This document shows, one piece after another, positions 1 to 64,000 of a stretch of DNA of 64,000 nucleotides. Both the position numbers and the translations under genes were made by a program. The stretch's first letter is position 1. Each line of letters opens with the position of its first letter. Location: contig JAIPDL010000005.1 in assembly GCA_021737695.1 (NCBI GenBank), positions 1 through 64,000 of the forward strand, read 5' to 3'. This stretch comes from Desulfotignum sp. GTDB lineage: Bacteria; Desulfobacterota; Desulfobacteria; Desulfobacterales; Desulfobacteraceae. The notes below the pieces were generated by a model. That model was not told where the DNA came from. It ran no database searches and saw only the letters and a list, made by a program, of their open reading frames with translations.

Positions 1-123
1 TTCTTGACATTTGCCACAAACCTGATACATAAATGGCTGCGATTTGGTCTGAAAAATCCTAATTCGCAGCTGACATCGGACTAAATTTTGGTGGAGTGAC
101 ATTTTTCTGGGAATTTTAGACCT

Positions 124-1539
124 TCACTGAGAATTGCTGGATTTAGTGGCTTCATCTGCTTCACCGACCATGAAATCATAATCACATGTCATGCCGCTGG
201 ATGAGGCAATGACCTTTACTTTTCCTTTATCATTAAACTCGACCTGACCATCGGATACGCTGGCAATGACCGGGTTGTTGGTGACCCAGACGATCTCAAG
301 AAAATCAAGCAGAGACAGATTGACGTTTTCTCCTTTGTTGTTTTTATAATTGACATACAGATGAATGATTTCATCGACATCATAATAGTCCTTGTCAGGG
401 CTTCCCTCTGCCAGGTATATCTGAAGGCTTGAGTAAGGCTGACCTGAATACGGATCTGAAGGAATTGTCGTGGTGGTGGTTGGAGGAACTGTGGTAGTAG
501 TGGTTGTCATGGTGGTGGTGGTAGTTGTAGTAGTTGAAGGTAATGTCGTAGTAGTGGTCGTTGGGGGTATTGTGGTCGTGGTGGTTGGTGGAACTGTGGT
601 GGTGGTCGTTGGGGGTAATGTTGTTGTTGTGGTCGTGGTGGTGGTGGTCGTGGTTATCACTTTTTTGACCAGCACAGCACTGACCGTCTTGACCGGGCTG
701 AGGTTCCCGGCGATGTCCCTGGCCTGGACATGGAGATACCATGTTCCGTCAACGCCCGATTTTTCAGCCGTCTTCGTGTTCTTGAATACTCCACTGGGGC
801 TCCATGTCTTCTCCTGATTGACGGCAAAGCGAAAGAAGGCCTCTTCATCAGCGCTCCAGGACCAGGTCACGCTTTCCTGCAGGCTGTTGTCATCACTCAG
901 ACCTTGAATGACAGGGGGAGTCAGGTCAATGACAAAAGGGCCGACATGGGTCACCGGGCTGAGCGCCCCATTATTGTCTACAAACACAAGATGGAAGTAA
1001 TGATTGCCTTCCGGTAAAGCCGGACTCGTGGCAGTGCTGTTGGTGCTGTCAACAGCGGCATCCGGTTCAGTCTGGGATGCCTTGTCCCAGACATAAGAGT
1101 ACCCTGCTTCATAGCCGTCTGGTTCCCAGGTAATGGTGATCGTATTGTCATTGCTCTGGGTATTGGTTTGAATGGACGAAGAAACAATGACCGGCGGATA
1201 TTTGACAGGGTTGAGGGGTTTATTCCAGGTGATATCGGCTGAATCTACCAGAATGTCCAGGTCGGTGACTGCCGGGGCATCAGAGGGATCGTCTGCCCCT
1301 GCAGTCAGGGACAACGTTTTTTTCCAGGTGATATCTGCCTCAGCGGTCATGATGTCCAGATCCGTGACTGCCGGGGCATCGGAAGGGTCAGTGGCGCCTG
1401 CGCTTAGGGACAGGGGTTTGGACCACACGATGTCGACATCTGATATTTGTAAGGTAGAAGCGATGGAAAACGGGCAGATCACCATTGAAAAAAATAACGG
1501 GAAAGCAATGGAAAAAGAATAATAAACGAATTTACACAT
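124..1539 (-). CDS. secreted Thr-rich protein with N-terminal repeats and C-terminal BIG2-like domain
   Basis: Not a protein I recognise as a whole. I chose the ATG at 1539, which has GGTGGA eight bases upstream; a GTG at 1551 is an alternative. A signal peptide is followed by three copies of a short repeat of about 40 residues (pattern DxxITWxKxLSLxAGAxDPSDAPAVTDLDI). Two Ig/Fn3-like segments follow, one of them matching 'DLTPPVI...WSADEEAFF'. Next comes a long low-complexity linker of Thr runs broken by VPP, IPP or LPP, typical of extended extracellular linkers. The last ~90 residues contain 'WVTNNPVIASVSDG', which resembles the BIG2-like domain placed before the caspase-like domains of the proteins at 13.8-24 kb. 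That supports membership of the same secreted set. No enzymatic domain is visible. It is the last gene of a minus-strand run, 17 bases after the 276-aa gene. Confidence 0.75.
   Translation of the reverse strand: MCKFVYYSFSIAFPLFFSMVICPFSIASTLQISDVDIVWSKPLSLSAGATDPSDAPAVTDLDIMTAEADITWKKTLSLTAGADDPSDAPAVTDLDILVDSADITWNKPLNPVKYPPVIVSSSIQTNTQSNDNTITITWEPDGYEAGYSYVWDKASQTEPDAAVDSTNSTATSPALPEGNHYFHLVFVDNNGALSPVTHVGPFVIDLTPPVIQGLSDDNSLQESVTWSWSADEEAFFRFAVNQEKTWSPSGVFKNTKTAEKSGVDGTWYLHVQARDIAGNLSPVKTVSAVLVKKVITTTTTTTTTTTTLPPTTTTTVPPTTTTTIPPTTTTTTLPSTTTTTTTTMTTTTTTVPPTTTTTIPSDPYSGQPYSSLQIYLAEGSPDKDYYDVDEIIHLYVNYKNNKGENVNLSLLDFLEIVWVTNNPVIASVSDGQVEFNDKGKVKVIASSSGMTCDYDFMVGEADEATKSSNSQ
470..660. repeat. 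simple-sequence tract encoding poly-Thr linker
   Basis: A tract dominated by GTG/GTA/GTT triplets on the plus strand, read as ACC/ACT/ACA Thr codons on the coding minus strand. VPP, IPP or LPP tripeptides interrupt it every 5-10 residues. It lies inside the Thr-rich secreted protein, and its length could vary between strains by replication slippage. Confidence 0.85.
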
Positions 1540-1556
1540 AATATTTTCCACCGGTT

Positions 1557-2387
1557 TTATTTTTTATACACAAAAATGACCCCGCCGAATCCATGATACT
1601 CTTCATCACCTTCTATTCGAACCGTATAAGGAAGGTTTGAATTCAAATATGAAGAAGGAATGTCTGAAAAAAAGCCTTCATAAGATTTAGCATAACTGTA
1701 GTTCACAGATTCTATTTGATCATCATTGATAAAATAATATGCCGTACTATAAGATCTTGCCAAGTAATATTCTGACGTATACAGGGTGATATCTTCAGGA
1801 ATAAGATACGTAAATTCACAATCATTAGTCCAGGAATCTACATAATCGTCTGCTTGTTTAAGTGATATGAGCAGGGCATTTGCCTCTGGATGAGCAAAGT
1901 CATAAAATTGAATGGCGTCTTGATAGTTGGAAAAATATGTATCCAGGGCAACAATCGCTTTAGAAAGACTGCTTTCGACCTTTGTCAATCCAAGGGTATT
2001 CTTTTCAAAATCGACATTGGCAGGGATAATTATGTTGGCAGTATCATCCGTTTTTTTGATATAGGAGATGATCCAGCCGTCCATGCCGGCATAGATTCCA
2101 ATATCAACATTGTCAATCGTATGATACCCTGAAACAAAGTTGTCGTCCGAATTTTTCGTACTGTCAAATGTGAGCAGGATTTGAAACAACTCGCTGCTGG
2201 TCAACTCCCCGACATTGACATAGGCGGCTATGCCTGCCTCCGAGCTTGGAAATGTGGTTTCGCTGGTCACCTTGAAAAGACCGGGTTTTTCCAGGGGAAT
2301 TTGCCCGGCCAAAGAACAGGTCACGGCAAAACCACAAAGATACGCCATCGACATTAAAAAGCTGAAACAGGTTTTTATGCTGAGCAT
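1557..2387 (-). CDS. hypothetical secreted protein, 276 aa
   Basis: I do not recognise this protein. The ATG at 2387 is preceded by AAGGAGA at ideal spacing. A hydrophobic N-terminus ending near 'CSLAG' looks like a cleaved signal peptide, so it probably acts in the periplasm or outside the cell. The mature part is rich in Ser, Tyr and Asp and ends in 'GFGGVIFVYKK'. I see no catalytic motif, repeat or membrane segment. The gene is more AT-rich than the block at 13.8-24 kb. It starts the two-gene unit that ends with the Thr-rich protein and is preceded by an AT-rich stretch containing a small palindrome. Confidence 0.7.
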   Translation of the reverse strand: MLSIKTCFSFLMSMAYLCGFAVTCSLAGQIPLEKPGLFKVTSETTFPSSEAGIAAYVNVGELTSSELFQILLTFDSTKNSDDNFVSGYHTIDNVDIGIYAGMDGWIISYIKKTDDTANIIIPANVDFEKNTLGLTKVESSLSKAIVALDTYFSNYQDAIQFYDFAHPEANALLISLKQADDYVDSWTNDCEFTYLIPEDITLYTSEYYLARSYSTAYYFINDDQIESVNYSYAKSYEGFFSDIPSSYLNSNLPYTVRIEGDEEYHGFGGVIFVYKK

Positions 2388-2420
2388 GGACGGTCTCCTT
2401 CAGATTGAGTGAATATCGAG

Positions 2421-2437
2421 TATTCAACGCTTGAATA
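2421..2437. promoter_or_regulatory. small palindrome upstream of secreted gene (possible operator)
   Basis: Two perfect 7-base arms (TATTCAA and TTGAATA) flank CGC, with an overlapping GAATA/TATTC pair at 2411-2425. It lies about 35 bases upstream of the start codon at 2387, beside an AT-rich run (2431-2460) that could hold a promoter. The role is only a guess from position. Confidence 0.25.
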
Positions 2438-2479
2438 TATAAAAATATATATGCATATGTGGGGTCAGGTAGTCAAGCA

Positions 2480-2967
2480 TTAAATTCGAACGCGTGACTC
2501 TGTGTCTTCAAGTGTTGTTGATTCCCACTGCCCGTTGGTATTGGCATCCGTAACATACAGGGCTATGCCGGTAAAGGATCAGGCTTTCCCACGATCAGGG
2601 TTCTTCTGACCGTGCCAAGGGACCTGCCCGCCTGCATCCGGTTTAATGGAAGCATTCTGAACGATTTCAGGAATGTCGGTCAGCAAAACCAGGTCATTAT
2701 TCAGAAAAGAACGCCATACCAATGGGTTAGGCAGATTTTTAAAAATAGCTTCCACCTGTCCCATAAATTGATGGGACAGCGCAGATTCACTGCCGGAAAC
2801 AGCTGACCCCCTGTCCCTGCCTCGTCTTATGGAGTCCAGCAATGTCAACGGTGGTTTCAATGGCTTCCAGGGCGGACAGGTCCTTTCTCTGAAGATTTTC
2901 CGCTGCACTCATTCTTCTTGCCTGAGAATCATTCACATCAATGATTTTTGCGGCCCTCTGTCGTCAT
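2480..2967 (-). pseudogene. decayed small gene downstream of transglutaminase protein
   Basis: An ATG at 2967 follows a strong AGGAGGAAAA ribosome-binding site and lies just after the stop of the transglutaminase gene, so this was once a translated operon member. The reading frame is broken. After 'MTTEGRK' the sense continues in another frame ('IDVNDSQARRMSAAENLQRK'), which stops near 2800. Coding-like sequence then resumes in a third frame ('FMGQVEAIFKNLPNPLVWRS') to a stop at 2579, and beyond that stop reads on as 'SFTGIALYVTDANTNGQW' to 2480. The product is unknown. The broken frames match no domain I recognise. Confidence 0.55.
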
Positions 2968-2975
2968 TTTTCCTC

Positions 2976-4583
2976 CTATTCCAGTGTGATGGCCTGCAAT
3001 GCATTCACCCAGAAGCCTTCTCCCGGACTGATGGTTGAAAGCACACCAAAGTCTTTGGCAGCAGCATAATCTCCCTGTGTGTCTTCGCCCGGCAGATACA
3101 CGGCCCAGCCGCCGTCTTTCCACTTCCACACAGAGGCAATATTGGCTTCCTTTCCAAAGATAAGGGTCGTCACATCCACGACCTGGTCGCTCTTAAGGCC
3201 TGCCAGGTTCCAGCCGGAGGTCAAGGACAGGCTGCCAGTGACAGGGACGCCTTCAATGGAAACAGTGTCTGATCCCAGACTGTTTACCCAGAAGCCCTCG
3301 CCCGGATTGATGGTTGAAAGCACACCAAAGTCTTTGGCAGCGGCATACTCTCCCTGTGTGTCTTCGCCCGGCAGATACACGGCCCAGCCGCCATCTTTCC
3401 ACTTCCACACACTGGCAAACCTGGTGTCGTCAGACAGCTTCTTTGCAGCGTTGAATGCAATACCGGCGCTCAATAAATTCCACCCGGAAATGACATTTAG
3501 TTCAATGGTTTCAGAAGAGAGAAACGTAACCGGGGTACTGAACGCCATGCTATTGATTTCATCGCTCTCTTTGACATAGGCAAGATCAATGTTGTCCGTG
3601 GTCCAGGTAATCGTCGGGACTGAAGAACTGCTCGGAAATGAATCAGGCGGAACGATATAATAGTATTGTGATGTTCCAACAATGAGACTGCCTTCATCTT
3701 TTCCCGCGCCATAACTTATTCGACGGGTGTCGATATGATGAAGATCTCTCTGGGGTTCGTATGGCACCCATCCAAGGGATGGATAATAGACCTCTAACCA
3801 GGCATGGGGACCCGGACTCCAGTCGATGGATGTAAAGTTTCCACTTTGATAGGGCAGGGAATAGGGGTTGGACAGGGCAAGCCCGACCACAATCCTTGCC
3901 GGAATTCCCGCAGCCCTCAACAGCGCACCGGCCAGATGAGAAAAATTGGAGCAGTCACCCACTTTATCCGTGTAGGTGGAAACTGCGTCGATATTCGGGT
4001 TTGGCCCGTAGGCAATATTGTCCATGACCCATCCGCATATGGCAGTTGCTGCCTGCCACTGCTGATCAAGGCCATCGGTCAGGTCGTCTGCCAGTGATAT
4101 CAGCATGCTGTTGTCTGACTGGACCTGATCTGTGGCCGCAAGGAACGGGGCAGCATCCTGGGGAATCTGACTGTTGTCAACTGGAAACAGATCGCTTGTC
4201 ACAAATTGATCCCAGTCTGCCGTGGTGGCAATGTCACCGGTGACTTTCCCCTGAATGGTTCCGGATAAAGGGTTGTTCCAGACCAGTTCAACGTATTGAT
4301 TGCCAAAATCGTCCGTCTTTATTTCAGATGAATCTGGCTGAGGGGTGAAAATGATTGTTGGAAAATCAGCACTCTGGCTGTTTATGCCGTAATCATAATT
4401 CTGGGGAAGCGGATAGTTATAAATATATTTTGTGATGCCGGAAGGCATGGAAATTTCAATTTTTTCTTCAAGAGTAAAGGCGGCATTCATGGTTCCGGAA
4501 TAATAATATATATTGGCTGAGGCCGTGCTGCTGATGCCTGCCGCCATACATATACAAAATGCAAGAATAAGAATTTTTTTCAT
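2976..4583 (-). CDS. secreted transglutaminase-like protein with two C-terminal WKW repeats
   Basis: The signal peptide ends near 'STASA', and the ATG abuts the stop of the CAP gene (TAGATG). A transglutaminase-like core (about residues 175-290) shows the Cys motif 'KVGDCSNFSHLAG', the His motif 'GPHAWLEVYYP' and 'WVPYEPQRD' for the acidic residue, so the Cys-His-Asp triad looks intact. Proteins of this superfamily act as peptidases or transamidases. The C-terminus carries two nearly identical copies of the WKW repeat (GWNL ... SVWKWKDGGWAVYLPGEDTQG ... GEGFWVN), ending 'LQAITLE'. The same repeat ends the caspase-like proteins encoded 10-20 kb away, which suggests a common location or partner. 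It probably acts on cell-surface or extracellular peptide bonds; the substrate is unknown. Confidence 0.85.
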   Translation of the reverse strand: MKKILILAFCICMAAGISSTASANIYYYSGTMNAAFTLEEKIEISMPSGITKYIYNYPLPQNYDYGINSQSADFPTIIFTPQPDSSEIKTDDFGNQYVELVWNNPLSGTIQGKVTGDIATTADWDQFVTSDLFPVDNSQIPQDAAPFLAATDQVQSDNSMLISLADDLTDGLDQQWQAATAICGWVMDNIAYGPNPNIDAVSTYTDKVGDCSNFSHLAGALLRAAGIPARIVVGLALSNPYSLPYQSGNFTSIDWSPGPHAWLEVYYPSLGWVPYEPQRDLHHIDTRRISYGAGKDEGSLIVGTSQYYYIVPPDSFPSSSSVPTITWTTDNIDLAYVKESDEINSMAFSTPVTFLSSETIELNVISGWNLLSAGIAFNAAKKLSDDTRFASVWKWKDGGWAVYLPGEDTQGEYAAAKDFGVLSTINPGEGFWVNSLGSDTVSIEGVPVTGSLSLTSGWNLAGLKSDQVVDVTTLIFGKEANIASVWKWKDGGWAVYLPGEDTQGDYAAAKDFGVLSTISPGEGFWVNALQAITLE

Positions 4584-5351
4584 CTAGTTAACCTTAATAT
4601 CAAAATAGTTGGTCTTTCGATATTTTCCGTTTTCATACACCCGGAACAGGAAGCCATATTGGCCATCGCCGAGGTCAAAATCAAAACTCACGGAAAAATT
4701 CTGCGTGGAATCCGGCAGGACGATCTTTGTCTTATCAGACACTTCTGCATCCGGTTCCTGTCCAAAGATCATGTCAACCTTTACCTTGTCCACAGGAGTG
4801 ATTCCCTGGATTGTAATGGATTTTCCGGGGGCCACACCAGAACTGGTCTCCAACTTGAAATTGGTAAATGTTATGACACGCTCCAGCATGTGAATCGTCA
4901 GCCATCTCATGTCATCCCCGGCAGAAAATATCTTGACTCCGGCATGGGTCATCCCAGGTGACAGCAATTTGTCCATTGCACCGGTATCTGATTGAATGAC
5001 GTGTTTCAGGACATCCATCGTACCAGCTGCCACGACAACCAGATGATTCATATCGCTCAGTCTTTTACTCAACGCCCGTTCAAAGGGGGGCTGATACACA
5101 GGCGGGCCATCGTCCACTATTTTTTTTACTGCCATATCCTGGCTGTGTTCTGCTGCCACCTGGGTCAGCAGCGGATCGATCGTTACCTCTGGAATCCCAT
5201 GCTCAGTCCTTAATGTATTGACCAGTTCTACAATTACATTCTCTTCAGCTGTCATGTCTATTCCCATTTCTGCGGAACACTGAGCTTCAACGGGATGAAT
5301 CACTATCCAGCAAATGATTGCTATCATAAGAAAACTTAGACAGTTTTTCAA
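4584..5351 (-). CDS. secreted CAP (SCP/PR-1) domain protein
   Basis: The TTG start at 5351 follows AGGAGG at good spacing, and no in-frame ATG lies nearer. The signal peptide ends near 'VEAQC'. Residues ~35-165 resemble the CAP superfamily: 'LVNTLRTEHGIPEVTIDP' then 'LTQVAAEHSQDMA', and a 'THAGVKIF' segment. The usual second His/Glu motif is weak. The remaining C-terminal ~90 residues look like an all-beta domain ('GKSITIQGITPVDKV'). CAP proteins are secreted and have varied roles. The gene is directly followed by the transglutaminase gene and lies downstream of the CHAT/cyclase gene. Confidence 0.75.
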   Translation of the reverse strand: MKNCLSFLMIAIICWIVIHPVEAQCSAEMGIDMTAEENVIVELVNTLRTEHGIPEVTIDPLLTQVAAEHSQDMAVKKIVDDGPPVYQPPFERALSKRLSDMNHLVVVAAGTMDVLKHVIQSDTGAMDKLLSPGMTHAGVKIFSAGDDMRWLTIHMLERVITFTNFKLETSSGVAPGKSITIQGITPVDKVKVDMIFGQEPDAEVSDKTKIVLPDSTQNFSVSFDFDLGDGQYGFLFRVYENGKYRKTNYFDIKVN

Positions 5352-5485
5352 TTTTCAAACCTCCTGTATGATTAAAAACAAGACAACCTTGAACGCAAGC
5401 AAGTTATCACCCCTTAATATATCTCTTATTCGTTCTGATGTCCATGATCAGGTCTGCAACTCTGTGATCAACAATAAAGAGATCG

Positions 5486-8400
5486 TTATTCTCCATGGAT
5501 GGCTTCCAGGCGGAGTCCCTCCTGGAGCGTATTTTTGCCTGCCACTATTCTGGAAAGACTGGTATCAGGCTCAACAGAGACTGTTTTTAGAATGACATCT
5601 TTATCAATCACCTTGAATCGCTGGCCTTCCCTGACTCCGGAATTTTGTCCTGCATTCAATCGGATCCCACTGTCTCCTATCTCTGAGATCCTGGTTCGCA
5701 GCGGGTAAAGTGTTTCTATTTTTTCCAAAAGCGTTTTGGATAATCGATCTGCCAGCACGGATGCGGGTACGGCGCTTCCAACGGATTCATTGACTGCGGC
5801 AGAAATCTTCCCTGTCTCCGTTTCGATAATGCGGAGTGATACCTGGGTCTGGGGACCGGAGTATATGATCTTACCGGAAATGATGAGCCTGGCCGCAATA
5901 ATCCTTCCCAGGGACAATGCCGTGCCTGGATCTGTCAGCTTGGAAACGCCCAGTTTTAATTCTCCCAACAGTGTTTCCAGAAGTGCCCGCTCGACTAACT
6001 GAATCCGGCCGCTCTGGATGATCTGATCCGTAATGGCAGCGGTAAGCAGCCGGTCATCACCTTCCTGAAGGGAGTATCCATGGGTTGCAAAATCCATCAG
6101 CCAAAGGGTTAAAGGGGGAGACGTCCAGTTGTCAGAAGGTGGGACCCGGGCAGGCGTTTTCATGCTTTCCAGCAGGTCCTTGACCATGTTATCGATGTGT
6201 TCCTGCTTTTCCCGATCCCCTGCCAAAGCAACTTTCCTGCTGGTTTCTTTGGTCATCGCCGCAAGGGCCTGATCGTTGGGCGCAAATTTCCCTGCCTTTC
6301 CCAGCAATGCCAGGGCCTGGTTGTAATCTCCGCTGTCTTCAAGCAGAAATGCCTGGGACAGGTATCCCGTGCTGCTCTCCGGGGCGGCATCCGTGGCCTG
6401 CTGATAATACTTCATGGCTGCGTCCGGCTGTTGTTGAACTGAGGCGATGCGGCCCAGACCGGCAAAGGCCTCGGCCTTTTGCAAATCGGTGCCATTTGTA
6501 GCGGCAAGCGCACGTTGATAGGCGGCTGCTGCCGCATTCAGATCTCCCTTTCTCATATAGATGTTTCCGGCAATCAGATAGGGCAAACGAACATCCGGGC
6601 TTTTTTCCTCGATAAGACGGCAGGCATTCAATGCCTCCTCGAAATGGCCCTGGGTGTAATAGGTCAGGGCGGCTTTTTCATATTCCTGGGTCCCCTGCCT
6701 CAACAGCCCTGGATACCCCCAAAGCATGACAGCAGCCAACAGGATAATCCCGGCAGCCACGGCCCACCAGGCCCGCTTTTTTCTTGAAACTTGGGGTTCT
6801 GCAAAATCAATGACCTCTTCACTGGCCCTGACGCCTGCTTCTGTCTTGGAAATACGGGCCATCCCGGGTTTGTCATCCTGAAAGACCCGGGCATGCCGGT
6901 CATTCTCCCCCACTTCCTTGATTTGATCCATATAATTGAAGGTAGGATCTCCGTACAGAAGATAACTTGCCCAGACGATATTTTCCTCTCCATATTGCTT
7001 GATCAAAGCAGCCCGTGCATTCCGTATGGCCTCACCCGTCGTCATTCCCAACAATAACTGTTGATAAAATTCCAGGGCAAAATAACTGCTGGGTTCATCC
7101 AGTATCTCCCAGAAGGTTCCCACATAATGTTTGACACCTGTTAAAAGAAAGGCATTGGCCAATCCAAATATCTTATCCTGAAAATGCCCTTTTAATGCCC
7201 ATTCATTGGTGCGGGCTGACTGGCATGCATTTGCAAAAATAAGAGCGGGCATGGCGGCAGCACCGGCCATTTTTGTAATGTCGCTGGCTTTAAAGGTGCA
7301 TTTGGTCAATTGCCATCCGCTTTTTTCCGGATTTTCAGCGTTGTAATCCGCATGGCCGGCAAAATGAACAAAATCAAAATTTCTGATCTTTCCCTTGATA
7401 AAATCTGAAGTGATGTCACCAGAATGTAAAGATACATCAATAAAATCCTTGTCCTTGTCCATATAATCGCGCACCTGAGTGCCCTCTGCATAGGCGCCCT
7501 TTAAATCACCCTTGGGATCTGCCAGTATCAACATCTTCAGGGGCGGGGCCAAAACCCGGTTCCTGATACCCGGAACAGTCTGCCGGGTCCTGACAAGTCG
7601 CCCCATATTGAACCGCTGGCAAAGGAACTGCTGACCATCATTGAGCAATTCCCAGGGGACCTGAACCAGTCGCTCATCAAGGTTCAGGCTAAGATATTCT
7701 GTCGTGGTGTTTTTGATTTTCTCTTTGATCGTATGGGTGAACAGCTCATCGTAAAAGACCTGGCCAACTTCTCTGAGCTTTACCAGTATCTCACGGGGCA
7801 CACTGCCCCTGCGGCTGGCATTATTCAAAATATCCACCATCTCAAGGCATCGCGATTCAATCCATTCAATGGAAACAGGGATCTCTTCATAGTGCCGGAT
7901 CGTACTCGCCTCACCTGTCATCTGCTCGCAGGCGCTGATCTTGAGCCTGTCTCCCTCCCGGGTCACCTCAAGACAAAACACCTTAAGAGGCTGCCTGGAT
8001 TTCTTTTCAGTCAGGGTCTCATGGGATCGAACCTTTGGTGCAATATCGGTCAGACGATCCTCGTCTTTCCAGACCACACGATAGAGATCCAGGCGCCTGG
8101 CTTTACCCGATACCTGGACCGATTCGTGGCGCCTGCACAGAATATCATCTCTTCCCCGCACCTGCTCATAGACCACCTTGGATATCAGTATCTGATCCGC
8201 TCCGGCCGCCGACTGGATACGAGAGGCAACATTGACAACATCCCCATAGACATCCGCCTCTTCCACCAGGGCTTCCCCAACGTTGATCCCGATCTTGACA
8301 TGAATCCTGTCTTTAGATCCTGCCTGGCTGTTATACGCATGCAACCCGTTCTGGATTGCCACAGCTGTTTTAACCGCAGCCAATGACGATGAAAAGGAGA

Positions 8401-8674
8401 CCATAACAGCATCCCCTATCGTCTTAATCAGCACACCCCCGTATTTTTCAATCTGAAGAAATACAATATCATTATGTCGCCTGAGCATGGCCCGGCCGCT
8501 GATATCACCCCTGGTGTCTGTATATTTCGTATAGCCGCAAATATCACTGAAAAGAATGACCACTTCTTTTTTGAAACGCTCCTGGAGCACCTGATCCAGA
8601 CGATCACGCTCCCGCAGAATGCTTTCAATATTGTTGGATATGTCCTCTGCCTCTTTATTCTTATCATCCATCAT
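5486..8674 (-). CDS. class III nucleotide cyclase - CHAT protease - TM - TPR - CsgG-like fusion protein
   Basis: I chose the ATG at 8674, which has AGGG nine bases upstream and overlaps the anti-sigma gene by 11 bases (about 1,062 aa). In order: a class III cyclase (about residues 30-205) with 'FSDICGYT', 'KTIGDAVMVSF', 'GDVVNVASR' (metal Asp residues, Lys and Asp typical of ATP selectors, and the Asn/Arg transition-state pair all present); a CHAT caspase-like protease (about 378-576) with the His motif 'FAGHAD' and the Cys motif 'ANACQSA'; a basic stretch (RKKR) and a transmembrane helix near 633-655; TPRs (about 660-830); and a CsgG/FlgO-like domain (about 850-990) with 'IQLVERALLETLL' and 'LGRIIAARLIISGK'. 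By the positive-inside rule, the cyclase and CHAT domains should be cytoplasmic and the TPR/CsgG part periplasmic. It could therefore relay an envelope signal to cAMP production or proteolysis; both outputs are inferred. It follows an ECF sigma factor and an anti-sigma gene. Confidence 0.88.
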   Translation of the reverse strand: MMDDKNKEAEDISNNIESILRERDRLDQVLQERFKKEVVILFSDICGYTKYTDTRGDISGRAMLRRHNDIVFLQIEKYGGVLIKTIGDAVMVSFSSSLAAVKTAVAIQNGLHAYNSQAGSKDRIHVKIGINVGEALVEEADVYGDVVNVASRIQSAAGADQILISKVVYEQVRGRDDILCRRHESVQVSGKARRLDLYRVVWKDEDRLTDIAPKVRSHETLTEKKSRQPLKVFCLEVTREGDRLKISACEQMTGEASTIRHYEEIPVSIEWIESRCLEMVDILNNASRRGSVPREILVKLREVGQVFYDELFTHTIKEKIKNTTTEYLSLNLDERLVQVPWELLNDGQQFLCQRFNMGRLVRTRQTVPGIRNRVLAPPLKMLILADPKGDLKGAYAEGTQVRDYMDKDKDFIDVSLHSGDITSDFIKGKIRNFDFVHFAGHADYNAENPEKSGWQLTKCTFKASDITKMAGAAAMPALIFANACQSARTNEWALKGHFQDKIFGLANAFLLTGVKHYVGTFWEILDEPSSYFALEFYQQLLLGMTTGEAIRNARAALIKQYGEENIVWASYLLYGDPTFNYMDQIKEVGENDRHARVFQDDKPGMARISKTEAGVRASEEVIDFAEPQVSRKKRAWWAVAAGIILLAAVMLWGYPGLLRQGTQEYEKAALTYYTQGHFEEALNACRLIEEKSPDVRLPYLIAGNIYMRKGDLNAAAAAYQRALAATNGTDLQKAEAFAGLGRIASVQQQPDAAMKYYQQATDAAPESSTGYLSQAFLLEDSGDYNQALALLGKAGKFAPNDQALAAMTKETSRKVALAGDREKQEHIDNMVKDLLESMKTPARVPPSDNWTSPPLTLWLMDFATHGYSLQEGDDRLLTAAITDQIIQSGRIQLVERALLETLLGELKLGVSKLTDPGTALSLGRIIAARLIISGKIIYSGPQTQVSLRIIETETGKISAAVNESVGSAVPASVLADRLSKTLLEKIETLYPLRTRISEIGDSGIRLNAGQNSGVREGQRFKVIDKDVILKTVSVEPDTSLSRIVAGKNTLQEGLRLEAIHGE

Positions 8675-9353
8675 GGCAAGTTTCCCTGATCTCAAAAAAG
8701 TATGTTCCGATTTTTGCACCATCCTTTACAAAAACAAAGTTGTAATGGCCAAAGGGGATGTCTTCAAATAACGCGTACCCTTCATTCAATAGATATGAGG
8801 CAATCTCCCTTTCATCTCTTTTCAGTGTCACCCTAAGCGTTTTTTGGGGCCTGTCATATTCTGGTGATTCCACGCGGATGCAGGCCTTGTTGTGTCCTGT
8901 CTTTTCAATTTTGATCTCTGTTTCTATCCCGACAAACTGTTTCCTGACAGTAACAAGGTCTTTGGATATGGTTTGCACTGAACCACGAATGGGCGCAAAC
9001 CGCCATTCTGCCCAGGGCCGTGAACAAAATTCTGATATGCTTGAGCACAGATTTTTCATCATTTTATAAGGGGACATGCCCATATCAGATCGCTTCCGCA
9101 TTGGTATCCCAGGCTTGCGAGATTTTTCAGCCTGTCTGTTTATAAGGCGTACGGCAGCCTCCGTCAATTCTTTTGGCGCGGCATCCAGATGCAACCGGCT
9201 TTTGCCCCGCACAACACCATTTACAGCCACAACTGTCTCCAGACATGTCTGACACACGGAAAGATGTGCTTCCATCTTGATTCTATCTTCATCAGAAAGA
9301 CGGCCTTCAAAATAATCAGCAAGCATTTCATCATTCGGACATCTTATTTCCAT
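8664..9353 (-). CDS. zinc-finger (ZAS-type) anti-sigma-like protein, soluble
   Basis: The N-terminus has the HxxxCxxC zinc-binding signature of ZAS anti-sigma factors ('HLSVCQTC', about residue 30), after 'LADYFEGRLSD', which is typical of the zf-HC2 family. Unlike many anti-sigma factors it shows no transmembrane helix. The C-terminal half is predicted all-beta ('TLRVTLKRDEREI', 'EDIPFGHYNFVFV'), resembling a prealbumin-like or carboxypeptidase-regulatory-like sandwich. The gene lies 73 bases after the ECF sigma gene and overlaps the CHAT/cyclase gene, so it probably controls that sigma factor. How a signal would release the sigma factor is unknown. The link to the CHAT protein is inferred from gene order. 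Confidence 0.8.
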   Translation of the reverse strand: MEIRCPNDEMLADYFEGRLSDEDRIKMEAHLSVCQTCLETVVAVNGVVRGKSRLHLDAAPKELTEAAVRLINRQAEKSRKPGIPMRKRSDMGMSPYKMMKNLCSSISEFCSRPWAEWRFAPIRGSVQTISKDLVTVRKQFVGIETEIKIEKTGHNKACIRVESPEYDRPQKTLRVTLKRDEREIASYLLNEGYALFEDIPFGHYNFVFVKDGAKIGTYFFEIRETCHDG

Positions 9354-9426
9354 AACTAACTCCGTTAAAGCATCGCCTAAAGCAATTCATTTCCTAACAT
9401 ATATAGACGTAATAATTATTGTTTTC

Positions 9427-10044
9427 TTACATCCTGCTATTCGCAACCTCGTCCACATACAGTTTTAATTTCTGAATTGCCCGATGTTTTACCGTATACG
9501 CGTTTTCAATGGAAATCTGCATAAGCTCAGCAACTTGTGCAATAGAAAGCCCATGCTCAAAATAAAGTTTCATAAACAATTTATATCGTGAAGACAGGCT
9601 TTGGATTCCATCCTGAAGTAAATGCCCTTGTTTCTCCTTGTTCATTGCCGCCCATGGTTCAATCTCATCCTGCTTAATCCCGAATGCCTGCTCGATCGGA
9701 ACCAGTTTTTTCTGCCACACCATGGAATCAAGGTCATTTTTTCTGAGATGATCCAGCACTGTTCTTACTGCCACCATCCTGATCCACGACCCGAGGGAGC
9801 ACCCATTTTTACCCTGATACTGCCGGAGCCTTTTATAGTCATTCTCAAAAAGTCGTAAAAATATGGTGTTATGGAGATCTTCAAGGTCATATGTATTGAA
9901 AGAAACCTGTTTGCTCATCAAGGTGTACTGGACAGCCCCATAAACCAGGTCTGAAAATCTCCGGACCAGGGTTTCTGCTGCCTTCCTGTTGCCGGAAAAA
10001 CAACGTGAAAGCAGCAGTCGATCTTCCTTAACAGAAAAAGTCAC
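9427..10044 (-). CDS. ECF-type RNA polymerase sigma factor
   Basis: A 205-aa protein with the region 2 pattern ('LVRRFSDLVYGAVQYT', 'DLEDLHNTIFLRLFEN', 'SLGSWIRMVAVRTVLDHLRK') and a C-terminal region 4 helix-turn-helix ('LSIAQVAELMQISIENAYTVKHRA'-type, shown here only as residues ~165-190). The GTG start overlaps the stop of the upstream lipoprotein gene (GTGA), so the two are translationally coupled. The next gene encodes a ZAS-type protein, the usual partner of ECF sigma factors. It probably directs transcription of parts of this envelope cluster, but I did not identify a convincing repeated promoter motif by eye. Confidence 0.88.
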   Translation of the reverse strand: MTFSVKEDRLLLSRCFSGNRKAAETLVRRFSDLVYGAVQYTLMSKQVSFNTYDLEDLHNTIFLRLFENDYKRLRQYQGKNGCSLGSWIRMVAVRTVLDHLRKNDLDSMVWQKKLVPIEQAFGIKQDEIEPWAAMNKEKQGHLLQDGIQSLSSRYKLFMKLYFEHGLSIAQVAELMQISIENAYTVKHRAIQKLKLYVDEVANSRM

Positions 10045-12062
10045 TCCGTAATAACCTTGTAAAGCGGTTGGACTATATCATCTCCGGCATCCAGAAGCAC
10101 TGCTTTTGACATTTCAGGCATCACCTGTGTCACACGGGCGCGTCCGATAATCTGGTTATCCGCCCCTATTATCTTTCCTGTAACCGGATGTTTTACAGGT
10201 TCTTCTCGATAGACGATCAGCCTTCTCTGATTCTTTATCCTGCCCTGCCCAAGGTCCGTAAATATGTGTTCGCCCTTTTTCTGTACAACCAATCCATCCA
10301 GTAAAGGGAACTCCCTGTGAAATTTAACGGCCATCCCTTCAGCCAGAGACCTTAATGCGGCAGGGTCTTTCACTTCGTCATAAACGTCCTCAGCGGCCAG
10401 AATTTCTGATGTTTCCGTATCAATCAGTCTGGCCACTATCTCAATACCCGTGCGGGTTTCAATAATTTTGCCTGCAATAATGGACTGGGCTGCCACTAAC
10501 CTGCCCAGTTCCAGGGCAGTGCTCTTGTCGATCAGCTTTGTCCGGCTGAATTTTTGTTCGCTTAAAATGATATCAAGCTTATCCCTCTCTACGATCCTGA
10601 ATCGATTTTGATCAATCAAATGAGCGATCAGGTTATCCTGGAAAGATAGCCCGGCCTGGGCAATGGCCCCTTTGGTCTCAAAGGGAAAAACTGTCAGACT
10701 CAGGCGCTCACTGAGCTGCAGTGCCCGGGGAATCTTTCTTATCACCGAGATATTCCGGGTTACCCGATTGCCTGCCTTGTCCTTCGCCTCAATCAAAATA
10801 TTATTTTCCCCCTCCTTCAAATCCACAAGATGGCTGAAAAAGATGCTCCGGCCCTGGCGCCGCAACATTGAAACCCCATTTACAGCAAGACTCACAATAT
10901 TGGTATCGTCACTTATCTGACCTTCAAGATATATCTTTTCCAGAAAAACCGTTTGCGTATCTGTCCAGCCCTTGAGATTTATTGTTGGCGGACGGGTATC
11001 TTCAGGACCAAATAGGCCGGCTACAAGATAACTTGTAAAATCAGAATCTGCGCTGGCAAGCAGTACGGGAGCGGAAGCCATGGATTGGGAATTGAAAATG
11101 GGAATAATGGTGGATGTCTGGTTTCCCAGTCGATCTCTGGTGACCAATTCAAAATCATTTTTGTCTGCGATAAACTGTTCAGAGAAAAAAAACTCCTGAC
11201 TCTCCTGTACGGGAATGGACCGGCCATTGATTCTCAGTTCAGACACGCCGGCGTCATCATAAATCGAGCCCAGGACGGTCACTTCTCGTCCTGACGATGC
11301 ATCATCCAACGATATGTCATCCAGCGTAATCATGGGCCCTTCGCGGTCCACATGGATAATCAACCGGTCTTTTGTCACTTTTCCCAAAAGATTGATTGCT
11401 TCCACCTCAATAGCATGCCGCCCCTGGGAAAGAATCAGGCTTTTTTCAAAAGGAACTTTTTTTTGAGACCCTTCCAGAAACAGGGGCACACCCTTTATTA
11501 AAAGATCTGAGATATATTGTTCGTCTTCAGCAACACCCGACACAACCACAGGGTCTTCCCGGGTCCAGACCTCATCCGTCTCAAAATTGAGGGTAAGCCG
11601 TGGCGGCAGCACCTCTTTGGCCTCATGTTCAATCAACGCCTTGCGGACCTTGTCAAGATAGAACCGGGCCTTTGCTGAAGGAAAATGGGTTAAAGAAAGC
11701 GCCAGTTCCTTTCCCGCCTTATTGAGATTTCCAGTCAAATAATGAATGATGCCCAATTCCCTGTGGGGAAAATAATCAACAAAGTGCATCCCGTAAGTTC
11801 GGGCCATACGCTGATCTTTTTTCCTATGTTTGGCAGCCTGTTTGAGATCTGCAACGGCCTCCTGGTAAAATTGCCCCTCTGCAAAAGAAAGCCCGCGTTC
11901 ATAGTAATTCCACCATCTGTGCCGGAAAGCGCCCTTTGTCACACCATAGGCCTTGTTATCTTTAATGTAGCGATTGTCCTTAGAAGAGGAAACACATCCG
12001 GAAAACAGGCACAAAGCAATAAGGATTGTCAAAACAAGTCCTTTTTCCATAGCAAACTTCAA
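10041..12062 (-). CDS. lipoprotein with TPR-like, Ig-like and CsgG-like domains
   Basis: The TTG at 12062 lies five bases after AGGAGG and gives 'MKFAMEKGLVLTILIALC' with the lipobox LFSGC, so this is a lipoprotein; the in-frame ATG at 12050 is an alternative. After a short TPR-like part (about residues 40-130) come repeated Ig-like beta domains ('LIIHVDREGPMITLDD', 'NNILIEAKDKAGNRVTR'). A CsgG/FlgO-like domain follows (about 470-590: 'FRIVERDKLDIILSEQ', 'LGRLVAAQSIIAGKII'), and a short beta-rich tail. The CsgG-like domain is clearly related to that of the CHAT/cyclase protein three genes on. The gene overlaps the sigma factor gene and lies 10 bases after the outer-membrane protein gene, so all are probably one operon. 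It likely resides in the periplasmic face of a membrane. Confidence 0.83.
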   Translation of the reverse strand: MKFAMEKGLVLTILIALCLFSGCVSSSKDNRYIKDNKAYGVTKGAFRHRWWNYYERGLSFAEGQFYQEAVADLKQAAKHRKKDQRMARTYGMHFVDYFPHRELGIIHYLTGNLNKAGKELALSLTHFPSAKARFYLDKVRKALIEHEAKEVLPPRLTLNFETDEVWTREDPVVVSGVAEDEQYISDLLIKGVPLFLEGSQKKVPFEKSLILSQGRHAIEVEAINLLGKVTKDRLIIHVDREGPMITLDDISLDDASSGREVTVLGSIYDDAGVSELRINGRSIPVQESQEFFFSEQFIADKNDFELVTRDRLGNQTSTIIPIFNSQSMASAPVLLASADSDFTSYLVAGLFGPEDTRPPTINLKGWTDTQTVFLEKIYLEGQISDDTNIVSLAVNGVSMLRRQGRSIFFSHLVDLKEGENNILIEAKDKAGNRVTRNISVIRKIPRALQLSERLSLTVFPFETKGAIAQAGLSFQDNLIAHLIDQNRFRIVERDKLDIILSEQKFSRTKLIDKSTALELGRLVAAQSIIAGKIIETRTGIEIVARLIDTETSEILAAEDVYDEVKDPAALRSLAEGMAVKFHREFPLLDGLVVQKKGEHIFTDLGQGRIKNQRRLIVYREEPVKHPVTGKIIGADNQIIGRARVTQVMPEMSKAVLLDAGDDIVQPLYKVITE

Positions 12063-12072
12063 TGCTTCCTCC

Positions 12073-13434
12073 TTAAAAATGATAGATAACAGACATATAC
12101 ACCGAGTGCTGATCCACATCCTGGTGAGAGGGTTCGTTGCCCACCGTCGTTGTTCTTACGTTCCTGCCGAACCGGTATTGATAGGCGACATCATAAACCA
12201 TTTTCTTATAGGCGATTCCCGTGCCAAAGCTGATGCCCCAGAAATCTTCTGGATTCTTTTCCGATGGTTCGGAATCAGAAAAAATCCCTGCGCGAATCGG
12301 CACGATCGTCTTTTCCCCGATAATCAGATATTCCCCCCCCAGCCTGACCTGTGTGGTTGCGCAAACATCAGACTGGCTTTGTACTTTTCCCGTAATGGGG
12401 TTGACTACGGTGCCATCTGCACGATGAAGCGCATAATCGTCCCATTGTGTTCGATACACATCTAACCCTAAAGTAAGGGCATCGTTTAGCCGTGCGGAAA
12501 GTCCCACCCCATAGGACATGGGCATATCCAGGGTCTGGTCTTCTGAATAATTGATCTGACTGGACGTGTTGGATCCAGGGGCCGTGGGGAAGGTAACAGA
12601 GGAGTCCGCATTGTAATCATGGGTTAATCTGGCGGAAAAAGGAGATTTAAACACAGCACCCATGGAAAACATCTGGTTCATATTCCAGAAAATCCCTGCA
12701 TGATAATTAAAACCGCTCATCTCGTATTTTTCACGGATGCTGGTGGTCACCGTAAATGGAAATCCGGCAAACGTTCCCGTGCCTGTGGAATCATAAGCAG
12801 ATTTCCAGCCGTTATCTTGAAACATACCTTCCCAGAAATTCAGGGTAAAACCAAAAGATATTTCAGGGGTTATCTGAACGGCAAAGGCAGGGGAAATGGT
12901 TCTCAAGCCCCCTTCCTGCTGGTAATCAATGCTGTTATTAAGGGTCAGCGGCGGTCCGGAAGAAGGATTGTCCGTATAGCTGAATTCAACTTTCTTGTTG
13001 AAATCATACAGGTGCTGGTAGTTTAACGACACAATCATGTTCCAGTTCAGGAAATTAAATGGCCAGGCCAGGCTGAAGTAATTGAGTTCAAATGTGGAAA
13101 CCCTTTGAGGACCGGATGCCTGGGGAAAGGCTGTATAGGATGTGTCTTCTGTCCTGTGGCTGTAAGCCCCCACAACGGAGATTTCAGGTGTCTCAAGCTG
13201 GATAAGGCCGGCAGGGTTCCAGGATGCGGCGGTTGCATCATCGGCAACCCCGATGAATGCCCCTCCCATACCCAGGGCCCTTGCGCCCGAGCCCACGGGA
13301 TTTGGTGACGATGATATCGTTATGGTTTGAGCAATCTGGGCATTTACTCTGATTACAACCAGAAAAATCAATAATATGGAAACAGGCAGTACAACCATCC
13401 ACCTCTGAAAAATTCGATAGGCCACTGAAATCAC
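12073..13434 (-). CDS. outer-membrane beta-barrel protein, PorV/FadL (OmpP1) family
   Basis: The GTG start at 13434 has AAGGA upstream; a Met at residue 13 is an alternative. The signal peptide ends near 'RVNAQ'. The mature N-terminus 'SSSPNPVGSGARALGMGGAF' with 'ADDATAASWNPAGL' is characteristic of the PorV/FadL/OmpP1 long-chain transporter-like barrels. The rest alternates in the manner of transmembrane beta strands and ends in 'YMSVIYHF', a terminal aromatic residue as required by the BAM machinery. FadL-like proteins move hydrophobic compounds; PorV-like ones act in protein export. Either is possible here. It is the first gene of the operon-like run that includes the ECF sigma factor and the CHAT/cyclase protein. 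Confidence 0.85.
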   Translation of the reverse strand: MISVAYRIFQRWMVVLPVSILLIFLVVIRVNAQIAQTITISSSPNPVGSGARALGMGGAFIGVADDATAASWNPAGLIQLETPEISVVGAYSHRTEDTSYTAFPQASGPQRVSTFELNYFSLAWPFNFLNWNMIVSLNYQHLYDFNKKVEFSYTDNPSSGPPLTLNNSIDYQQEGGLRTISPAFAVQITPEISFGFTLNFWEGMFQDNGWKSAYDSTGTGTFAGFPFTVTTSIREKYEMSGFNYHAGIFWNMNQMFSMGAVFKSPFSARLTHDYNADSSVTFPTAPGSNTSSQINYSEDQTLDMPMSYGVGLSARLNDALTLGLDVYRTQWDDYALHRADGTVVNPITGKVQSQSDVCATTQVRLGGEYLIIGEKTIVPIRAGIFSDSEPSEKNPEDFWGISFGTGIAYKKMVYDVAYQYRFGRNVRTTTVGNEPSHQDVDQHSVYMSVIYHF

Positions 13435-13768
13435 CGGTCCTTTATTTCCTTAACTGCTCAATAACCAGCCTGAAGGGTTAAGGACTCAGATCAATTGTCC
13501 CGGCGCTAAAAGCCTTCAGTCTGTCTATCTGAGACAGTTGCAAGTGTCTCCTGCTTGTTTAGACGAACCTATTTCCAATTTCTTACAATACAATTTGAAT
13601 TTCTTCAAGAGGATAACCGCCTTTTTCAGTGCTGACGCATGTTATTAATAATTGCGCCTACCTTACCGACGGTTTAGGCGGCGCTCTCCGACTGATCGCC
13701 GAGGCGATAAACCGCCCACGTGTTCCCTGTCATTACCAGACACTGCTTGAAATCTGTCCCGTTTTACC
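13435..13768. other. 334-base intergenic region with a WKW-repeat remnant
   Basis: Separates the GC-rich protease block from the outer-membrane protein operon. On the minus strand at about 13675-13741, just after the big protease gene stops, it reads 'GNTWAVYRLGDQSESAA' then a stop. This matches 'GDTWAVHLFGDQAESQAY' of the second WKW repeat in the PQQ-propeller protein (about 21890-21955). It is therefore a broken piece of a WKW repeat. The AT-richer part at 13441-13660 probably holds the promoter for the operon that follows, but no clear -35/-10 pair stands out. Confidence 0.6.
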
Positions 13769-16700
13769 CTACTGCAGCACCACCGCCTCTGTGGCATTCA
13801 CCCAGAAGCCTTCGCCGGGGGTGATCTCCTCCAGCAGTGCAAACCCTTTGCTGGCGGCGTAGGCGGCACCCAGGTCATTTTCACCCGGCAGAAATACGGC
13901 CCATCCGCCATCTTGCCACTTCCAGAGCGATGCCACAGCATCCGTTTTGCCGCTGAGGAGGGCGGCGACGGTGGTTTCCTGGCTGTCCTTCAGGGCCACC
14001 AGGTTCCAGCCGGGGGTCAGTTGCAGGGGGCCGGATGCCGGGGTGCCGGAAAGGGTTACGCTGCCCGCTTGCAGACTGTTGACCCAGAACCCCTCGCCGG
14101 GCTCGATGGTGGTAAGACCAGCAAAGCCTTTTCCGGCCGCGTAGCTGCCGGGCTCAACCTCGCCGGGCAGATAGACCGCCCAGCTGCCGGCATCCCATTT
14201 CCAGATGCTGGCATAGGCGGCGGTGTCGGCAAAGGTGTCGGCCACTGTTACCGAGGTTCGGGTTCCCAGCAGGTTCCAGCCCGCTGCCAGGGGGAGGGTC
14301 ACCGGGCTCTGGCTGCCCAGCGAGAACATCACGGGCTCGCTGCTGAATACCTCACCCAGGCTGTCCTCCAGGCAATAGGTCAGCAGGTACTGACCCGGTT
14401 CGTTCAGCCCCTCGATGGCGCCGCTGAAGGTGATCTCCCCCGTACCCGGCTGGATGGCAAAATTGATCTTGACCGCCTGGCAGGTGGGGGTTTCACCCGC
14501 CTGTACCTCCTGACCCACCTGGGGCGGCACCAGCCAGGCGTAGGCGTTCATCCCGGTGGAATCCACGATATCGGCGCTGCCGTTCAGGGTGAGGGTGCCT
14601 TCACTGTTGGGAACCAGGGTGCCATCCTTACCGCTGTAATCGGTAAAAAAGGAGGCGCTGGCCGAGGCAAAGCCCCCCACCAGGGGATTGTCCCACAGGG
14701 CCGGGGCATTGGCCGACGACTGCTGGGGAGTCTGCTGATTGATCTCCACCTTGGCCTCCGCACTCTCGAAAGCCGTTGCCAGGGTGACCCCCTTGCTCAA
14801 CTCTTCCGCCAGATAAGCGGTAAAGGTATTCTGGTGGTGGGTGGTGGGCACGTTATAGGAATTGGCATCGTTGCTGGTGATGATCAGGCGGTTTTCACCC
14901 TGCAGGGTGTCAAGCCAGTTGCCGGAATAACAGGCCTCGGCCAGCACCACCACGGCCCGCCCGGTGGCGGTTTGGAAAGCGTCAAGGGCGGTCTTGAGCG
15001 CGGTGATGGCCAGTTGACTTCCGGCTGAAACCACGAAGTAATCCAGGTAGCCGTGGCCCACCAGTTGAACATAGAGGGGGCCGCTGTTGGCCTGCCCGGC
15101 GGCCCAGCCCGTGATCGCCCCGGTCAAGAGGTCGGCGGCCGAGGCATCGCTGCCCCCAAAGACCCCGTCCACCAGGTCGAAGGCGGAGCCGGGCAGCTTC
15201 TGGGTGCCGTAGGGAGAGAGATAATAGATATCATCGTGGCTCAGTCCCCGGTTGTGGAACATCCGGTAGGCGGTCAGGGCGATATTGCAAAAGGTTTTGC
15301 TCAACCCGGCGCCGCCCAGCTCGCCTTGCCCCAGGCCCGCCACCAGCAGCAGATTGCCGAAACTCTTTTTGCCCGGCTCTCCGGCCACGCTGATCTCATA
15401 GGAGATGGTGCCGCCGTTGTAGATGGCGGTGATCTTTGCCTGGCCCGGCGAGATGGCACTCAGTTTGCCGCTGTTATCCACGCTGACCACCCCGGGATTG
15501 GAGGAGAACCACGCCACCTCCAGCGGGGTGGTCGTGCCGACCAGGCTGACAATCAGGCTGCTCTCCTGCCCGGGCTGGAACTCCACCGGCAGGGTGCCGC
15601 CGGCCGAAGGCAGAATCTGGACGGCCCCCGCCACCACCTTGCCGGTATCGGCCTGGACACTAACAGCCACATGCTCGGAATGGAGCAACTGGCCGCTGAT
15701 GTTTTTAGCGAAATAGACCAGGTCATAAACGCCGGGCTGGTCAAACAGGGCAGCGGAACCCCCGAACAGCTTGTCGCCGCCGAAATAAGCCGTGGCATCA
15801 GCCTCCCCCTGGTAGTCGAGAACCACCTTTTGCGGGGTCACATAGGGAGTGGCGTCACTGTCGGCCAGTTGCTGCTGAAAGACCCCGGGCGGGGTGATAT
15901 CCACCCACACCTCGAAACCATCGGCATAGGGCATATTGAGACTGGCCTCCAGGGTCAGGCTCTCGTACTGGTTGATCAGCACCGGCGCATCTTTGCCCGT
16001 ATGCCCGGTAAAGAGGGGGGTCATGCCCTTGGAGGCAAAGCTGCCCACCAGGTACTGCTGGTCAAGGTCATTGCCCCCTGCGGCCAGTTGCGGGGACTGG
16101 CCGGCGGCAAAGGCCAGGGCCTGGGTCTGGGTGGTGGCGATGTCAAAGGCCTGTTGAAAGGAATTCCCCCGGCCCAGGGCCTCGAAAAAGTAGTGGGAAA
16201 AGGAGAGCGGGTTGTCCGTGGGCAGATTGACCGCCTGCTGGGCCGAAGCCCCGGCGATCACCACCCGCTTGCCGCCGTCTAAAGCGGTGAGCCAGTGCCC
16301 GGCGTAGCACGATTCCACAACGACGATCACGGGCCGGCCCGTGTCCTCCTCGAACTCGGTCAGGGCCTTCTGGACCGCTGATCCGTAAAGCGGAGAGCCG
16401 GTCGACATCGACAGGACCGCCTGGCTGGAAACCCCGTGGTCCAGCAGGTACAGATACAGGGGGCCGTCATTGTCCTGGGCCGGGGCCCAGGTGGTGATCG
16501 CTTCGATGATCTCGGCTTGGAGCCCCCCTTCGCTGACTCCGAACTCCCGGTCGCTGATCAGGGTTTGCGTGCCGGGCAGGGTCTGGGAGCCGTAAGCGCT
16601 GAAGTAAGAAATATCGTCGTGATCAAAACCGCGCTGATAAAAGGTCTGGTAAACAGCGTTGGCCATCCCGGCGAAGTACTGCTCCAGGGTCTCCTCCGGG

Positions 16701-19207
16701 TATCTGCGGCCGGTCAGGATGATCAGGTTGCCGTGGTCGTTGGTTTTGGGCGCTCCCGGCACGGTAATCTCCAGACTCTTCCGGCCCGAGGTGATCTGGG
16801 CGCTGATCGTGGCGCCGCCCGGCGCATGGGCCGACAGCCGACCCAGGGGGCTGATGCTGAGCACCTGGGGGTTGGAAGTGAACCACTCCACGGACACGTC
16901 GCTCAAGTTGGAGAGATTGAAGGGAGTACCAAAGGGCGAATTGTAGATCAGTTGCAGAAAAACCGACTCTTCCGCCGCCAGGCTGGCGGGCGCCGACTGG
17001 CCGTCGATGGTCTGGATCACCAGGTCGTTTGAATCGATGGCCGCCAGATCAAGGGTGGAGAAGTTGATTGCACCGGGCAGCTCCGAGGCTTCGCTACCGG
17101 TATATACCCACAGGGTGTAGTTGCCGGGCTGCTGCGGGGAGGGCAGAACCAGATCGAGACTGTTCCCGCTGTTCACCGTTACGCCGGACAGCTCCACGGG
17201 CAGGGGCACGATGACCAGACCGCTGTTCCAGTCCCCCACCAGGGCCTTGTCGCCGAAGGGAAACACCCGGCGGGCCGAGCCCAGGGTGTCCACCGCGCCC
17301 ATTAAACCCGGTTTTGCCGGATCGCTGACATCCAGAACCAGAATTCCGTAAGCGCAGTTGGCCACGTAGGCGGTATTGCCGGCCACGGTCATATCCCAGG
17401 CCCAGGCCCCGCTTTCCAATTTGATCTCACCGATGATCTTCGGGTCCAGGGGCAGACTGATATCCACCAGCTGTATCCCACCGAGCCGGTCGGCCACATA
17501 GGCCACCTGGCCGATGATCCGCACACTCCAGGCATCGCCGGGGGTGTCCACCGTGCCCTTTATCTGCGGATTCGCGGGATCGGAAATATCAATTACCTGC
17601 AATCCGCTGGTATCGTCGGCCACGTAAACGTAATTACCGGCCACGGCAACTCCGCGGGCAAAACCGGGGGTATCTGCCGAGCCGACAATCTTCATCTGTT
17701 GTGAATCTTTGATATCGATAATCTGCAACCCGCTATTCCCATCCGCCAGAAAGGCAGTATCATCCTGGATGACAAAACGCATGGCACTGCCGGGGGTGTC
17801 GATGGCGGCGAAAAACTGCGGATCCGCAGGATCGCTGACATTCAGCAACTGCAACCCCGATTCCTCATTGGCCACATAGGCGACATCGTCGATCACCGCC
17901 ACCTCATGGAGCGGACTGGCGGCAGCAGCGCTGCCCACCAGTTGCGGCTGGGCGGGATCGCTGATATCGATGATCCGCAAGCCATAGTTCAGATCGGTGA
18001 CATAGGCGAGATTGCCGACCAGATCCAGTGCCGAGGTGTCGTTATCGGCAAGGCCGCTGACATCATCAACCGGCCCGGTATCCATCCGTCCGATGGCCGG
18101 CGGCGGGGTGGGGGAACTGATGTCGATCAGGCGCAACCCTTTCCACTCATCCGCCACATAGGCGGTATTATCCTCGACCGCAAGGTCATACGCCCAGCCC
18201 GGTGTATCCACGGAACCGGCCAGCCGAAGATCGGCCGGTTCCGTGGCATCGATCATCTGCACGCCGCCCCGCCAGTCGGCAACATACAGCGTCTGGTCAA
18301 CGGCGGTGATATTGTACGCCTTGCCGGAGGTGAGCAGGGTATCCAGCAGGACCGGGGTTTCCGGATCAGTGACATCCACGGCAATGACCCCTTTTTCCCC
18401 GGCAGCGATAAAGGCGGTATTGTCGATAACTGCCACCCCCTGGAACAGGCCAAGGTCATAGTCGACAAACTTGCCGAGCAGCTTGGGCGCTGCAGGGGTG
18501 GCGACATCGATAATCAGCAGGGTGCCGTAATCAACGGCATAGGCAACGGAACCGGCAACCGCAGCCCGAAATGTCCCGCCTTCCCCGAGGAAAGAACCCG
18601 TGACTGCCGTGTTTTCAGGCGCATCTGGATCGAAGCTGATGAGCCACAACCCCAGCCCGTCGGAAAGAAAGACATTGTTGCCGGAGACCGTGACGCCGTT
18701 GGTAAAATTCGCCCCCGAAGGTTTCAAGGTGCTGATCTCCACCGGTTCAGCCGGGTTTGAGATATCCAGAACAGCCAGGCCCAGTTGATTGTCCGCCATA
18801 AAAAGGTGGTTTCCGGCAACCTTGATATCCATGCTGTGAAACTTGCCGCCCGCGGGTTGCATGGAATGTATGATAACCGGATTGTGCGGATCGCTGACAT
18901 CCACCACATGCAACATCCCTCCCCAATCCACGGCAAAGGCATAATCACCGGCCACGGCCACGGCCTGGGCTTTAAACCCCGGCGTGAGCACACTGCCGTT
19001 ACTTGACTTTTTGTTGCCGATATCAAGGATCATCGAGACGCGGGTCTCGTCTTCGAACCCTTCCCCCTTGACGGTCACCTCCAGGGCCTGGCCCATCACC
19101 CCCTGGTTGGGGTACACCGATTCCAGGACCGGCGCCGCCCAGGCAGGGACAGCCATAATAAGCCAACAAAAGACCAGCCGTTGTAACCACACCACTCGCG
19201 ATGTCAT
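13769..19207 (-). CDS. giant secreted protein: beta-propeller, two caspase/C13-like protease domains, two WKW repeats
   Basis: I chose the ATG at 19207, preceded by GAGGAGAG (1,812 aa). The signal peptide ends near 'AWAAP'. In order: an IPT/TIG-like domain (about 20-70, 'VYPNQGVMGQALEVTVKGEG'); more than ten LVIVD-type propeller blades (about 75-665, each with 'VDISDPANP'-like words); a BIG2-like domain ('SVEWFTSNPQVLSISPLG'); caspase/C13-like domain 1 (about 826-1070) with 'YLLDHGVSS' and 'VVESCYAGHW'; a second BIG2-like domain; caspase/C13-like domain 2 (about 1286-1519) with 'QLVGHGYLD' and 'LAEACYSGNW'; and two WKW repeats ending 'EAVVLQ'. Both His-Cys dyads are intact. It is probably exported and cleaves proteins at the surface or outside the cell, with the propeller as a binding platform. 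Target and cleavage preference are unknown. Its composition is more GC-rich than its flanks. Confidence 0.87.
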   Translation of the reverse strand: MTSRVVWLQRLVFCWLIMAVPAWAAPVLESVYPNQGVMGQALEVTVKGEGFEDETRVSMILDIGNKKSSNGSVLTPGFKAQAVAVAGDYAFAVDWGGMLHVVDVSDPHNPVIIHSMQPAGGKFHSMDIKVAGNHLFMADNQLGLAVLDISNPAEPVEISTLKPSGANFTNGVTVSGNNVFLSDGLGLWLISFDPDAPENTAVTGSFLGEGGTFRAAVAGSVAYAVDYGTLLIIDVATPAAPKLLGKFVDYDLGLFQGVAVIDNTAFIAAGEKGVIAVDVTDPETPVLLDTLLTSGKAYNITAVDQTLYVADWRGGVQMIDATEPADLRLAGSVDTPGWAYDLAVEDNTAYVADEWKGLRLIDISSPTPPPAIGRMDTGPVDDVSGLADNDTSALDLVGNLAYVTDLNYGLRIIDISDPAQPQLVGSAAAASPLHEVAVIDDVAYVANEESGLQLLNVSDPADPQFFAAIDTPGSAMRFVIQDDTAFLADGNSGLQIIDIKDSQQMKIVGSADTPGFARGVAVAGNYVYVADDTSGLQVIDISDPANPQIKGTVDTPGDAWSVRIIGQVAYVADRLGGIQLVDISLPLDPKIIGEIKLESGAWAWDMTVAGNTAYVANCAYGILVLDVSDPAKPGLMGAVDTLGSARRVFPFGDKALVGDWNSGLVIVPLPVELSGVTVNSGNSLDLVLPSPQQPGNYTLWVYTGSEASELPGAINFSTLDLAAIDSNDLVIQTIDGQSAPASLAAEESVFLQLIYNSPFGTPFNLSNLSDVSVEWFTSNPQVLSISPLGRLSAHAPGGATISAQITSGRKSLEITVPGAPKTNDHGNLIILTGRRYPEETLEQYFAGMANAVYQTFYQRGFDHDDISYFSAYGSQTLPGTQTLISDREFGVSEGGLQAEIIEAITTWAPAQDNDGPLYLYLLDHGVSSQAVLSMSTGSPLYGSAVQKALTEFEEDTGRPVIVVVESCYAGHWLTALDGGKRVVIAGASAQQAVNLPTDNPLSFSHYFFEALGRGNSFQQAFDIATTQTQALAFAAGQSPQLAAGGNDLDQQYLVGSFASKGMTPLFTGHTGKDAPVLINQYESLTLEASLNMPYADGFEVWVDITPPGVFQQQLADSDATPYVTPQKVVLDYQGEADATAYFGGDKLFGGSAALFDQPGVYDLVYFAKNISGQLLHSEHVAVSVQADTGKVVAGAVQILPSAGGTLPVEFQPGQESSLIVSLVGTTTPLEVAWFSSNPGVVSVDNSGKLSAISPGQAKITAIYNGGTISYEISVAGEPGKKSFGNLLLVAGLGQGELGGAGLSKTFCNIALTAYRMFHNRGLSHDDIYYLSPYGTQKLPGSAFDLVDGVFGGSDASAADLLTGAITGWAAGQANSGPLYVQLVGHGYLDYFVVSAGSQLAITALKTALDAFQTATGRAVVVLAEACYSGNWLDTLQGENRLIITSNDANSYNVPTTHHQNTFTAYLAEELSKGVTLATAFESAEAKVEINQQTPQQSSANAPALWDNPLVGGFASASASFFTDYSGKDGTLVPNSEGTLTLNGSADIVDSTGMNAYAWLVPPQVGQEVQAGETPTCQAVKINFAIQPGTGEITFSGAIEGLNEPGQYLLTYCLEDSLGEVFSSEPVMFSLGSQSPVTLPLAAGWNLLGTRTSVTVADTFADTAAYASIWKWDAGSWAVYLPGEVEPGSYAAGKGFAGLTTIEPGEGFWVNSLQAGSVTLSGTPASGPLQLTPGWNLVALKDSQETTVAALLSGKTDAVASLWKWQDGGWAVFLPGENDLGAAYAASKGFALLEEITPGEGFWVNATEAVVLQ

Positions 19208-19235
19208 GATTCTCTCCTCATCTTTTATTTTCCTG

Positions 19236-22200
19236 TTATTCCGCAACCACGTACAAAGCGCCGTCCAGGCTGGCGGCGTAGATTCGGCCGGCAGCCACGG
19301 CCGGGGTGGCGATGATGGGGCCGGCGGTTTTCATGGCCCACTGCTGCTTGCCCGTGGCGGCATCCAGGCAGTAGAGGTGGGTGTCTTCGCTGCCGACATA
19401 CACCTTGCCGCCTGCAACCACCGGGGCCGAATAGATCGGACCGGCCGCCGTGAAGCTCCAGAGGGTGGTTGGCGAGGTCCCCGGGGCGCTGGTGATATCA
19501 AAGGCGGTCAGCGTGCCGTTCAGGGTGCTGACCAAAAGGGTCGTTTCCCCCACCAGGGCCGGGCGGCCCACCACGGCGCCGTCCAGTTCCAGGGACCAGA
19601 GCAGGGTGCCGTCATCGGCATCGAGGACGTAGAGGGTCTTGTCCTCCTGATCCACGGTGATGGTGTGGGAGGCCACCTGGGGGCTGAACACCACGGTCTG
19701 ATGATCGTCGGTCGTGGTAAAGGGGTAAACGCTCTCTTCACCGTCGTCGTCAAACAGGGTGACGGTCAGGTTGTTCCCGCCGCCGAAATAGAGCCGACCG
19801 TCTGCCGCCAGGGGAGTGGAGAGGATCCGGGCCGGGAGCGGCGCCTGGTCCGCCGCCGGGAATTGCCATTTGATACTCAGGTTATTCACCCCGCCGCCGG
19901 CCCCGAAGGCATAAAAGTAGCCGTCCCAGCAGCCGAAATGGATATTGTCCCCGGCCAGGGCCGCCGAGCCGGTGATATTGGCGGTGAGATAATCGCTGTT
20001 CAGGGCCCAGCCGCCCGTGTCGAAAAAATAGACCCCGTTATCGTTGCCGCCCAGGCTGAGAACCGTGCCGTTGATCACCGGGGTGGTGACAAAATCATGA
20101 TTCCCCGCGCCGGGGAAGGGGTTGACGGTGTCACTGTACCAGCCGTCGGCCCCCTCTCCCGTTGCCTTGTTCAGGGCGCAAAGCCCGTTGTTCAAAGTGG
20201 CGATATAGAGATGGTTCTCGTCCAGGGCCGGGGAACCGAAGATCGGCCGGCCGCTGTCGAATGACCACTTCAACCCGCCGTCGGCCGTGGCCAGGCAATA
20301 GACCCGGCCATCGACTCCGCCGAAATAGACGCTGTCGCCCGCCACCACGGGGGAACCGTAAAGATTGCCCCCGGTCTGGTGGAACCAGAGGGGGGTGACC
20401 ACAGTGATATCCAGGGTCACCACCCCGGCCACCGGCTCCGGCAGGCTCCTGGCCAGCAGCGGGTCATAGCCCTTGGCTGTGACAATATCCACCACGGCCC
20501 CGGCCAGCAGATCGGCCGGCACCTTGGGGAAGTGGTAAGCGCCCGTGTCATCACTGTCCGTCTTCAGGTCAGCAGGATAGATGATCTGGGGCGGAATCCC
20601 GGCAAAACGAAGGTGGACCTCAGCTTCGGCCAGGGGCTGGCCAAGGTGATCCTGCGCACTCCCCTCGATATCGACCCGGGTCAATGATGTCAGGGTGATC
20701 GGGTCGACCGTCACCGAATCTTCTTCGCCGGTAAACGTCGCCAGGGCACCGCCCCGGTAATAGGCCTCGTGGTGGACAATCAGCGAAGCTTCGCTGAGCA
20801 GGTCGGGAATGCCGAGCTGAAACGAACCGTCTGCCTTGGTGACTGTCAGCTCATCAGCGCCGCGCAGGGTGACCATGGCATCGGCCACGGGCTGGCCGTC
20901 GACGTCCACCACGCTGCCGTTGACCGCCTTCTGGCCGCCAAAGAGAAAAACAAAGGAGTGGAGACCATCCATCACCACCCCTGGGCCCCCATGTACCACC
21001 AGGTCGCCGTTCTCCCCGGCAATGGTTCCCCGGCCCACCAGTTGCCACTGCTTGCCCTCCCCTTCGGTTTCATCCAGGTGGGCAAAGAGATAGATCGCCC
21101 CCAGGCCGGCGCCCAGGGCGGTCTGCATCTCGGTCAGGCTCATCTTGTCGGCACTCAGGTTGACCCCCTTCAGGGTGGCCCGCACCTTGCCGCTGAAACC
21201 GGCTGCCTCTGAACTGGTGGCCTCGCCCAGGGAGTCGCTGAGCAGCACCTGGGCCCCACCCACCAGCAGGCTGCTCTGGGAGGCCCCCAGCAGGGTCTCG
21301 ATGGTCTCATAATCGGGGATGCCCGTCATTTGCTGAAAGGTGACCAGGGCCGCCGTGACATCCTTGGTCAACGCCATATCCGTAATGGTGAGGGCGGCGG
21401 AGGTATTATGAATCACCTTGGGCGTCGCCTTGGCCTCCTCGGCCTGGCTCGCCTCCATGATAAAGAGGTTGGGGTATTCTTTGAATGGTTCTCCGGCGGC
21501 TTTCACCTTGCCCAGGAGCAGATCGTCCTGCCCGTCAAAGAGCGGCTCGGGAAGATCGTCACTCTCTTTTTCGTGCAGCAGGTACAGGCTGCGCCCGGTG
21601 CCGGCGGCCAGGTAACCGCCGGTCAGGGCCGCAAAACCGGGGGCCTGGATGGTGATCTCGGTCCCCGTGGTGCTCTGGTAGCTGAAGAGCCCGTCATGAT
21701 CACTCTCGGCGATCTTGACTCCATTTTTATAGATCGACGCCCCCGGCACTGGGGTCAGCCTGCCGCTCACTTTCGCCAGCACCTTTCCCGCCAGGGATAG
21801 GGGGGGGAAGGTCCCCGTGTCCGCGGCGGCATTGACCCAGACCCCCTCGCAGGGCCCGATCGTGTCCAGGACCCCGAACCCCTTGCTTTCCGCGTAGGCT
21901 TGGCTCTCCGCCTGATCACCGAACAGATGGACCGCCCACGTGTCCCCCTGCCAGGCCCAGGCGCTGGTCACTTTGCTGCTGACGGTGGCAAAAAGGTCAT
22001 CCACCGCGGCCCCCTGGCTGCTCCGCAAGCCCACCAGGTTCCAGCCCGCAGACAGGTTCAAGGTGGGGGGGGTGGAATAGTCCCCCTGCAGAACCAGGGT
22101 GGCCGCCTTTTCGTTGTTGACCCAGAAACCCTGCCCGGCCTCGATGGCTGTCAACGGGGCAAAGCCCTTGCTTTGAGCATAGGCCCCGGCCTTGTCCTCG

Positions 22201-22475
22201 CCGGGAAGACAGACCGCCCAGTTGCCATCCTGCCATTTCCAGACACTAGTGGTATCGCCCCAGACCCCGGCCAGCACCGCCGCCACCCCGGTATCGGCCA
22301 GCTGCAGCGGCGAGTTGATCAGATTCCACCCCTTGACCAGCTCAACACCAACCTCGGCAGCCCGCACCGATTGCGGCATCCAAACCCCAAAAACCAGAAA
22401 CAGCAGAACCATCAGCTTCCTGCCTATCGCCCACCTCGCAGTATTGTCGATATCCTTTTTATATGAAATAACCAT
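19236..22475 (-). CDS. secreted PQQ-like beta-propeller protein with two N-terminal WKW repeats
   Basis: The ATG at 22475 has AGAGGG upstream; an extension to 22514 is open but has no good site. The signal peptide ends near 'QSVRAAEVG'. Two WKW repeats come directly after it ('SVWKWQDGNWAVCLPGEDK' and 'GDTWAVHLFGDQAESQAY'), the reverse of the C-terminal placement in its neighbours. A carboxypeptidase-regulatory-like domain follows ('LTPVPGASIYKNGVKIAES'), then a second one ('VDGQPVADAMVTLRGADEL') and a third. A C-terminal PQQ/YVTN-type propeller spans about 725-1079, with blades such as 'GSPVVAGDSVYFGGVDGRVY' and 'KVYVGSEDTHLYCLDAATG'. No enzyme motif is visible, so it may be a surface scaffold or sensor. 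It lies 28 bases upstream of the giant protease gene, most likely in the same transcript. Confidence 0.83.
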   Translation of the reverse strand: MVISYKKDIDNTARWAIGRKLMVLLFLVFGVWMPQSVRAAEVGVELVKGWNLINSPLQLADTGVAAVLAGVWGDTTSVWKWQDGNWAVCLPGEDKAGAYAQSKGFAPLTAIEAGQGFWVNNEKAATLVLQGDYSTPPTLNLSAGWNLVGLRSSQGAAVDDLFATVSSKVTSAWAWQGDTWAVHLFGDQAESQAYAESKGFGVLDTIGPCEGVWVNAAADTGTFPPLSLAGKVLAKVSGRLTPVPGASIYKNGVKIAESDHDGLFSYQSTTGTEITIQAPGFAALTGGYLAAGTGRSLYLLHEKESDDLPEPLFDGQDDLLLGKVKAAGEPFKEYPNLFIMEASQAEEAKATPKVIHNTSAALTITDMALTKDVTAALVTFQQMTGIPDYETIETLLGASQSSLLVGGAQVLLSDSLGEATSSEAAGFSGKVRATLKGVNLSADKMSLTEMQTALGAGLGAIYLFAHLDETEGEGKQWQLVGRGTIAGENGDLVVHGGPGVVMDGLHSFVFLFGGQKAVNGSVVDVDGQPVADAMVTLRGADELTVTKADGSFQLGIPDLLSEASLIVHHEAYYRGGALATFTGEEDSVTVDPITLTSLTRVDIEGSAQDHLGQPLAEAEVHLRFAGIPPQIIYPADLKTDSDDTGAYHFPKVPADLLAGAVVDIVTAKGYDPLLARSLPEPVAGVVTLDITVVTPLWFHQTGGNLYGSPVVAGDSVYFGGVDGRVYCLATADGGLKWSFDSGRPIFGSPALDENHLYIATLNNGLCALNKATGEGADGWYSDTVNPFPGAGNHDFVTTPVINGTVLSLGGNDNGVYFFDTGGWALNSDYLTANITGSAALAGDNIHFGCWDGYFYAFGAGGGVNNLSIKWQFPAADQAPLPARILSTPLAADGRLYFGGGNNLTVTLFDDDGEESVYPFTTTDDHQTVVFSPQVASHTITVDQEDKTLYVLDADDGTLLWSLELDGAVVGRPALVGETTLLVSTLNGTLTAFDITSAPGTSPTTLWSFTAAGPIYSAPVVAGGKVYVGSEDTHLYCLDAATGKQQWAMKTAGPIIATPAVAAGRIYAASLDGALYVVAE

Positions 22476-22609
22476 GTAACCCTCTGAGATTCTTTCATGA
22501 TTTGTTTTGGGCAACCCTCGGTGAAATACCCGATCGGCCCACGGCCGTTATTGTCGATACCCTTTGACGCGGGAATCCCGCCATCCTTGTGCCCTTTCTC
22601 AGCTTCTTG

Positions 22610-23965
22610 CTACTGCAGAACCACCGCCTCCTTGGCATTGACCCAGAAGCCTTCCCCCGGGTCGATGGCGGTCAGAACCGAAAACCCCTTGGATTCGGCA
22701 TAGGCGGCGGCGCTGTTGTCCGTCGGCTGGCGGCAGAGGCTGACCAGGTTCCAGCCGCTGTCCAGATAGACCTGGCAGGAGTCGGTTGGCAGGCCCCCGG
22801 TCAGGGTCACCGTTTTCTGCTCCGAGTTGACCATGTTCCCGTCGCTGTCCATGGCGAAAACCATGACCTGGTAGGCGCCCGGGGTGGTGAAGCTGGTGGT
22901 GAAGTCCGGCGGCATCACCACGGCCCAGACCTCTTCCAGCCCCTCCAGATCGCTCACCATGGACCGGATCTTGATCTTGCTCTCATCCTGGACCTGGGCG
23001 GTGATCCCCCCGCTGATCACCGGCAGGGCGCTGGCCATCTGGAAGTTGCCCCCCAGATGAATGGCCTCGGCAATTCCGGTGGTATCGGCAAGGAGCGGGG
23101 TCTGATTCTTCCAGGGAGAAGGGAGAATCTTCAACTTGGTGGTGGTGCTGTTGAAGCTGTTCTTGAGATTCCCCCCGGAGAGCAGGCTGCTGAACATGAA
23201 CTTGCCAAAGGGAAATTGCTTGGTGAGAAAGGCGTTCTTGCCTTTTTCAGCGCTGGCGACAATCACCCGCTTTGCCTTGGCCAGGAAGGGGATAAAGTTC
23301 CCCGACTGGCAGGCCTCGATGATCACCACCACCTGGCGGCCGGTGGCATCCTGGAAGTCGGCCAGCCACTGATCGAAGTCGGCGGCATAGAGCCAGCCCG
23401 ATGGCCCCTGGTCTTGAACCATAAAGACCTCGAAGGCGCCATGGTCGATCATGATCAGATAGAGGGGTCCCTCCGTGGTGGAGAGCGGGGTCCAGGTGGT
23501 GATGGCATATTCAAGGTCGATCGGCTCTGGATTGGGCAGATAGACGATACCCGCCTCGGCTTCATGGCTGAGATAGTAGATATCTTCGGCCGTAAAACCG
23601 CGTTTGGTCAGCACCTCATAGGCGTAATCGGCCAGCGTGTCGATCACATCCCACAGGTTGTCGCTGTTGCCCCCACCGGCCAGGATAATGGCGTTCCCCC
23701 GGGCCTGGTCAAACTCGGGGTTGACGTCGGGAAGCCCCACCGTGACCAGGATCGCGCTGCTCAAGCTGCCCTTGGCCGCGCTGATGCTTACCGTGCCGAA
23801 GGCCTTGGCCGTGATCTTGCCAAAGACGTCAATATCGACGATGGACGGGTCAGAGGAACTCCAGGTCACCTCCAGGGTCAGATTTTTGGTGGATTGATCG
23901 ACATACACCCCGGCTGCGGAGAGACTGCCCCCCACCCCGGTCCCAGTTTTACCTTGATCATTCAT
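22610..23965 (-). CDS. caspase/C13-like protease protein, 5'-truncated, with shortened WKW repeat
   Basis: Begins inside a BIG2-like domain ('LTLEVTWSSSDPSIVDIDVF') with no signal peptide and no clear ribosome-binding site. In its neighbours this domain lies deep inside a secreted protein, so the 5' end is probably missing. A caspase/C13-like domain follows (about residues 89-315) with 'LIMIDHGAFE' and 'VIIEACQSGNF', so the His-Cys dyad is intact. A beta domain and one WKW repeat end the protein. That repeat has 'GWNLVSL' and 'GEGFWVNAKEAVVLQ' but lacks the central WKW/WAVYLPGE part, consistent with an in-frame deletion. It may be a decaying copy of the giant protease gene or a spare protease module. 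Whether it is expressed or exported is doubtful. Confidence 0.7.
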   Translation of the reverse strand: MNDQGKTGTGVGGSLSAAGVYVDQSTKNLTLEVTWSSSDPSIVDIDVFGKITAKAFGTVSISAAKGSLSSAILVTVGLPDVNPEFDQARGNAIILAGGGNSDNLWDVIDTLADYAYEVLTKRGFTAEDIYYLSHEAEAGIVYLPNPEPIDLEYAITTWTPLSTTEGPLYLIMIDHGAFEVFMVQDQGPSGWLYAADFDQWLADFQDATGRQVVVIIEACQSGNFIPFLAKAKRVIVASAEKGKNAFLTKQFPFGKFMFSSLLSGGNLKNSFNSTTTKLKILPSPWKNQTPLLADTTGIAEAIHLGGNFQMASALPVISGGITAQVQDESKIKIRSMVSDLEGLEEVWAVVMPPDFTTSFTTPGAYQVMVFAMDSDGNMVNSEQKTVTLTGGLPTDSCQVYLDSGWNLVSLCRQPTDNSAAAYAESKGFSVLTAIDPGEGFWVNAKEAVVLQ

Positions 23966-24148
23966 AGGGACAAAAACTTTCGTTTAGTCACCCAGATCAT
24001 CAATCAAACCTCCGCATCCTAAACCATACCGCCCATCTGATATCGGCACACCTTGTTGTGTTCATATCAGGTGAGGGGAAACCGGTCAAGCAAAAATCAG
24101 ACCTTTCGTTCTCATGGCCTGACCCTGTTATGCCCGAAAAAAAGCATA

Positions 24149-26692
24149 CTACAGGGCGACGGCAAAGGCGACCCCGGCAGTGGTGGCTATTTTAAAGACA
24201 ATGTCGGCAATGTCCTTGGCCAGCCTCATATAGGGAATCCGTTCCAGGTTTTCAGGCACCACAATGGTGTCTCCGGGCATCAGCACGGTCTTGCCGAAGT
24301 GAGAGAAAAATCCCTTGTGCTGCTGCATGGACAGGATCTCGCCATTGGCCTTGAGCAGGTATATATATTTTTTGTCCGCTGTTTTGGATGCGCCGCCGCT
24401 TTTGGCCAGGTAATGGTCCAGGGTCTTGTTGGGCTCATACAGAAATGACCCCGGGGAATACACGCTCCCCACCACAGAAACAAACGCGGGCTTTTTTGGA
24501 ATATGAAGGCCGTCCCCATCCTTGAGCCGGAAATCAAACAAGCTGTTTTCAAACGAGGCCAGGTCTGCGAGCTTGAAGGACACGCGGCCTTCGGCCCGGA
24601 TGCTGGACAGCTGTCTCAGCAGGACTTCGGAGGTCTCTTTTGCGAACTGCGCGGTTTCCAGGGCCTCTTCAGACACTGCGGTCTGGGATTCGGTTGCAGT
24701 GGCCTGGAAAAGTGATATCCTTAGTTTCTGCATCATCTGGTCAATGCTTTTCTGCTGAATGACCCTTGCCTCTTCCGAGGTGTATTTGGCGCCATAAAAA
24801 TAGGCATATTCGGACAGCCCGCCGGCCCGGCGGATCAGTTCAGATATTTTTTCCCCTTCCCGGATGGCATAGGTACCGGGATAAGCCACCTCGCCGGTGA
24901 TGCTCACCTTGGCAATATGGGACGCGTCCTTGATCAGGGGCACCAGAACCGCATCTGACGATTGCAGCAAAAAGTCCTTGTCTGATTCACTGTCCAAAAG
25001 CAGGTATTCGGTAAACACCCGGTCTTTGCGGACAACCTGCCGGGCCACCTCGATCTTCTCAGTCCGTGCCCCGAATTTGAGTCCCCCGGCCAGGGCCAGG
25101 GCATCCTTGAGACGCAGGCCGGGCTGGAAATCGAACTCGCCGGGGTTCCACACTGCCCCGGTAACGGCAAAGGTTTCTTTCATTCCCACCCCGGCCCGGG
25201 AAAGCACCTGAATTCGGTCATAAGGATGCAGGGGTGCGTCAAACTGACCGGTAAACACCTTTGACAAAGGAAACTGCATGGGAATGATCCGGGTGGTGTC
25301 AAGATCATATCGGTGGATCAGGGCAAAATCCGTGACCGCATCAGGCATCAGCTGGGCCGGACCGGTAAGCACGTCTGACAACCGCATGCTCTGTTCATAC
25401 CGGAACACATCTTCGGCCCAGACATGCCCCTGCAGCCGCACCACATTGGGCAGCTGTGAGGATGAAAAAGTTGAAAAAGTCACCTCCACCAGGTCCCCGG
25501 TTTTGATGGGGTATTGGACCCATTCAGCCATGGATTCGGCATGGATGTCATGAATAATGAAATTCTGGTTGTTTTCAAACCGGCGCAGATAGATCCGGGA
25601 CCCGGATGCCTGGGGCAGGACACCGCCGGCCATTTTCACCAGGTCCTGAATGTTTTTCTCCCGGGTCAGCTCAAAAATACCTTCGTTAAGGATGCCGCCG
25701 GCAATGGCCGCAGTCTTGCCGATACCCGGCACAAAAATGATATCTTTGTTAGCGAGGACTTCATTGGATCCGGGCTCTCCATGCAGGAGCAGATCGTACA
25801 AATCAAAGGTGTTCACCGTTTTATTAGCCCGGTTCAGACGGATTTGCCGCAGTGATCCGGATTTTTTTACGCCCCCGGCTCGGAGCAGTCCGTCAAAAAC
25901 AGTGGAAAACGCCGGAACTACGTGAAGGCCGGGATTCCGGACTGCCCCCACCACAAAGATTTCGATGCTGCGCAACCGGGTCAGGATGACACTGAGGTTG
26001 ATGCCGTGAACATATTTTTCTGTTTCTTTCCTGATGACGGCTTCAATGTCCCCATACCGAATACCAGCCACTTGAATGATACCGATCCTGGGCGCATTGA
26101 TGGTCCCCTCCCGGCCCACGGTGGCGGTAAATTCCGTGTCGATTTCGCTGCCCCAAACCCGGATGACCAGCTGGTCTCCCGTGCCCAGGACATAGTCGGG
26201 ATCCGGGACAGCCAGGCTGGTATTCTGGATGCTTGCCGAAGAAAACACGTCATAGCCGAACTGTGTCAGGCTGCTGCTCAGATGGGAGGCGTATCCTTTT
26301 CTGTACTGCGCTTCAATGACAGAAGTGGTGTCCTGCGCTTCAATGACAGAAGTGGTGTCCTGCGCTTCAATGACAGACGCTTTGGCTTTGCGATGGAGAT
26401 CATCTTTTCCAATGTCATTTTCCTCCAGGTCTGACTCGGACAAATCACTGTCCTCTTTGAGCTTATTGCGCTCATCTTGTCTCTGTTTTGCCTGTTCCTG
26501 CCGGATCCGCTCCTGAACATCCGGCGGCAGCTGTCTGATGTTTTCAGGAGTCATGGTATCGGCGGGAAGCTGCGAAAGCTGCTGGATATTGTCAACATTG
26601 ATGGTCTGCCCCTGAATCTGCTGTCCACCGGCACTGATCGGCAGGACACAGAGTAATAGTCCAGTTAACACATATACCCATGTTTTTTTCAT
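24149..26692 (-). CDS. SLBB/Wza-type polysaccharide export protein
   Basis: I chose the ATG at 26692 (AGAGAGGA ten bases upstream); a TTG at 26698 is an alternative. The signal peptide ends near 'ISAGGQ'; no lipobox is seen. After a charged, probably helical segment with the repeated 'SVIEAQDTT' comes the Poly_export domain (about 165-250: 'DYVLGTGDQLVIRVWGSE', 'GREGTINAPRIGIIQVAG'). Several SLBB domains follow ('VVGAVRNPGLHVVPAFST', 'AGGVKKSGSLRQIRL', 'VTGAVWNPGEFDFQPGLRL', 'ITGEVAYPGTYAIREGEK', 'VVGSVYSPGSFLYEPNKTL') and a C-terminal hydrophobic stretch. Such proteins form the outer-membrane exit of exopolysaccharide systems. At ~847 aa it is a long member with more SLBB copies than Wza. 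No glycosyltransferases lie nearby, so its partners are elsewhere. Confidence 0.9.
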   Translation of the reverse strand: MKKTWVYVLTGLLLCVLPISAGGQQIQGQTINVDNIQQLSQLPADTMTPENIRQLPPDVQERIRQEQAKQRQDERNKLKEDSDLSESDLEENDIGKDDLHRKAKASVIEAQDTTSVIEAQDTTSVIEAQYRKGYASHLSSSLTQFGYDVFSSASIQNTSLAVPDPDYVLGTGDQLVIRVWGSEIDTEFTATVGREGTINAPRIGIIQVAGIRYGDIEAVIRKETEKYVHGINLSVILTRLRSIEIFVVGAVRNPGLHVVPAFSTVFDGLLRAGGVKKSGSLRQIRLNRANKTVNTFDLYDLLLHGEPGSNEVLANKDIIFVPGIGKTAAIAGGILNEGIFELTREKNIQDLVKMAGGVLPQASGSRIYLRRFENNQNFIIHDIHAESMAEWVQYPIKTGDLVEVTFSTFSSSQLPNVVRLQGHVWAEDVFRYEQSMRLSDVLTGPAQLMPDAVTDFALIHRYDLDTTRIIPMQFPLSKVFTGQFDAPLHPYDRIQVLSRAGVGMKETFAVTGAVWNPGEFDFQPGLRLKDALALAGGLKFGARTEKIEVARQVVRKDRVFTEYLLLDSESDKDFLLQSSDAVLVPLIKDASHIAKVSITGEVAYPGTYAIREGEKISELIRRAGGLSEYAYFYGAKYTSEEARVIQQKSIDQMMQKLRISLFQATATESQTAVSEEALETAQFAKETSEVLLRQLSSIRAEGRVSFKLADLASFENSLFDFRLKDGDGLHIPKKPAFVSVVGSVYSPGSFLYEPNKTLDHYLAKSGGASKTADKKYIYLLKANGEILSMQQHKGFFSHFGKTVLMPGDTIVVPENLERIPYMRLAKDIADIVFKIATTAGVAFAVAL
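26307..26387. repeat. 27-base tandem repeat, about three copies
   Basis: A unit of 27 bases is repeated nearly exactly about three times within the export protein gene and encodes 'SVIEAQDTT' units ('SVIEAQDTTSVIEAQDTT', then 'SVIEAQYRK'). Copies are almost identical in DNA, so the expansion is recent and copy number could vary between strains. Confidence 0.85.
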
Positions 26693-26989
26693 CAGCAAAA
26701 AGTCCTCTCTCTGTAAATGGTATTGCCCTGTGGTGTGCAGCTGACAACCGCAGATGCGGTATTATTCCGGCATAGCCCCACGTTTTTGTTTACATCGAAC
26801 CCGACACCTTGAACCTTATTCAATTCAAGCTCCATTTATTAGTTTTTTTTACATTGTTTGTAAAGGGTGATGTCCAAAGTTTTTTCCAGCATCCTGATTC
26901 AATACCGATAAAATCAAACTTCATGACCCAAAACTGAAAAACAACGCCTGCCACACCGCTGTGGACACATTCGGGTCAAAAAAAATAAA

Positions 26990-27281
26990 CCTCGTCAATA
27001 TCCGGGACCCCCAATGGAAGAAACCGGTGGGGTGTTCAGCATTTCAAGCCGCGGCACCTATACCTGAAAAAACCTGGAATTCCATAGTGAAATGCGTTAC
27101 AATTTTTGCCAACTTGGACACAATGCCCCAATGCCCAATATCACAAGCTGGGTGGCAATTACCAGCTGAACTGGGGTCTGAACCTAGATATCAGCGTGGC
27201 GCGACAAAGACAACAGCTCCTTTATTTGGATTGTGGCGGGACAACGACCGGATCAACTGTCAGCTCTCCTACCGGTTCTGA
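26990..27281 (+). pseudogene. 3' remnant of an outer-membrane beta-barrel protein gene
   Basis: Three frames together read like the end of an outer-membrane barrel: 'TGGVFSISSRGTYT' then a stop and 'KNLEFHSEMRYNF'; in another frame 'GGNYQLNWGLNLDISVARQR'; and in a third 'WRDNDRINCQLSYRF' followed by a stop at 27279-27281. The alternating strands and the final aromatic residue are typical of barrels, including those found near exopolysaccharide genes. At least one stop and two frameshifts break it. It lies beside the SLBB export gene but on the opposite strand. The rest of the 645-base gap (26693-26989 and 27282-27337) shows no gene. Confidence 0.4.
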
Positions 27282-27337
27282 ACCCCTGCTTTGTATGATA
27301 TGTTTTGTATCCATCATCATTTAAGTAAGGCGCAGAA

Positions 27338-28540
27338 ATGACACACCGCATTCAGATCTGTTTTTTATTTGTATTGCTCATTTTTTTCATGTGCAGCATT
27401 CCAGCCGGAGCCAGGATGGACGGGCTGACCGCTCTGTCAGCCGTTGATCGCACCGCACTCAAAAATGCCGTCAACGACCCCACCACCGGAATCCTGGTGA
27501 CCGATGACCTGGGCCGGGTGCTGTTTTCACAAAACCCGGACACACCCAGGGTACCGGCCTCCATTCTCAAGATATTGACCAGCCTGGCGGCCCTGGAACA
27601 CTGGGGACCGGAATACCGGTTTACCACACAGGCGGGGTTTGATTCAAGGAGTCATACCCTCCATGTCCGGGGGACAGGAGATCCTTTGTTTGTATCCGAG
27701 GTGATCCAGGATGTCTGTGGACAGATGGCAAATGCTTTCGATTTGCAGGAAATCAAAAAAATCGTGATCGATCAAGGGTATTTTGCGCCGGATATCACCA
27801 TCCCTGGCACCGGGCAGTCTTTGAATCCCTATGATGCCACCACCGGGGCGCTGTGCGCCAATTTCAACACCCTGCACTTTGTCCGGGATGCAGCAACCAA
27901 CGCGTTTTTGAGTGCCGAACCCCAGACCCCGTTGCTAAAGCAGTTTGAACAAACCATTAAAGAGACCGGTTTGAACAAAGGAAGGATTCTGCTGGAAAAA
28001 GAGGTGCGGCCTTTGTACCCGGGCCTGCTGACGGCATATTTTTTAAAGGAACTGGGGGTAACTGTGACAGGGATCGTGGAAACCGGATCGTTTCCGGATT
28101 CAGGGTCCACATTTTCCGGCAGCGTGTCTGTAAAGGCCCTGACCCTGGCATCCCCTTGGACCCTGGAAGAGGTGGTGAAAAAACTGCTCCAATATTCCAA
28201 CAATTTTATTGCCAATCAGGTGATGCTGGCTTTAGGGGCTCACGTGCACGGCCCGCCGGCCACCCTGGACAAAGGGGTTCAGGTGCTGACACGGACCGCA
28301 GCCGGTCTGCCCGGCTGGGACACCGCAGCAATTGCCGAAGGATCGGGGCTTTCAAGAAAAAACAGGGTCACACCGGCCCAGATGGGAACCCTGCTGATGG
28401 CGTTCATGCCCCATCACACCCTGATGCCTTTCACCGGCACCCAGTACTATAAAACCGGGACTCTCACCGGCATCCGCACCCGGGCCGGGTATTTTGTCGG
28501 CACGGATCAGCGTCTTTACCCGTTTGTCATCATGAAATAA
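27338..28540 (+). CDS. dacB: D-alanyl-D-alanine carboxypeptidase/endopeptidase, PBP4 (S13) family
   Basis: The signal peptide ends near 'PAGAR'. All three penicillin-binding motifs are present: SxxK in 'PASILKILTSL' (about residue 79), SxN as 'YSNNF', and KTG in 'YYKTGTLTG' near the C-terminus. The protein is 400 aa, slightly shorter than E. coli PBP4, so part of the inserted domain is reduced. It trims or cleaves peptidoglycan peptides in the periplasm. It stands alone on the plus strand and faces folE2 across a strong hairpin. Confidence 0.9.
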   Translation: MTHRIQICFLFVLLIFFMCSIPAGARMDGLTALSAVDRTALKNAVNDPTTGILVTDDLGRVLFSQNPDTPRVPASILKILTSLAALEHWGPEYRFTTQAGFDSRSHTLHVRGTGDPLFVSEVIQDVCGQMANAFDLQEIKKIVIDQGYFAPDITIPGTGQSLNPYDATTGALCANFNTLHFVRDAATNAFLSAEPQTPLLKQFEQTIKETGLNKGRILLEKEVRPLYPGLLTAYFLKELGVTVTGIVETGSFPDSGSTFSGSVSVKALTLASPWTLEEVVKKLLQYSNNFIANQVMLALGAHVHGPPATLDKGVQVLTRTAAGLPGWDTAAIAEGSGLSRKNRVTPAQMGTLLMAFMPHHTLMPFTGTQYYKTGTLTGIRTRAGYFVGTDQRLYPFVIMK

Positions 28541-28545
28541 CCACC

Positions 28546-28597
28546 AGGCCAGCTTTATTGTCGTTATTGGCATTAATAACGACAATAAAGCTGGCCT
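28546..28597. terminator. perfect 23-bp inverted repeat between convergent genes
   Basis: Arms 28546-28568 and 28575-28597 are perfectly complementary, with a 6-base loop (GGCATT). The position between two convergent genes suggests a bidirectional terminator. The long perfect stem and the absence of a clear T-run also fit a palindromic repeat element; the flank 'CTGGCCTGACCCC' recalls similar words at 2461 and 24115. Confidence 0.65.
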
Positions 28598-28604
28598 GAC
28601 CCCA

Positions 28605-29372
28605 TTATTTTTCGATGAAGGCGTAGGCGCTGTGGTTGTGGATGGATTCGAAATTTTCCGCGCTCACGGAAAACCAGGTGATGTTGGGGTCTGCCAACAG
28701 GATTTTGGCCACATCCCGGGCCAGGTCTTCCACAAACTTGGGGTTGTTGTAGGCTTTTTCCGTGACAAATTTTTCATCCTCCCGTTTGAGAACGGAAAAA
28801 ATGTCACAGGAAGCGGAGCGCTCCACGATTGCTACAATATCCTCGATCCAGATCAGTTTTTTAAACCGGGTGCTCACCAGGACCTCGCCCCGCTGATTGT
28901 GGGCACCGCAGTCGCTGATCGCTTTGGAACAGGGACACACGGATGTCACGGGCACGGCTACCTTTAAAATAATGTCTGTGGGATGCCCGGAATTGGATGA
29001 TCCGATAATGGAACAGGTATAGTCCATCAATCCGCTGACCCCGGCACTGGGGGACTGTTTGGCAATGAAGTAGGGAAACGTGATTTCAATATGAGAAGAT
29101 TGGGCGCCCAGGATTTTTTTCATATCCGCCAGAATCGTGGTCAAAGATTCCAGGGAAATGCGGGTCCGGGACTGATGAAGAATTTCCACAAACCGGCTCA
29201 TGTGGGTCCCTTTGCACTGGTGGGGCAGATCCACATACATGCTGATATCCGCCACCGTGGACTGGGTCCCCCGGGTTTTGTCCAGCACCTTGACCGGGTA
29301 TTTCAGGCCTTTGATGCCAACCTTGTTTATGGGAATTTTCCGATAATCCGGTTGATTCTGTGTATCGATCAT
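28605..29372 (-). CDS. folE2: GTP cyclohydrolase FolE2 (type IB)
   Basis: Converts GTP to 7,8-dihydroneopterin triphosphate, the first step of folate (and queuosine-type) synthesis. The ATG at 29372 lies 20 bases after rpoZ; a longer frame upstream is not needed. Family features seen: 'GTHMSRFVEIL' with the His/Glu region, 'VTSVCPCSKAISD' with the catalytic Cys, 'GAHNQRGEVLVS' and the C-terminal 'ENFESIHNHSAYA'. The length of 255 aa is typical. It is the last gene of the lon-tsaB-psd-greA-rpoZ-folE2 series. Confidence 0.95.
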   Translation of the reverse strand: MIDTQNQPDYRKIPINKVGIKGLKYPVKVLDKTRGTQSTVADISMYVDLPHQCKGTHMSRFVEILHQSRTRISLESLTTILADMKKILGAQSSHIEITFPYFIAKQSPSAGVSGLMDYTCSIIGSSNSGHPTDIILKVAVPVTSVCPCSKAISDCGAHNQRGEVLVSTRFKKLIWIEDIVAIVERSASCDIFSVLKREDEKFVTEKAYNNPKFVEDLARDVAKILLADPNITWFSVSAENFESIHNHSAYAFIEK

Positions 29373-29391
29373 GGTTGTTCGGGCGATAGGG

Positions 29392-29601
29392 TCAGACGCC
29401 CGGGGTTTTCGGCTCAGCCTCGACCTTGATCCGTCCGGCGGCAATTTCCCGCAACACGGTGACCACATCTCCGTTTTTACTGCGCGGGACCAGCAGTTCA
29501 GCCCCTTCCCTGACCTGGCGGACCCGTTTGGCTGCCAGATGCACCAGTTCGAACCGGTTGTTCACATTTTTCAGACAATCTTCAATGGTGACTCGTGCCA
29601 C
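29392..29601 (-). CDS. rpoZ: RNA polymerase omega subunit
   Basis: A 69-aa protein starting 'MARVTIEDCLKNVNNRFELV' with 'LAAKRVRQ', the classical omega signature. It aids assembly of RNA polymerase by binding the beta-prime subunit. It lies between greA and folE2 on the same strand. Confidence 0.95.
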   Translation of the reverse strand: MARVTIEDCLKNVNNRFELVHLAAKRVRQVREGAELLVPRSKNGDVVTVLREIAAGRIKVEAEPKTPGV

Positions 29602-29625
29602 GTTATTTCTCCTGAATAGATAGGT

Positions 29626-30093
29626 CTATAAAATATCGATAATTTCATATATCCGTTTGCCGCCCGGGGCCTGGAGCAAAGCCTCATCACCGGCCCGTTT
29701 GCCGATCAAGGCACTGCCCAAAGGAGAGGAAACCGAAATTTTGCCCAGTTTGATATCCGCTTCATCCGGCCCCACAATCATATACTCCACCTGCTCTTCC
29801 GAGTCCAGATTTTCCACCAGAACCCGGCTGGCGAACCGCACCACATCCTTGGGAACGGAATCCGGATCAATCACCTTGGCAACGCCCAGTTTATAACTGA
29901 TCTCGCCGATGCGCCCCTCCAGAAAAGACTGGCGTTCCTTGGCCGCATGATATTCCGCGTTCTCAGACAAATCCCCGTGGGCCCGGGCCGTTTCAATGGC
30001 TTTGATGTTTGTGGGACGTTCCTCGCGTTTAAGTCTTGCCAGCTCCTGTTTCAGGGCTTCATAGCCCTGTTTGGTAATCGGTATCTGCTCCAA
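29626..30093 (-). CDS. greA: transcription elongation factor GreA
   Basis: A 155-aa protein with an N-terminal coiled coil holding the acidic tip ('AHGDLSENAEYHAAKERQ') and a C-terminal FKBP-like domain ('KISVSSPLGSALIGKRAGDE'). It rescues backtracked RNA polymerase by stimulating transcript cleavage. The length is typical. It lies just upstream of rpoZ, another RNA polymerase-associated gene. Confidence 0.95.
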   Translation of the reverse strand: MEQIPITKQGYEALKQELARLKREERPTNIKAIETARAHGDLSENAEYHAAKERQSFLEGRIGEISYKLGVAKVIDPDSVPKDVVRFASRVLVENLDSEEQVEYMIVGPDEADIKLGKISVSSPLGSALIGKRAGDEALLQAPGGKRIYEIIDIL

Positions 30094-30154
30094 ACTAAAA
30101 ATAACTCCACGTCATGACGAATAAAAAATCATGATGGTTAAAGGTTAACTTGTT

Positions 30155-30832
30155 TTATGTCGAAACGGACGGCATCTTTGCGATAACGGTCACGCCGGCC
30201 TTAGTCCTGTCCCCTTTTTGGACCTGTATCCGGCAGGTTGGCGGCAGATACAGATCCAGTCGGGAACCGAACTGAATCATGCCGTACCGCTCCCCCCGGT
30301 GCACCCGGGTGCTGGCATTCGCGCAGTTGACAATCCGCCGGGCGATCAGCCCGGCAATCTGCACCACCACAAACCGCTGGTCTCCGGAGGTCCGGATGGT
30401 CAATGCGTTGCGTTCATTATAAATTGATGCCTTGTCAAAGGACGCATTAATAAAACGTCCCGGGGTATACGCCACTTTTTCCACCACCCCGTCCAGAGGA
30501 ATCCGGTTGACATGCACATTGAACACGTTCATGAATATGCTCACCTGTTGGCACGATTCAGCCAGGTATTCACTGTGCACACCGTCATCCACCCGGATCA
30601 CCCGGCCGTCAGCCGGAGATACCAGTAATTGATCGCCTTTGGGCACCGGCCGGTCCGGATCCCGGAAAAACCAGGTTATAAAAAGGGTGACAACCCCGGC
30701 AACACTGCCCGCAGCAACCCACCCCAAATAAAAAAACACCCCCGTCAAAAAGGCGGCGCCCAGTATAAATTTAATGCCCGGAACCGCTACCGGCAATGCA
30801 GCCCGGCGGCCCGGCCATTTTGTTCGATCCAT
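30155..30832 (-). CDS. psd: phosphatidylserine decarboxylase, short soluble-type with N-terminal anchor
   Basis: A 225-aa protein with one or two N-terminal membrane segments, followed by 'VSPADGRV' (catalytic Asp), 'FMNVFNVHVNRIPLDG' (catalytic His) and the self-cleavage site 'MIQFGSRLDLYLP', where Ser becomes the pyruvoyl group (GS in place of the LGST form). It makes phosphatidylethanolamine at the inner membrane. No phosphatidylserine synthase lies next to it. Confidence 0.92.
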   Translation of the reverse strand: MDRTKWPGRRAALPVAVPGIKFILGAAFLTGVFFYLGWVAAGSVAGVVTLFITWFFRDPDRPVPKGDQLLVSPADGRVIRVDDGVHSEYLAESCQQVSIFMNVFNVHVNRIPLDGVVEKVAYTPGRFINASFDKASIYNERNALTIRTSGDQRFVVVQIAGLIARRIVNCANASTRVHRGERYGMIQFGSRLDLYLPPTCRIQVQKGDRTKAGVTVIAKMPSVST

Positions 30833-30890
30833 TTAATGTGTCCCAAAAATTTTTAAACCATACAAGATTAACAGACATCCGGTCTGCGTG

Positions 30891-31580
30891 TCAAGCAAAA
30901 CCCCGGGGCGCGTCTGCGCCTTCGGACCGGAGATAGGCCGGGACCAGAGCGTTGGCGGCATTTTCAAAAAAATCCGGGGTGGTCCGGGCCGCCCAGGCGA
31001 GAGCTGCCGCACTGACTGCATCCATGAACGGCGGTGCCATCCGGATTCGGCCCTTAAAGGTTTCCTGTATTTTTGCTTCATATACCCTTGCACCGGATCC
31101 GGCAAACACGGCATCCTGCCCCGACACCATGGATATGGCCTGTTTAGGCGAACACACCCTGTCATCGGTTTTTTCCTTGAGCCGTCCGTGTTCAAACCGG
31201 AAAACCGCACAATATACCTGGCCCCGGCGGGCATCCATCATGGCGCACACCGGCACATCAACTTGAGAAAACCGGCAGGCAATGCCGGCCAGGCTGGACA
31301 CACCTGCAGCCGGCCGGGACAATGCCGTTGACAGGCCGAGCACGGCACTGATGCCGATGCGCAGCCCCGTGAAACTGCCCGGTCCTTTGGCAGCCACAAA
31401 GGCATCCACCTGGGAAATCTCACACCCGGCCTGGTCGGGAAACAAATCACCGGCCATGGCAAGCAGGCGCCGGGAATGGGTCAGCCGGCTGTGCCAGTAA
31501 GTTTCGCACACCAGCTGATCATTGTCTGTCACAGCCAGGCTGCAACCGGGTTCCGCCGTGCTCAGGGCAAAAATTTTCAC
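30891..31580 (-). CDS. tsaB: tRNA threonylcarbamoyladenosine synthesis protein TsaB
   Basis: An ASKHA-fold paralogue of TsaD: 'STAEPGCSLAVTD', 'HSRRLLAMAGDLF' and 'VAAKGPGSFTGLRIGISAV' are family signatures. It partners TsaD and TsaE in making t6A37 in tRNAs that read ANN codons. The start overlaps the lon stop by four bases, so the two are probably translated together. Confidence 0.92.
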   Translation of the reverse strand: MKIFALSTAEPGCSLAVTDNDQLVCETYWHSRLTHSRRLLAMAGDLFPDQAGCEISQVDAFVAAKGPGSFTGLRIGISAVLGLSTALSRPAAGVSSLAGIACRFSQVDVPVCAMMDARRGQVYCAVFRFEHGRLKEKTDDRVCSPKQAISMVSGQDAVFAGSGARVYEAKIQETFKGRIRMAPPFMDAVSAAALAWAARTTPDFFENAANALVPAYLRSEGADAPRGFA

Positions 31581-34081
31581 GCCTTACCTGCCGAGCCAGT
31601 TTCAGGCCCCTGAATGTCATCCGGATCTGTTTCAGGACCCCGGGGTTCGGCCGGGGCCGTTTCCGGGGTATCCGCCTCTTTTGCTGAAGGTGCCGCAAAA
31701 GATTCCACGCCAGGTTCCAGAGCGATGTCCAGCACCTGGTTCACATCCCGGACACAGGTGAATTTGAGTTTGGATTTCACGTTTTTGGGAATATCATACA
31801 GATCTTTTTTATTTTTTTCCGGAATGATCACCTGCTTGATACCGGCCCGCAACGCGCCCAGGGCTTTTTCCTTGAGCCCGCCGATGGGCAGGACCCGGCC
31901 CCGCAAAGACACCTCGCCGGTCATGGCCACCAGGTTGTTCACCCGCCGTCCGGTAACCGCCGACACCAGGGCTGTGACCATGGCAATTCCGGCTGAGGGG
32001 CCGTCCTTGGGAATGGCCCCGGCCGGCACATGAATATGGATGTCATGATTGTCGAACGCATCCTTGTCAATGCCTAAGTGTTCCTGGTTGGCCTTGGTCC
32101 AGGTCAGAGCGGCCCGGGCCGATTCCTGCATCACCTCGCCGATCTGGCCTGTGACCAGCAGCTCCCCTTTGCCCGGAAACAAAGAAATCTCGATATACAG
32201 GATTTCTCCGCCCACCTCCGTCCAGGCCAGGCCCGATGCCAGGCCCACCTGGCTTTCCTCCTGGTCCAGTTCCGGCATATACTGGGGCGGGCCTAAATAC
32301 CGGGTCAGGTTCTGACGGGTGATGGTGAATTTGCCTTTCTGGCCTTCGGCAATTTTCCGGGCGATCTTCCGGCAGATGGTGTCCAGTTTGCGCTCCAGTT
32401 CCCGCAGGCCCGCCTCCAGGGTGTGCTCGGTCACAATGGTTGCCAGGGCATTGGGATGAATGAAGATGGACCGCCGGATCAAGCCGTTGTCCCGCAGTTT
32501 TCTGGGCAGCAGATGGGTTTTGGCGATCTCTATTTTTTCCTGGTGCGTATACCCGGGAATCCGGATCACCTCCATGCGGTCCAGCAGGGCCGACGGGATG
32601 GTGTCGGCAATATTGGCCGTCAAAATGAACATCACATTGGACAGGTCAAACGGGATGTTCAGGTAATGATCGGAAAACGCGGTGTTCTGTTCCGGGTCCA
32701 GGGCTTCCAGCAGGGCGGATGAGGGGTCGCCTCTGAAATCATTGCCCAGCTTGTCGATCTCGTCCAGCATGAACACGGGGTTGTTGGTGCCGCACTGGCG
32801 CAGACCCTGGAGAATCCGGCCGGGCATGGAACCGATATAGGTCCGGCGGTGCCCCCGGATTTCAGCCTCATCCCGGATACCCCCCAAAGACAGGCGCTGG
32901 AACTTGCGTTTCATGGCCTTGGCTATGGCCTGACCTAAAGAGGTCTTGCCCACGCCCGGAGGTCCCACAAAACAGATGATCTGTCCCTTTTTTTTGGGAT
33001 TGAGCTTTCGGACACTCAGATATTCCAGGATCCGCTCCTTGACCTTTTCCAGACCCAGATGGTTTTTGTCCAGCACAGTCTGGGCCCGGGTGATATCCAG
33101 CACATCTTTGCTGGATTTGCTCCAGGGCAGTTCCACGATGGTATCCAGATAGGTGCGGACCACGGAAGCTTCAGAAGAATCCGAATGCATCTGCTCCAGG
33201 CGCCGCAACTGCTTCACAGCCTCTTCTTCGCCTTCTTTGGGCAGCCTGCACCGTTTTATCTTGGCCTTGAACTCTTTGATCTCCGCCAGTTTTTCATCGC
33301 TTTCCCCCAGTTCCCGGTGGATGGCCTTGACCTGCTCCCGCAGGTAATAATCCCGCTGATTTTTTGAAATTTCATCTTTCACATCCGTCTGAATCTTGGC
33401 CTGGACGGTGGTCAAGGCCAGTTCCCGGGCCAAAAGATCATTGACTTTTTTGAGCCGCTCGGGTGTGTCATTGAGTTCCAGCAGTGTCTGGGCGTCTTCG
33501 GTGCGCAGATTCAGATTGGCCGCCACCAGATCCGCCAGTTTGCCCGGTGAATCGATATGCGCCAGGAGATCCCCGATATCTCCGGACAACTCCCCTTTCA
33601 GGCTCAGCAGTTTTTCACTGTTTTCCTTGACGTTGCGCATCAGCGCTTCCAGCTCGATATCCAGTTCCTCGGGATCCTGCTCCGCTAAAAAAGACACTTC
33701 CACCTTGAAATAACCGCGCTTCTTGAGCCACGCCACGGCTTTTGCCTTGACGATTCCCTGCACCAGGGCCTTGATCCGGCCGTCCGGCAGTTTGATCATT
33801 TTCTGGACCCGGCCCACGGTGCCGATCTCATACAGATCCTCGGTACCGGGATTTTCCACTTCCGCGTCCTTCTGGGCCGTCAAAAAGATATACCGGTCGT
33901 AGCCGACACATTCCTCCATGGCTTTGATGGATTTGTCCCGGCCCACAAACAGGGGCAGCAGCATATCGGTGAACACCACAATGTCCCGGACCGGCATCAT
34001 GGGAAGGGTTTTGGGGATATTGTCAAGATTTCCCTCTTTTTCAATCACTTCAATCAGATCATCCATATCCGCTTCTGCCAT
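31577..34081 (-). CDS. lon: ATP-dependent protease Lon
   Basis: An 834-aa protein: LonN substrate-binding domain (about 25-220), coiled region, AAA+ domain with Walker A 'GPPGVGKTS' (about 375), Walker B 'FMLDEID' (about 440), and a serine protease domain with the dyad Ser in 'KDGPSAGIA' (about 695) and Lys in 'GGLKEKAL' (about 737). It degrades misfolded and regulatory proteins in the cytoplasm. The acidic tail after the protease domain is longer than in E. coli and rich in Glu, Pro and Asp. It heads the minus-strand series that runs to folE2. I saw no CIRCE element upstream. Confidence 0.97.
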   Translation of the reverse strand: MAEADMDDLIEVIEKEGNLDNIPKTLPMMPVRDIVVFTDMLLPLFVGRDKSIKAMEECVGYDRYIFLTAQKDAEVENPGTEDLYEIGTVGRVQKMIKLPDGRIKALVQGIVKAKAVAWLKKRGYFKVEVSFLAEQDPEELDIELEALMRNVKENSEKLLSLKGELSGDIGDLLAHIDSPGKLADLVAANLNLRTEDAQTLLELNDTPERLKKVNDLLARELALTTVQAKIQTDVKDEISKNQRDYYLREQVKAIHRELGESDEKLAEIKEFKAKIKRCRLPKEGEEEAVKQLRRLEQMHSDSSEASVVRTYLDTIVELPWSKSSKDVLDITRAQTVLDKNHLGLEKVKERILEYLSVRKLNPKKKGQIICFVGPPGVGKTSLGQAIAKAMKRKFQRLSLGGIRDEAEIRGHRRTYIGSMPGRILQGLRQCGTNNPVFMLDEIDKLGNDFRGDPSSALLEALDPEQNTAFSDHYLNIPFDLSNVMFILTANIADTIPSALLDRMEVIRIPGYTHQEKIEIAKTHLLPRKLRDNGLIRRSIFIHPNALATIVTEHTLEAGLRELERKLDTICRKIARKIAEGQKGKFTITRQNLTRYLGPPQYMPELDQEESQVGLASGLAWTEVGGEILYIEISLFPGKGELLVTGQIGEVMQESARAALTWTKANQEHLGIDKDAFDNHDIHIHVPAGAIPKDGPSAGIAMVTALVSAVTGRRVNNLVAMTGEVSLRGRVLPIGGLKEKALGALRAGIKQVIIPEKNKKDLYDIPKNVKSKLKFTCVRDVNQVLDIALEPGVESFAAPSAKEADTPETAPAEPRGPETDPDDIQGPETGSAGKA

Positions 34082-34231
34082 CAGCTCTCCTTGTTATAAC
34101 TTTCACTCCGTCCTATATACCGGCATCGATCATAACGGCGGGGTGTAAATTTTTAAAATCAGGTATTTACATTTGACGGTACAATAACGCATAATTTGAA
34201 TTTTACAATATCCCAGGACAAAATAATTACC

Positions 34232-35017
34232 ATGACAATTTCTATGCTGGCAGTCCTTTTCTTTATATTTATGTTCGGCGCCTGTATCGGCAGTTTTTTA
34301 AATGTATGCATTTACCGGATTCCCCGGAACATGTCCATTGTATTCCCTGGATCCGCCTGTCCGGCCTGCGGGCACGGCCTGCCGTTTTATGTCAACATCC
34401 CCATCCTCAGTTTTCTGATTCTTAAAGGACGCTGCCTGTTTTGCAGCCATCCCATTTCCTTGCAGTACGTGGTGGTGGAAATCATGACAGGGATGCTGGC
34501 CATATTGACATACCTGATTTTTGGCTGGACCCTGGAAGCGCTGGTCTGGTTCGCATTTGCCGCCACCCTGGTGGTGGTCTCCGGCATTGATCTGGCGTTC
34601 CGGATCATTCCGGACCGGATCAGCATTCCGGGAATTTTTGTTTTCGGAATGCTGGCCCGGATCGTGCTGGACCGGCCTTTGACCGCCATTGCTGCCGGGA
34701 TTCTGGTGGGCGGCGGCATTCTCTATGGGGTGGCCCTGATCTATTATGTCATCCGCAAAACCGACGGCATGGGCGGAGGCGATATCAAACTGCTGGCCAT
34801 GATCGGTGCAGTCACCGGGGTGACCGGTGTTCTCTTCACTTTGTTTGCCGGATCATTTGCCGGTACAGGTGCGGGTATTGCAGCCATGATCCGAAACAGA
34901 CATGCGGATCACCGGATGCAGCTGCCCTTCGGGCCGTTCCTGTCCGCAGGCGCGCTGGTCTATGTATTTTTCGGCGACCCCATCATTGACTGGTACTTTT
35001 TGTGGGCAGTTTTTTGA
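34232..35017 (+). CDS. pilD: prepilin peptidase / leader-peptide methyltransferase (A24)
   Basis: I chose the ATG at 34232 (AGGA at 34215); a TTG at 34196 is possible but has no ribosome-binding site. An integral membrane protein of about eight helices with a cytoplasmic zinc-type loop ('CPACG' ... 'CLFC'), typical of bifunctional enzymes. The two catalytic aspartates lie in 'SGIDLAFRIIPD' and 'GMGGGDIKLLA'. It removes leader peptides of type IV prepilins and type II secretion pseudopilins. No pilus genes are next to it. Confidence 0.93.
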   Translation: MTISMLAVLFFIFMFGACIGSFLNVCIYRIPRNMSIVFPGSACPACGHGLPFYVNIPILSFLILKGRCLFCSHPISLQYVVVEIMTGMLAILTYLIFGWTLEALVWFAFAATLVVVSGIDLAFRIIPDRISIPGIFVFGMLARIVLDRPLTAIAAGILVGGGILYGVALIYYVIRKTDGMGGGDIKLLAMIGAVTGVTGVLFTLFAGSFAGTGAGIAAMIRNRHADHRMQLPFGPFLSAGALVYVFFGDPIIDWYFLWAVF

Positions 35018-35076
35018 TTTTTTGCTGTAGACCCCTTTCAGACAAGGTTTTTTTTAAAAAAAAAGCCAATAAACCC

Positions 35077-35105
35077 TTGACACACCCGGCACAACGACGT
35101 AACGT
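35077..35105 (+). promoter_or_regulatory. sigma70-type promoter of the HU gene
   Basis: TTGACA at 35077-35082, a 17-base spacer, and TAACGT at 35100-35105, which matches the consensus at the key first, second and last positions. It lies about 100 bases before the HU start codon. Confidence 0.5.
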
Positions 35106-35208
35106 ACCGCTGAAGCTGATTCAAATGCGTGTAACCCTCAGGCAACGCGGTTTTGGACACTAAAAACAAATATGTCCTCCCAAACCCCAAAAAAAGGAGA
35201 AAAAAAAG

Positions 35209-35478
35209 ATGAACAAAGGCGATTTAATCAACAAGGTCACCGAAGTACTGGAAAGTAAAAAAGATGCCCAAAAAGCGGTTGACTGTGTGGTTCAGGCAGT
35301 CACGGATGCGCTTGCCAACAATGACTCCGTGACCCTGGTGGGTTTTGGTACCTTTAAAACAGCGGAAAGAAAAGCCAGAAAAGGCAGAAATCCTCAGACC
35401 GGAAAAGAGATCGATATCCCGGCGAGAAATGTTCCCAAATTCATCCCTGGAAAAGCCTTGAAAGAAGCCGTCAAATAA
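35209..35478 (+). CDS. hup: HU-type nucleoid-associated DNA-binding protein
   Basis: An 89-aa protein starting 'MNKGDLINKVTEVLE', with the hallmark 'VTLVGFGTFKTAERKARKG' and 'NPQTGKEIDIPARNVPKFIPG' (the Pro-containing DNA-binding arm and its base). It is preceded by AAAAAAGGAG, a strong ribosome-binding site. It bends and compacts DNA as a dimer. It is a single gene with its own promoter and a terminator-like hairpin. Confidence 0.96.
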   Translation: MNKGDLINKVTEVLESKKDAQKAVDCVVQAVTDALANNDSVTLVGFGTFKTAERKARKGRNPQTGKEIDIPARNVPKFIPGKALKEAVK

Positions 35479-35498
35479 CGCAGCTTTCACCCATCTTC

Positions 35499-35574
35499 AA
35501 CTCCCTCCAGGCAGTATTCGGAACCCGGCCGCCTTTCTTCACCCATACCGGATGCTTCCTGGAGGAGTTTTTAA
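35499..35574 (+). terminator. terminator-like hairpin after HU gene
   Basis: Arms 35499-35511 and 35558-35569 pair over about 12 bases with one bulge (AACTCCCTCCAGG with CCTGGAGGAGTT), followed by a T-run. The loop is long (about 46 bases), so the fold is less certain. Confidence 0.4.
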
Positions 35575-35580
35575 AAAAAT

Positions 35581-37053
35581 TCATACCGCCCATTGCCCCA
35601 GATATCCATCAATGCTTTGCAGTGCATTGCGTTGGCGCAAGTCCAGATTATCTGGTGTGATTTCCGGATCTGACAAATCGGCCAAGGCCTGTGGCAGGGT
35701 GAATTTTTCATCACCGCGAAATCCTGTGATTTTGTCCCCGTTTGCCAGTTTTTCCAGATGTTCCCTGAATTCTTTTGTCGCCGGCATCAGATAATTGCGC
35801 GATAAAATCCGGGCCGCCAGGGTATGGACCCTGGGTGTTTTCAATGGGGTCAGGACCCTGGACAAGGTATTCCTTTCTGGGATGTCAAACGGGCCGGCAT
35901 CATGAAACCGGGCGATATCTTTTTTTTCCGCCGCCGTAAAAAAACCATCCTGGTACAGGGCCGCATCCGGGTCCAGATCCGGGATCTTTGGATAGGCATA
36001 CGCGCGATGCACTTTAATGGTATCCAGAAAAACGGAACCATTTTCCCGGAACATGGCGATCACATCCCCGGCGGTTTTCCGGGCAGTATCTGATAACCGG
36101 TCTGTGAACCGTTCCAGGGCCGGCAGCACCAGCCACTGGTCCGCCGGTTTTTTACGTACGGGAAACCAGTTAAATTGACCCGTGTCTGGACTGATCTGTC
36201 CACATTCCGGCCGGTCCAGCCGAATCCACAGCTGCTGATTGGCATAAGGAATGGCACCGCCGATATGCAATACCGGGGCGAGATACCCGGCATCCGGACC
36301 GAATGAGGATGACACCATCAGTGCGTTGCGAAAAAGCCGATCCTGGATTTGACAGGTTTCAGATAAGGTCTCCACCCGTTTCAGATCGGTATTTTTGTCA
36401 AAAAAACCCAGGACATAAGTCCACATGTCGGATCGCTGGGCAAATCGTCTGCACAGGGCCACCAGGGCCTCCACATCCGCCATGGCATCATGGGCCGGGC
36501 CGGACACTTCAAATTGATTCGCTCTGGCGATGTGCGCCAGTTTCAGGGTGGGGCGGTGATCAGGCAACCGGGGCCATTGAATGACAGGCGGGAAGCAGAA
36601 TCGTTTATACAAAGCCGCAACCGGCAGAATATCCGCCCGGAAGCAGCCATTGGCATATTGATGGGTATAGGGTTCCAGCAGGTTCCGGTAGAAGAGAAAG
36701 CGTAAAAATTCATCATCAAACCCCAGAGAATTATACCCCACACTGACCGTGTCCGGGGTATTGAAAAGCGCGTGCAGCAGACGGGCAGCCTGATATTCAC
36801 ACTGCCCGTCTGCCAGATCTTTCATGGTCAGACAATGGGTGACAAACGCGCCGGGGGATGGAATGATATCCTTGCGAAGCCGGAGGGTCAGGCTGGTTCG
36901 GTCAATTTCCCGAAGCCGGGAATCCGTGCGGATCCCGGCAAAAGTCAACACCTGGTCAAACGCCGGGTCCAGACCCGAGGTCTCCAGGTCGTAAAACAGA
37001 TAAATCTTATCTTTTGGAAAACTGGAAACTGGCTCTGGCCCCTTTTTGACCAT
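35581..37053 (-). CDS. sbcB: exodeoxyribonuclease I (ExoI/SbcB-type)
   Basis: A 490-aa DnaQ-fold exonuclease with DEDDh motifs: 'LFYDLETSGLDPAFDQ', 'GYNSLGFDDEFLRF' and 'HDAMADVEALVAL'. The rest matches the ExoI SH3-like and C-terminal helical domains, with 'YQDGFF', 'PALERFTDRL' and 'RNYLMPATKEF' segments. It degrades single-stranded DNA 3' to 5' in repair and recombination. The start lies within the end of rpsI (47-base overlap) and no later in-frame start exists before the first motif, so translation is coupled to the ribosomal protein gene. This is an uncommon neighbour for rpsI. Confidence 0.9.
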   Translation of the reverse strand: MVKKGPEPVSSFPKDKIYLFYDLETSGLDPAFDQVLTFAGIRTDSRLREIDRTSLTLRLRKDIIPSPGAFVTHCLTMKDLADGQCEYQAARLLHALFNTPDTVSVGYNSLGFDDEFLRFLFYRNLLEPYTHQYANGCFRADILPVAALYKRFCFPPVIQWPRLPDHRPTLKLAHIARANQFEVSGPAHDAMADVEALVALCRRFAQRSDMWTYVLGFFDKNTDLKRVETLSETCQIQDRLFRNALMVSSSFGPDAGYLAPVLHIGGAIPYANQQLWIRLDRPECGQISPDTGQFNWFPVRKKPADQWLVLPALERFTDRLSDTARKTAGDVIAMFRENGSVFLDTIKVHRAYAYPKIPDLDPDAALYQDGFFTAAEKKDIARFHDAGPFDIPERNTLSRVLTPLKTPRVHTLAARILSRNYLMPATKEFREHLEKLANGDKITGFRGDEKFTLPQALADLSDPEITPDNLDLRQRNALQSIDGYLGQWAV

Positions 37054-37402
37054 ATTTTTTCCGTTCTTTCTGACGGGAATCCCGGGTCAGAAATCCGGCG
37101 TTCTTGAGCACACCCCGTAGTTCCGGGTCCACCTGCACCAGGGCCTTGGACAATCCCTGACGGACTGCACCGGCCTGACCGGTCTGCCCGCCACCCATCA
37201 CACGGATACGCACATCAAATGAATCATCCATCTGTGTCAGTGAAAGGGGGGCTGCCAGCGCATCCCGGTTGACCTCGATATCAAAATACTCATCCAGATC
37301 CCGGTCATTCACCGTCATTTTTCCGGTACCCGGTAACAGCCAGATTTTGGCTATGGACTTTTTCCGTTTTCCTGTCGCGTAAAACACGTTTCCACTTTCC
37401 AT
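37007..37402 (-). CDS. rpsI: 30S ribosomal protein S9
   Basis: A 131-aa protein with 'FYATGKRKKSIAKIWL' near the start, 'GGGQTGQAGAVRQGLSKAL' and a basic C-terminus 'KKYGQKGARASFQFSKR' that reaches the ribosomal P-site tRNA. The last residues SKR are universal. It follows rplM in the usual rplM-rpsI order. Confidence 0.97.
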   Translation of the reverse strand: MESGNVFYATGKRKKSIAKIWLLPGTGKMTVNDRDLDEYFDIEVNRDALAAPLSLTQMDDSFDVRIRVMGGGQTGQAGAVRQGLSKALVQVDPELRGVLKNAGFLTRDSRQKERKKYGQKGARASFQFSKR

Positions 37403-37419
37403 TGATCGTATCGCGTCCT

Positions 37420-37860
37420 TTATCCTTTAATTTCAACGGGTTCCGGTTTTTGGGCCGCATGGGGATGCTGATCGCCGGCATACACGAACAATTTTTTGTT
37501 CAGTTTTCTGCCCAGCCGGTTTTTAGGCAGCATGCCCTGAACCGCTTTTTTAAGGACCTCTTCCGGGTTCTTTTCAAGCATTTCCCTGGCTGTCTGGGAT
37601 TTCAGACTTCCCACATACCCGGAATGACGATAGTAATTTTTCTGATCCAGCTTATTGCCGGTCAGACGGATTTTGTCCGCATTAATTACCACCACCCAGT
37701 CTCCGGTATCCACATGGGGGGTATACAAGGGATTATGCTTGCCCCGAATCCGGTAGGCCACCTGGGATGCCAGCCGGCCCAACACCTGGTCCGCTGCATC
37801 GATCACACACCAGTTTTCCTGGTTATCCGCTCTTTTGGCACTGTACGTATATTTTTTCAC
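37420..37860 (-). CDS. rplM: 50S ribosomal protein L13
   Basis: A 146-aa protein with '[19 protein letters not shown]', '[19 protein letters not shown]', '[12 protein letters not shown]' and '[13 protein letters not shown]', the standard L13 motifs. It is cotranscribed with rpsI, 17 bases downstream. Confidence 0.97.
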
Positions 37861-37936
37861 TTTTTTTCACTGCTCCTCATTCATAAACACAATCCTGACA
37901 TAATTATAGAAAAATCCCTTTATTGTCAAGCAAAAT

Positions 37937-38890
37937 TTATTTTGATTCCCCCAGACGGCCGGCACCGGCGGCCAGAATCGCCAGAGACGGCTGAACACGG
38001 TCAGAATCCTGGAATTCATCGGCCGCAATCCAGAGTGATTCCGGCATATTTCCCTGTAAAAACAATTTACGCCGGCCCAGCACCAGATGTTTTTGCCCCC
38101 GGATCAATGCAAAGTCCATGGTCACCACCAGGGTATCCTTGAGCCGGTAAATGCCCATCCGCGTTGTCTGAATCTGCAATGGGTTTTCAGACACGGCAGC
38201 CCGTTGCCTTTGTTGTTCCCAGGCATCCCAGTCAAAGCGGTCCGGATCCGCGCCCGGCACATGCAATGTCTTGTAATCCCAGGCGGTTCCGGTCATATGG
38301 GTTCGGACCCATTTGTTCACAAACCGGGTCACGCCTGTTTTCCATGCGGCCAGTACATTTGCATTCGCATACTGAATCGTATCCTGGATGATCACGGGGG
38401 TGACATACCTTGTGACATAATCGGACAAACGGAGCACATCCGTGTTTTCCAGGGCGATACATCCGTTCGTATCCATGGGTATCAACGGCTTGTTGGTGCC
38501 GTGAATCCATATGGCGTAACCGGTTTTCCCCTGCTGCCGGTCCATAAAATGGGGATAATCCGTAGGAAACGCCCGGGGGCCGTAAATCGGGGTCAGATCC
38601 TTGTCTTCATGCGCATCGATGATAAAATAGATCCCTTCCGGGGTTTTTTTATCCCCTTCCACCTGTTTGGGACCGGACGCTTCCCCCGTGGAGCAATTCG
38701 TGGCAAACACCCGGATCAATTGCGACGATTCAGAATCTGTTTGATAGAGATAAAACCGCTGGGTCTGTTTTTCCACCAGAATGGCATGTTCCCCCCGGGG
38801 CAGAGCGATCACTGCGGCCGGCAGGGATCCGGCCAGTGCAGGCACACCGGCTGTGAGCAGACAGACCATCAACCAGATCACATGTGTCAT
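37937..38890 (-). CDS. L,D-transpeptidase (YkuD family), periplasmic
   Basis: The signal peptide ends near 'VPALAG'. The YkuD catalytic domain (about residues 35-170) holds 'YAIWIHGTNKPLIPMDTNGC' with the catalytic Cys, then 'IALENTDVLRLSDYV'. Such enzymes cross-link peptidoglycan stem peptides or attach lipoproteins to them. The C-terminal ~130 residues ('WDAWEQQRQRAAV', 'YRLKDTLVVTMDFALIRGQK') form a beta-rich extension of unknown role, perhaps an SnoaL/NTF2-like domain. It lies 11 bases after ruvB at the end of the tol-pal-ruv series. A role in envelope integrity alongside Tol-Pal would make sense. Confidence 0.88.
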   Translation of the reverse strand: MTHVIWLMVCLLTAGVPALAGSLPAAVIALPRGEHAILVEKQTQRFYLYQTDSESSQLIRVFATNCSTGEASGPKQVEGDKKTPEGIYFIIDAHEDKDLTPIYGPRAFPTDYPHFMDRQQGKTGYAIWIHGTNKPLIPMDTNGCIALENTDVLRLSDYVTRYVTPVIIQDTIQYANANVLAAWKTGVTRFVNKWVRTHMTGTAWDYKTLHVPGADPDRFDWDAWEQQRQRAAVSENPLQIQTTRMGIYRLKDTLVVTMDFALIRGQKHLVLGRRKLFLQGNMPESLWIAADEFQDSDRVQPSLAILAAGAGRLGESK

Positions 38891-38900
38891 AAGCGGCAGG

Positions 38901-39941
38901 TTACCTTGATATCTCTCTGGAGATTTTATTGAGATGTTGATATGCCGGGTCTGATGCTTTCCGGCCGCTGGAAGTCCGCAACACCAGGCCGATTTTCAAC
39001 AGAAAGGGCTCCACCACATCCACCAGGGTATCGGTCTCTTCCTGAAGGGTGGCGGCAATGGCTTCAATACCCACGGGGCCTCCATGATAAAAATCGATGA
39101 TGGTCTCCAGATAGCTGCGGTCCAGCCGGGTCAGTCCCAGATGATCGATCCCTTCCAGTGCCAGGGCCGCCTGGACGGTTTCCCGGGTCACCCGGCCGTC
39201 GGACCGGACCTGGGCAAAATCCCGCACCCGTTTGAGCAGCCGGTTGGCGATCCGCGGGGTTCCCCGGGACCGTTTTGCCAGGGACAAGGCCCCGTCATCT
39301 GTAATCTGGGTCTCCAGAAGCCGGGCCGATCGATGGATAATGACCACCAGTTCCTCGGGTGTATAAAAATCCAAGGTCCGGAACAGACCGAACCGGTCCC
39401 GCAACGGTGATGAAAGCAGTCCCACACGGGTGGTGGCCCCCACCAGCACGAACCGTCGCAGCCGGTACCGGTGGCTTCTGGCATGAATCCCCTTGTCAAA
39501 CACAAAATCCACGGCAAAATCTTCCATGGCCGGATACAAAAATTCCTCCACCACTTTGGGAATCCGGTGAATTTCATCGATGAACAAAAATTCCCCATCC
39601 CCCAGATGGGTTAAAATACCCATGAGGTCTCCGCCTTTTTCCAGGGTGGGGCCGGACGTAATGGTGAGATCTTTTCCCATTTCAGTGGCAATGATATGGC
39701 AGATGGTGGTTTTTCCCAAACCCGGCGGGCCGTGCAGCAGAATGTGATCCAGGGGTTCGTTTCTGAGTGTGGCCGCCTGAATGGCAATTTTCAATGTCTC
39801 CACGGTGGCGGCCTGACCCACATAATCTTCAAACCGCTCGGGCCGCAAAGACACGATATCCGGGGTCCGGTCCTCCGGGGTCGGTTGGGCCGTGACCACC
39901 CCTTTGACCTCCGATTGATAGGACAAAATATCATCGGTCAT
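38901..39941 (-). CDS. ruvB: Holliday junction branch-migration helicase RuvB
   Basis: A 346-aa AAA+ ATPase with Walker A 'GPPGLGKTT', Walker B '[10 protein letters not shown]', '[19 protein letters not shown]' (sensor 1 and arginine finger) and a C-terminal winged helix ('[19 protein letters not shown]'). It drives branch migration with RuvA. It lies two bases after ruvA. Confidence 0.97.
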
Positions 39942-39943
39942 GT

Positions 39944-40570
39944 TCAGGCTCCTTCCTGGTAAATGGCATCCAGCAGCGCTTCCGGGGTCTGGATACCGGG
40001 ATTCTTCTCAAGCGCGGCCCGGATCATGCGCTGGGCCGAACCTGAAGAATGTCCCAACTGGTCCACCAGAACCCCGGTCACCATGGCCACCGTTTCCGGG
40101 TTGTCCGGGGAAGGGGATACCGGTGACGCAAGTGCCCGGGCCGGGGCTCTTTCTGCAAATTCCCGGGTTTTGCCATGCAGGGTGGCAATCACTTTTTCCG
40201 CCGTTCGGGGCCCGATGCCGGGCAGTTTCGCCAGCACAGACACCTGTTTGTCTTCAATAGCGGCGGCAATTTCCCCCACCGGGCGGATCATGGCCTTGAC
40301 CGCTTTCACAGGGCCGATGGCGGAAACGGAAATAAACAATTGAAAAAATGCCTTGTCCTTTTTTTCCAGAAATCCGATCAAAACCGGTTTGGGCTGGCGT
40401 TCGGTCACATGATAATAAATATGCAGCTGAATCGGTGTCTCTTTGGATTGAGCCATCACCTGGGTCCGGGTAAACGGGCTGACCAGAATTTCATACCCCA
40501 CCTGCCCTGCCAGCAACAAAATGGCATCAGAATCACCATCCAACACCTGTCCTTCAAGATATCCGATCAT
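39944..40570 (-). CDS. ruvA: Holliday junction DNA helicase subunit RuvA
   Basis: The ATG at 40570 gives the standard N-terminus '[11 protein letters not shown]' and overlaps the ruvC end by 17 bases. An OB-fold, helix-hairpin-helix motifs ('[17 protein letters not shown]'), a variable linker with PSPDNPE, and a C-terminal RuvB-binding domain are visible. It binds the junction and loads RuvB. Confidence 0.96.
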
Positions 40571-41066
40571 GATCGTTTTTCCTGTACCGGAAATATCCGG
40601 TGATAGCCAGTCCCAGGGCATCGGACGCATGGAACGGCCGAATGGTGTCCGGATGATTTAAAAAATGGCGCACGGATCGCTCCATCTGAAATTTATCGGC
40701 ATTGCCGTTGCCACAGATAATTTTTTTGGCTTCCCGCACGGCGATTTCCTCCACCCGGACTCCGGCCCGGAACGCAGCCACCAGCAACACCCCGGAAACC
40801 TTGCCCAGCAAAATCCCCGACCCCGGGTATTTGTCCAATGAATAAATATCCTCGATCACCACCAGATCCGGGACCTGGTCCGATAGAAACGTACTGATGC
40901 GGGTATAGATGGTGTCCAGCCGGAAGGCCAGTGAATCCGTCGATGCCGTGGCCACGCATCCGAAAGAATACCGGGTCACGGCCCGGGCATCGCCTTCCAC
41001 CACTCCGATGCCCGTGCCGGCCAGTCCGGGATCGATGCCCACCACTTTGATCGACCCGGATGTCAC
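40554..41066 (-). CDS. ruvC: Holliday junction resolvase RuvC
   Basis: A 170-aa protein with 'VVGIDPGLAGTGIGVVEG' (first catalytic Asp), 'LVVIEDIYSLDKYP' (Glu), and 'FHASDALGLAITGYF' (paired acidic site), giving the complete active site. The GTG start overlaps the cpoB stop (GTGA). Confidence 0.95.
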   Translation of the reverse strand: MTSGSIKVVGIDPGLAGTGIGVVEGDARAVTRYSFGCVATASTDSLAFRLDTIYTRISTFLSDQVPDLVVIEDIYSLDKYPGSGILLGKVSGVLLVAAFRAGVRVEEIAVREAKKIICGNGNADKFQMERSVRHFLNHPDTIRPFHASDALGLAITGYFRYRKNDHDRIS

Positions 41067-41959
41067 TGAAGTGTTTTCAGTTTTGTTTTGGCAAATTCCG
41101 CTTCCCTGGAGTCTGGATACCGGGCGATCAGTTCATTTAAAATCAGCCGGGCATTGGCTTTTTCTCCCAGCTCGGCAAAGGCATATCCCTGTTTGAGTCG
41201 GGCAGCCGCTGTTTTGTTGGAATCCGGGTATTTTTCCAGCACTTTCTGATATTCCAGAATGGCTTTTTCATACCATTTTTCCACATAATAACTGTCTGCA
41301 ATCCAGAACCGGGCATTGCCGGCATAAGAGGAATCCGGAAACGTGTTGATAAAATTTTCAAACTGAATCCGTGCAGCCTCCATATCTCCGGCATCAAAGG
41401 TCTTTTTGGCCTGCTCATACGCGGATCGGTCAGACACAGGCATTTCATCTTTCGCCTGCCCGGCATCGGCACCGCCATCAGGTGACACAGCATCATCAGA
41501 CGTATCTATCCCATTTGTCCCGGGCACGGTGGGTTCAAATCCCATGTACGTTTCCAGTCGGGTGATCCGGGTATGATTGCGGGATATGGCCCGGTCCATC
41601 CGGTCCAGGATTTGTGTGGAATCTGTCTGAATGCCTAAGTCCGTGCCACCCAGTCGATAGGCGGTCTCCTCCATCATGCCCTGGAGCTGCGCGTATTTTT
41701 TATGCATCGTTTGCAGTTCCTGATTGATGTCCGCAATATTTTCCCGGGACACCTGATCCGTTGCCTGCACTTTTTTTTCCAGAACCTCAATGGCGGATGA
41801 CAAATCGGCGACCTGGTCCCGGAATTGACGCAGCCGGGTATTTTCCATTTCCAGGGCATTGACGCGATTTTCCAATATCTGGTATTGATCCGGCGACACA
41901 CACCCGGACAGCACCGGTATCAACAGCATGACGCAGATGGTTAAAACAATGTTTTTCAT
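41063..41959 (-). CDS. cpoB: Tol-Pal associated lipoprotein CpoB (YbgF)
   Basis: The signal peptide with lipobox 'VLSGC' indicates a lipoprotein, whereas E. coli CpoB is soluble. An N-terminal coiled coil ('YQILENRVNALEMENTRLR') provides trimerisation. A low-complexity linker follows, then TPRs in the C-terminal half ('YEQAKKTFDAGDMEAARIQF', 'AILEYQKVLEKYPDS'). It coordinates peptidoglycan synthesis with outer-membrane constriction through TolA. It is the last tol-pal gene and overlaps ruvC. Confidence 0.9.
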   Translation of the reverse strand: MKNIVLTICVMLLIPVLSGCVSPDQYQILENRVNALEMENTRLRQFRDQVADLSSAIEVLEKKVQATDQVSRENIADINQELQTMHKKYAQLQGMMEETAYRLGGTDLGIQTDSTQILDRMDRAISRNHTRITRLETYMGFEPTVPGTNGIDTSDDAVSPDGGADAGQAKDEMPVSDRSAYEQAKKTFDAGDMEAARIQFENFINTFPDSSYAGNARFWIADSYYVEKWYEKAILEYQKVLEKYPDSNKTAAARLKQGYAFAELGEKANARLILNELIARYPDSREAEFAKTKLKTLQ

Positions 41960-41991
41960 GGTCCCCCCCCTGGCCTGAACAAACAGTCAGA

Positions 41992-42025
41992 GTCCGGCCG
42001 GATCGTTTAAAAAATCCGGCCGGAC
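41992..42025. terminator. 12-bp perfect hairpin between pal and cpoB
   Basis: Arms 41992-42003 and 42014-42025 are perfectly complementary and GC-rich (CCGGCCGG core), with a 10-base loop. No T-run follows on the minus strand, so it may cause partial termination, attenuation or RNA processing inside the operon rather than a full stop. Confidence 0.5.
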
Positions 42026-42049
42026 CCTGATGAATTCATACCCCGCCCG

Positions 42050-42640
42050 TTATTTCAAGACAAACTGTGCCCGGCGGTTTTTACTGTATGCCGCTTCATT
42101 CTGGCCCGGATCCAGGGGTCTTTCTTCCCCGTAGCTGACCGTGGTCATCCGGAATGACCCAATACCCAGATCCTGCAGATACTGTTTTACCGCACCGGCA
42201 CGCCGTTCCCCCAAAGCCAGGTTGTATTCCGTGGTTCCCCTTTCATCACAATGTCCTTCAATGACAATGCTGTGGCCCGTATTGGCCTTGAGCCAGGCCG
42301 CTTTTTCCCGAAGCAGGGTTCTTGCCGTGTCCGTCAGCTGGGCACTGTCGAATTCAAAATGGATATGCTGATGCAGGAAACGGGTCTGGGCGGCCTGGGC
42401 CCGGGCCTGTTCCATGGCTGCTTTTTTATCCGCTTCCGCTTGCAGTTCCTGCTGGCGGATCCGTTCCTGTTCCGCTTTTCTGGCCGCTTCCGCAGCTGCC
42501 GCTTCCGCTGATGCCTGTGTCTGATCTTCAATGGCCGTCGCGTCGGACACCACTGTTTTCTTGGCACAGGATGCCGTCAAAAAAAGTCCGGCCACAAGAA
42601 TTGCCATCAATACATGTAATCCCAGTTTTTTGTTCATCAC
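42050..42640 (-). CDS. pal: peptidoglycan-associated lipoprotein Pal
   Basis: The lipobox 'LTASC' follows a signal peptide. A long Ala/Glu/Gln-rich helical linker (about 35-85) precedes the OmpA-like peptidoglycan-binding domain with 'IHFEFDSAQL', 'IEGHCDERGTTEYN' and 'LGERRAGAVKQYL'. The Asp and Arg that bind diaminopimelate are present. It anchors the outer membrane to peptidoglycan and works with TolB. Confidence 0.95.
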   Translation of the reverse strand: MMNKKLGLHVLMAILVAGLFLTASCAKKTVVSDATAIEDQTQASAEAAAAEAARKAEQERIRQQELQAEADKKAAMEQARAQAAQTRFLHQHIHFEFDSAQLTDTARTLLREKAAWLKANTGHSIVIEGHCDERGTTEYNLALGERRAGAVKQYLQDLGIGSFRMTTVSYGEERPLDPGQNEAAYSKNRRAQFVLK

Positions 42641-42676
42641 AACCTCCTTGATTGTTTAAATTGCGTTTTGAGCACG

Positions 42677-44017
42677 TTATTCTTTGTATGTCATGGGTTC
42701 CGACCAGCGGGGCTGGGTCTGGCGCCCCGGCATATTCATCAGCCGGCGCTGGTCGGTTCCGGCTGCCGTCATCACAAACACGGCGCCTCCCCGGCCGTCA
42801 CGGGTGGATGTAAAAACGATCAGGTTCCCGTCCGGAGACCAGGCCGGATCCTCATTGTCTCCCTGGTTTCGGGTCAGCTGCACAGGCATGCCGGGCCCTT
42901 TGTCCAGCTGGACCATATAAATATCGATCCGGTTCTTCTCGATCCCCACATAAGCAATTTTTTTTCCATCCGGAGACCAGGCCGGAGACGTGTTGTATCT
43001 TCCCTGAAACGTCACCCGGTCAACCTCCCCGGAGGATAGATCCTTGATGTAAATCTGAGGGGTACCGGACCGGTTGGAAACAAACGCCAGTTTACCGCCA
43101 TCCGGTGAAAACTGCGGCGACACATTGATTCCCCAGCTGCTGGTTATCTTTTTAATCATTTCTCCCTGCCGGGTCAACAGATATATTTCCTGATTTCCGG
43201 AAAAGCTCAACGCCGCAGCCAAAGTGTCCTGTCCCGGCATCCAGGCCGGGGTGATGTTCATACCGTCCCGTTTGATCACCGAGCCCCGTTTCTGTTCCAG
43301 ATGCCGGATATAGATATCGGGCTTGCCCCCGGCATAGGACACATACGCCAGCCATTGCCCGTCCGAAGACCAGGCCGGAGACAGACTGATGCTTTTGTGA
43401 CGGGTGAACCGGGTGGGGTTGTGCCCGTCAAAATCACTCACAAAAATTTCCTTGTTCCCATCCACCGTGGAAACAAAGGTCAGTTTGCTGGCAAACACCC
43501 CCCATTTGCCGGTCAGCGCATGGGACACTTCCGCGCAAAACAGGTGTATCATGCGCCGGACCTGGTCCGGAGGCCCGGTGTATACTTTGCCTTTCAACAG
43601 CTGATGATTGAATGTGTCAAACAGCCGCAGTGCCAGTTTCACCCGGCCGTCTTTTTCCTCAACCCCGCCCGTGATCAGCAGTTCCGCACCGATGCCGGTC
43701 CAGTCTGAAAAATTGATCTGTGACATCTGAATACCCGTGTTTGACGGATCCGCCAGAAATGCGGCCGGATTGACCTGTTTCAAAAATCCGGTGAATGCCA
43801 GTCCGTTTTCAAGCGTTTCAAGCGCTTCTGCACCGATCTGGCTTTCCGCCGGGCTGCCGGTCAATGCCTTGAATGCGGGCAAAGCGATCGGTGTTTTATT
43901 TAAAAAAGGATTACTCACCTGAATGGTATCATACGGGGCTGCCGTCAACCGGTCCGGCGCCATCAACAAACCCATCAGCAAAAGCATGATGGCGGACACT
44001 ACAAATCGCCTGGTCAT
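42677..44017 (-). CDS. tolB: Tol-Pal system protein TolB
   Basis: A periplasmic 446-aa protein with an N-terminal signal peptide, an alpha/beta domain ('IGAELLITGGVEEKDGRVKL'), and a six-bladed WD40-like beta-propeller with repeated 'SPAWSPDGKKIAYVG'-type words. It links TolA to Pal. The ATG overlaps the tolA stop (ATGA). Confidence 0.95.
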   Translation of the reverse strand: MTRRFVVSAIMLLLMGLLMAPDRLTAAPYDTIQVSNPFLNKTPIALPAFKALTGSPAESQIGAEALETLENGLAFTGFLKQVNPAAFLADPSNTGIQMSQINFSDWTGIGAELLITGGVEEKDGRVKLALRLFDTFNHQLLKGKVYTGPPDQVRRMIHLFCAEVSHALTGKWGVFASKLTFVSTVDGNKEIFVSDFDGHNPTRFTRHKSISLSPAWSSDGQWLAYVSYAGGKPDIYIRHLEQKRGSVIKRDGMNITPAWMPGQDTLAAALSFSGNQEIYLLTRQGEMIKKITSSWGINVSPQFSPDGGKLAFVSNRSGTPQIYIKDLSSGEVDRVTFQGRYNTSPAWSPDGKKIAYVGIEKNRIDIYMVQLDKGPGMPVQLTRNQGDNEDPAWSPDGNLIVFTSTRDGRGGAVFVMTAAGTDQRRLMNMPGRQTQPRWSEPMTYKE

Positions 44018-44970
44018 TTCAATCCTTTCGGGGTAAAAATTACCACCACATCATAAGATGCCATGCCCGGAGGCAACGCCGGCAGGGGGTTGGCCCGCTG
44101 AATCGCCCGTTTGGCACTCTGGTCCAGGTATGGATTACCGGACCGGGTTTCATAGATAATATCTCTTATTTCCCCGTTTTTCAAAATTTTTATTAATATC
44201 CGGACCTCCATATTCTGGTCCAGTCCAGCCAGCATCTCATTGAACACCCAGTTCTGCTGAATGGTAGACTGCAGCACCATTTTATAAAAATCCAGGGGAG
44301 TCCCCCCTTTTCTGCCGGTCCCCCCGCCCGTACCGGATCCGGACACCGGTCCGGTGCCCGTGCCAGACACGGTCTTGTCCTGTTCTTTCACGGTTTTGGC
44401 AAGGCGTTCCATGGCCTGTGCCAGTTGCTGCTGGGAATCGGGTTCTTTTTTTTCAGGTGGGGTTTCCGGCTTGTTTTCAGGCGCTGGTTCAGCAGGCCTG
44501 GATTTTGGCTCAGGTTTTGGCTCAGGCTCGGATTTAGGTTCCGGTTTTTTTGCCATCAGCTCTTTGAGATTGTCGGGTTTTGACTTCAAGCTGAGATCCG
44601 GTTTCAGCACGGCCACGGGTTCCGGCTCAGGTACAGTTTCAACCGGCGGATCCGTTGATTCTGAAACCGCTGGTTCCGCAGCATTGTCCAAAGACGCATC
44701 CGGCAAAGACACAGGATCGGGCGCATTTTTTGGGGCTGCCGGACCGCCAGGCTCTCCCGGGGCAAATGATACCAGATCCACCTGCACCACTTCCGGGGTT
44801 TTGTAAGGCATCCTGAAATCAACCAGCCAGATGCTGACCAGGAAAAAAAGCACATGGACACATATGGAAATCCCTAAGTACACGGCCAGACGCCGGGAAC
44901 GGATCTCGTCTGTGTCAAAGCCCCGGGGTCTGATATCTCTGATCGGGAAAAAAAGCGCCATCACACCCAC
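44014..44970 (-). CDS. tolA: TolA-like protein with TonB-type C-terminus
   Basis: One N-terminal transmembrane helix ('LGISICVHVLFFLVSIWLV') after a cytoplasmic segment, a long Pro/Glu/Lys periplasmic linker ('EPKSEPEPKPEPKSRP'), then a helical stretch and a C-terminal TonB/TolA domain ('QNWVFNEMLAGLDQNMEVRI', 'LDQSAKRAIQRANPLP'). The GTG at 44970 is the open start; ATG 44961 is also possible. Its place between tolR and tolB makes it TolA rather than TonB. Confidence 0.9.
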   Translation of the reverse strand: MGVMALFFPIRDIRPRGFDTDEIRSRRLAVYLGISICVHVLFFLVSIWLVDFRMPYKTPEVVQVDLVSFAPGEPGGPAAPKNAPDPVSLPDASLDNAAEPAVSESTDPPVETVPEPEPVAVLKPDLSLKSKPDNLKELMAKKPEPKSEPEPKPEPKSRPAEPAPENKPETPPEKKEPDSQQQLAQAMERLAKTVKEQDKTVSGTGTGPVSGSGTGGGTGRKGGTPLDFYKMVLQSTIQQNWVFNEMLAGLDQNMEVRILIKILKNGEIRDIIYETRSGNPYLDQSAKRAIQRANPLPALPPGMASYDVVVIFTPKGLK

Positions 44971-44973
44971 ATG

Positions 44974-45393
44974 TCAGGATGCATCTGCATCGTCCGGAAG
45001 GGTAATCATGCCCAGGTTTTTGACCCCTGCCTTTTTGATCTGGGCCATCACATGAACCACCACCCCGTATGGCACCTGTTTGTCCGCTTTCAGATACACG
45101 GCATCTGAATTTATATTTTCCAGGATCGCTCCCAGTTTTTCCGCCAGAAACGCCACAGACACTTCCTGATTGTTCAGATACACAGTGCGGTCTTTGTCCA
45201 CGGATATCATCAGATGATCTTCATCCGACGGCAAAGGCCCGGCTGTGGCCGTGGGCAGATCCACATCCACCCCCTGCACCATCATGGGCGCGGTCACCAT
45301 GAAAATAATCAGCAGCACCAGCATCACGTCCACAAACGGTGTCACGTTGATGTCAGACATCAATGCATCATTACCGGATTCAAACCGCATCAT
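44974..45393 (-). CDS. tolR: TolR (ExbD family) proton-channel subunit
   Basis: A 139-aa protein with 'SDINVTPFVDVMLVLLIIFM', the transmembrane helix carrying the essential Asp, and a periplasmic domain ('VYLKADKQVPYGVVVHVMAQ'). It works with TolQ to energise TolA. The start overlaps the tolQ stop (ATGA). Confidence 0.95.
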   Translation of the reverse strand: MMRFESGNDALMSDINVTPFVDVMLVLLIIFMVTAPMMVQGVDVDLPTATAGPLPSDEDHLMISVDKDRTVYLNNQEVSVAFLAEKLGAILENINSDAVYLKADKQVPYGVVVHVMAQIKKAGVKNLGMITLPDDADAS

Positions 45394-46073
45394 GCCTCCA
45401 TTTGATTTTGAATGTCCCGTTCGATGATATTCAACAGATCAGAAGAAAAGGTTTCCAGTTCCGAATTCAAGACCCGGATTTTATCTGTGTAATGATTATA
45501 CGCCATCACGGCGGGAATGGCAGCTGCCAGGCCGGCGGCCGTGGCGATCAACGCTTCGGAAATACCCGGGGCCACCACGGCCAGGCTGGCGGACCCGCTC
45601 AGACCGATGCCCTGGAACGTATGCATGATCCCCCACACCGTGCCGAAAAGTCCGATAAACGGTGCCGTGTTTCCCACCGTGGCCAGAAACGGCACCAGCT
45701 GGCGGTAACGATGAATCTCCACCGTGATGGACCGTCGCAGTATCCGCTGGACACTGCCCATGCTCTGGAGAGAAACCGGGCTGTCTTTTCCCCGGGATCG
45801 ATTGATTTCCATGTAAGCCGGAATAAAAATTCGGGCCGCCGGACTGGACCGCAGGGCCTTGGCTTTGGCAAAGGCATCGGCCAAGGTCCGGCACTGCCAG
45901 AATATGTCGGTAAAATCCGCTGTTTCCCGAAATGCTTTTCGAAAATACCGGAATTTTATAAAAATGATGGCCCATGTAACAATGGAAAAGAACAGGAGCA
46001 CGAGCATGACAAACTTTACCACAGGCCCGGCATCCGCAAGCATGTAAAGCAGTCCGATTGTCTCAGTCGTCAT
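45390..46073 (-). CDS. tolQ: TolQ (ExbB family) proton-channel subunit
   Basis: A 227-aa protein with three transmembrane helices; the later two are in 'LVPFLATVGNTAPFIGLFGT' and 'LIATAAGLAAAIPAVMAYN', the family's signature regions. It is the first gene of the tolQ-tolR-tolA-tolB-pal-cpoB-ruvCAB series, preceded by GAGGGA. Confidence 0.95.
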   Translation of the reverse strand: MTTETIGLLYMLADAGPVVKFVMLVLLFFSIVTWAIIFIKFRYFRKAFRETADFTDIFWQCRTLADAFAKAKALRSSPAARIFIPAYMEINRSRGKDSPVSLQSMGSVQRILRRSITVEIHRYRQLVPFLATVGNTAPFIGLFGTVWGIMHTFQGIGLSGSASLAVVAPGISEALIATAAGLAAAIPAVMAYNHYTDKIRVLNSELETFSSDLLNIIERDIQNQMEA

Positions 46074-46185
46074 AGTCCCTCGCTTGAAGTTGAATCTTTG
46101 GATATTCCTTTGAATAACTATATGAGGCAGGCGGTTCTGTCAAGTACCAGTCAGAGCCCCGGGGGGGATCAGGCCGACCAAAAAC

Positions 46186-46223
46186 ACAAAAGCCCCTTTA
46201 AATTAAATTAAAGGGGCTTTTGT
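46186..46223 (-). terminator. rho-independent terminator of groEL
   Basis: A 16-bp perfect stem (46186-46201 with 46208-46223) with a core AAGCCCC/GGGGCTT and a six-base loop, ending in a T-run on the minus strand just after groEL. The T-rich and A-rich arms could also serve the opposite strand. Confidence 0.8.
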
Positions 46224-46271
46224 CTATCACTGTTCAAGCACAGCCTGTCAAAAGGCCTGCGGACGTATCAG

Positions 46272-47921
<1,650 letters not shown>

Positions 47922-47986
47922 TCATCTCCATATAAATTTTTAAGTTTTAGGTAGTTACGTACTGGGTCTCAGATGTCAAGATCGGG

Positions 47987-48274
47987 TTATTCGATAACGC
48001 CCAGTACGTCATCCTGGCGCAAAATCAGGTAATCTTCGCCATCGATTTTTACATCCGTGCCACCGTATTTGCTGAACAATACCCGGTCACCCACTTTGAC
48101 ATCCATGGGCAGCAGTTTGCCGTCTTCACCCATCCGGCCGTTACCCGTGGCCACTACCTTGCCTTCAGCCGGTTTTTCCTTGGCTGTATCCGGAATAATG
48201 ATACCGCCTTTGGTTTTTTCATCTTCTGCGGTACGCTGAACCAGAATTCTGTCACTCAATGGTCTCAAACTCAT
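47987..48274 (-). CDS. groES: co-chaperonin GroES (10 kDa)
   Basis: A 95-aa protein with '[19 protein letters not shown]', the mobile loop '[13 protein letters not shown]' and '[20 protein letters not shown]'. It caps GroEL. No CIRCE inverted repeat (TTAGCACTC...) is visible upstream, so heat regulation, if any, is likely by a sigma factor. Confidence 0.98.
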
Positions 48275-48312
48275 GATGCAATACTCCTCTTCTACGTTTA
48301 AATGTTGGTTGG

Positions 48313-48341
48313 ATTAATTTGATTAAATGGTTATGTGTCAA
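48313..48341 (-). promoter_or_regulatory. possible sigma70-type promoter of groESL
   Basis: On the minus strand, TTGACA (48341-48336) is followed 17 bases later by ATTAAT (48318-48313), about 40 bases before the groES start. The -10 match is only moderate, and the gene also follows fmdB closely. Confidence 0.35.
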
Positions 48342-48347
48342 CGTCTG

Positions 48348-48626
48348 CTATTTGTCATCTTGCTTTTTGGATGGTTCTGATGATGCGGCACACGTTGATT
48401 TTGTGGATTCGGCCGGGGGTTTGTCCGGATTCTCCGCCCGGGTTTTGGTTCCGCCGTAATCGGTGACATACCAGCCGGACCCTTTCAAATGGAAAGAGCT
48501 GTGAGATATAATCTTGCTCAAGGGCCCATGGCATTTGGGGCATACCGTCAACGGCGCGTCTGAAATTTTTTGAAAGGCTTCTTCAATATGCTTACATGCT
48601 GAACACTGATACTCATAAACCGGCAT
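48348..48626 (-). CDS. FmdB-type zinc-ribbon protein
   Basis: A 92-aa protein with 'MPVYEYQCSACKHIEEAFQK' and 'CPKCHGPLSKIISHSSFHLK', i.e. the two CxxC pairs and 'GSGWYVTDYG' of the FmdB family. The family is often called a regulatory protein, but its function is not firmly known. The Ser/Lys/Pro-rich tail looks disordered. It lies 74 bases upstream of groES on the same strand. Confidence 0.9.
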   Translation of the reverse strand: MPVYEYQCSACKHIEEAFQKISDAPLTVCPKCHGPLSKIISHSSFHLKGSGWYVTDYGGTKTRAENPDKPPAESTKSTCAASSEPSKKQDDK

Positions 48627-48734
48627 TTTTCCTTTCTCCCTTTTTAAGCGTCAATCACTGCTTGAAAAATCATTGATATAATAATAAGCATTTTTCCCCT
48701 GTCAAGGCAGGTTTTTTTAAAATTTCATCCAAAA

Positions 48735-49301
48735 TCACTGGCCATGGTCGATTCTCCATTGTTCAAAAAAATCAAAGACTTGCTTTAATCCCTCCAGGGC
48801 AACCGGCGCAAGTATCCCATAAGTGAGGCAATGGACTCTTCTTTCTTCGGCCAGGGTCACAGACGCTTCGGATGTGTGTTCATACCGATGGTGAAATTGA
48901 AGGAACCGCACCACATGCACCAGTTCATGCACCAGCACATAGACCAGAAACGGCAGCAGGTGGATGGACGGCTGCACGGTCACGGTTCCTAAAATAGCCG
49001 GATCCTGAAGACATACCGTATACAGACTGAACCGGGAAGACCCCAACGGCACATCGGCTTTCTGACCCTCATATTTCACCACCTGGGCAAACGGTCCATC
49101 CACCCGTTCATGGGAAGCCAGATCCCGGGCCGTTCGGATATCATACCGATTTTTGAGCCATTGACCCGACGACAGTTTATAATAGCTGTTCACCAGGTCC
49201 TCACTTATCATCGCTGCTTTGGAGACAGTCTCCAGTTCGGATGAATTGAAAAACCGGTCAATTTGCGTTTCCATGGTTTCCAGACAAAAAAAATTGGACA
49301 T
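48735..49301 (-). CDS. hypothetical protein with HExxH putative metallopeptidase motif
   Basis: A 188-aa protein without a signal peptide. 'VLVHELVHVVRFLQFH' gives an HExxH zinc-binding motif inside a hydrophobic helix, and a downstream 'TLAEERRVHCLTYG' may supply a third ligand. It resembles small uncharacterised metallopeptidase-like proteins of Desulfobacterota. Peptidase activity is inferred from this motif alone. It is divergent from the small COX24-type gene. Confidence 0.6.
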   Translation of the reverse strand: MSNFFCLETMETQIDRFFNSSELETVSKAAMISEDLVNSYYKLSSGQWLKNRYDIRTARDLASHERVDGPFAQVVKYEGQKADVPLGSSRFSLYTVCLQDPAILGTVTVQPSIHLLPFLVYVLVHELVHVVRFLQFHHRYEHTSEASVTLAEERRVHCLTYGILAPVALEGLKQVFDFFEQWRIDHGQ

Positions 49302-49378
49302 TTACCCGAAATTTATGCTAATGTCAAAATTTACATGATAATACATCATTTTAAAGAAAATTAAAGGAGGTGATTTTT

Positions 49379-49474
49379 TTGAGCAGTGTCATCAAAAAGA
49401 GACGTAAAAAAATGCGGAAGCACAAACACAGAAAACTGCTGGCCAAAACCAGGCATCAGAGAAAAAAGAAATAA
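49379..49474 (+). CDS. COX24/AURKAIP1-type 31-aa basic protein
   Basis: A short frame from TTG at 49379 to TAA at 49474 reads 'MSSVIKKRRKKMRKHKHRKL' and then 'LAKTRHQRKKK', which is the compact KKRRKKMxKHKxRK pattern of the AURKAIP1/COX24 domain (a small ribosome-associated protein). A full AAAGGAGGTGA ribosome-binding site lies eight bases upstream, and a strong terminator follows directly. Highly basic composition supports RNA binding. The non-ATG start explains why it is easily missed. Confidence 0.85.
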   Translation: MSSVIKKRRKKMRKHKHRKLLAKTRHQRKKK

Positions 49475-49487
49475 GCAACAAATTTCG

Positions 49488-49534
49488 GGGGCGGTCCGGG
49501 AACAAAACATTCACCCAGACCGCCCCTTTTTTTT
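49488..49534 (+). terminator. rho-independent terminator
   Basis: A 9-bp GC-rich stem (GGGGCGGTC at 49488-49496 with GACCGCCCC at 49518-49526) followed by eight T residues ends the small COX24-type gene. Confidence 0.9.
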
Positions 49535-49559
49535 GTGCTGCTCCCGATAATTTGGTTAC

Positions 49560-50528
49560 CTAACGGTCAGCCCCTTTCATATACTTCATCAAATCCGAAT
49601 CCGTGGACAGAATCAGGGAGCTGTCTTTCTCAAGCGCCCTGGAATATAGATCCATGGTTTTTACAAACGCATAAAATTCAGGATCTTTTCCGTACGCCGC
49701 CGCATAGATCCCGGCGGCTTCCGCATCTGCCTTACCCTTGGTTTCTTCGGCGATACGATAGGCTTCCGACTTGATCACCTGAAGGTCTTTTTCCTTTTCA
49801 CCCCGGATATTGCTGGCCTCCCCCCGGCCTTCAGCCCGGAATTTTTCAGCAATCTGGTTTCTTTCCGCGATCATTCGGTCATACACGGACCGCCTGACAC
49901 TGTCGATGTAATTGATGCGCTTGATCTTCACATCCACCAGCTCAATACCGAACTCTTCGAGTTTTTCACTGGCCTGGGCCACAATACGGCGGGTGATTTC
50001 CTCCCGGCCCAGGTTCACGGTATATCTGACCCGACGGGTCCGTTCTTCTTCCAGCTGTTCTTCGGTATCGATGCCGAAGCCCTCAAACGTATCCATGGGC
50101 CGGTCCGTGTTGCGCACAATCTCGGCCAGTGGATAGGAACTGATCAGGTTCCGGGTGGCCGGATCGATCAGATCGTCCAGCCGCTTGAGGGCGGACAGTT
50201 CATCTTTCACTGTCTGGAAATAGGTCAACGGATCCACGATACGCCATCTGGCAAACGTATCCACCCAGATATAAGTTTTGTCCCGGGTGGGAATCTGGCC
50301 CGGGGACCCGTCCCATTCCAGCAGATGCTTGGGGAAATAATTGGTTTTCTGGATAAACGGCACCTTGAAATTCAATCCCGGTTCCGTCACCGGTTCTCCG
50401 GTAATCCGGCCGAACTGGGTGATCACCACCTGCTCGGTTTCATCCACGATAAACGCGGCGTCGTACACAACCACGGCCAGTATGACCAGAAGCGCCACAC
50501 CCAATACTTTAAATTGCTGCGAATTCAT
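49560..50528 (-). CDS. hflC: HflC, modulator of FtsH protease (SPFH/prohibitin family)
   Basis: A 322-aa protein with one N-terminal transmembrane helix ('VLGVALLVILAVVVYDAAFI') and an SPFH domain ('ETEQVVITQFGRITGEPVTE', 'LRLLEWDG'-like strand, 'VDVKIKRINYID'). A coiled coil ('AEKFRAEGRGEASNIRGEKE') follows. It forms the HflKC cage around FtsH. It lies three bases after hflK. Confidence 0.93.
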   Translation of the reverse strand: MNSQQFKVLGVALLVILAVVVYDAAFIVDETEQVVITQFGRITGEPVTEPGLNFKVPFIQKTNYFPKHLLEWDGSPGQIPTRDKTYIWVDTFARWRIVDPLTYFQTVKDELSALKRLDDLIDPATRNLISSYPLAEIVRNTDRPMDTFEGFGIDTEEQLEEERTRRVRYTVNLGREEITRRIVAQASEKLEEFGIELVDVKIKRINYIDSVRRSVYDRMIAERNQIAEKFRAEGRGEASNIRGEKEKDLQVIKSEAYRIAEETKGKADAEAAGIYAAAYGKDPEFYAFVKTMDLYSRALEKDSSLILSTDSDLMKYMKGADR

Positions 50529-50531
50529 ATG

Positions 50532-51602
50532 TTATTCACCTTTCTGTAGAAATCTGTCTGAAAGCGTTGACGCGCCCTCCCCCATATTCAGCAGGGGCAG
50601 CACATTTTTCTGGTCTGAGTCAATGATATACTTGGCCCCGATTTTGGGCAGTACGTTCAGCATGGTCTCCAGATACATGCGGTTCCGGGTCACATCTTTG
50701 GCCTGACTATAGGCATCATACACCGCCAGGAAACGGGTGGCATCCCCCTGGGCCCGGTTCACCCGGTCAATGGCATACCCTTCCGCATCCTTGATCACCC
50801 GCTGGGCTTCACCTCGTGCCAGGGGCACGGCTTTGTTGTATTCTTCCTTGGCCTTGTATATGGTCTGTTCTTTTTCCTGGATGGCCTGGTTCACCTCATT
50901 AAAGGATGCCTGCACCGGTTCAGGCACATTGGTCCGTTTCATCTCGATATTCACAATGGCGATACCGGCTTTGGCATTGTCCAGCTCGGTCTGGAGCATC
51001 TGCCGGGCCGCCAGGGCGATCTCGGCCCTTTCTGTGATCACCTCGTTGATGCTGCGGTCCCCGACAATGGTTCGCATGGTAGCTTCGGACATGTTGCGCA
51101 GCAGCGAAGTCACATCCTTGACATTGAACAGATAGGCCCGGGGATCGGCCCGGCGGTACTGAACGATCCAGGGCACCACGCCCACGTTCAGGTCACCGGT
51201 GAGCATCAGGGAAGATTCTGACGCAGACCCGTATGCGCCGGTATTCTCCGCCTTGACACTGAACTCTTCGGTTTCAGGGGTCCGGACATTGACCTTGGTG
51301 ACTTTTTCGATACCCGACGGCAGTTTGAAATTCAACCCGGGCTGGGCCAGGCGGTTATACTTGCCGAACCGCTGAATCACCCCCACCTCGCTTCTATCCA
51401 CGGTAAAAAACGTGGAAGATGCCAGATAGAGCGCGAGCAGCACCACAATCACAAGAAAAATACCGGGGAACTTGAATCCTTTGAACTTATTGAAAATTTC
51501 ATCCATCTGCGGCGGCCTGGGCATGCCGGGACCACCGCTGTCGCCCTTGTTCTTTTCATATTTCTGCTGATTTTCCCTCAGCTTTTCCCAATCCCAATTC
51601 AT
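50532..51602 (-). CDS. hflK: HflK, modulator of FtsH protease (SPFH/prohibitin family)
   Basis: A 356-aa protein with an N-terminal Gly/Pro/Lys cytoplasmic segment, one transmembrane helix ('GIFLVIVVLLALYLASSTFF') and an SPFH domain ('TVDRSEVGVIQRFGKYNRLA', 'PGLNFKLPSGIEKV', 'VVPWIVQYRRADP'). The coiled-coil region contains 'EEYNKAVPLARGEAQRVIKD'. It pairs with HflC; the gene order hflK-hflC is standard. Confidence 0.94.
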   Translation of the reverse strand: MNWDWEKLRENQQKYEKNKGDSGGPGMPRPPQMDEIFNKFKGFKFPGIFLVIVVLLALYLASSTFFTVDRSEVGVIQRFGKYNRLAQPGLNFKLPSGIEKVTKVNVRTPETEEFSVKAENTGAYGSASESSLMLTGDLNVGVVPWIVQYRRADPRAYLFNVKDVTSLLRNMSEATMRTIVGDRSINEVITERAEIALAARQMLQTELDNAKAGIAIVNIEMKRTNVPEPVQASFNEVNQAIQEKEQTIYKAKEEYNKAVPLARGEAQRVIKDAEGYAIDRVNRAQGDATRFLAVYDAYSQAKDVTRNRMYLETMLNVLPKIGAKYIIDSDQKNVLPLLNMGEGASTLSDRFLQKGE

Positions 51603-51822
51603 AAATAATGAGTTCCTGTTTGTTGTTTACGATAAAATATATGTGAACCTTCTATATTATTGAATCAATATATTATTATCAACGATAAAAGGCAATATTT
51701 TTCGAACCCGGTCACAGAATCCGGCCGGATAAGGGGGTTAAAATGAAAAAAACAATACCCAACCTTCGGGGTCCGTGGTATAAACATATCCATAATATAT
51801 ATCAATCCAACAGGATCCGCCC
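51603..51822. other. intergenic region between divergent hflK and dciA
   Basis: A 220-base AT-rich gap, richest at 51640-51710. It probably holds divergent promoters, but I see no clear consensus pair or hairpin. Confidence 0.5.
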
Positions 51823-52140
51823 ATGCCTCCTCCCAACAACCGCAAACTGATCCATATCCGTGACATTCTTGCCACGGCCCTGGAAAAATACCGACCGGCC
51901 AAAGACACTGAAATGACCCGCATCTGGGATATCTGGGAAACGGCCGTGGGACAGCCCATCGCCATGAATGCCAAACCCCACGCCTTCAGAGACGGCGTGC
52001 TCATTGTTCATGTATCCAGTTCATCATGGATCCACCAGCTCAAATTTCTGGAAAAACAGATGACCGCCAATATCAATACCCATTTGGACCAGCCCCTGGT
52101 TCAGCAGATCCGGTTTAAAATTGGCAGCATATACAGTTGA
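51823..52140 (+). CDS. DUF721/DciA-like protein (helicase-loader related)
   Basis: A 105-aa protein with 'IWDIWETAVGQPIAMNAKPH' and 'FRDGVLIVHVSSSSWIHQLK', the core of the DUF721 (DciA) KH-like domain. DciA proteins help load the replicative helicase in many bacteria that lack DnaC. The C-terminal half binds as 'IRFKIGSIYS'. It overlaps the methyltransferase gene by 20 bases. The role in this organism is inferred from the family. Confidence 0.8.
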   Translation: MPPPNNRKLIHIRDILATALEKYRPAKDTEMTRIWDIWETAVGQPIAMNAKPHAFRDGVLIVHVSSSSWIHQLKFLEKQMTANINTHLDQPLVQQIRFKIGSIYS

Positions 52141-52840
52141 TACCCTGTTTGACCCCCCGTTGACCCTGTTTCAGCCTGAAACCGGATACCGGTTTTCCCT
52201 GGACCCGGTCCTTCTGGCCGGTCATGTCCTTCCGGGGCCCAAAGACCGGATCATGGATATCGGGTGCGGGTGCGGTATTCTGTGTTTGATCCTGGCAGGC
52301 CGTCATCCGGAAATCTCAATCACGGGCATCGAAATCCAGAAAGATCTGGCCGACCTGGCCCAAAAAAATGCCGTGTGCAACCACATGTCAGACCGGATCC
52401 GCATCCGGCACCAGGATATCCAAACCCTGTCTGTCACTGATTTGCCCGCCCCCATGGACCTTATCGTGTCCAATCCGCCTTACAAAAAAAAATCCACCGG
52501 CCGGGTGAACCCGGACCGGGGACGGGCCCTGGCCCGGCATGAAATCACATTGGATATCCACACCCTGGCGGCCTGCGCCCACGTTTTATTACGACCGGAA
52601 GGACGGCTGAGCCTTATTTTTCCGGCATCCCGCACAGCAGATCTCACAACCGCACTGGGACACGCCGGGTTTTGGATCGACTGGATACGGTATGTCCATT
52701 TTGGTATCAATGATGCGGCCCAACGGGTCCTGGTCAGTGCCGTCAAATCCGGCACCGCCACCACCCCATGCCCGCCGCTGTATCTGTATCACCCGGACGG
52801 CACCCCCACCCGGGCGCATTCAGCTCTTTTTGAGTGGTGA
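52121..52840 (+). CDS. tRNA1(Val) adenine-N6-methyltransferase-like protein (TrmN6 family)
   Basis: A Rossmann methyltransferase of 239 aa starting at TTG 52121 with 'TVDTLFDPPLTLFQPETGYR', the characteristic N-terminus of the TrmN6 group. SAM-binding motif I is 'IMDIGCGCGILCLILA', and the catalytic amino-group site is 'LIVSNPPYKKKSTGR'. Such enzymes methylate N6 of adenine in tRNA or related substrates. The start overlaps the dciA-like gene and has no obvious ribosome-binding site, consistent with coupling. Confidence 0.82.
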   Translation: MAAYTVDTLFDPPLTLFQPETGYRFSLDPVLLAGHVLPGPKDRIMDIGCGCGILCLILAGRHPEISITGIEIQKDLADLAQKNAVCNHMSDRIRIRHQDIQTLSVTDLPAPMDLIVSNPPYKKKSTGRVNPDRGRALARHEITLDIHTLAACAHVLLRPEGRLSLIFPASRTADLTTALGHAGFWIDWIRYVHFGINDAAQRVLVSAVKSGTATTPCPPLYLYHPDGTPTRAHSALFEW

Positions 52841-52865
52841 TTTTATTGAGCGGGTGGTTTAATCC

Positions 52866-52894
52866 TTGACACCGGCGTAAAAAGATACTATTTT
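52866..52894 (+). promoter_or_regulatory. sigma70-type promoter of tRNA-Ser
   Basis: TTGACA at 52866-52871, 17-base spacer and TATTTT at 52889-52894, about 20 bases before the mature tRNA. Transcripts may continue into dnaX. Confidence 0.6.
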
Positions 52895-52913
52895 CCCCAG
52901 ATTAATTGACTGC

Positions 52914-53004
<91 letters not shown>

Positions 53005-53021
53005 CACCCCCTTCGGACACC

Positions 53022-54707
53022 ATGTCTTATCAGGTTTTAGCACTCAAATACCGGCCCCAGACATTTGACGATGTGGTGGGCCAGACCCATGTCACCACCA
53101 CCCTTGGGAATGCCATTTTGCAGGACCGGGTGGCCCATGCCATGCTGTTCACCGGCCCCAGGGGCACGGGCAAAACCACCATTGCCCGGATTCTGGCCAA
53201 AGCCATGAATTGTACCACCGGCCCGACTCCGACCCCGTGCAACCAGTGCAAATCCTGTAAAGAAATCATTGCCGGGCATTGCGCGGATGTATTCGAGATC
53301 GACGGGGCCTCCAACAACAGCGTGGACCAGATCCGGGATCTGCGGGAAAACGTCACGTATCTGCCGGCAGCCGCCCCTTACAAGATCTATATCATCGACG
53401 AAGTGCACATGCTGTCCACGGCTGCATTCAATGCGCTGCTCAAAACCCTGGAAGAACCGCCCGACCATGTGCTGTTCATCTTTGCCACCACTGAAGTCCA
53501 TAAAATCCCGGCCACCATTCTGTCCCGGTGCCAGCGCCATGATCTGGGACGGATTCCTTTGGAGGCCATTTCCGAACTGCTGAAACAAATATGTGCCAAA
53601 GAAGGGTTTGGTGTTCAAGACCAGGGGCTGGAACTGATCGCACTGGAAGCGGATGGGTCGGTTCGCGATGCGTTGAGCCTGCTGGACCGCATTCTGTCGG
53701 CCACCCCTGAAAAAACCATCTCCTATGAAATGGTGATGAATCATCTCGGGGTTCTGGACCGGCGCATCATGCACGAATTAAGCGATGCCCTGTTTGAAGA
53801 AAATGTGGCCGGCCTGATCGCTTTAGTGGACCGTGTCAATGATACCGGCCTGGACTTGAAAAAATTCTACGGCGATCTGATTGCCCATTTCCGGGATTTG
53901 AATATCATCAAACAGTGCGGTCCGGATCATCCGGCCGTCAACCTGACCGCCGGTGAAAAAAAACAGATTCACACCCGGGTGGCTCAGATGCCGGAGGAAT
54001 ATTTAGGACATCTGCTCCAGGTTTTGCTCACCGATGAAGACATGGTCAAGCGCACCAGTCATACCCGCATTGCCATTGAAACGGTTTTGTTCAAACTGCG
54101 CCAGGTCCGGGCCGGTGCATCCATCGACCGGATCATCACACAGCTGGACCTTCTGGCACAGCAGATGAAATCAGGCGAAACAATGCCGGACAATCCCCCT
54201 GACATCCGCCCTTCCCGGCCGGATGGTGACCAGCAAAGTTCTCCCGACCCGATCCAGGCCCCCCGGCCAGCCTATGCGTCCCCGGCGGCAGGGTCCCCTG
54301 TATCAGAGCAGATCCGGGAAACCGTTGACGAACCATCCCCCGATCCTCCGGAGCCCCCCCGGACCTGGGACGGGTTTTTGATCCGGATCGAACCGTTGAT
54401 GCCGTTCATGCATGTGCTGCTGACCCGGGGACAGATCGCTTCGGAAACCCGGGATACGCTGGAAGTGCACCTGTCGGACTGCACCCAGTTTGACCGGAAA
54501 CGGCTCAAAGACAAACAGGGGGAACTTGAAAAACAGTGCCGAAAATTTCTGGGAAAAACACTGAAGATCCATGTGGCATCCCGGGCCCGGCCCCTTGCTA
54601 TGGCCGAAGAAAAAGCAAAAGATGCCAAAGCATTGCAGGCTGCGGCCAATCACCCGCTGGTGCAAAGTGCCAAAGAAATTTTCAATGGTGAAATCATTAA
54701 CATGTAA
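53022..54707 (+). CDS. dnaX: DNA polymerase III subunit tau/gamma
   Basis: A 561-aa clamp-loader protein with 'YQVLALKYRPQTFDDVVGQ', Walker A 'GPRGTGKTTIARIL', zinc Cys cluster 'CTTGPTPTPCNQCKSC', 'IDEVHMLSTAAFNALLKTLE' and the SRC motif 'TILSRCQRHDL'. A Pro-rich linker (about 400-450) leads to a C-terminal tau-like domain. Only 17 bases separate it from tRNA-Ser and no ribosome-binding site precedes the ATG, so it may be read from the tRNA promoter. It starts the dnaX-ebfC-recR unit. Confidence 0.94.
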   Translation: MSYQVLALKYRPQTFDDVVGQTHVTTTLGNAILQDRVAHAMLFTGPRGTGKTTIARILAKAMNCTTGPTPTPCNQCKSCKEIIAGHCADVFEIDGASNNSVDQIRDLRENVTYLPAAAPYKIYIIDEVHMLSTAAFNALLKTLEEPPDHVLFIFATTEVHKIPATILSRCQRHDLGRIPLEAISELLKQICAKEGFGVQDQGLELIALEADGSVRDALSLLDRILSATPEKTISYEMVMNHLGVLDRRIMHELSDALFEENVAGLIALVDRVNDTGLDLKKFYGDLIAHFRDLNIIKQCGPDHPAVNLTAGEKKQIHTRVAQMPEEYLGHLLQVLLTDEDMVKRTSHTRIAIETVLFKLRQVRAGASIDRIITQLDLLAQQMKSGETMPDNPPDIRPSRPDGDQQSSPDPIQAPRPAYASPAAGSPVSEQIRETVDEPSPDPPEPPRTWDGFLIRIEPLMPFMHVLLTRGQIASETRDTLEVHLSDCTQFDRKRLKDKQGELEKQCRKFLGKTLKIHVASRARPLAMAEEKAKDAKALQAAANHPLVQSAKEIFNGEIINM

Positions 54708-54728
54708 CAACGACTCAGGAGAGTGAGG

Positions 54729-55037
54729 ATGAAAAATATGAACAATATGATGAAACAGGCCCAGAAACTGCAGAAAAAAATGCTTCAGGCCCAGGAGGAT
54801 CTGGCGACCAAAACCGTGGAGGCTTCGGCCGGTGGAGGGATGGTCAAAGTGGTGGCCAACGGCGGCCAGAAGATCGAATCCATTGTTCTGGAAAAAGAGG
54901 TGGTGGATCCGGACGATGTGGAAATGCTCCAGGACCTGGTCATGGCTGCGGTGAACGATGCATTGAAAAAATCCCAGGAAATGATGTCTGCTGAGATGAG
55001 CAAGCTCACCGGCGGAATGAACATCCCGGGTCTGTAG
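54729..55037 (+). CDS. ebfC: YbaB/EbfC family nucleoid-associated protein
   Basis: I chose the ATG at 54729, five bases after AGGAGAG; GTG 54723 sits on the ribosome-binding site. The protein is typical: '[20 protein letters not shown]', '[20 protein letters not shown]', '[20 protein letters not shown]'. It binds DNA as a dimer and is commonly found between dnaX and recR, as here. Confidence 0.95.
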
Positions 55038-55042
55038 CCTCT

Positions 55043-55642
55043 GTGACCCATTATCCGGATGCCATTCTCAAGCTGATCTCCAGTTTTTCCACGCTGCCGG
55101 GAATCGGCCGGAAAACGGCGGAACGACTGGCCCTGCACCTGCTTCATGCACCGGATCAAGACGCATCGGCCCTGGCAGCTGATATCATTGAACTCAAGCG
55201 GTCCGTGCGGGTCTGTGCCACCTGTTTTTCCCTCAGCGACCGGGAAACCTGCCGGATCTGTGCGGATCCATCCCGGGACCCCGGGCTGATCTGTGTGGTG
55301 GAAAATCCGGCCGACCTGGCCGCCATTGAAAAATCCAGATCCTTTACAGGATGTTATCATGTGCTGGGGGGGGCATTGTCTCCCATTGACGGGATCGGAC
55401 CCGATGATATCCGTTTAAAGGAACTTTTCAACCGGGCCGATCCCCGAAAAGTCCGGGAAATCATCATTGCCACCCGGACCAATGTGGAAGGGGAAGCCAC
55501 GGCCGCCTACATTCATGAGCGCCTCAAATCCCGGGGTGTCACCCTCACCCGGATCGCATCCGGTGTCCCCATGGGCGGAGATCTTCAGTATGTGGATCCT
55601 TTGACCCTGCAAAAAGCCATGGAAAAACGATATGACGTCTGA
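55043..55642 (+). CDS. recR: recombination protein RecR
   Basis: A 199-aa protein with a helix-hairpin-helix ('FSTLPGIGRKTAERLALHLL'), a Cys4 zinc finger ('CATCFSLSDRETCRIC'), and a Toprim domain ('GLICVVENPADLAAIEKS', 'IIATRTNVEGEATAAYI'). It acts with RecO/RecF in gap repair. It starts with GTG five bases after ebfC. Confidence 0.96.
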   Translation: MTHYPDAILKLISSFSTLPGIGRKTAERLALHLLHAPDQDASALAADIIELKRSVRVCATCFSLSDRETCRICADPSRDPGLICVVENPADLAAIEKSRSFTGCYHVLGGALSPIDGIGPDDIRLKELFNRADPRKVREIIIATRTNVEGEATAAYIHERLKSRGVTLTRIASGVPMGGDLQYVDPLTLQKAMEKRYDV

Positions 55643-56045
55643 ATTTCAAACGCTGGATGATATTTTTCAATGTCAAATGTGCGGACAGTGCTGCAACGGG
55701 TTTGGCGGCACCTATGTGACACCTGACGATATTGTGCGCATCAGCACCTATATCCAGGCCGATCCGGATGAATTTATCCCCCGATACTGCGACATGACCG
55801 GTGCCGGGCCCGTGCTGACCCAGGGACCGGACGGGCGTTGCATTTTTTTTAACACAGACACTCAATGCACGATCCATCCGGTAAAACCCCGGATGTGCCG
55901 GGCCTGGCCGTTTTTAAACACCGTGGTGCATCATCCTGAAAACTGGGATGCCATGGCATCCGCCTGTCCCGGCATGATACCATCGGTGCCCCATGGGGAT
56001 CTGGTGCGAATTATCGCGGATCACATCGAAAAAAGAGGGTTCTGA
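55632..56045 (+). CDS. YkgJ-type cysteine-cluster protein
   Basis: A 137-aa protein with 'CQMCGQCCNGFGGTYVTP', 'CIFFNTDTQCTIHPVKPRMC' and a downstream 'ASACPGM', i.e. the spaced Cys set of the YkgJ/UPF0153 zinc- or iron-chelating family. The function is not known. It overlaps recR by 11 bases. Confidence 0.87.
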   Translation: MTSEFQTLDDIFQCQMCGQCCNGFGGTYVTPDDIVRISTYIQADPDEFIPRYCDMTGAGPVLTQGPDGRCIFFNTDTQCTIHPVKPRMCRAWPFLNTVVHHPENWDAMASACPGMIPSVPHGDLVRIIADHIEKRGF

Positions 56046-56085
56046 CCCGGCTCTTTTTTGCATGTCACCCGGCCGGTTCACCCAT

Positions 56086-56637
56086 TTATTCCGAATATCC
56101 GTTCAACCACCAGTTGTCCCACCGGGTTTCCAGAATATCGGCGGCCATCTGCTTTCCCATGTCGGTTTTCAGGCGCTCCCCGATCACTTCCAGCCATCGG
56201 TCCGGAAACGCGGCCCCCGTGTCTTTGAGTTTTTTTAATTCCAGGATGAACGACAGCTGATCCGCATCTTTTGCCAGCCGGGCCTCCAGGGTTTTTCCGG
56301 CATTGAATTCCCCCACCAGGGAAATGATGTCCGGGCCAAAGGGCATGTCCCGGACCAGATGGGTCAAGGCGGCTGCCTCATCCACCCGGGCGTAGTTTTT
56401 CTGCACATAATTGAAGTCCCCCGTCCTGGCTTCAGCCATGTCATGGACCAGGGCCATGGCGGTCAACCGTTCCCCATCCACTTCAGGTACCATCCGGGCC
56501 ATGATCCAGCAGATGAATGTCGTGGTGAAACAATGGTCTGCAATACTTTCCGCTCCGTTTCCCAGAAATGCGTAACCGGACCGTTTCAGATCTTTAAGCA
56601 TCCGGGCTTCAAACAATAGATTTGCTATCTGCTTCAT
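56086..56637 (-). CDS. HD-domain hydrolase, YfbR/HDDC2-like 5'-nucleotidase
   Basis: A 183-aa HD-superfamily protein with 'GAESIADHCFTTTFICWIMA' (first His), 'ALVHDMAEARTGDFNYV' (HD pair) and 'LAKDADQLSFILEL' (final Asp). This matches the YfbR/HDDC2 set, which dephosphorylates deoxyribonucleoside monophosphates. It is convergent with the recR unit. The exact substrate is uncertain. Confidence 0.83.
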   Translation of the reverse strand: MKQIANLLFEARMLKDLKRSGYAFLGNGAESIADHCFTTTFICWIMARMVPEVDGERLTAMALVHDMAEARTGDFNYVQKNYARVDEAAALTHLVRDMPFGPDIISLVGEFNAGKTLEARLAKDADQLSFILELKKLKDTGAAFPDRWLEVIGERLKTDMGKQMAADILETRWDNWWLNGYSE

Positions 56638-56743
56638 GGGGTCTCCATCCTAAGGTTGACTTTTGGCCGAAAGGCTGTACAACTACACAATTTAATTTTA
56701 AATGCTGATTCATTTTAATATTCGAATCAATAAAGGATAATCA

Positions 56744-57625
56744 GTGACCTTTGTCAAACTGTTTTTAACCGCTTTTTTCTGGGGCGGGACCTTTATTGCC
56801 GGCAAACAGCTGGCCGGACAGGTCTCCCCTTCATGTACCGCTTTTCTGCGGTTTACCATTGCATCGATTTTCCTGCTCCTTCTAACCCGGCGCATGGAAG
56901 GCCGCCTGCCCAGAATCCGGTTCAACCAACTGGTCTGGATATTTTTGTCCGGCCTGACCGGCATTTTTGCCTATAACCTGTTTTTCTTTACCGGCCTGAA
57001 CTTTATCAACGCCAACCGGGCCTCTTTGATCATCGCCACCAACCCGATTTTTATCAGCGTGTTTTCTGCACTTTTGTTCAAAGAATCCCTGACCCCGGGC
57101 AAGATCATCGGTCTGGTTTTGTCGGTGAGCGGGGCCATGACCATTATTTCCAACGGCCATCCATGGATTTTGTTCCAGACCGGGATCGGTGCCGGCGAGA
57201 TGGCCATTTTAGGGTGTGTGGTGTCCTGGGTCTCCTATTCCCTGCTGGCCAAACCCATGATGACCACCCTGTCACCCGTGGCCGCCGTGTGCTATTCTTC
57301 TGTGGCCGGGACGATCATGCTGTTTTTTCCGGCCGTGTATAACGGACTGTTCCAGGCCCTGCCCGGGTATACCCTGCCGCACTGGGCCGGATTTTTCTAT
57401 CTGGGATTTTTCGGCACAGTGCTGGGATTTTTCTGGTATTATCAAGGCATTCAGAAAATCGGCCCCACCCGGGCCGGGGTTTTTATCAATTTTGTTCCCG
57501 TCAGTGCGGTAATACTGTCTTTTATCATTTTAAACGAACCCGTGACACCCGCCCTGGCCGTGGGTGCGATCCTGGTTCTGTCCGGGGTCTATCTGACCAC
57601 CCGGCCGGCTCAGACTTCCCCATAA
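56744..57625 (+). CDS. EamA/DMT-superfamily membrane transporter
   Basis: A 293-aa protein of about ten hydrophobic helices in two repeats; 'FLTAFFWGGTFIAGKQLAG' and 'FLGTVLGFFWYYQGIQKIGP'-type words (seen at the start of each EamA repeat) identify the family. It starts with GTG after AAGGA. The substrate cannot be told; such proteins export metabolites or amino acids. It lies 14 bases before the amidinohydrolase gene, so the two may act together. Confidence 0.88.
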   Translation: MTFVKLFLTAFFWGGTFIAGKQLAGQVSPSCTAFLRFTIASIFLLLLTRRMEGRLPRIRFNQLVWIFLSGLTGIFAYNLFFFTGLNFINANRASLIIATNPIFISVFSALLFKESLTPGKIIGLVLSVSGAMTIISNGHPWILFQTGIGAGEMAILGCVVSWVSYSLLAKPMMTTLSPVAAVCYSSVAGTIMLFFPAVYNGLFQALPGYTLPHWAGFFYLGFFGTVLGFFWYYQGIQKIGPTRAGVFINFVPVSAVILSFIILNEPVTPALAVGAILVLSGVYLTTRPAQTSP

Positions 57626-57639
57626 AAGGAGATTCACAC

Positions 57640-58401
57640 ATGTTCACCTCTGCCATGGTCAAATCCCCCTGTCCAAACATGGTCCACGGCATCCGCCACA
57701 CCGACATGGGCACACCGGATTTTGCGCGTGCATGCCGTCAGCATGGGCTGTACATTGACGCATTGACGCGCTGCGGTCTGTCCGTGACAGTGCTGGAACA
57801 AGATGACGCGTTTGCCGATTCCACATTTATCGAAGACACCTGCCTGGTCACGGAAAAATGCGTGGTAATCACCCGTCCCGGCCACCTGTCCCGACGGGGT
57901 GAAACCCGGGCCGTGGCCCATGCCATGCAGCCGTATAACCGACCTGTGATGGAAATCACCCCACCGGGCACCCTGGATGCCGGGGATGTGATGCAGGTTG
58001 ACCGTCATTTTTATGTGGGATTGTCCGGCCGGACCAATGCCGCCGGGATCCGGCAGCTGGAACAGTTTCTGGAGCCATATGGATACACCGTGTCCGCCAT
58101 TGGGCTGACCTCGGTACTTCATCTGAAAACCGGGGTGTCTTATCTGGAAAATAATTGTCTGCTGGCCTGGGGAGAGTTTATCTCCCGGCCGGAATTTTCT
58201 GATTTCACGATTCTTCCGGTGGATGATTCCGAAGCCTATGCTGCCAACAGTGTGTGGATCAATGACCGGGTCCTGGTTCCGGCCGGATTTGAAAAAACCC
58301 GATCCCTGATTGACGCCCATGGCTATGACACCCTGGCCGTGGATGTGTCTGAATTTCAGAAACTGGACGGAGGGCTCAGCTGCCTGTCTTTGCGATTCTG
58401 A
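57640..58401 (+). CDS. DDAH-like amidinohydrolase (guanidino-group modifying family)
   Basis: A 253-aa protein resembling N(G),N(G)-dimethylarginine dimethylaminohydrolase: 'FADSTFIEDTCLVTEKCVVI', 'PGTLDAGDVMQVDRHFYVGL', 'GRTNAAGIRQLEQFL', 'SVLHLKTGVSYLENNCLL' (catalytic His) and the terminal 'LDGGLSCLSLRF' (catalytic Cys). Such enzymes hydrolyse methylated arginines to citrulline. It is the second gene after the EamA transporter and ends before a strong hairpin. Confidence 0.88.
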   Translation: MFTSAMVKSPCPNMVHGIRHTDMGTPDFARACRQHGLYIDALTRCGLSVTVLEQDDAFADSTFIEDTCLVTEKCVVITRPGHLSRRGETRAVAHAMQPYNRPVMEITPPGTLDAGDVMQVDRHFYVGLSGRTNAAGIRQLEQFLEPYGYTVSAIGLTSVLHLKTGVSYLENNCLLAWGEFISRPEFSDFTILPVDDSEAYAANSVWINDRVLVPAGFEKTRSLIDAHGYDTLAVDVSEFQKLDGGLSCLSLRF

Positions 58402-58410
58402 TGTGTCGGT

Positions 58411-58463
58411 AAAAAAAAGATGCCGGATATGCCTTGAAAACAATCAAAGGCACATCCGGCATC
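58411..58463 (-). terminator. hairpin with T-run, terminator of the ferredoxin gene
   Basis: Arms 58419-58435 and 58446-58463 pair over about 17 bases with one mismatch (GATGCCGGAT core). On the minus strand they are followed by a run of eight T residues, so the element terminates the ferredoxin transcript. It may also stop the opposing amidinohydrolase transcript. Confidence 0.85.
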
Positions 58464-58505
58464 CATGCAACCACCCATCTGCAAATGGTTGTTTAAATCC
58501 GCCGC

Positions 58506-58694
58506 CTAATCTTCTTCAACAACGATGGCGTCTTCTTCACAAACTTCCACGCAGCTTTCGCAGCCCATGCATTCTTCCGCATTGACCGGCACGGATTTAT
58601 CGTTCTGCATTTCAAACACTTCCACCGGGCATACGTCTACACATTCTTCACAACCAACGCATTTGGATTCATCAACAATCGGGGTAAAAGCCAT
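58506..58694 (-). CDS. 2[4Fe-4S] ferredoxin
   Basis: A 62-aa protein with two classical cluster motifs: 'CVGCEECVDVCPVEVF' and 'CMGCESCVEVCEEDAI'. It is very acidic at the end ('VVEED'), typical of low-potential clostridial-type ferredoxins common in sulfate reducers. A single gene with a good ribosome-binding site (GGAGG) and its own terminator. It carries electrons for anaerobic metabolism. Confidence 0.96.
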   Translation of the reverse strand: MAFTPIVDESKCVGCEECVDVCPVEVFEMQNDKSVPVNAEECMGCESCVEVCEEDAIVVEED

Positions 58695-58826
58695 TTTTAC
58701 AGCCTCCTGAAATTAAATTAAAAATCATTGCTTTTGCAATTATAACGCCATTTTTCAACATCAATTTTTTTTACAACTGATTTAAAAAACGCTTTTATAA
58801 CATGTCCTTTCCTAAAATCAAGCTTT

Positions 58827-59786
58827 TTATGGTTTTAATGTCACCCGGCATATCAGCAAACGGGTTCCGGGCAGGTTCAGCTTTTTTTCCAGGTCCGGAC
58901 CTTCAACCATCTGCGCCTGGATCCGACCGATCCGGGCACAGGAATCATCCATGACAGCCAGTGTGTTCCGGGCCTGTGAAACGCCCACCGGCCCGGCTGT
59001 CAGGGTGCTCAGCAGGGTCAGCACCCGGCTGTGCCAGTCCGACTGATGGACACACCCATCTTCATGCACCTTTATGCCGTCAATGTCAAGGGCATTTATG
59101 ACCCGGGTCCCGTTTGCCGCCACCTGATCAAATACGGTGCCACTGGTGGTCACAAACGCCCGGGGTTTGAGTTCTGAAAACAGATGGATTTCCCGGGCAC
59201 AGGCGGCCCAGGCCCGGATCCGTTCCAGGGTCATGACCGCGCCGGGATCCGGCCCCTGGGATTGAATGGTCTGTGATGACAATGGGTCCGGATCTCCCCG
59301 CAGTTCAGAGAACAGACCCGCCCGTTTTTTTTCCAGCCCGGCCATGGCCTGGTCAATGGTTTCATTTTCGGCATCCGTGAGTTTGGCGATGAGTGAAAAC
59401 AGCAATGGGTCCGCCTGTTTTAAATCATTTTGGCAACGCTGCGGTGTCCCGGCCATTCGGGCCCGCAGTTCCGACCCGATGGCGGCCGGTCCCAGATGAT
59501 CGGTCAAATAGGGATTGTCCCGGATCAAATTTTTTAAATTATGTTCATTCCCCTGATGCAGCGAGGCCCAGTTCATCCAGGCAGAAACCTGTGACGACAC
59601 CTGCGCCAGCCGGTTTTTTGAAGAAAACACCGGAACCGCAGTCCCGTGTTTCACCAGCGACACCATCTGCGGATCCTGATTCAGGTCCGGGGCCAGGGGT
59701 AAAAACACAAATTGCGGGAAAAAAGCGGCCAGTGTCATCCGCTGGGTCTCATTGACATGGGAAAAAGGAAAAAATAACATTTCCAT
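58827..59786 (-). CDS. hypothetical protein, 319 aa
   Basis: I do not recognise this protein. No signal peptide or membrane helix is evident, so it is probably cytoplasmic. It begins 'MEMLFFPFSHVNETQRMTLA' and contains a helical middle region ('FSLIAKLTDAENETIDQAMA') and a C-terminal part with 'RLLICRVTL'. I see no catalytic motif. The start touches the stop of the CysK-CysS fusion, so the two are probably coupled and may act in one process. Confidence 0.7.
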   Translation of the reverse strand: MEMLFFPFSHVNETQRMTLAAFFPQFVFLPLAPDLNQDPQMVSLVKHGTAVPVFSSKNRLAQVSSQVSAWMNWASLHQGNEHNLKNLIRDNPYLTDHLGPAAIGSELRARMAGTPQRCQNDLKQADPLLFSLIAKLTDAENETIDQAMAGLEKKRAGLFSELRGDPDPLSSQTIQSQGPDPGAVMTLERIRAWAACAREIHLFSELKPRAFVTTSGTVFDQVAANGTRVINALDIDGIKVHEDGCVHQSDWHSRVLTLLSTLTAGPVGVSQARNTLAVMDDSCARIGRIQAQMVEGPDLEKKLNLPGTRLLICRVTLKP

Positions 59787-62092
59787 CAGTCTGCCTCCAC
59801 TTTCTGATCATGAACGGAAATCCCCATGGCAACCAGCTTATCCCTGAGTTGATCTGCCGTGGCCCAGTCTTTATTTTCCCGGGCCGCCTGCCGTTGCCGG
59901 AGCAGGTCTTTTACCTGTTCCGAACAGATGGGTTGGTGATTGAATTCACACACCTGAAAAATCCGGTCCATTTCCTTCAATCCGGACAGGATGCGGTCCG
60001 CGTCCCGATTTGAAATAATGTGCCGGCTGATCAGGGTATTGATGGTTTTGATGCCGGCCAGCAGGGCGGCCAAGGCCGCGGAAACTTTTAAATCATCCGC
60101 CAGGGCCGTTAAAATGCCCTGGCGGATATCATACATCAGCTGGTCGATCTCCCCGGAGGGCAGATCTTTGACATGATCAGGGCCGGACCGAAGCTGCTCC
60201 AGCAGAACAATACACCGGTTGATCCGGTTTCGTGTGGCCCTGGCATCGGCCAGAGCCCGTTCCGACAGCATCAACCCCCGGCGGTAATGCCCGGACAACA
60301 GCCAGAACCGGATGGTCCCGTCATCCCATCCCAGATCCGCCAGAGTGTCCAGGGTCAGGTCATGGATGGATGCCACCCCCAGAGACCCGTCATACTGCAC
60401 GGGGTCGCAGTGCAGCCACACATGGGCCAGTTCCCGGTCTTGGGCGGCCCTGGCAATGGCCCGCTCATTTTCATGATGGGGAAACACCAGTTCCCGGCTG
60501 CCCGTATGAATATCAAACGGCACCCCTAAAAACAGCATGGACAAGGTGGCACATTGCAGGTGCAGGGAGGGCCGGACCTGTCCCCATTCGGTTTTCACAC
60601 CGATTCCCCGGCGCAGTTCCGACAATCGGACCCGCTTGAACAAGGTGAAGTCCCGGGGATTTTGTTTTTCATATTCATCTAAGTCCACGGTGACGCCCAC
60701 CCGGATTTTCTGGATATCCATTTTGGACAGATGCCCGTATTCCGCTACCTTTGAGATATCAAAATACACGGAATGCAGTTTTTCATAGGCATATCCTTTG
60801 TCCAGCAGCTTCCGGGTCAAATCCGCCATATCGTTAAAATGGGCCGACACCCGGGGAAACGCCTGGGCTGGACGAATTTTCAACCGCTGCATGTCCTGGT
60901 GAAACGCCTGAATATAAGGACGCGTAAATTCCAACAAGTCCTGACCGGCCCGGTCAGCCCCGTCAATGGTGCGGTCATCGTAATCCGTGATATTGATCAC
61001 ATGGTTGACATCCACTTTGTGAAATGCCAGGTAACGTGCCAGCAGGTCCGTGAACACATACCGCCTGAAACTGCCGGGATTCAGGCGGTGATACACGGTG
61101 GGACCGCAGGTGTAAATGGAAATGGTATCGGGTTTCACCGGTTTGAATGGCTGTTTTTTTCCGCTTCGGGTATCAAACAGATGCAGACGCACTTTCTGCT
61201 GCACTGAAAACAAAGAGGTGGACAGGTACCGCTCCCCGGAATCTGGAAAAATCACCACCACTACCCCTTTTTCAAGGGTTTGGGCCTCCTGGATGGCTGC
61301 GGCCATGGCAGCCCCGGAACTCATGCCCACAAACAACCCTTCTTTGACCGCCATTTGCCGGGCCGTGTCAAAGGCCAGGGCATCGTCGATGTTCAGAATT
61401 TTGTCCAGCCGGGTTTTATCATAAATTTCAGGGGTATAGGATTCCTTCATGTTTTTAAGCCCTTGAATCCCGTGGCCCAGAAACGGTTCCGCACATACCA
61501 TGCGGGTTTCTGGACTGTGTTCCCTGAAATACCGGGACAGGCCCATCAACGTGCCGGATGTCCCCACGGACGCCACCACACTGGCCGGTTTTTCCGGAAC
61601 CTGGGCCATAATTTCCGGACCCGTGGTATAGTAATGGGCCTGCCAGTTGGCCGGGTTGTTGTACTGATCCGTAATAAAATATTTTTCCGGATTTTCCCGG
61701 GCCAGTCGATAGGCTTCTTCAATGGCGCCGTCCGATCCCAAATGCCGGGGCGTCAAAATGATTTTCGCTCCCCGGGCTTTAAGAATCCGCTTACGCTCTT
61801 CACTGGCGTTTTCCGCCATGGTCAAGGCCAGCCGAAATCCTTTGACGGCGCAGACCATGGCCAGGCCGATGCCGGTGTTACCCGAGGTGGCTTCGATCAC
61901 GGTTTTATCTTTTGTAAGCCGGCCGGACGCTTCACCTGCCTGAATCATGTACAGGGCGGCCCGGTCCTTGATGGAACCGCCCGGATTCATATATTCAAGC
62001 TTGGCAAACATCCGCACACCCGGATTCGGATTCATCTGCTGAATTTCCACCACCGGGGTATTGCCGACGGCATCTAAAATTGTCACTGTCAT
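59786..62092 (-). CDS. fusion of cysteine synthase with a degenerate cysteinyl-tRNA-synthetase-like domain
   Basis: The ATG at 62092 (AAGGA upstream) gives 768 aa. The N-terminal half (about 1-300) is a PLP cysteine synthase: 'NPGGSIKDRAALYMI' with the PLP Lys (about 42), 'EATSGNTGIGLA' and 'VGTSGTLMGL'. The C-terminal half (about 318-768) resembles CysRS: 'YTCGPTVYHRLNPGSFRRYV', 'TDYDDRTIDGA', 'LHLQCATLS', 'FPHHENERAIA' and the anticodon-binding helices. Zinc ligands Cys, Cys, His and Glu are kept. The HIGH-type site reads NPGS (about 336), and the KMSKS loop is deleted to 'DGSLGV' (about 567). Cysteine synthesis from O-acetylserine is likely. Normal tRNA charging is doubtful, so this half may instead channel cysteine, bind tRNA or make persulfides; all three are guesses. 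The stop overlaps the next gene. Confidence 0.88.
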   Translation of the reverse strand: MTVTILDAVGNTPVVEIQQMNPNPGVRMFAKLEYMNPGGSIKDRAALYMIQAGEASGRLTKDKTVIEATSGNTGIGLAMVCAVKGFRLALTMAENASEERKRILKARGAKIILTPRHLGSDGAIEEAYRLARENPEKYFITDQYNNPANWQAHYYTTGPEIMAQVPEKPASVVASVGTSGTLMGLSRYFREHSPETRMVCAEPFLGHGIQGLKNMKESYTPEIYDKTRLDKILNIDDALAFDTARQMAVKEGLFVGMSSGAAMAAAIQEAQTLEKGVVVVIFPDSGERYLSTSLFSVQQKVRLHLFDTRSGKKQPFKPVKPDTISIYTCGPTVYHRLNPGSFRRYVFTDLLARYLAFHKVDVNHVINITDYDDRTIDGADRAGQDLLEFTRPYIQAFHQDMQRLKIRPAQAFPRVSAHFNDMADLTRKLLDKGYAYEKLHSVYFDISKVAEYGHLSKMDIQKIRVGVTVDLDEYEKQNPRDFTLFKRVRLSELRRGIGVKTEWGQVRPSLHLQCATLSMLFLGVPFDIHTGSRELVFPHHENERAIARAAQDRELAHVWLHCDPVQYDGSLGVASIHDLTLDTLADLGWDDGTIRFWLLSGHYRRGLMLSERALADARATRNRINRCIVLLEQLRSGPDHVKDLPSGEIDQLMYDIRQGILTALADDLKVSAALAALLAGIKTINTLISRHIISNRDADRILSGLKEMDRIFQVCEFNHQPICSEQVKDLLRQRQAARENKDWATADQLRDKLVAMGISVHDQKVEAD

Positions 62093-62197
62093 AAGGGTCC
62101 TTTCCAAACCGCAACCGGATTCCAGCTTGACTTTTACACCATAAAATGGCTTTATACAGTAATTTTAACCCCAGCGCAATTGGTTACCAGGTGTTTC

Positions 62198-64000
62198 ATG
62201 GGCAGCGTCTTTCTGTTTAAAAATCGGCAATGGTCTGAACCGGTGCAGGGTATTGTTTTGCCTGTAATCTGCATTTTGTGCTGTTGTCTGATCCTTTTTT
62301 CCGGCAGTGCCTTGACCGCAGCGCCATTCAAAGACCCCGAAGCGGTTGTCTGGAATTTGTCTGCGGACACGGTTGTGTATGACCGGCACTCCGATGTGTA
62401 TACTGCACAGACACACGTGGTCATCACCGGCGGGAAAACCCGGCTGGAAGCGGATTATGTGGAGTTTTCAAATGCCACCAAAGACGTGCTGGCCAAAGGT
62501 CATGTAAAAATGATCTCCGGCGGGGATGTGATCTCCTGCAATACCATGCAGGTGAATCTGATCACGGAAACCGGCCTGATCGACAAAGGGACTGTTTTCA
62601 TCCAGGAAAATCACCTGTATATCCATGGGGAACAGATCCGCAAGACCGGAAAATTCACCTATGATGCCCAAAAAGGAGCCATCACCTCGTGTGACGGAGA
62701 CACACCGGACTGGAAAATCACCGGCAGGGATGTCAAAGTCACCATCGAAGGATATGGATTTGCAAAAGATACCGTTTTCTGGACAAAAAACTTGCCTGCA
62801 CTGTATTCTCCGTTTCTGGCATTTCCGGTAAAAACCCAGCGGCAGTCCGGACTGCTCATGCCGGAAATATCTACATCCGACCGCCAGGGATTTGTCTATG
62901 AACAGCCGTTTTTCTGGGCCATTTCCCCTGAAAGCGATGCCACGTTTTACACGGGATACCTGTCGGACCGGGGTCTTAAAACAGGCGCGGAATACCGGTA
63001 TGTAATCAATGATGTTTCCAAAGGCATCTGGCAAATGGATTTTCTGTCTGATGACAAAATCGATGACGGCACATCCGCCACCATAGACTATCAGTTCGAA
63101 AGCACTCCCCAGCGCACCAATACCGATCGGTACTGGCTGCGGGGAAAAAGTGACCAGGCCATGGCCCTTGGCTTTTCCGCCCGGCTGGATGTGGATGTGG
63201 TATCGGATCCGGATTATCTGCTGGAGTTTCGAGAGGGACTCTCCGGGTACAAAACCAGTGACCGGATATTTGATGATGCATTCGGCCGGGACCTGGACGA
63301 ATATGATGACACCGTTCGAAAAAACAGCTTGACCCTCTACCAAACCTGGAACAATTTTTCATTGAACATCCAGACACTGTGGTACGACGATGTCATCGCC
63401 CGGCAGACCGACATTGACGACGACACCCTTCAGACGCTTCCCGGCATTGAATTCGACAGCTCCCGCATGGATGTCGGCGCCACAGGCATCTATTACCAAC
63501 TGGATTCGGAATTCCGGTCTTTTTTCCGTCAGGACACCATAGATACCGCCACCAATGGAAGGGAAACAGCCAAAATCAACGGCCAGCGTCTGGATATGTA
63601 TCATCGGTTTTATTATCCCACAAGACTGGCCAAGGCGTTTTCTTTTGAACCTTTCATGGGCCTGCGTGGCACTGCCTATCATACAGACAGTTACACAGAT
63701 ATCCATGGAGAAGATGATCCGTTCCGATTTCGGGGACTTTATGAACTCGGCGGTGACCTGTCCACCAGTTTGAGCCGAGTTTTTACGGCAGATACCGGTT
63801 TTTCCGAAAAAATCATGCACCAGGTCACACCGGGCATCAGTTATCATTTTCAGCCCTACGATGATCAGGATGATCTTCCATATTTCGACTCTCTGGATGA
63901 TATCGAAGAAGTCAACAAACTCACATGGTCGATCACTAACCGGTTTATTGCCAGAAAATCAGTCACTGGATCCGATGACGTCATCCGGAATAATTACCGG
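62198..64000 (+). CDS. lptD: LPS-assembly protein LptD (N-terminal part, runs off the window)
   Basis: The ATG at 62198 follows AGGTG and opens a frame that stays open to the window edge (601 codons seen). A hydrophobic signal segment ('VLPVICILCCCLILFSGSAL') is followed by the OstA/LptA-like periplasmic beta-jellyroll ('WNLSADTVVYDRHSDVYTAQ', 'LEADYVEFSNATKDVLAKGH', 'ISCNTMQVNLITETGLIDKG'). The LptD barrel region then begins ('SPFLAFPVKTQRQSGLLMPE', 'PFFWAISPESDATFYTGYLS'). It inserts lipopolysaccharide into the outer membrane. It is divergent from the cysteine synthase fusion. Confidence 0.92.
   Translation, partial: MGSVFLFKNRQWSEPVQGIVLPVICILCCCLILFSGSALTAAPFKDPEAVVWNLSADTVVYDRHSDVYTAQTHVVITGGKTRLEADYVEFSNATKDVLAKGHVKMISGGDVISCNTMQVNLITETGLIDKGTVFIQENHLYIHGEQIRKTGKFTYDAQKGAITSCDGDTPDWKITGRDVKVTIEGYGFAKDTVFWTKNLPALYSPFLAFPVKTQRQSGLLMPEISTSDRQGFVYEQPFFWAISPESDATFYTGYLSDRGLKTGAEYRYVINDVSKGIWQMDFLSDDKIDDGTSATIDYQFESTPQRTNTDRYWLRGKSDQAMALGFSARLDVDVVSDPDYLLEFREGLSGYKTSDRIFDDAFGRDLDEYDDTVRKNSLTLYQTWNNFSLNIQTLWYDDVIARQTDIDDDTLQTLPGIEFDSSRMDVGATGIYYQLDSEFRSFFRQDTIDTATNGRETAKINGQRLDMYHRFYYPTRLAKAFSFEPFMGLRGTAYHTDSYTDIHGEDDPFRFRGLYELGGDLSTSLSRVFTADTGFSEKIMHQVTPGISYHFQPYDDQDDLPYFDSLDDIEEVNKLTWSITNRFIARKSVTGSDDVIRNNYR

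Follow-up and report, generated by a model that had tools for sequence, protein, structure and literature searches.

A single gene of Desulfotignum sp. encodes a class III nucleotidyl cyclase, a CHAT peptidase, one transmembrane helix, TPR repeats and a CsgG-like domain in one chain, and it lies beside genes for an ECF sigma factor and a zf-HC2 anti-sigma-like protein. The most likely mechanism to be read from these genes, in which we place reasonable confidence, is that the CHAT peptidase is controlled from the envelope and cuts the anti-sigma protein, thereby freeing the ECF sigma factor. The stretch of DNA analyzed (assembly GCA_021737695.1, contig JAIPDL010000005.1, positions 1 to 64,000) is called the window below. 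Relatives were collected by a scan of genome contigs, which gave nine loci, and by whole-genome searches, which gave more; their neighboring genes were annotated by profile.

The receptor open reading frame runs from 5486 to 8722 on the minus strand and specifies 1078 amino acids. An in-frame ATG at 8674 (residue 17) is an alternative start that would give a product of 1062 amino acids, and both starts lie inside the zf-HC2 gene, whose 3' end overlaps the receptor gene. Pfam matches place the cyclase domain at residues 51 to 208 (8099 to 8572, minus strand; Guanylate_cyc, 68 bits), the CHAT peptidase domain at residues 318 to 592 (6947 to 7771, minus; 111 bits against a cut-off of 24), the TPR repeats at about residues 685 to 822 (6263 to 6670, minus), and a CsgG/LpoB-like domain at residues 889 to 1078 (5489 to 6058, minus), within which LpoB (29 bits) and CsgG (23 bits) both match above cut-off at residues 889 to 972. 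Hydropathy identifies a single transmembrane helix at residues 651 to 669 (6716 to 6772, minus), following the residues RKKR. The positive-inside rule places the CHAT half on the cytosolic side of this helix, and the TPR and CsgG/LpoB-like regions are predicted to be periplasmic. A preliminary description of this DNA had proposed the same chain of domains and had taken its topology from the RKKR-helix signal; the chain of domains was borne out, and a comparable helix occurs at the same place in nearly all full-length relatives. The receptor gene is the sole match to PF12770 in its genome, and among proteins of solved structure its best sequence matches are class III cyclases and TPR proteins. 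Because a whole-chain AlphaFold model, computed from a nine-row alignment, gave CHAT a pLDDT of only about 35, the CHAT fold is assigned here from sequence profiles.

The catalytic residues expected of both enzymes, which the preliminary description had judged intact, were all present when aligned. The cyclase has its metal-binding (D60 and D104), ATP-selecting (K100 and D157), and transition-state (N164 and R168) residues, and the domain match together with all six canonical residues identifies it as a class III nucleotidyl cyclase. The CHAT dyad consists of H457 (codon 7352 to 7354, minus) and C500 (codon 7223 to 7225, minus), and D542 is conserved; with the dyad in place and a profile match above cut-off, the domain is assigned to the CHAT peptidases and is predicted to be active. 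Nor are dyads broken throughout the relatives, since the alignment shows the Cys lost in only 1 of 36 and the His in none. The sole loss, in L115, is in a locus whose surroundings include no lipoprotein, barrel, or sigma pair and whose CHAT protein lacks the juxtamembrane motif described below. The idea of an unusual signal converter is supported as well, in that the architecture, the single helix and the intact active sites recur in relatives. Coupling to a cyclase, however, stood for the window but is not constant: the cyclase is present in 20 and absent in 13 of 33 loci, and some of its residues are changed elsewhere. The metal-binding Asp residues are kept in 19 of the 20 cyclases, the exception being L112 with Glu at both positions, and L108 has no transition-state Asn. 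The ATP-selecting Lys is missing in 4 of 20, being replaced by Glu in L045, L046, and L048 and by Asp in L119; these four enzymes may therefore use another substrate and are possibly guanylate cyclases.

Four further genes make up the operon. The first encodes the zf-HC2 anti-sigma-like protein of 229 amino acids (8664 to 9353, minus; Pfam and NCBIfam), whose finger reads H30-x3-C34-x2-C37, and it is preceded by the gene for a 205-amino-acid ECF sigma factor with a GTG start (9427 to 10044, minus; TIGR02937, 73.5 bits; Sigma70_r2 and r4). The sigma regions 2 and 4 and the H-x3-C-x2-C finger together mark a predicted ECF sigma/zf-HC2 anti-sigma pair. A transmembrane scan predicted no helix in the zf-HC2 protein of the window and none in its relatives, save one borderline stretch in L045. 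In the AlphaFold model of this protein (P0002), a helical N terminus is joined by a linker at residues 48 to 124, mostly below pLDDT 50, to a confident beta sandwich at residues 133 to 221; Foldseek comparison of the model gave generic Ig/FN3-like matches alone, none below E 0.001. The remaining two genes encode a predicted lipoprotein (10041 to 12119, minus; lipobox ALCLFSGC) with TPR-like, Glucodextran_B/Ig, and CsgG domains by Pfam, whose true start is likely the internal Met24, and a FadL/PorV/BamG-like outer-membrane barrel (12073 to 13434, minus; Toluene_X, 60.6 bits), whose matches to NF053685 and PorV_fam fall below the cut-offs of those models. The CsgG-type domain of the receptor resembles the CsgG domain of this adjacent lipoprotein. 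GC content is 0.48 in the operon versus 0.53 in the window.

Beyond the operon, genes for CAP-domain and transglutaminase-like proteins follow the receptor gene (2976 to 5351, minus) and are found downstream in L042 too. The region upstream of the operon (13769 to 23965, minus; GC 0.60 versus 0.53 for the window) encodes large predicted secreted proteins with LVIVD repeats, a PQQ-type propeller, and a legumain-like Peptidase_C13 domain, several of which have a common C-terminal GWNL...PGEGFWVN repeat. A predicted secreted protein with long threonine-rich linkers and no Pfam match is encoded at 124 to 1551 (minus).

Among the relatives, the sigma, zf-HC2 and CHAT genes stay grouped across loci down to about 32% identity. 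The zf-HC2 gene adjoins CHAT in 24 of 32 Desulfobacterota-type loci with enough flanking sequence, and 23 of those 24 also have the sigma gene; the contig of L003 stops within the zf gene, and L124 has its sigma gene some 3 kb upstream. The operon is arranged either as barrel-lipoprotein-sigma-zf-CHAT or as sigma-zf-CHAT-barrel-lipoprotein. When 395 genomes of the phylum were searched with the zf-HC2 protein, 12 matches had E<1e-15, the window's own included; 11 lay beside a CHAT gene, and the twelfth, in G134, has a CHAT gene elsewhere in the same genome. The other 8 of the 32 assessable loci have no adjacent anti-sigma gene, and 7 of these keep the dyad, which suggests that CHAT acts, or once acted, on other substrates in these loci. 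One of the nine loci from the contig scan, in a Desulfobacula MAG, holds a copy that is 84% identical. A search of 12 genomes of the same genus gave no CHAT match comparable to that of the window, so the distribution is patchy. Some loci carry variants of the receptor itself. L112 (7971 to 11564) encodes a Ser/Thr kinase-cyclase-CHAT-TM-CsgG fusion, the cyclase being the one with both metal Asp residues changed to Glu. Three successive CHAT-domain genes with predicted transmembrane helices follow one zf-HC2 gene in L124 (7125 to 15462), and the cyclase-CHAT-TPR-CsgG gene of L110 (7634 to 10942) is split into three open reading frames, by decay or sequencing error, with no adjacent sigma pair.

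A candidate site for cleavage lies in the linker of the anti-sigma protein. Alignment of 25 partner proteins shows an invariant Arg, R123 in the window (FAPIR|GSVQ; codon 8985 to 8987, minus), within a stretch that is otherwise unalignable and has pLDDT below 50; MAFFT misplaced the Arg of L038 by a few columns. It is followed by G, S, or N in 25/25 and preceded by an aliphatic residue, with Ala in one. The strict pattern [VIL]R[GSAT] is found in 23 of the 25 linkers, where 8.8 would be expected from shuffles. The same pattern occurs between CHAT and the membrane helix in 23 of 33 CHAT proteins, against 4.9 expected, and in the window it corresponds to R632 (GVR|ASEE; codon 6827 to 6829, minus). 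Related sequences are not independent in these counts, but one-per-clade sets still exceed the shuffles (9/16 versus 2.6 and 12/14 versus 4.8). The shuffle control ignores position. Most families of clan CD cut after Arg (PMC4357240), and Arg at P1 is described for clostripain, paracaspase, metacaspase, gingipain R, and separase (PMC4357240; for separase also PMC12609080). The conserved linker Arg of the anti-sigma protein reads as a cleavage site, although it could instead be structural. The juxtamembrane motif suggests that CHAT releases itself from the membrane, less strongly than the linker motif points to cleavage of the anti-sigma protein.

Some zf-HC2 anti-sigma proteins, such as ChrR and RsrA and their like, are responsive to metal or redox; the NCBIfam matches here fall below cut-off. 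The sigma pair could accordingly be set off by direct ligand or redox sensing in its zf-HC2 protein, with CHAT acting as a scaffold or general effector protease and the receptor merely co-regulated. The existence of CHAT loci that have no sigma pair would fit this reading. We regard this alternative as unlikely, though worth keeping in view, given that the zf-HC2 family pairs near-exclusively with CHAT, that the linker Arg is invariant, and that the dyad is near-invariant.

A less probable alternative is that the pathway works mainly through the cyclase, and that CHAT chiefly serves to process the receptor at its juxtamembrane Arg, releasing or tuning the cyclase. The juxtamembrane motif counts are in its favor, as are the early-branching rows of the CHAT tree, which bear a cyclase, and L039, in which a cyclase-TPR-CsgG protein without CHAT adjoins the same lipoprotein. 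Neighbors that could read a cyclic nucleotide are found in L114, where a gene for a cNMP-binding protein immediately precedes the receptor gene and one for a kinase that carries a cNMP-binding domain immediately follows the lipoprotein gene. The window's genome has seven cNMP-binding matches, with no link to the receptor evident for any of them. On the other hand, the loci without a cyclase still have CHAT, and almost all of them the sigma pair as well, and the paired Glu substitutions of L112 also argue against a cyclase-first pathway. The CHAT tree, a quick one with several unsure forks, requires the cyclase state to change at least four times and the sigma-pair state at least five times. 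We also considered whether the cyclase serves as the alternative output where the sigma pair is absent, for which the counts were suggestive but not significant (12/7 versus 12/1; Fisher p = 0.10, with rows that are not independent).

Promoter-like sites may link the sigma factor to its own operon. One, TGTAAGAAA-N13-CGTCTAT, lies upstream of the anti-sigma gene (9403 to 9431, minus; exact match), and a second, TGTAAGAAA-N13-CGTCTAA, lies upstream of the barrel gene (13559 to 13587, minus) and is conserved in L042, L045, and L046 and more weakly in L048. Ahead of the barrel gene, five loci have AAGAAA-N13-[CT]GTCT in common with an identical spacer, and sites with at most one core mismatch precede the zf-HC2 gene in L042, L045, L046, L047, L118, L121, L122, L124, L127, and G134. 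In the window's genome the two operon sites alone have at most one mismatch in 16, other matches being at control level, and a genome-wide search for a regulon with this motif found nothing beyond them. G134 has ten sites with at most two mismatches, versus none in a reversed control; one precedes its zf gene, others precede genes for secreted proteins or lipoproteins, two of which flank the CHAT locus, on a stretch of contig without the sigma pair. The exact motif is absent from the diverged clade L032-L038. Variant sites, TAAGAAA...TGCATATAAG, are found in L033 at 7283 to 7307 and 15151 to 15175, one of them between the sigma gene and the zf-HC2 gene, and they suggest that the -10 element has shifted in this clade. 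The conserved sites suggest that the operon may be autoregulated by its ECF sigma factor.

The preliminary description had associated CHAT with death-like responses and had missed the adjacent sigma/anti-sigma pair, whose position beside the receptor gene points to control of transcription instead; nothing speaks for cell death, and we found no support for that reading or for a Pycsar reading. A defense or regulated-death module resembling Pycsar or CHAT-gasdermin systems is very improbable: CHAT does occur in defense systems and the cyclase matches PycC weakly (PADLOC, 32 bits), but the annotated neighboring genes include no effector or defense gene, the partners are envelope and transcription genes, and the promoter sites precede the operon itself and, in G134, mostly genes for secreted proteins or lipoproteins. 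PADLOC matched no defense model to the three neighbors P0002 to P0004.

We therefore return to cleavage of the anti-sigma protein, a pathway whose topology, signal, cleavage, cut site, sigma release, and messenger are inferred. The receptor would be an inner-membrane protein that lets the state of the envelope govern gene expression. The periplasmic half with its TPR and CsgG domains, probably joined in sensing by the CsgG-domain lipoprotein and barrel of the operon, would relay the signal across one helix to the cytosolic CHAT domain, which would cut the anti-sigma protein after Arg123, in the linker between the sigma-binding finger and the beta sandwich. This cut would free the ECF sigma factor to transcribe its own operon, including the anti-sigma and receptor genes, from TGTAAGAAA-N13-CGTCTAT promoters. 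CHAT may in addition detach itself from the membrane by a cut at Arg632, and the cyclase would act as a second, optional output or as a modulator, with a cyclic nucleotide as the parallel product; the cNMP-binding neighbors in L114 count in favor of this reading too. We more tentatively propose that this is an undescribed type of transmembrane receptor, in which a caspase-like protease has both an ECF anti-sigma factor and its own membrane tether as targets, with a cyclase in addition, and in which kinase, cyclase, and CHAT modules are interchangeable on a common TM-CsgG chassis.

Several known systems resemble parts of this pathway. RseA/DegS/RseP likewise joins an envelope signal to anti-sigma proteolysis and ECF sigma release, but here the anti-sigma protein is predicted to reside in the cytosol, it is the protease that crosses the membrane, and the conserved gene set showed no DegS- or RseP-like member. 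FecA/FecR/FecI cell-surface signaling also groups genes for an outer-membrane protein, a sigma factor, and an anti-sigma factor, whereas the barrel here is FadL/PorV-like, the anti-sigma protein has no transmembrane helix, and there is an additional CHAT receptor. Class III transmembrane adenylate cyclases have a catalytic domain with all canonical residues, as here, and a CHAT-less relative exists in L039, but the window's protein differs in its CHAT fusion and TPR/CsgG sensor.

Few CHAT proteases have known substrates. The nearest parallel is the type III-E CRISPR system Craspase/CASP, in which the CHAT protease Csx29 cleaves the sigma inhibitor Csx30 in a loop (PMC10028731). In both cases a CHAT protease gene lies beside genes for an ECF sigma factor and its inhibitor, and the CHAT profile aligns weakly with Csx29 (E ~0.5) with His and Cys in register, although Csx29 lacks an Asp opposite D542 in that alignment. 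The CHAT protein here differs in that it is anchored in the membrane, has a periplasmic half and often includes a cyclase, and the predicted inhibitor has a zf-HC2 domain and a beta sandwich. Neither Cas7-11 (gRAMP) nor a CRISPR array was found among the annotated neighboring genes of the window and its relatives. Most likely, the receptor pathway works like CASP but is not a member of it. The Craspase work, which concerns a CRISPR-guided system, was the only work found, in the papers searched, to join a CHAT domain with an anti-sigma or ECF sigma factor. The predicted cut site and promoter make our model directly testable. If it is true, this membrane-bound and CRISPR-free counterpart would point to the control of sigma factors by CHAT as a broader signaling principle, and would provide an ordinary setting from which pathways of the Csx29/Csx30 type might have come.
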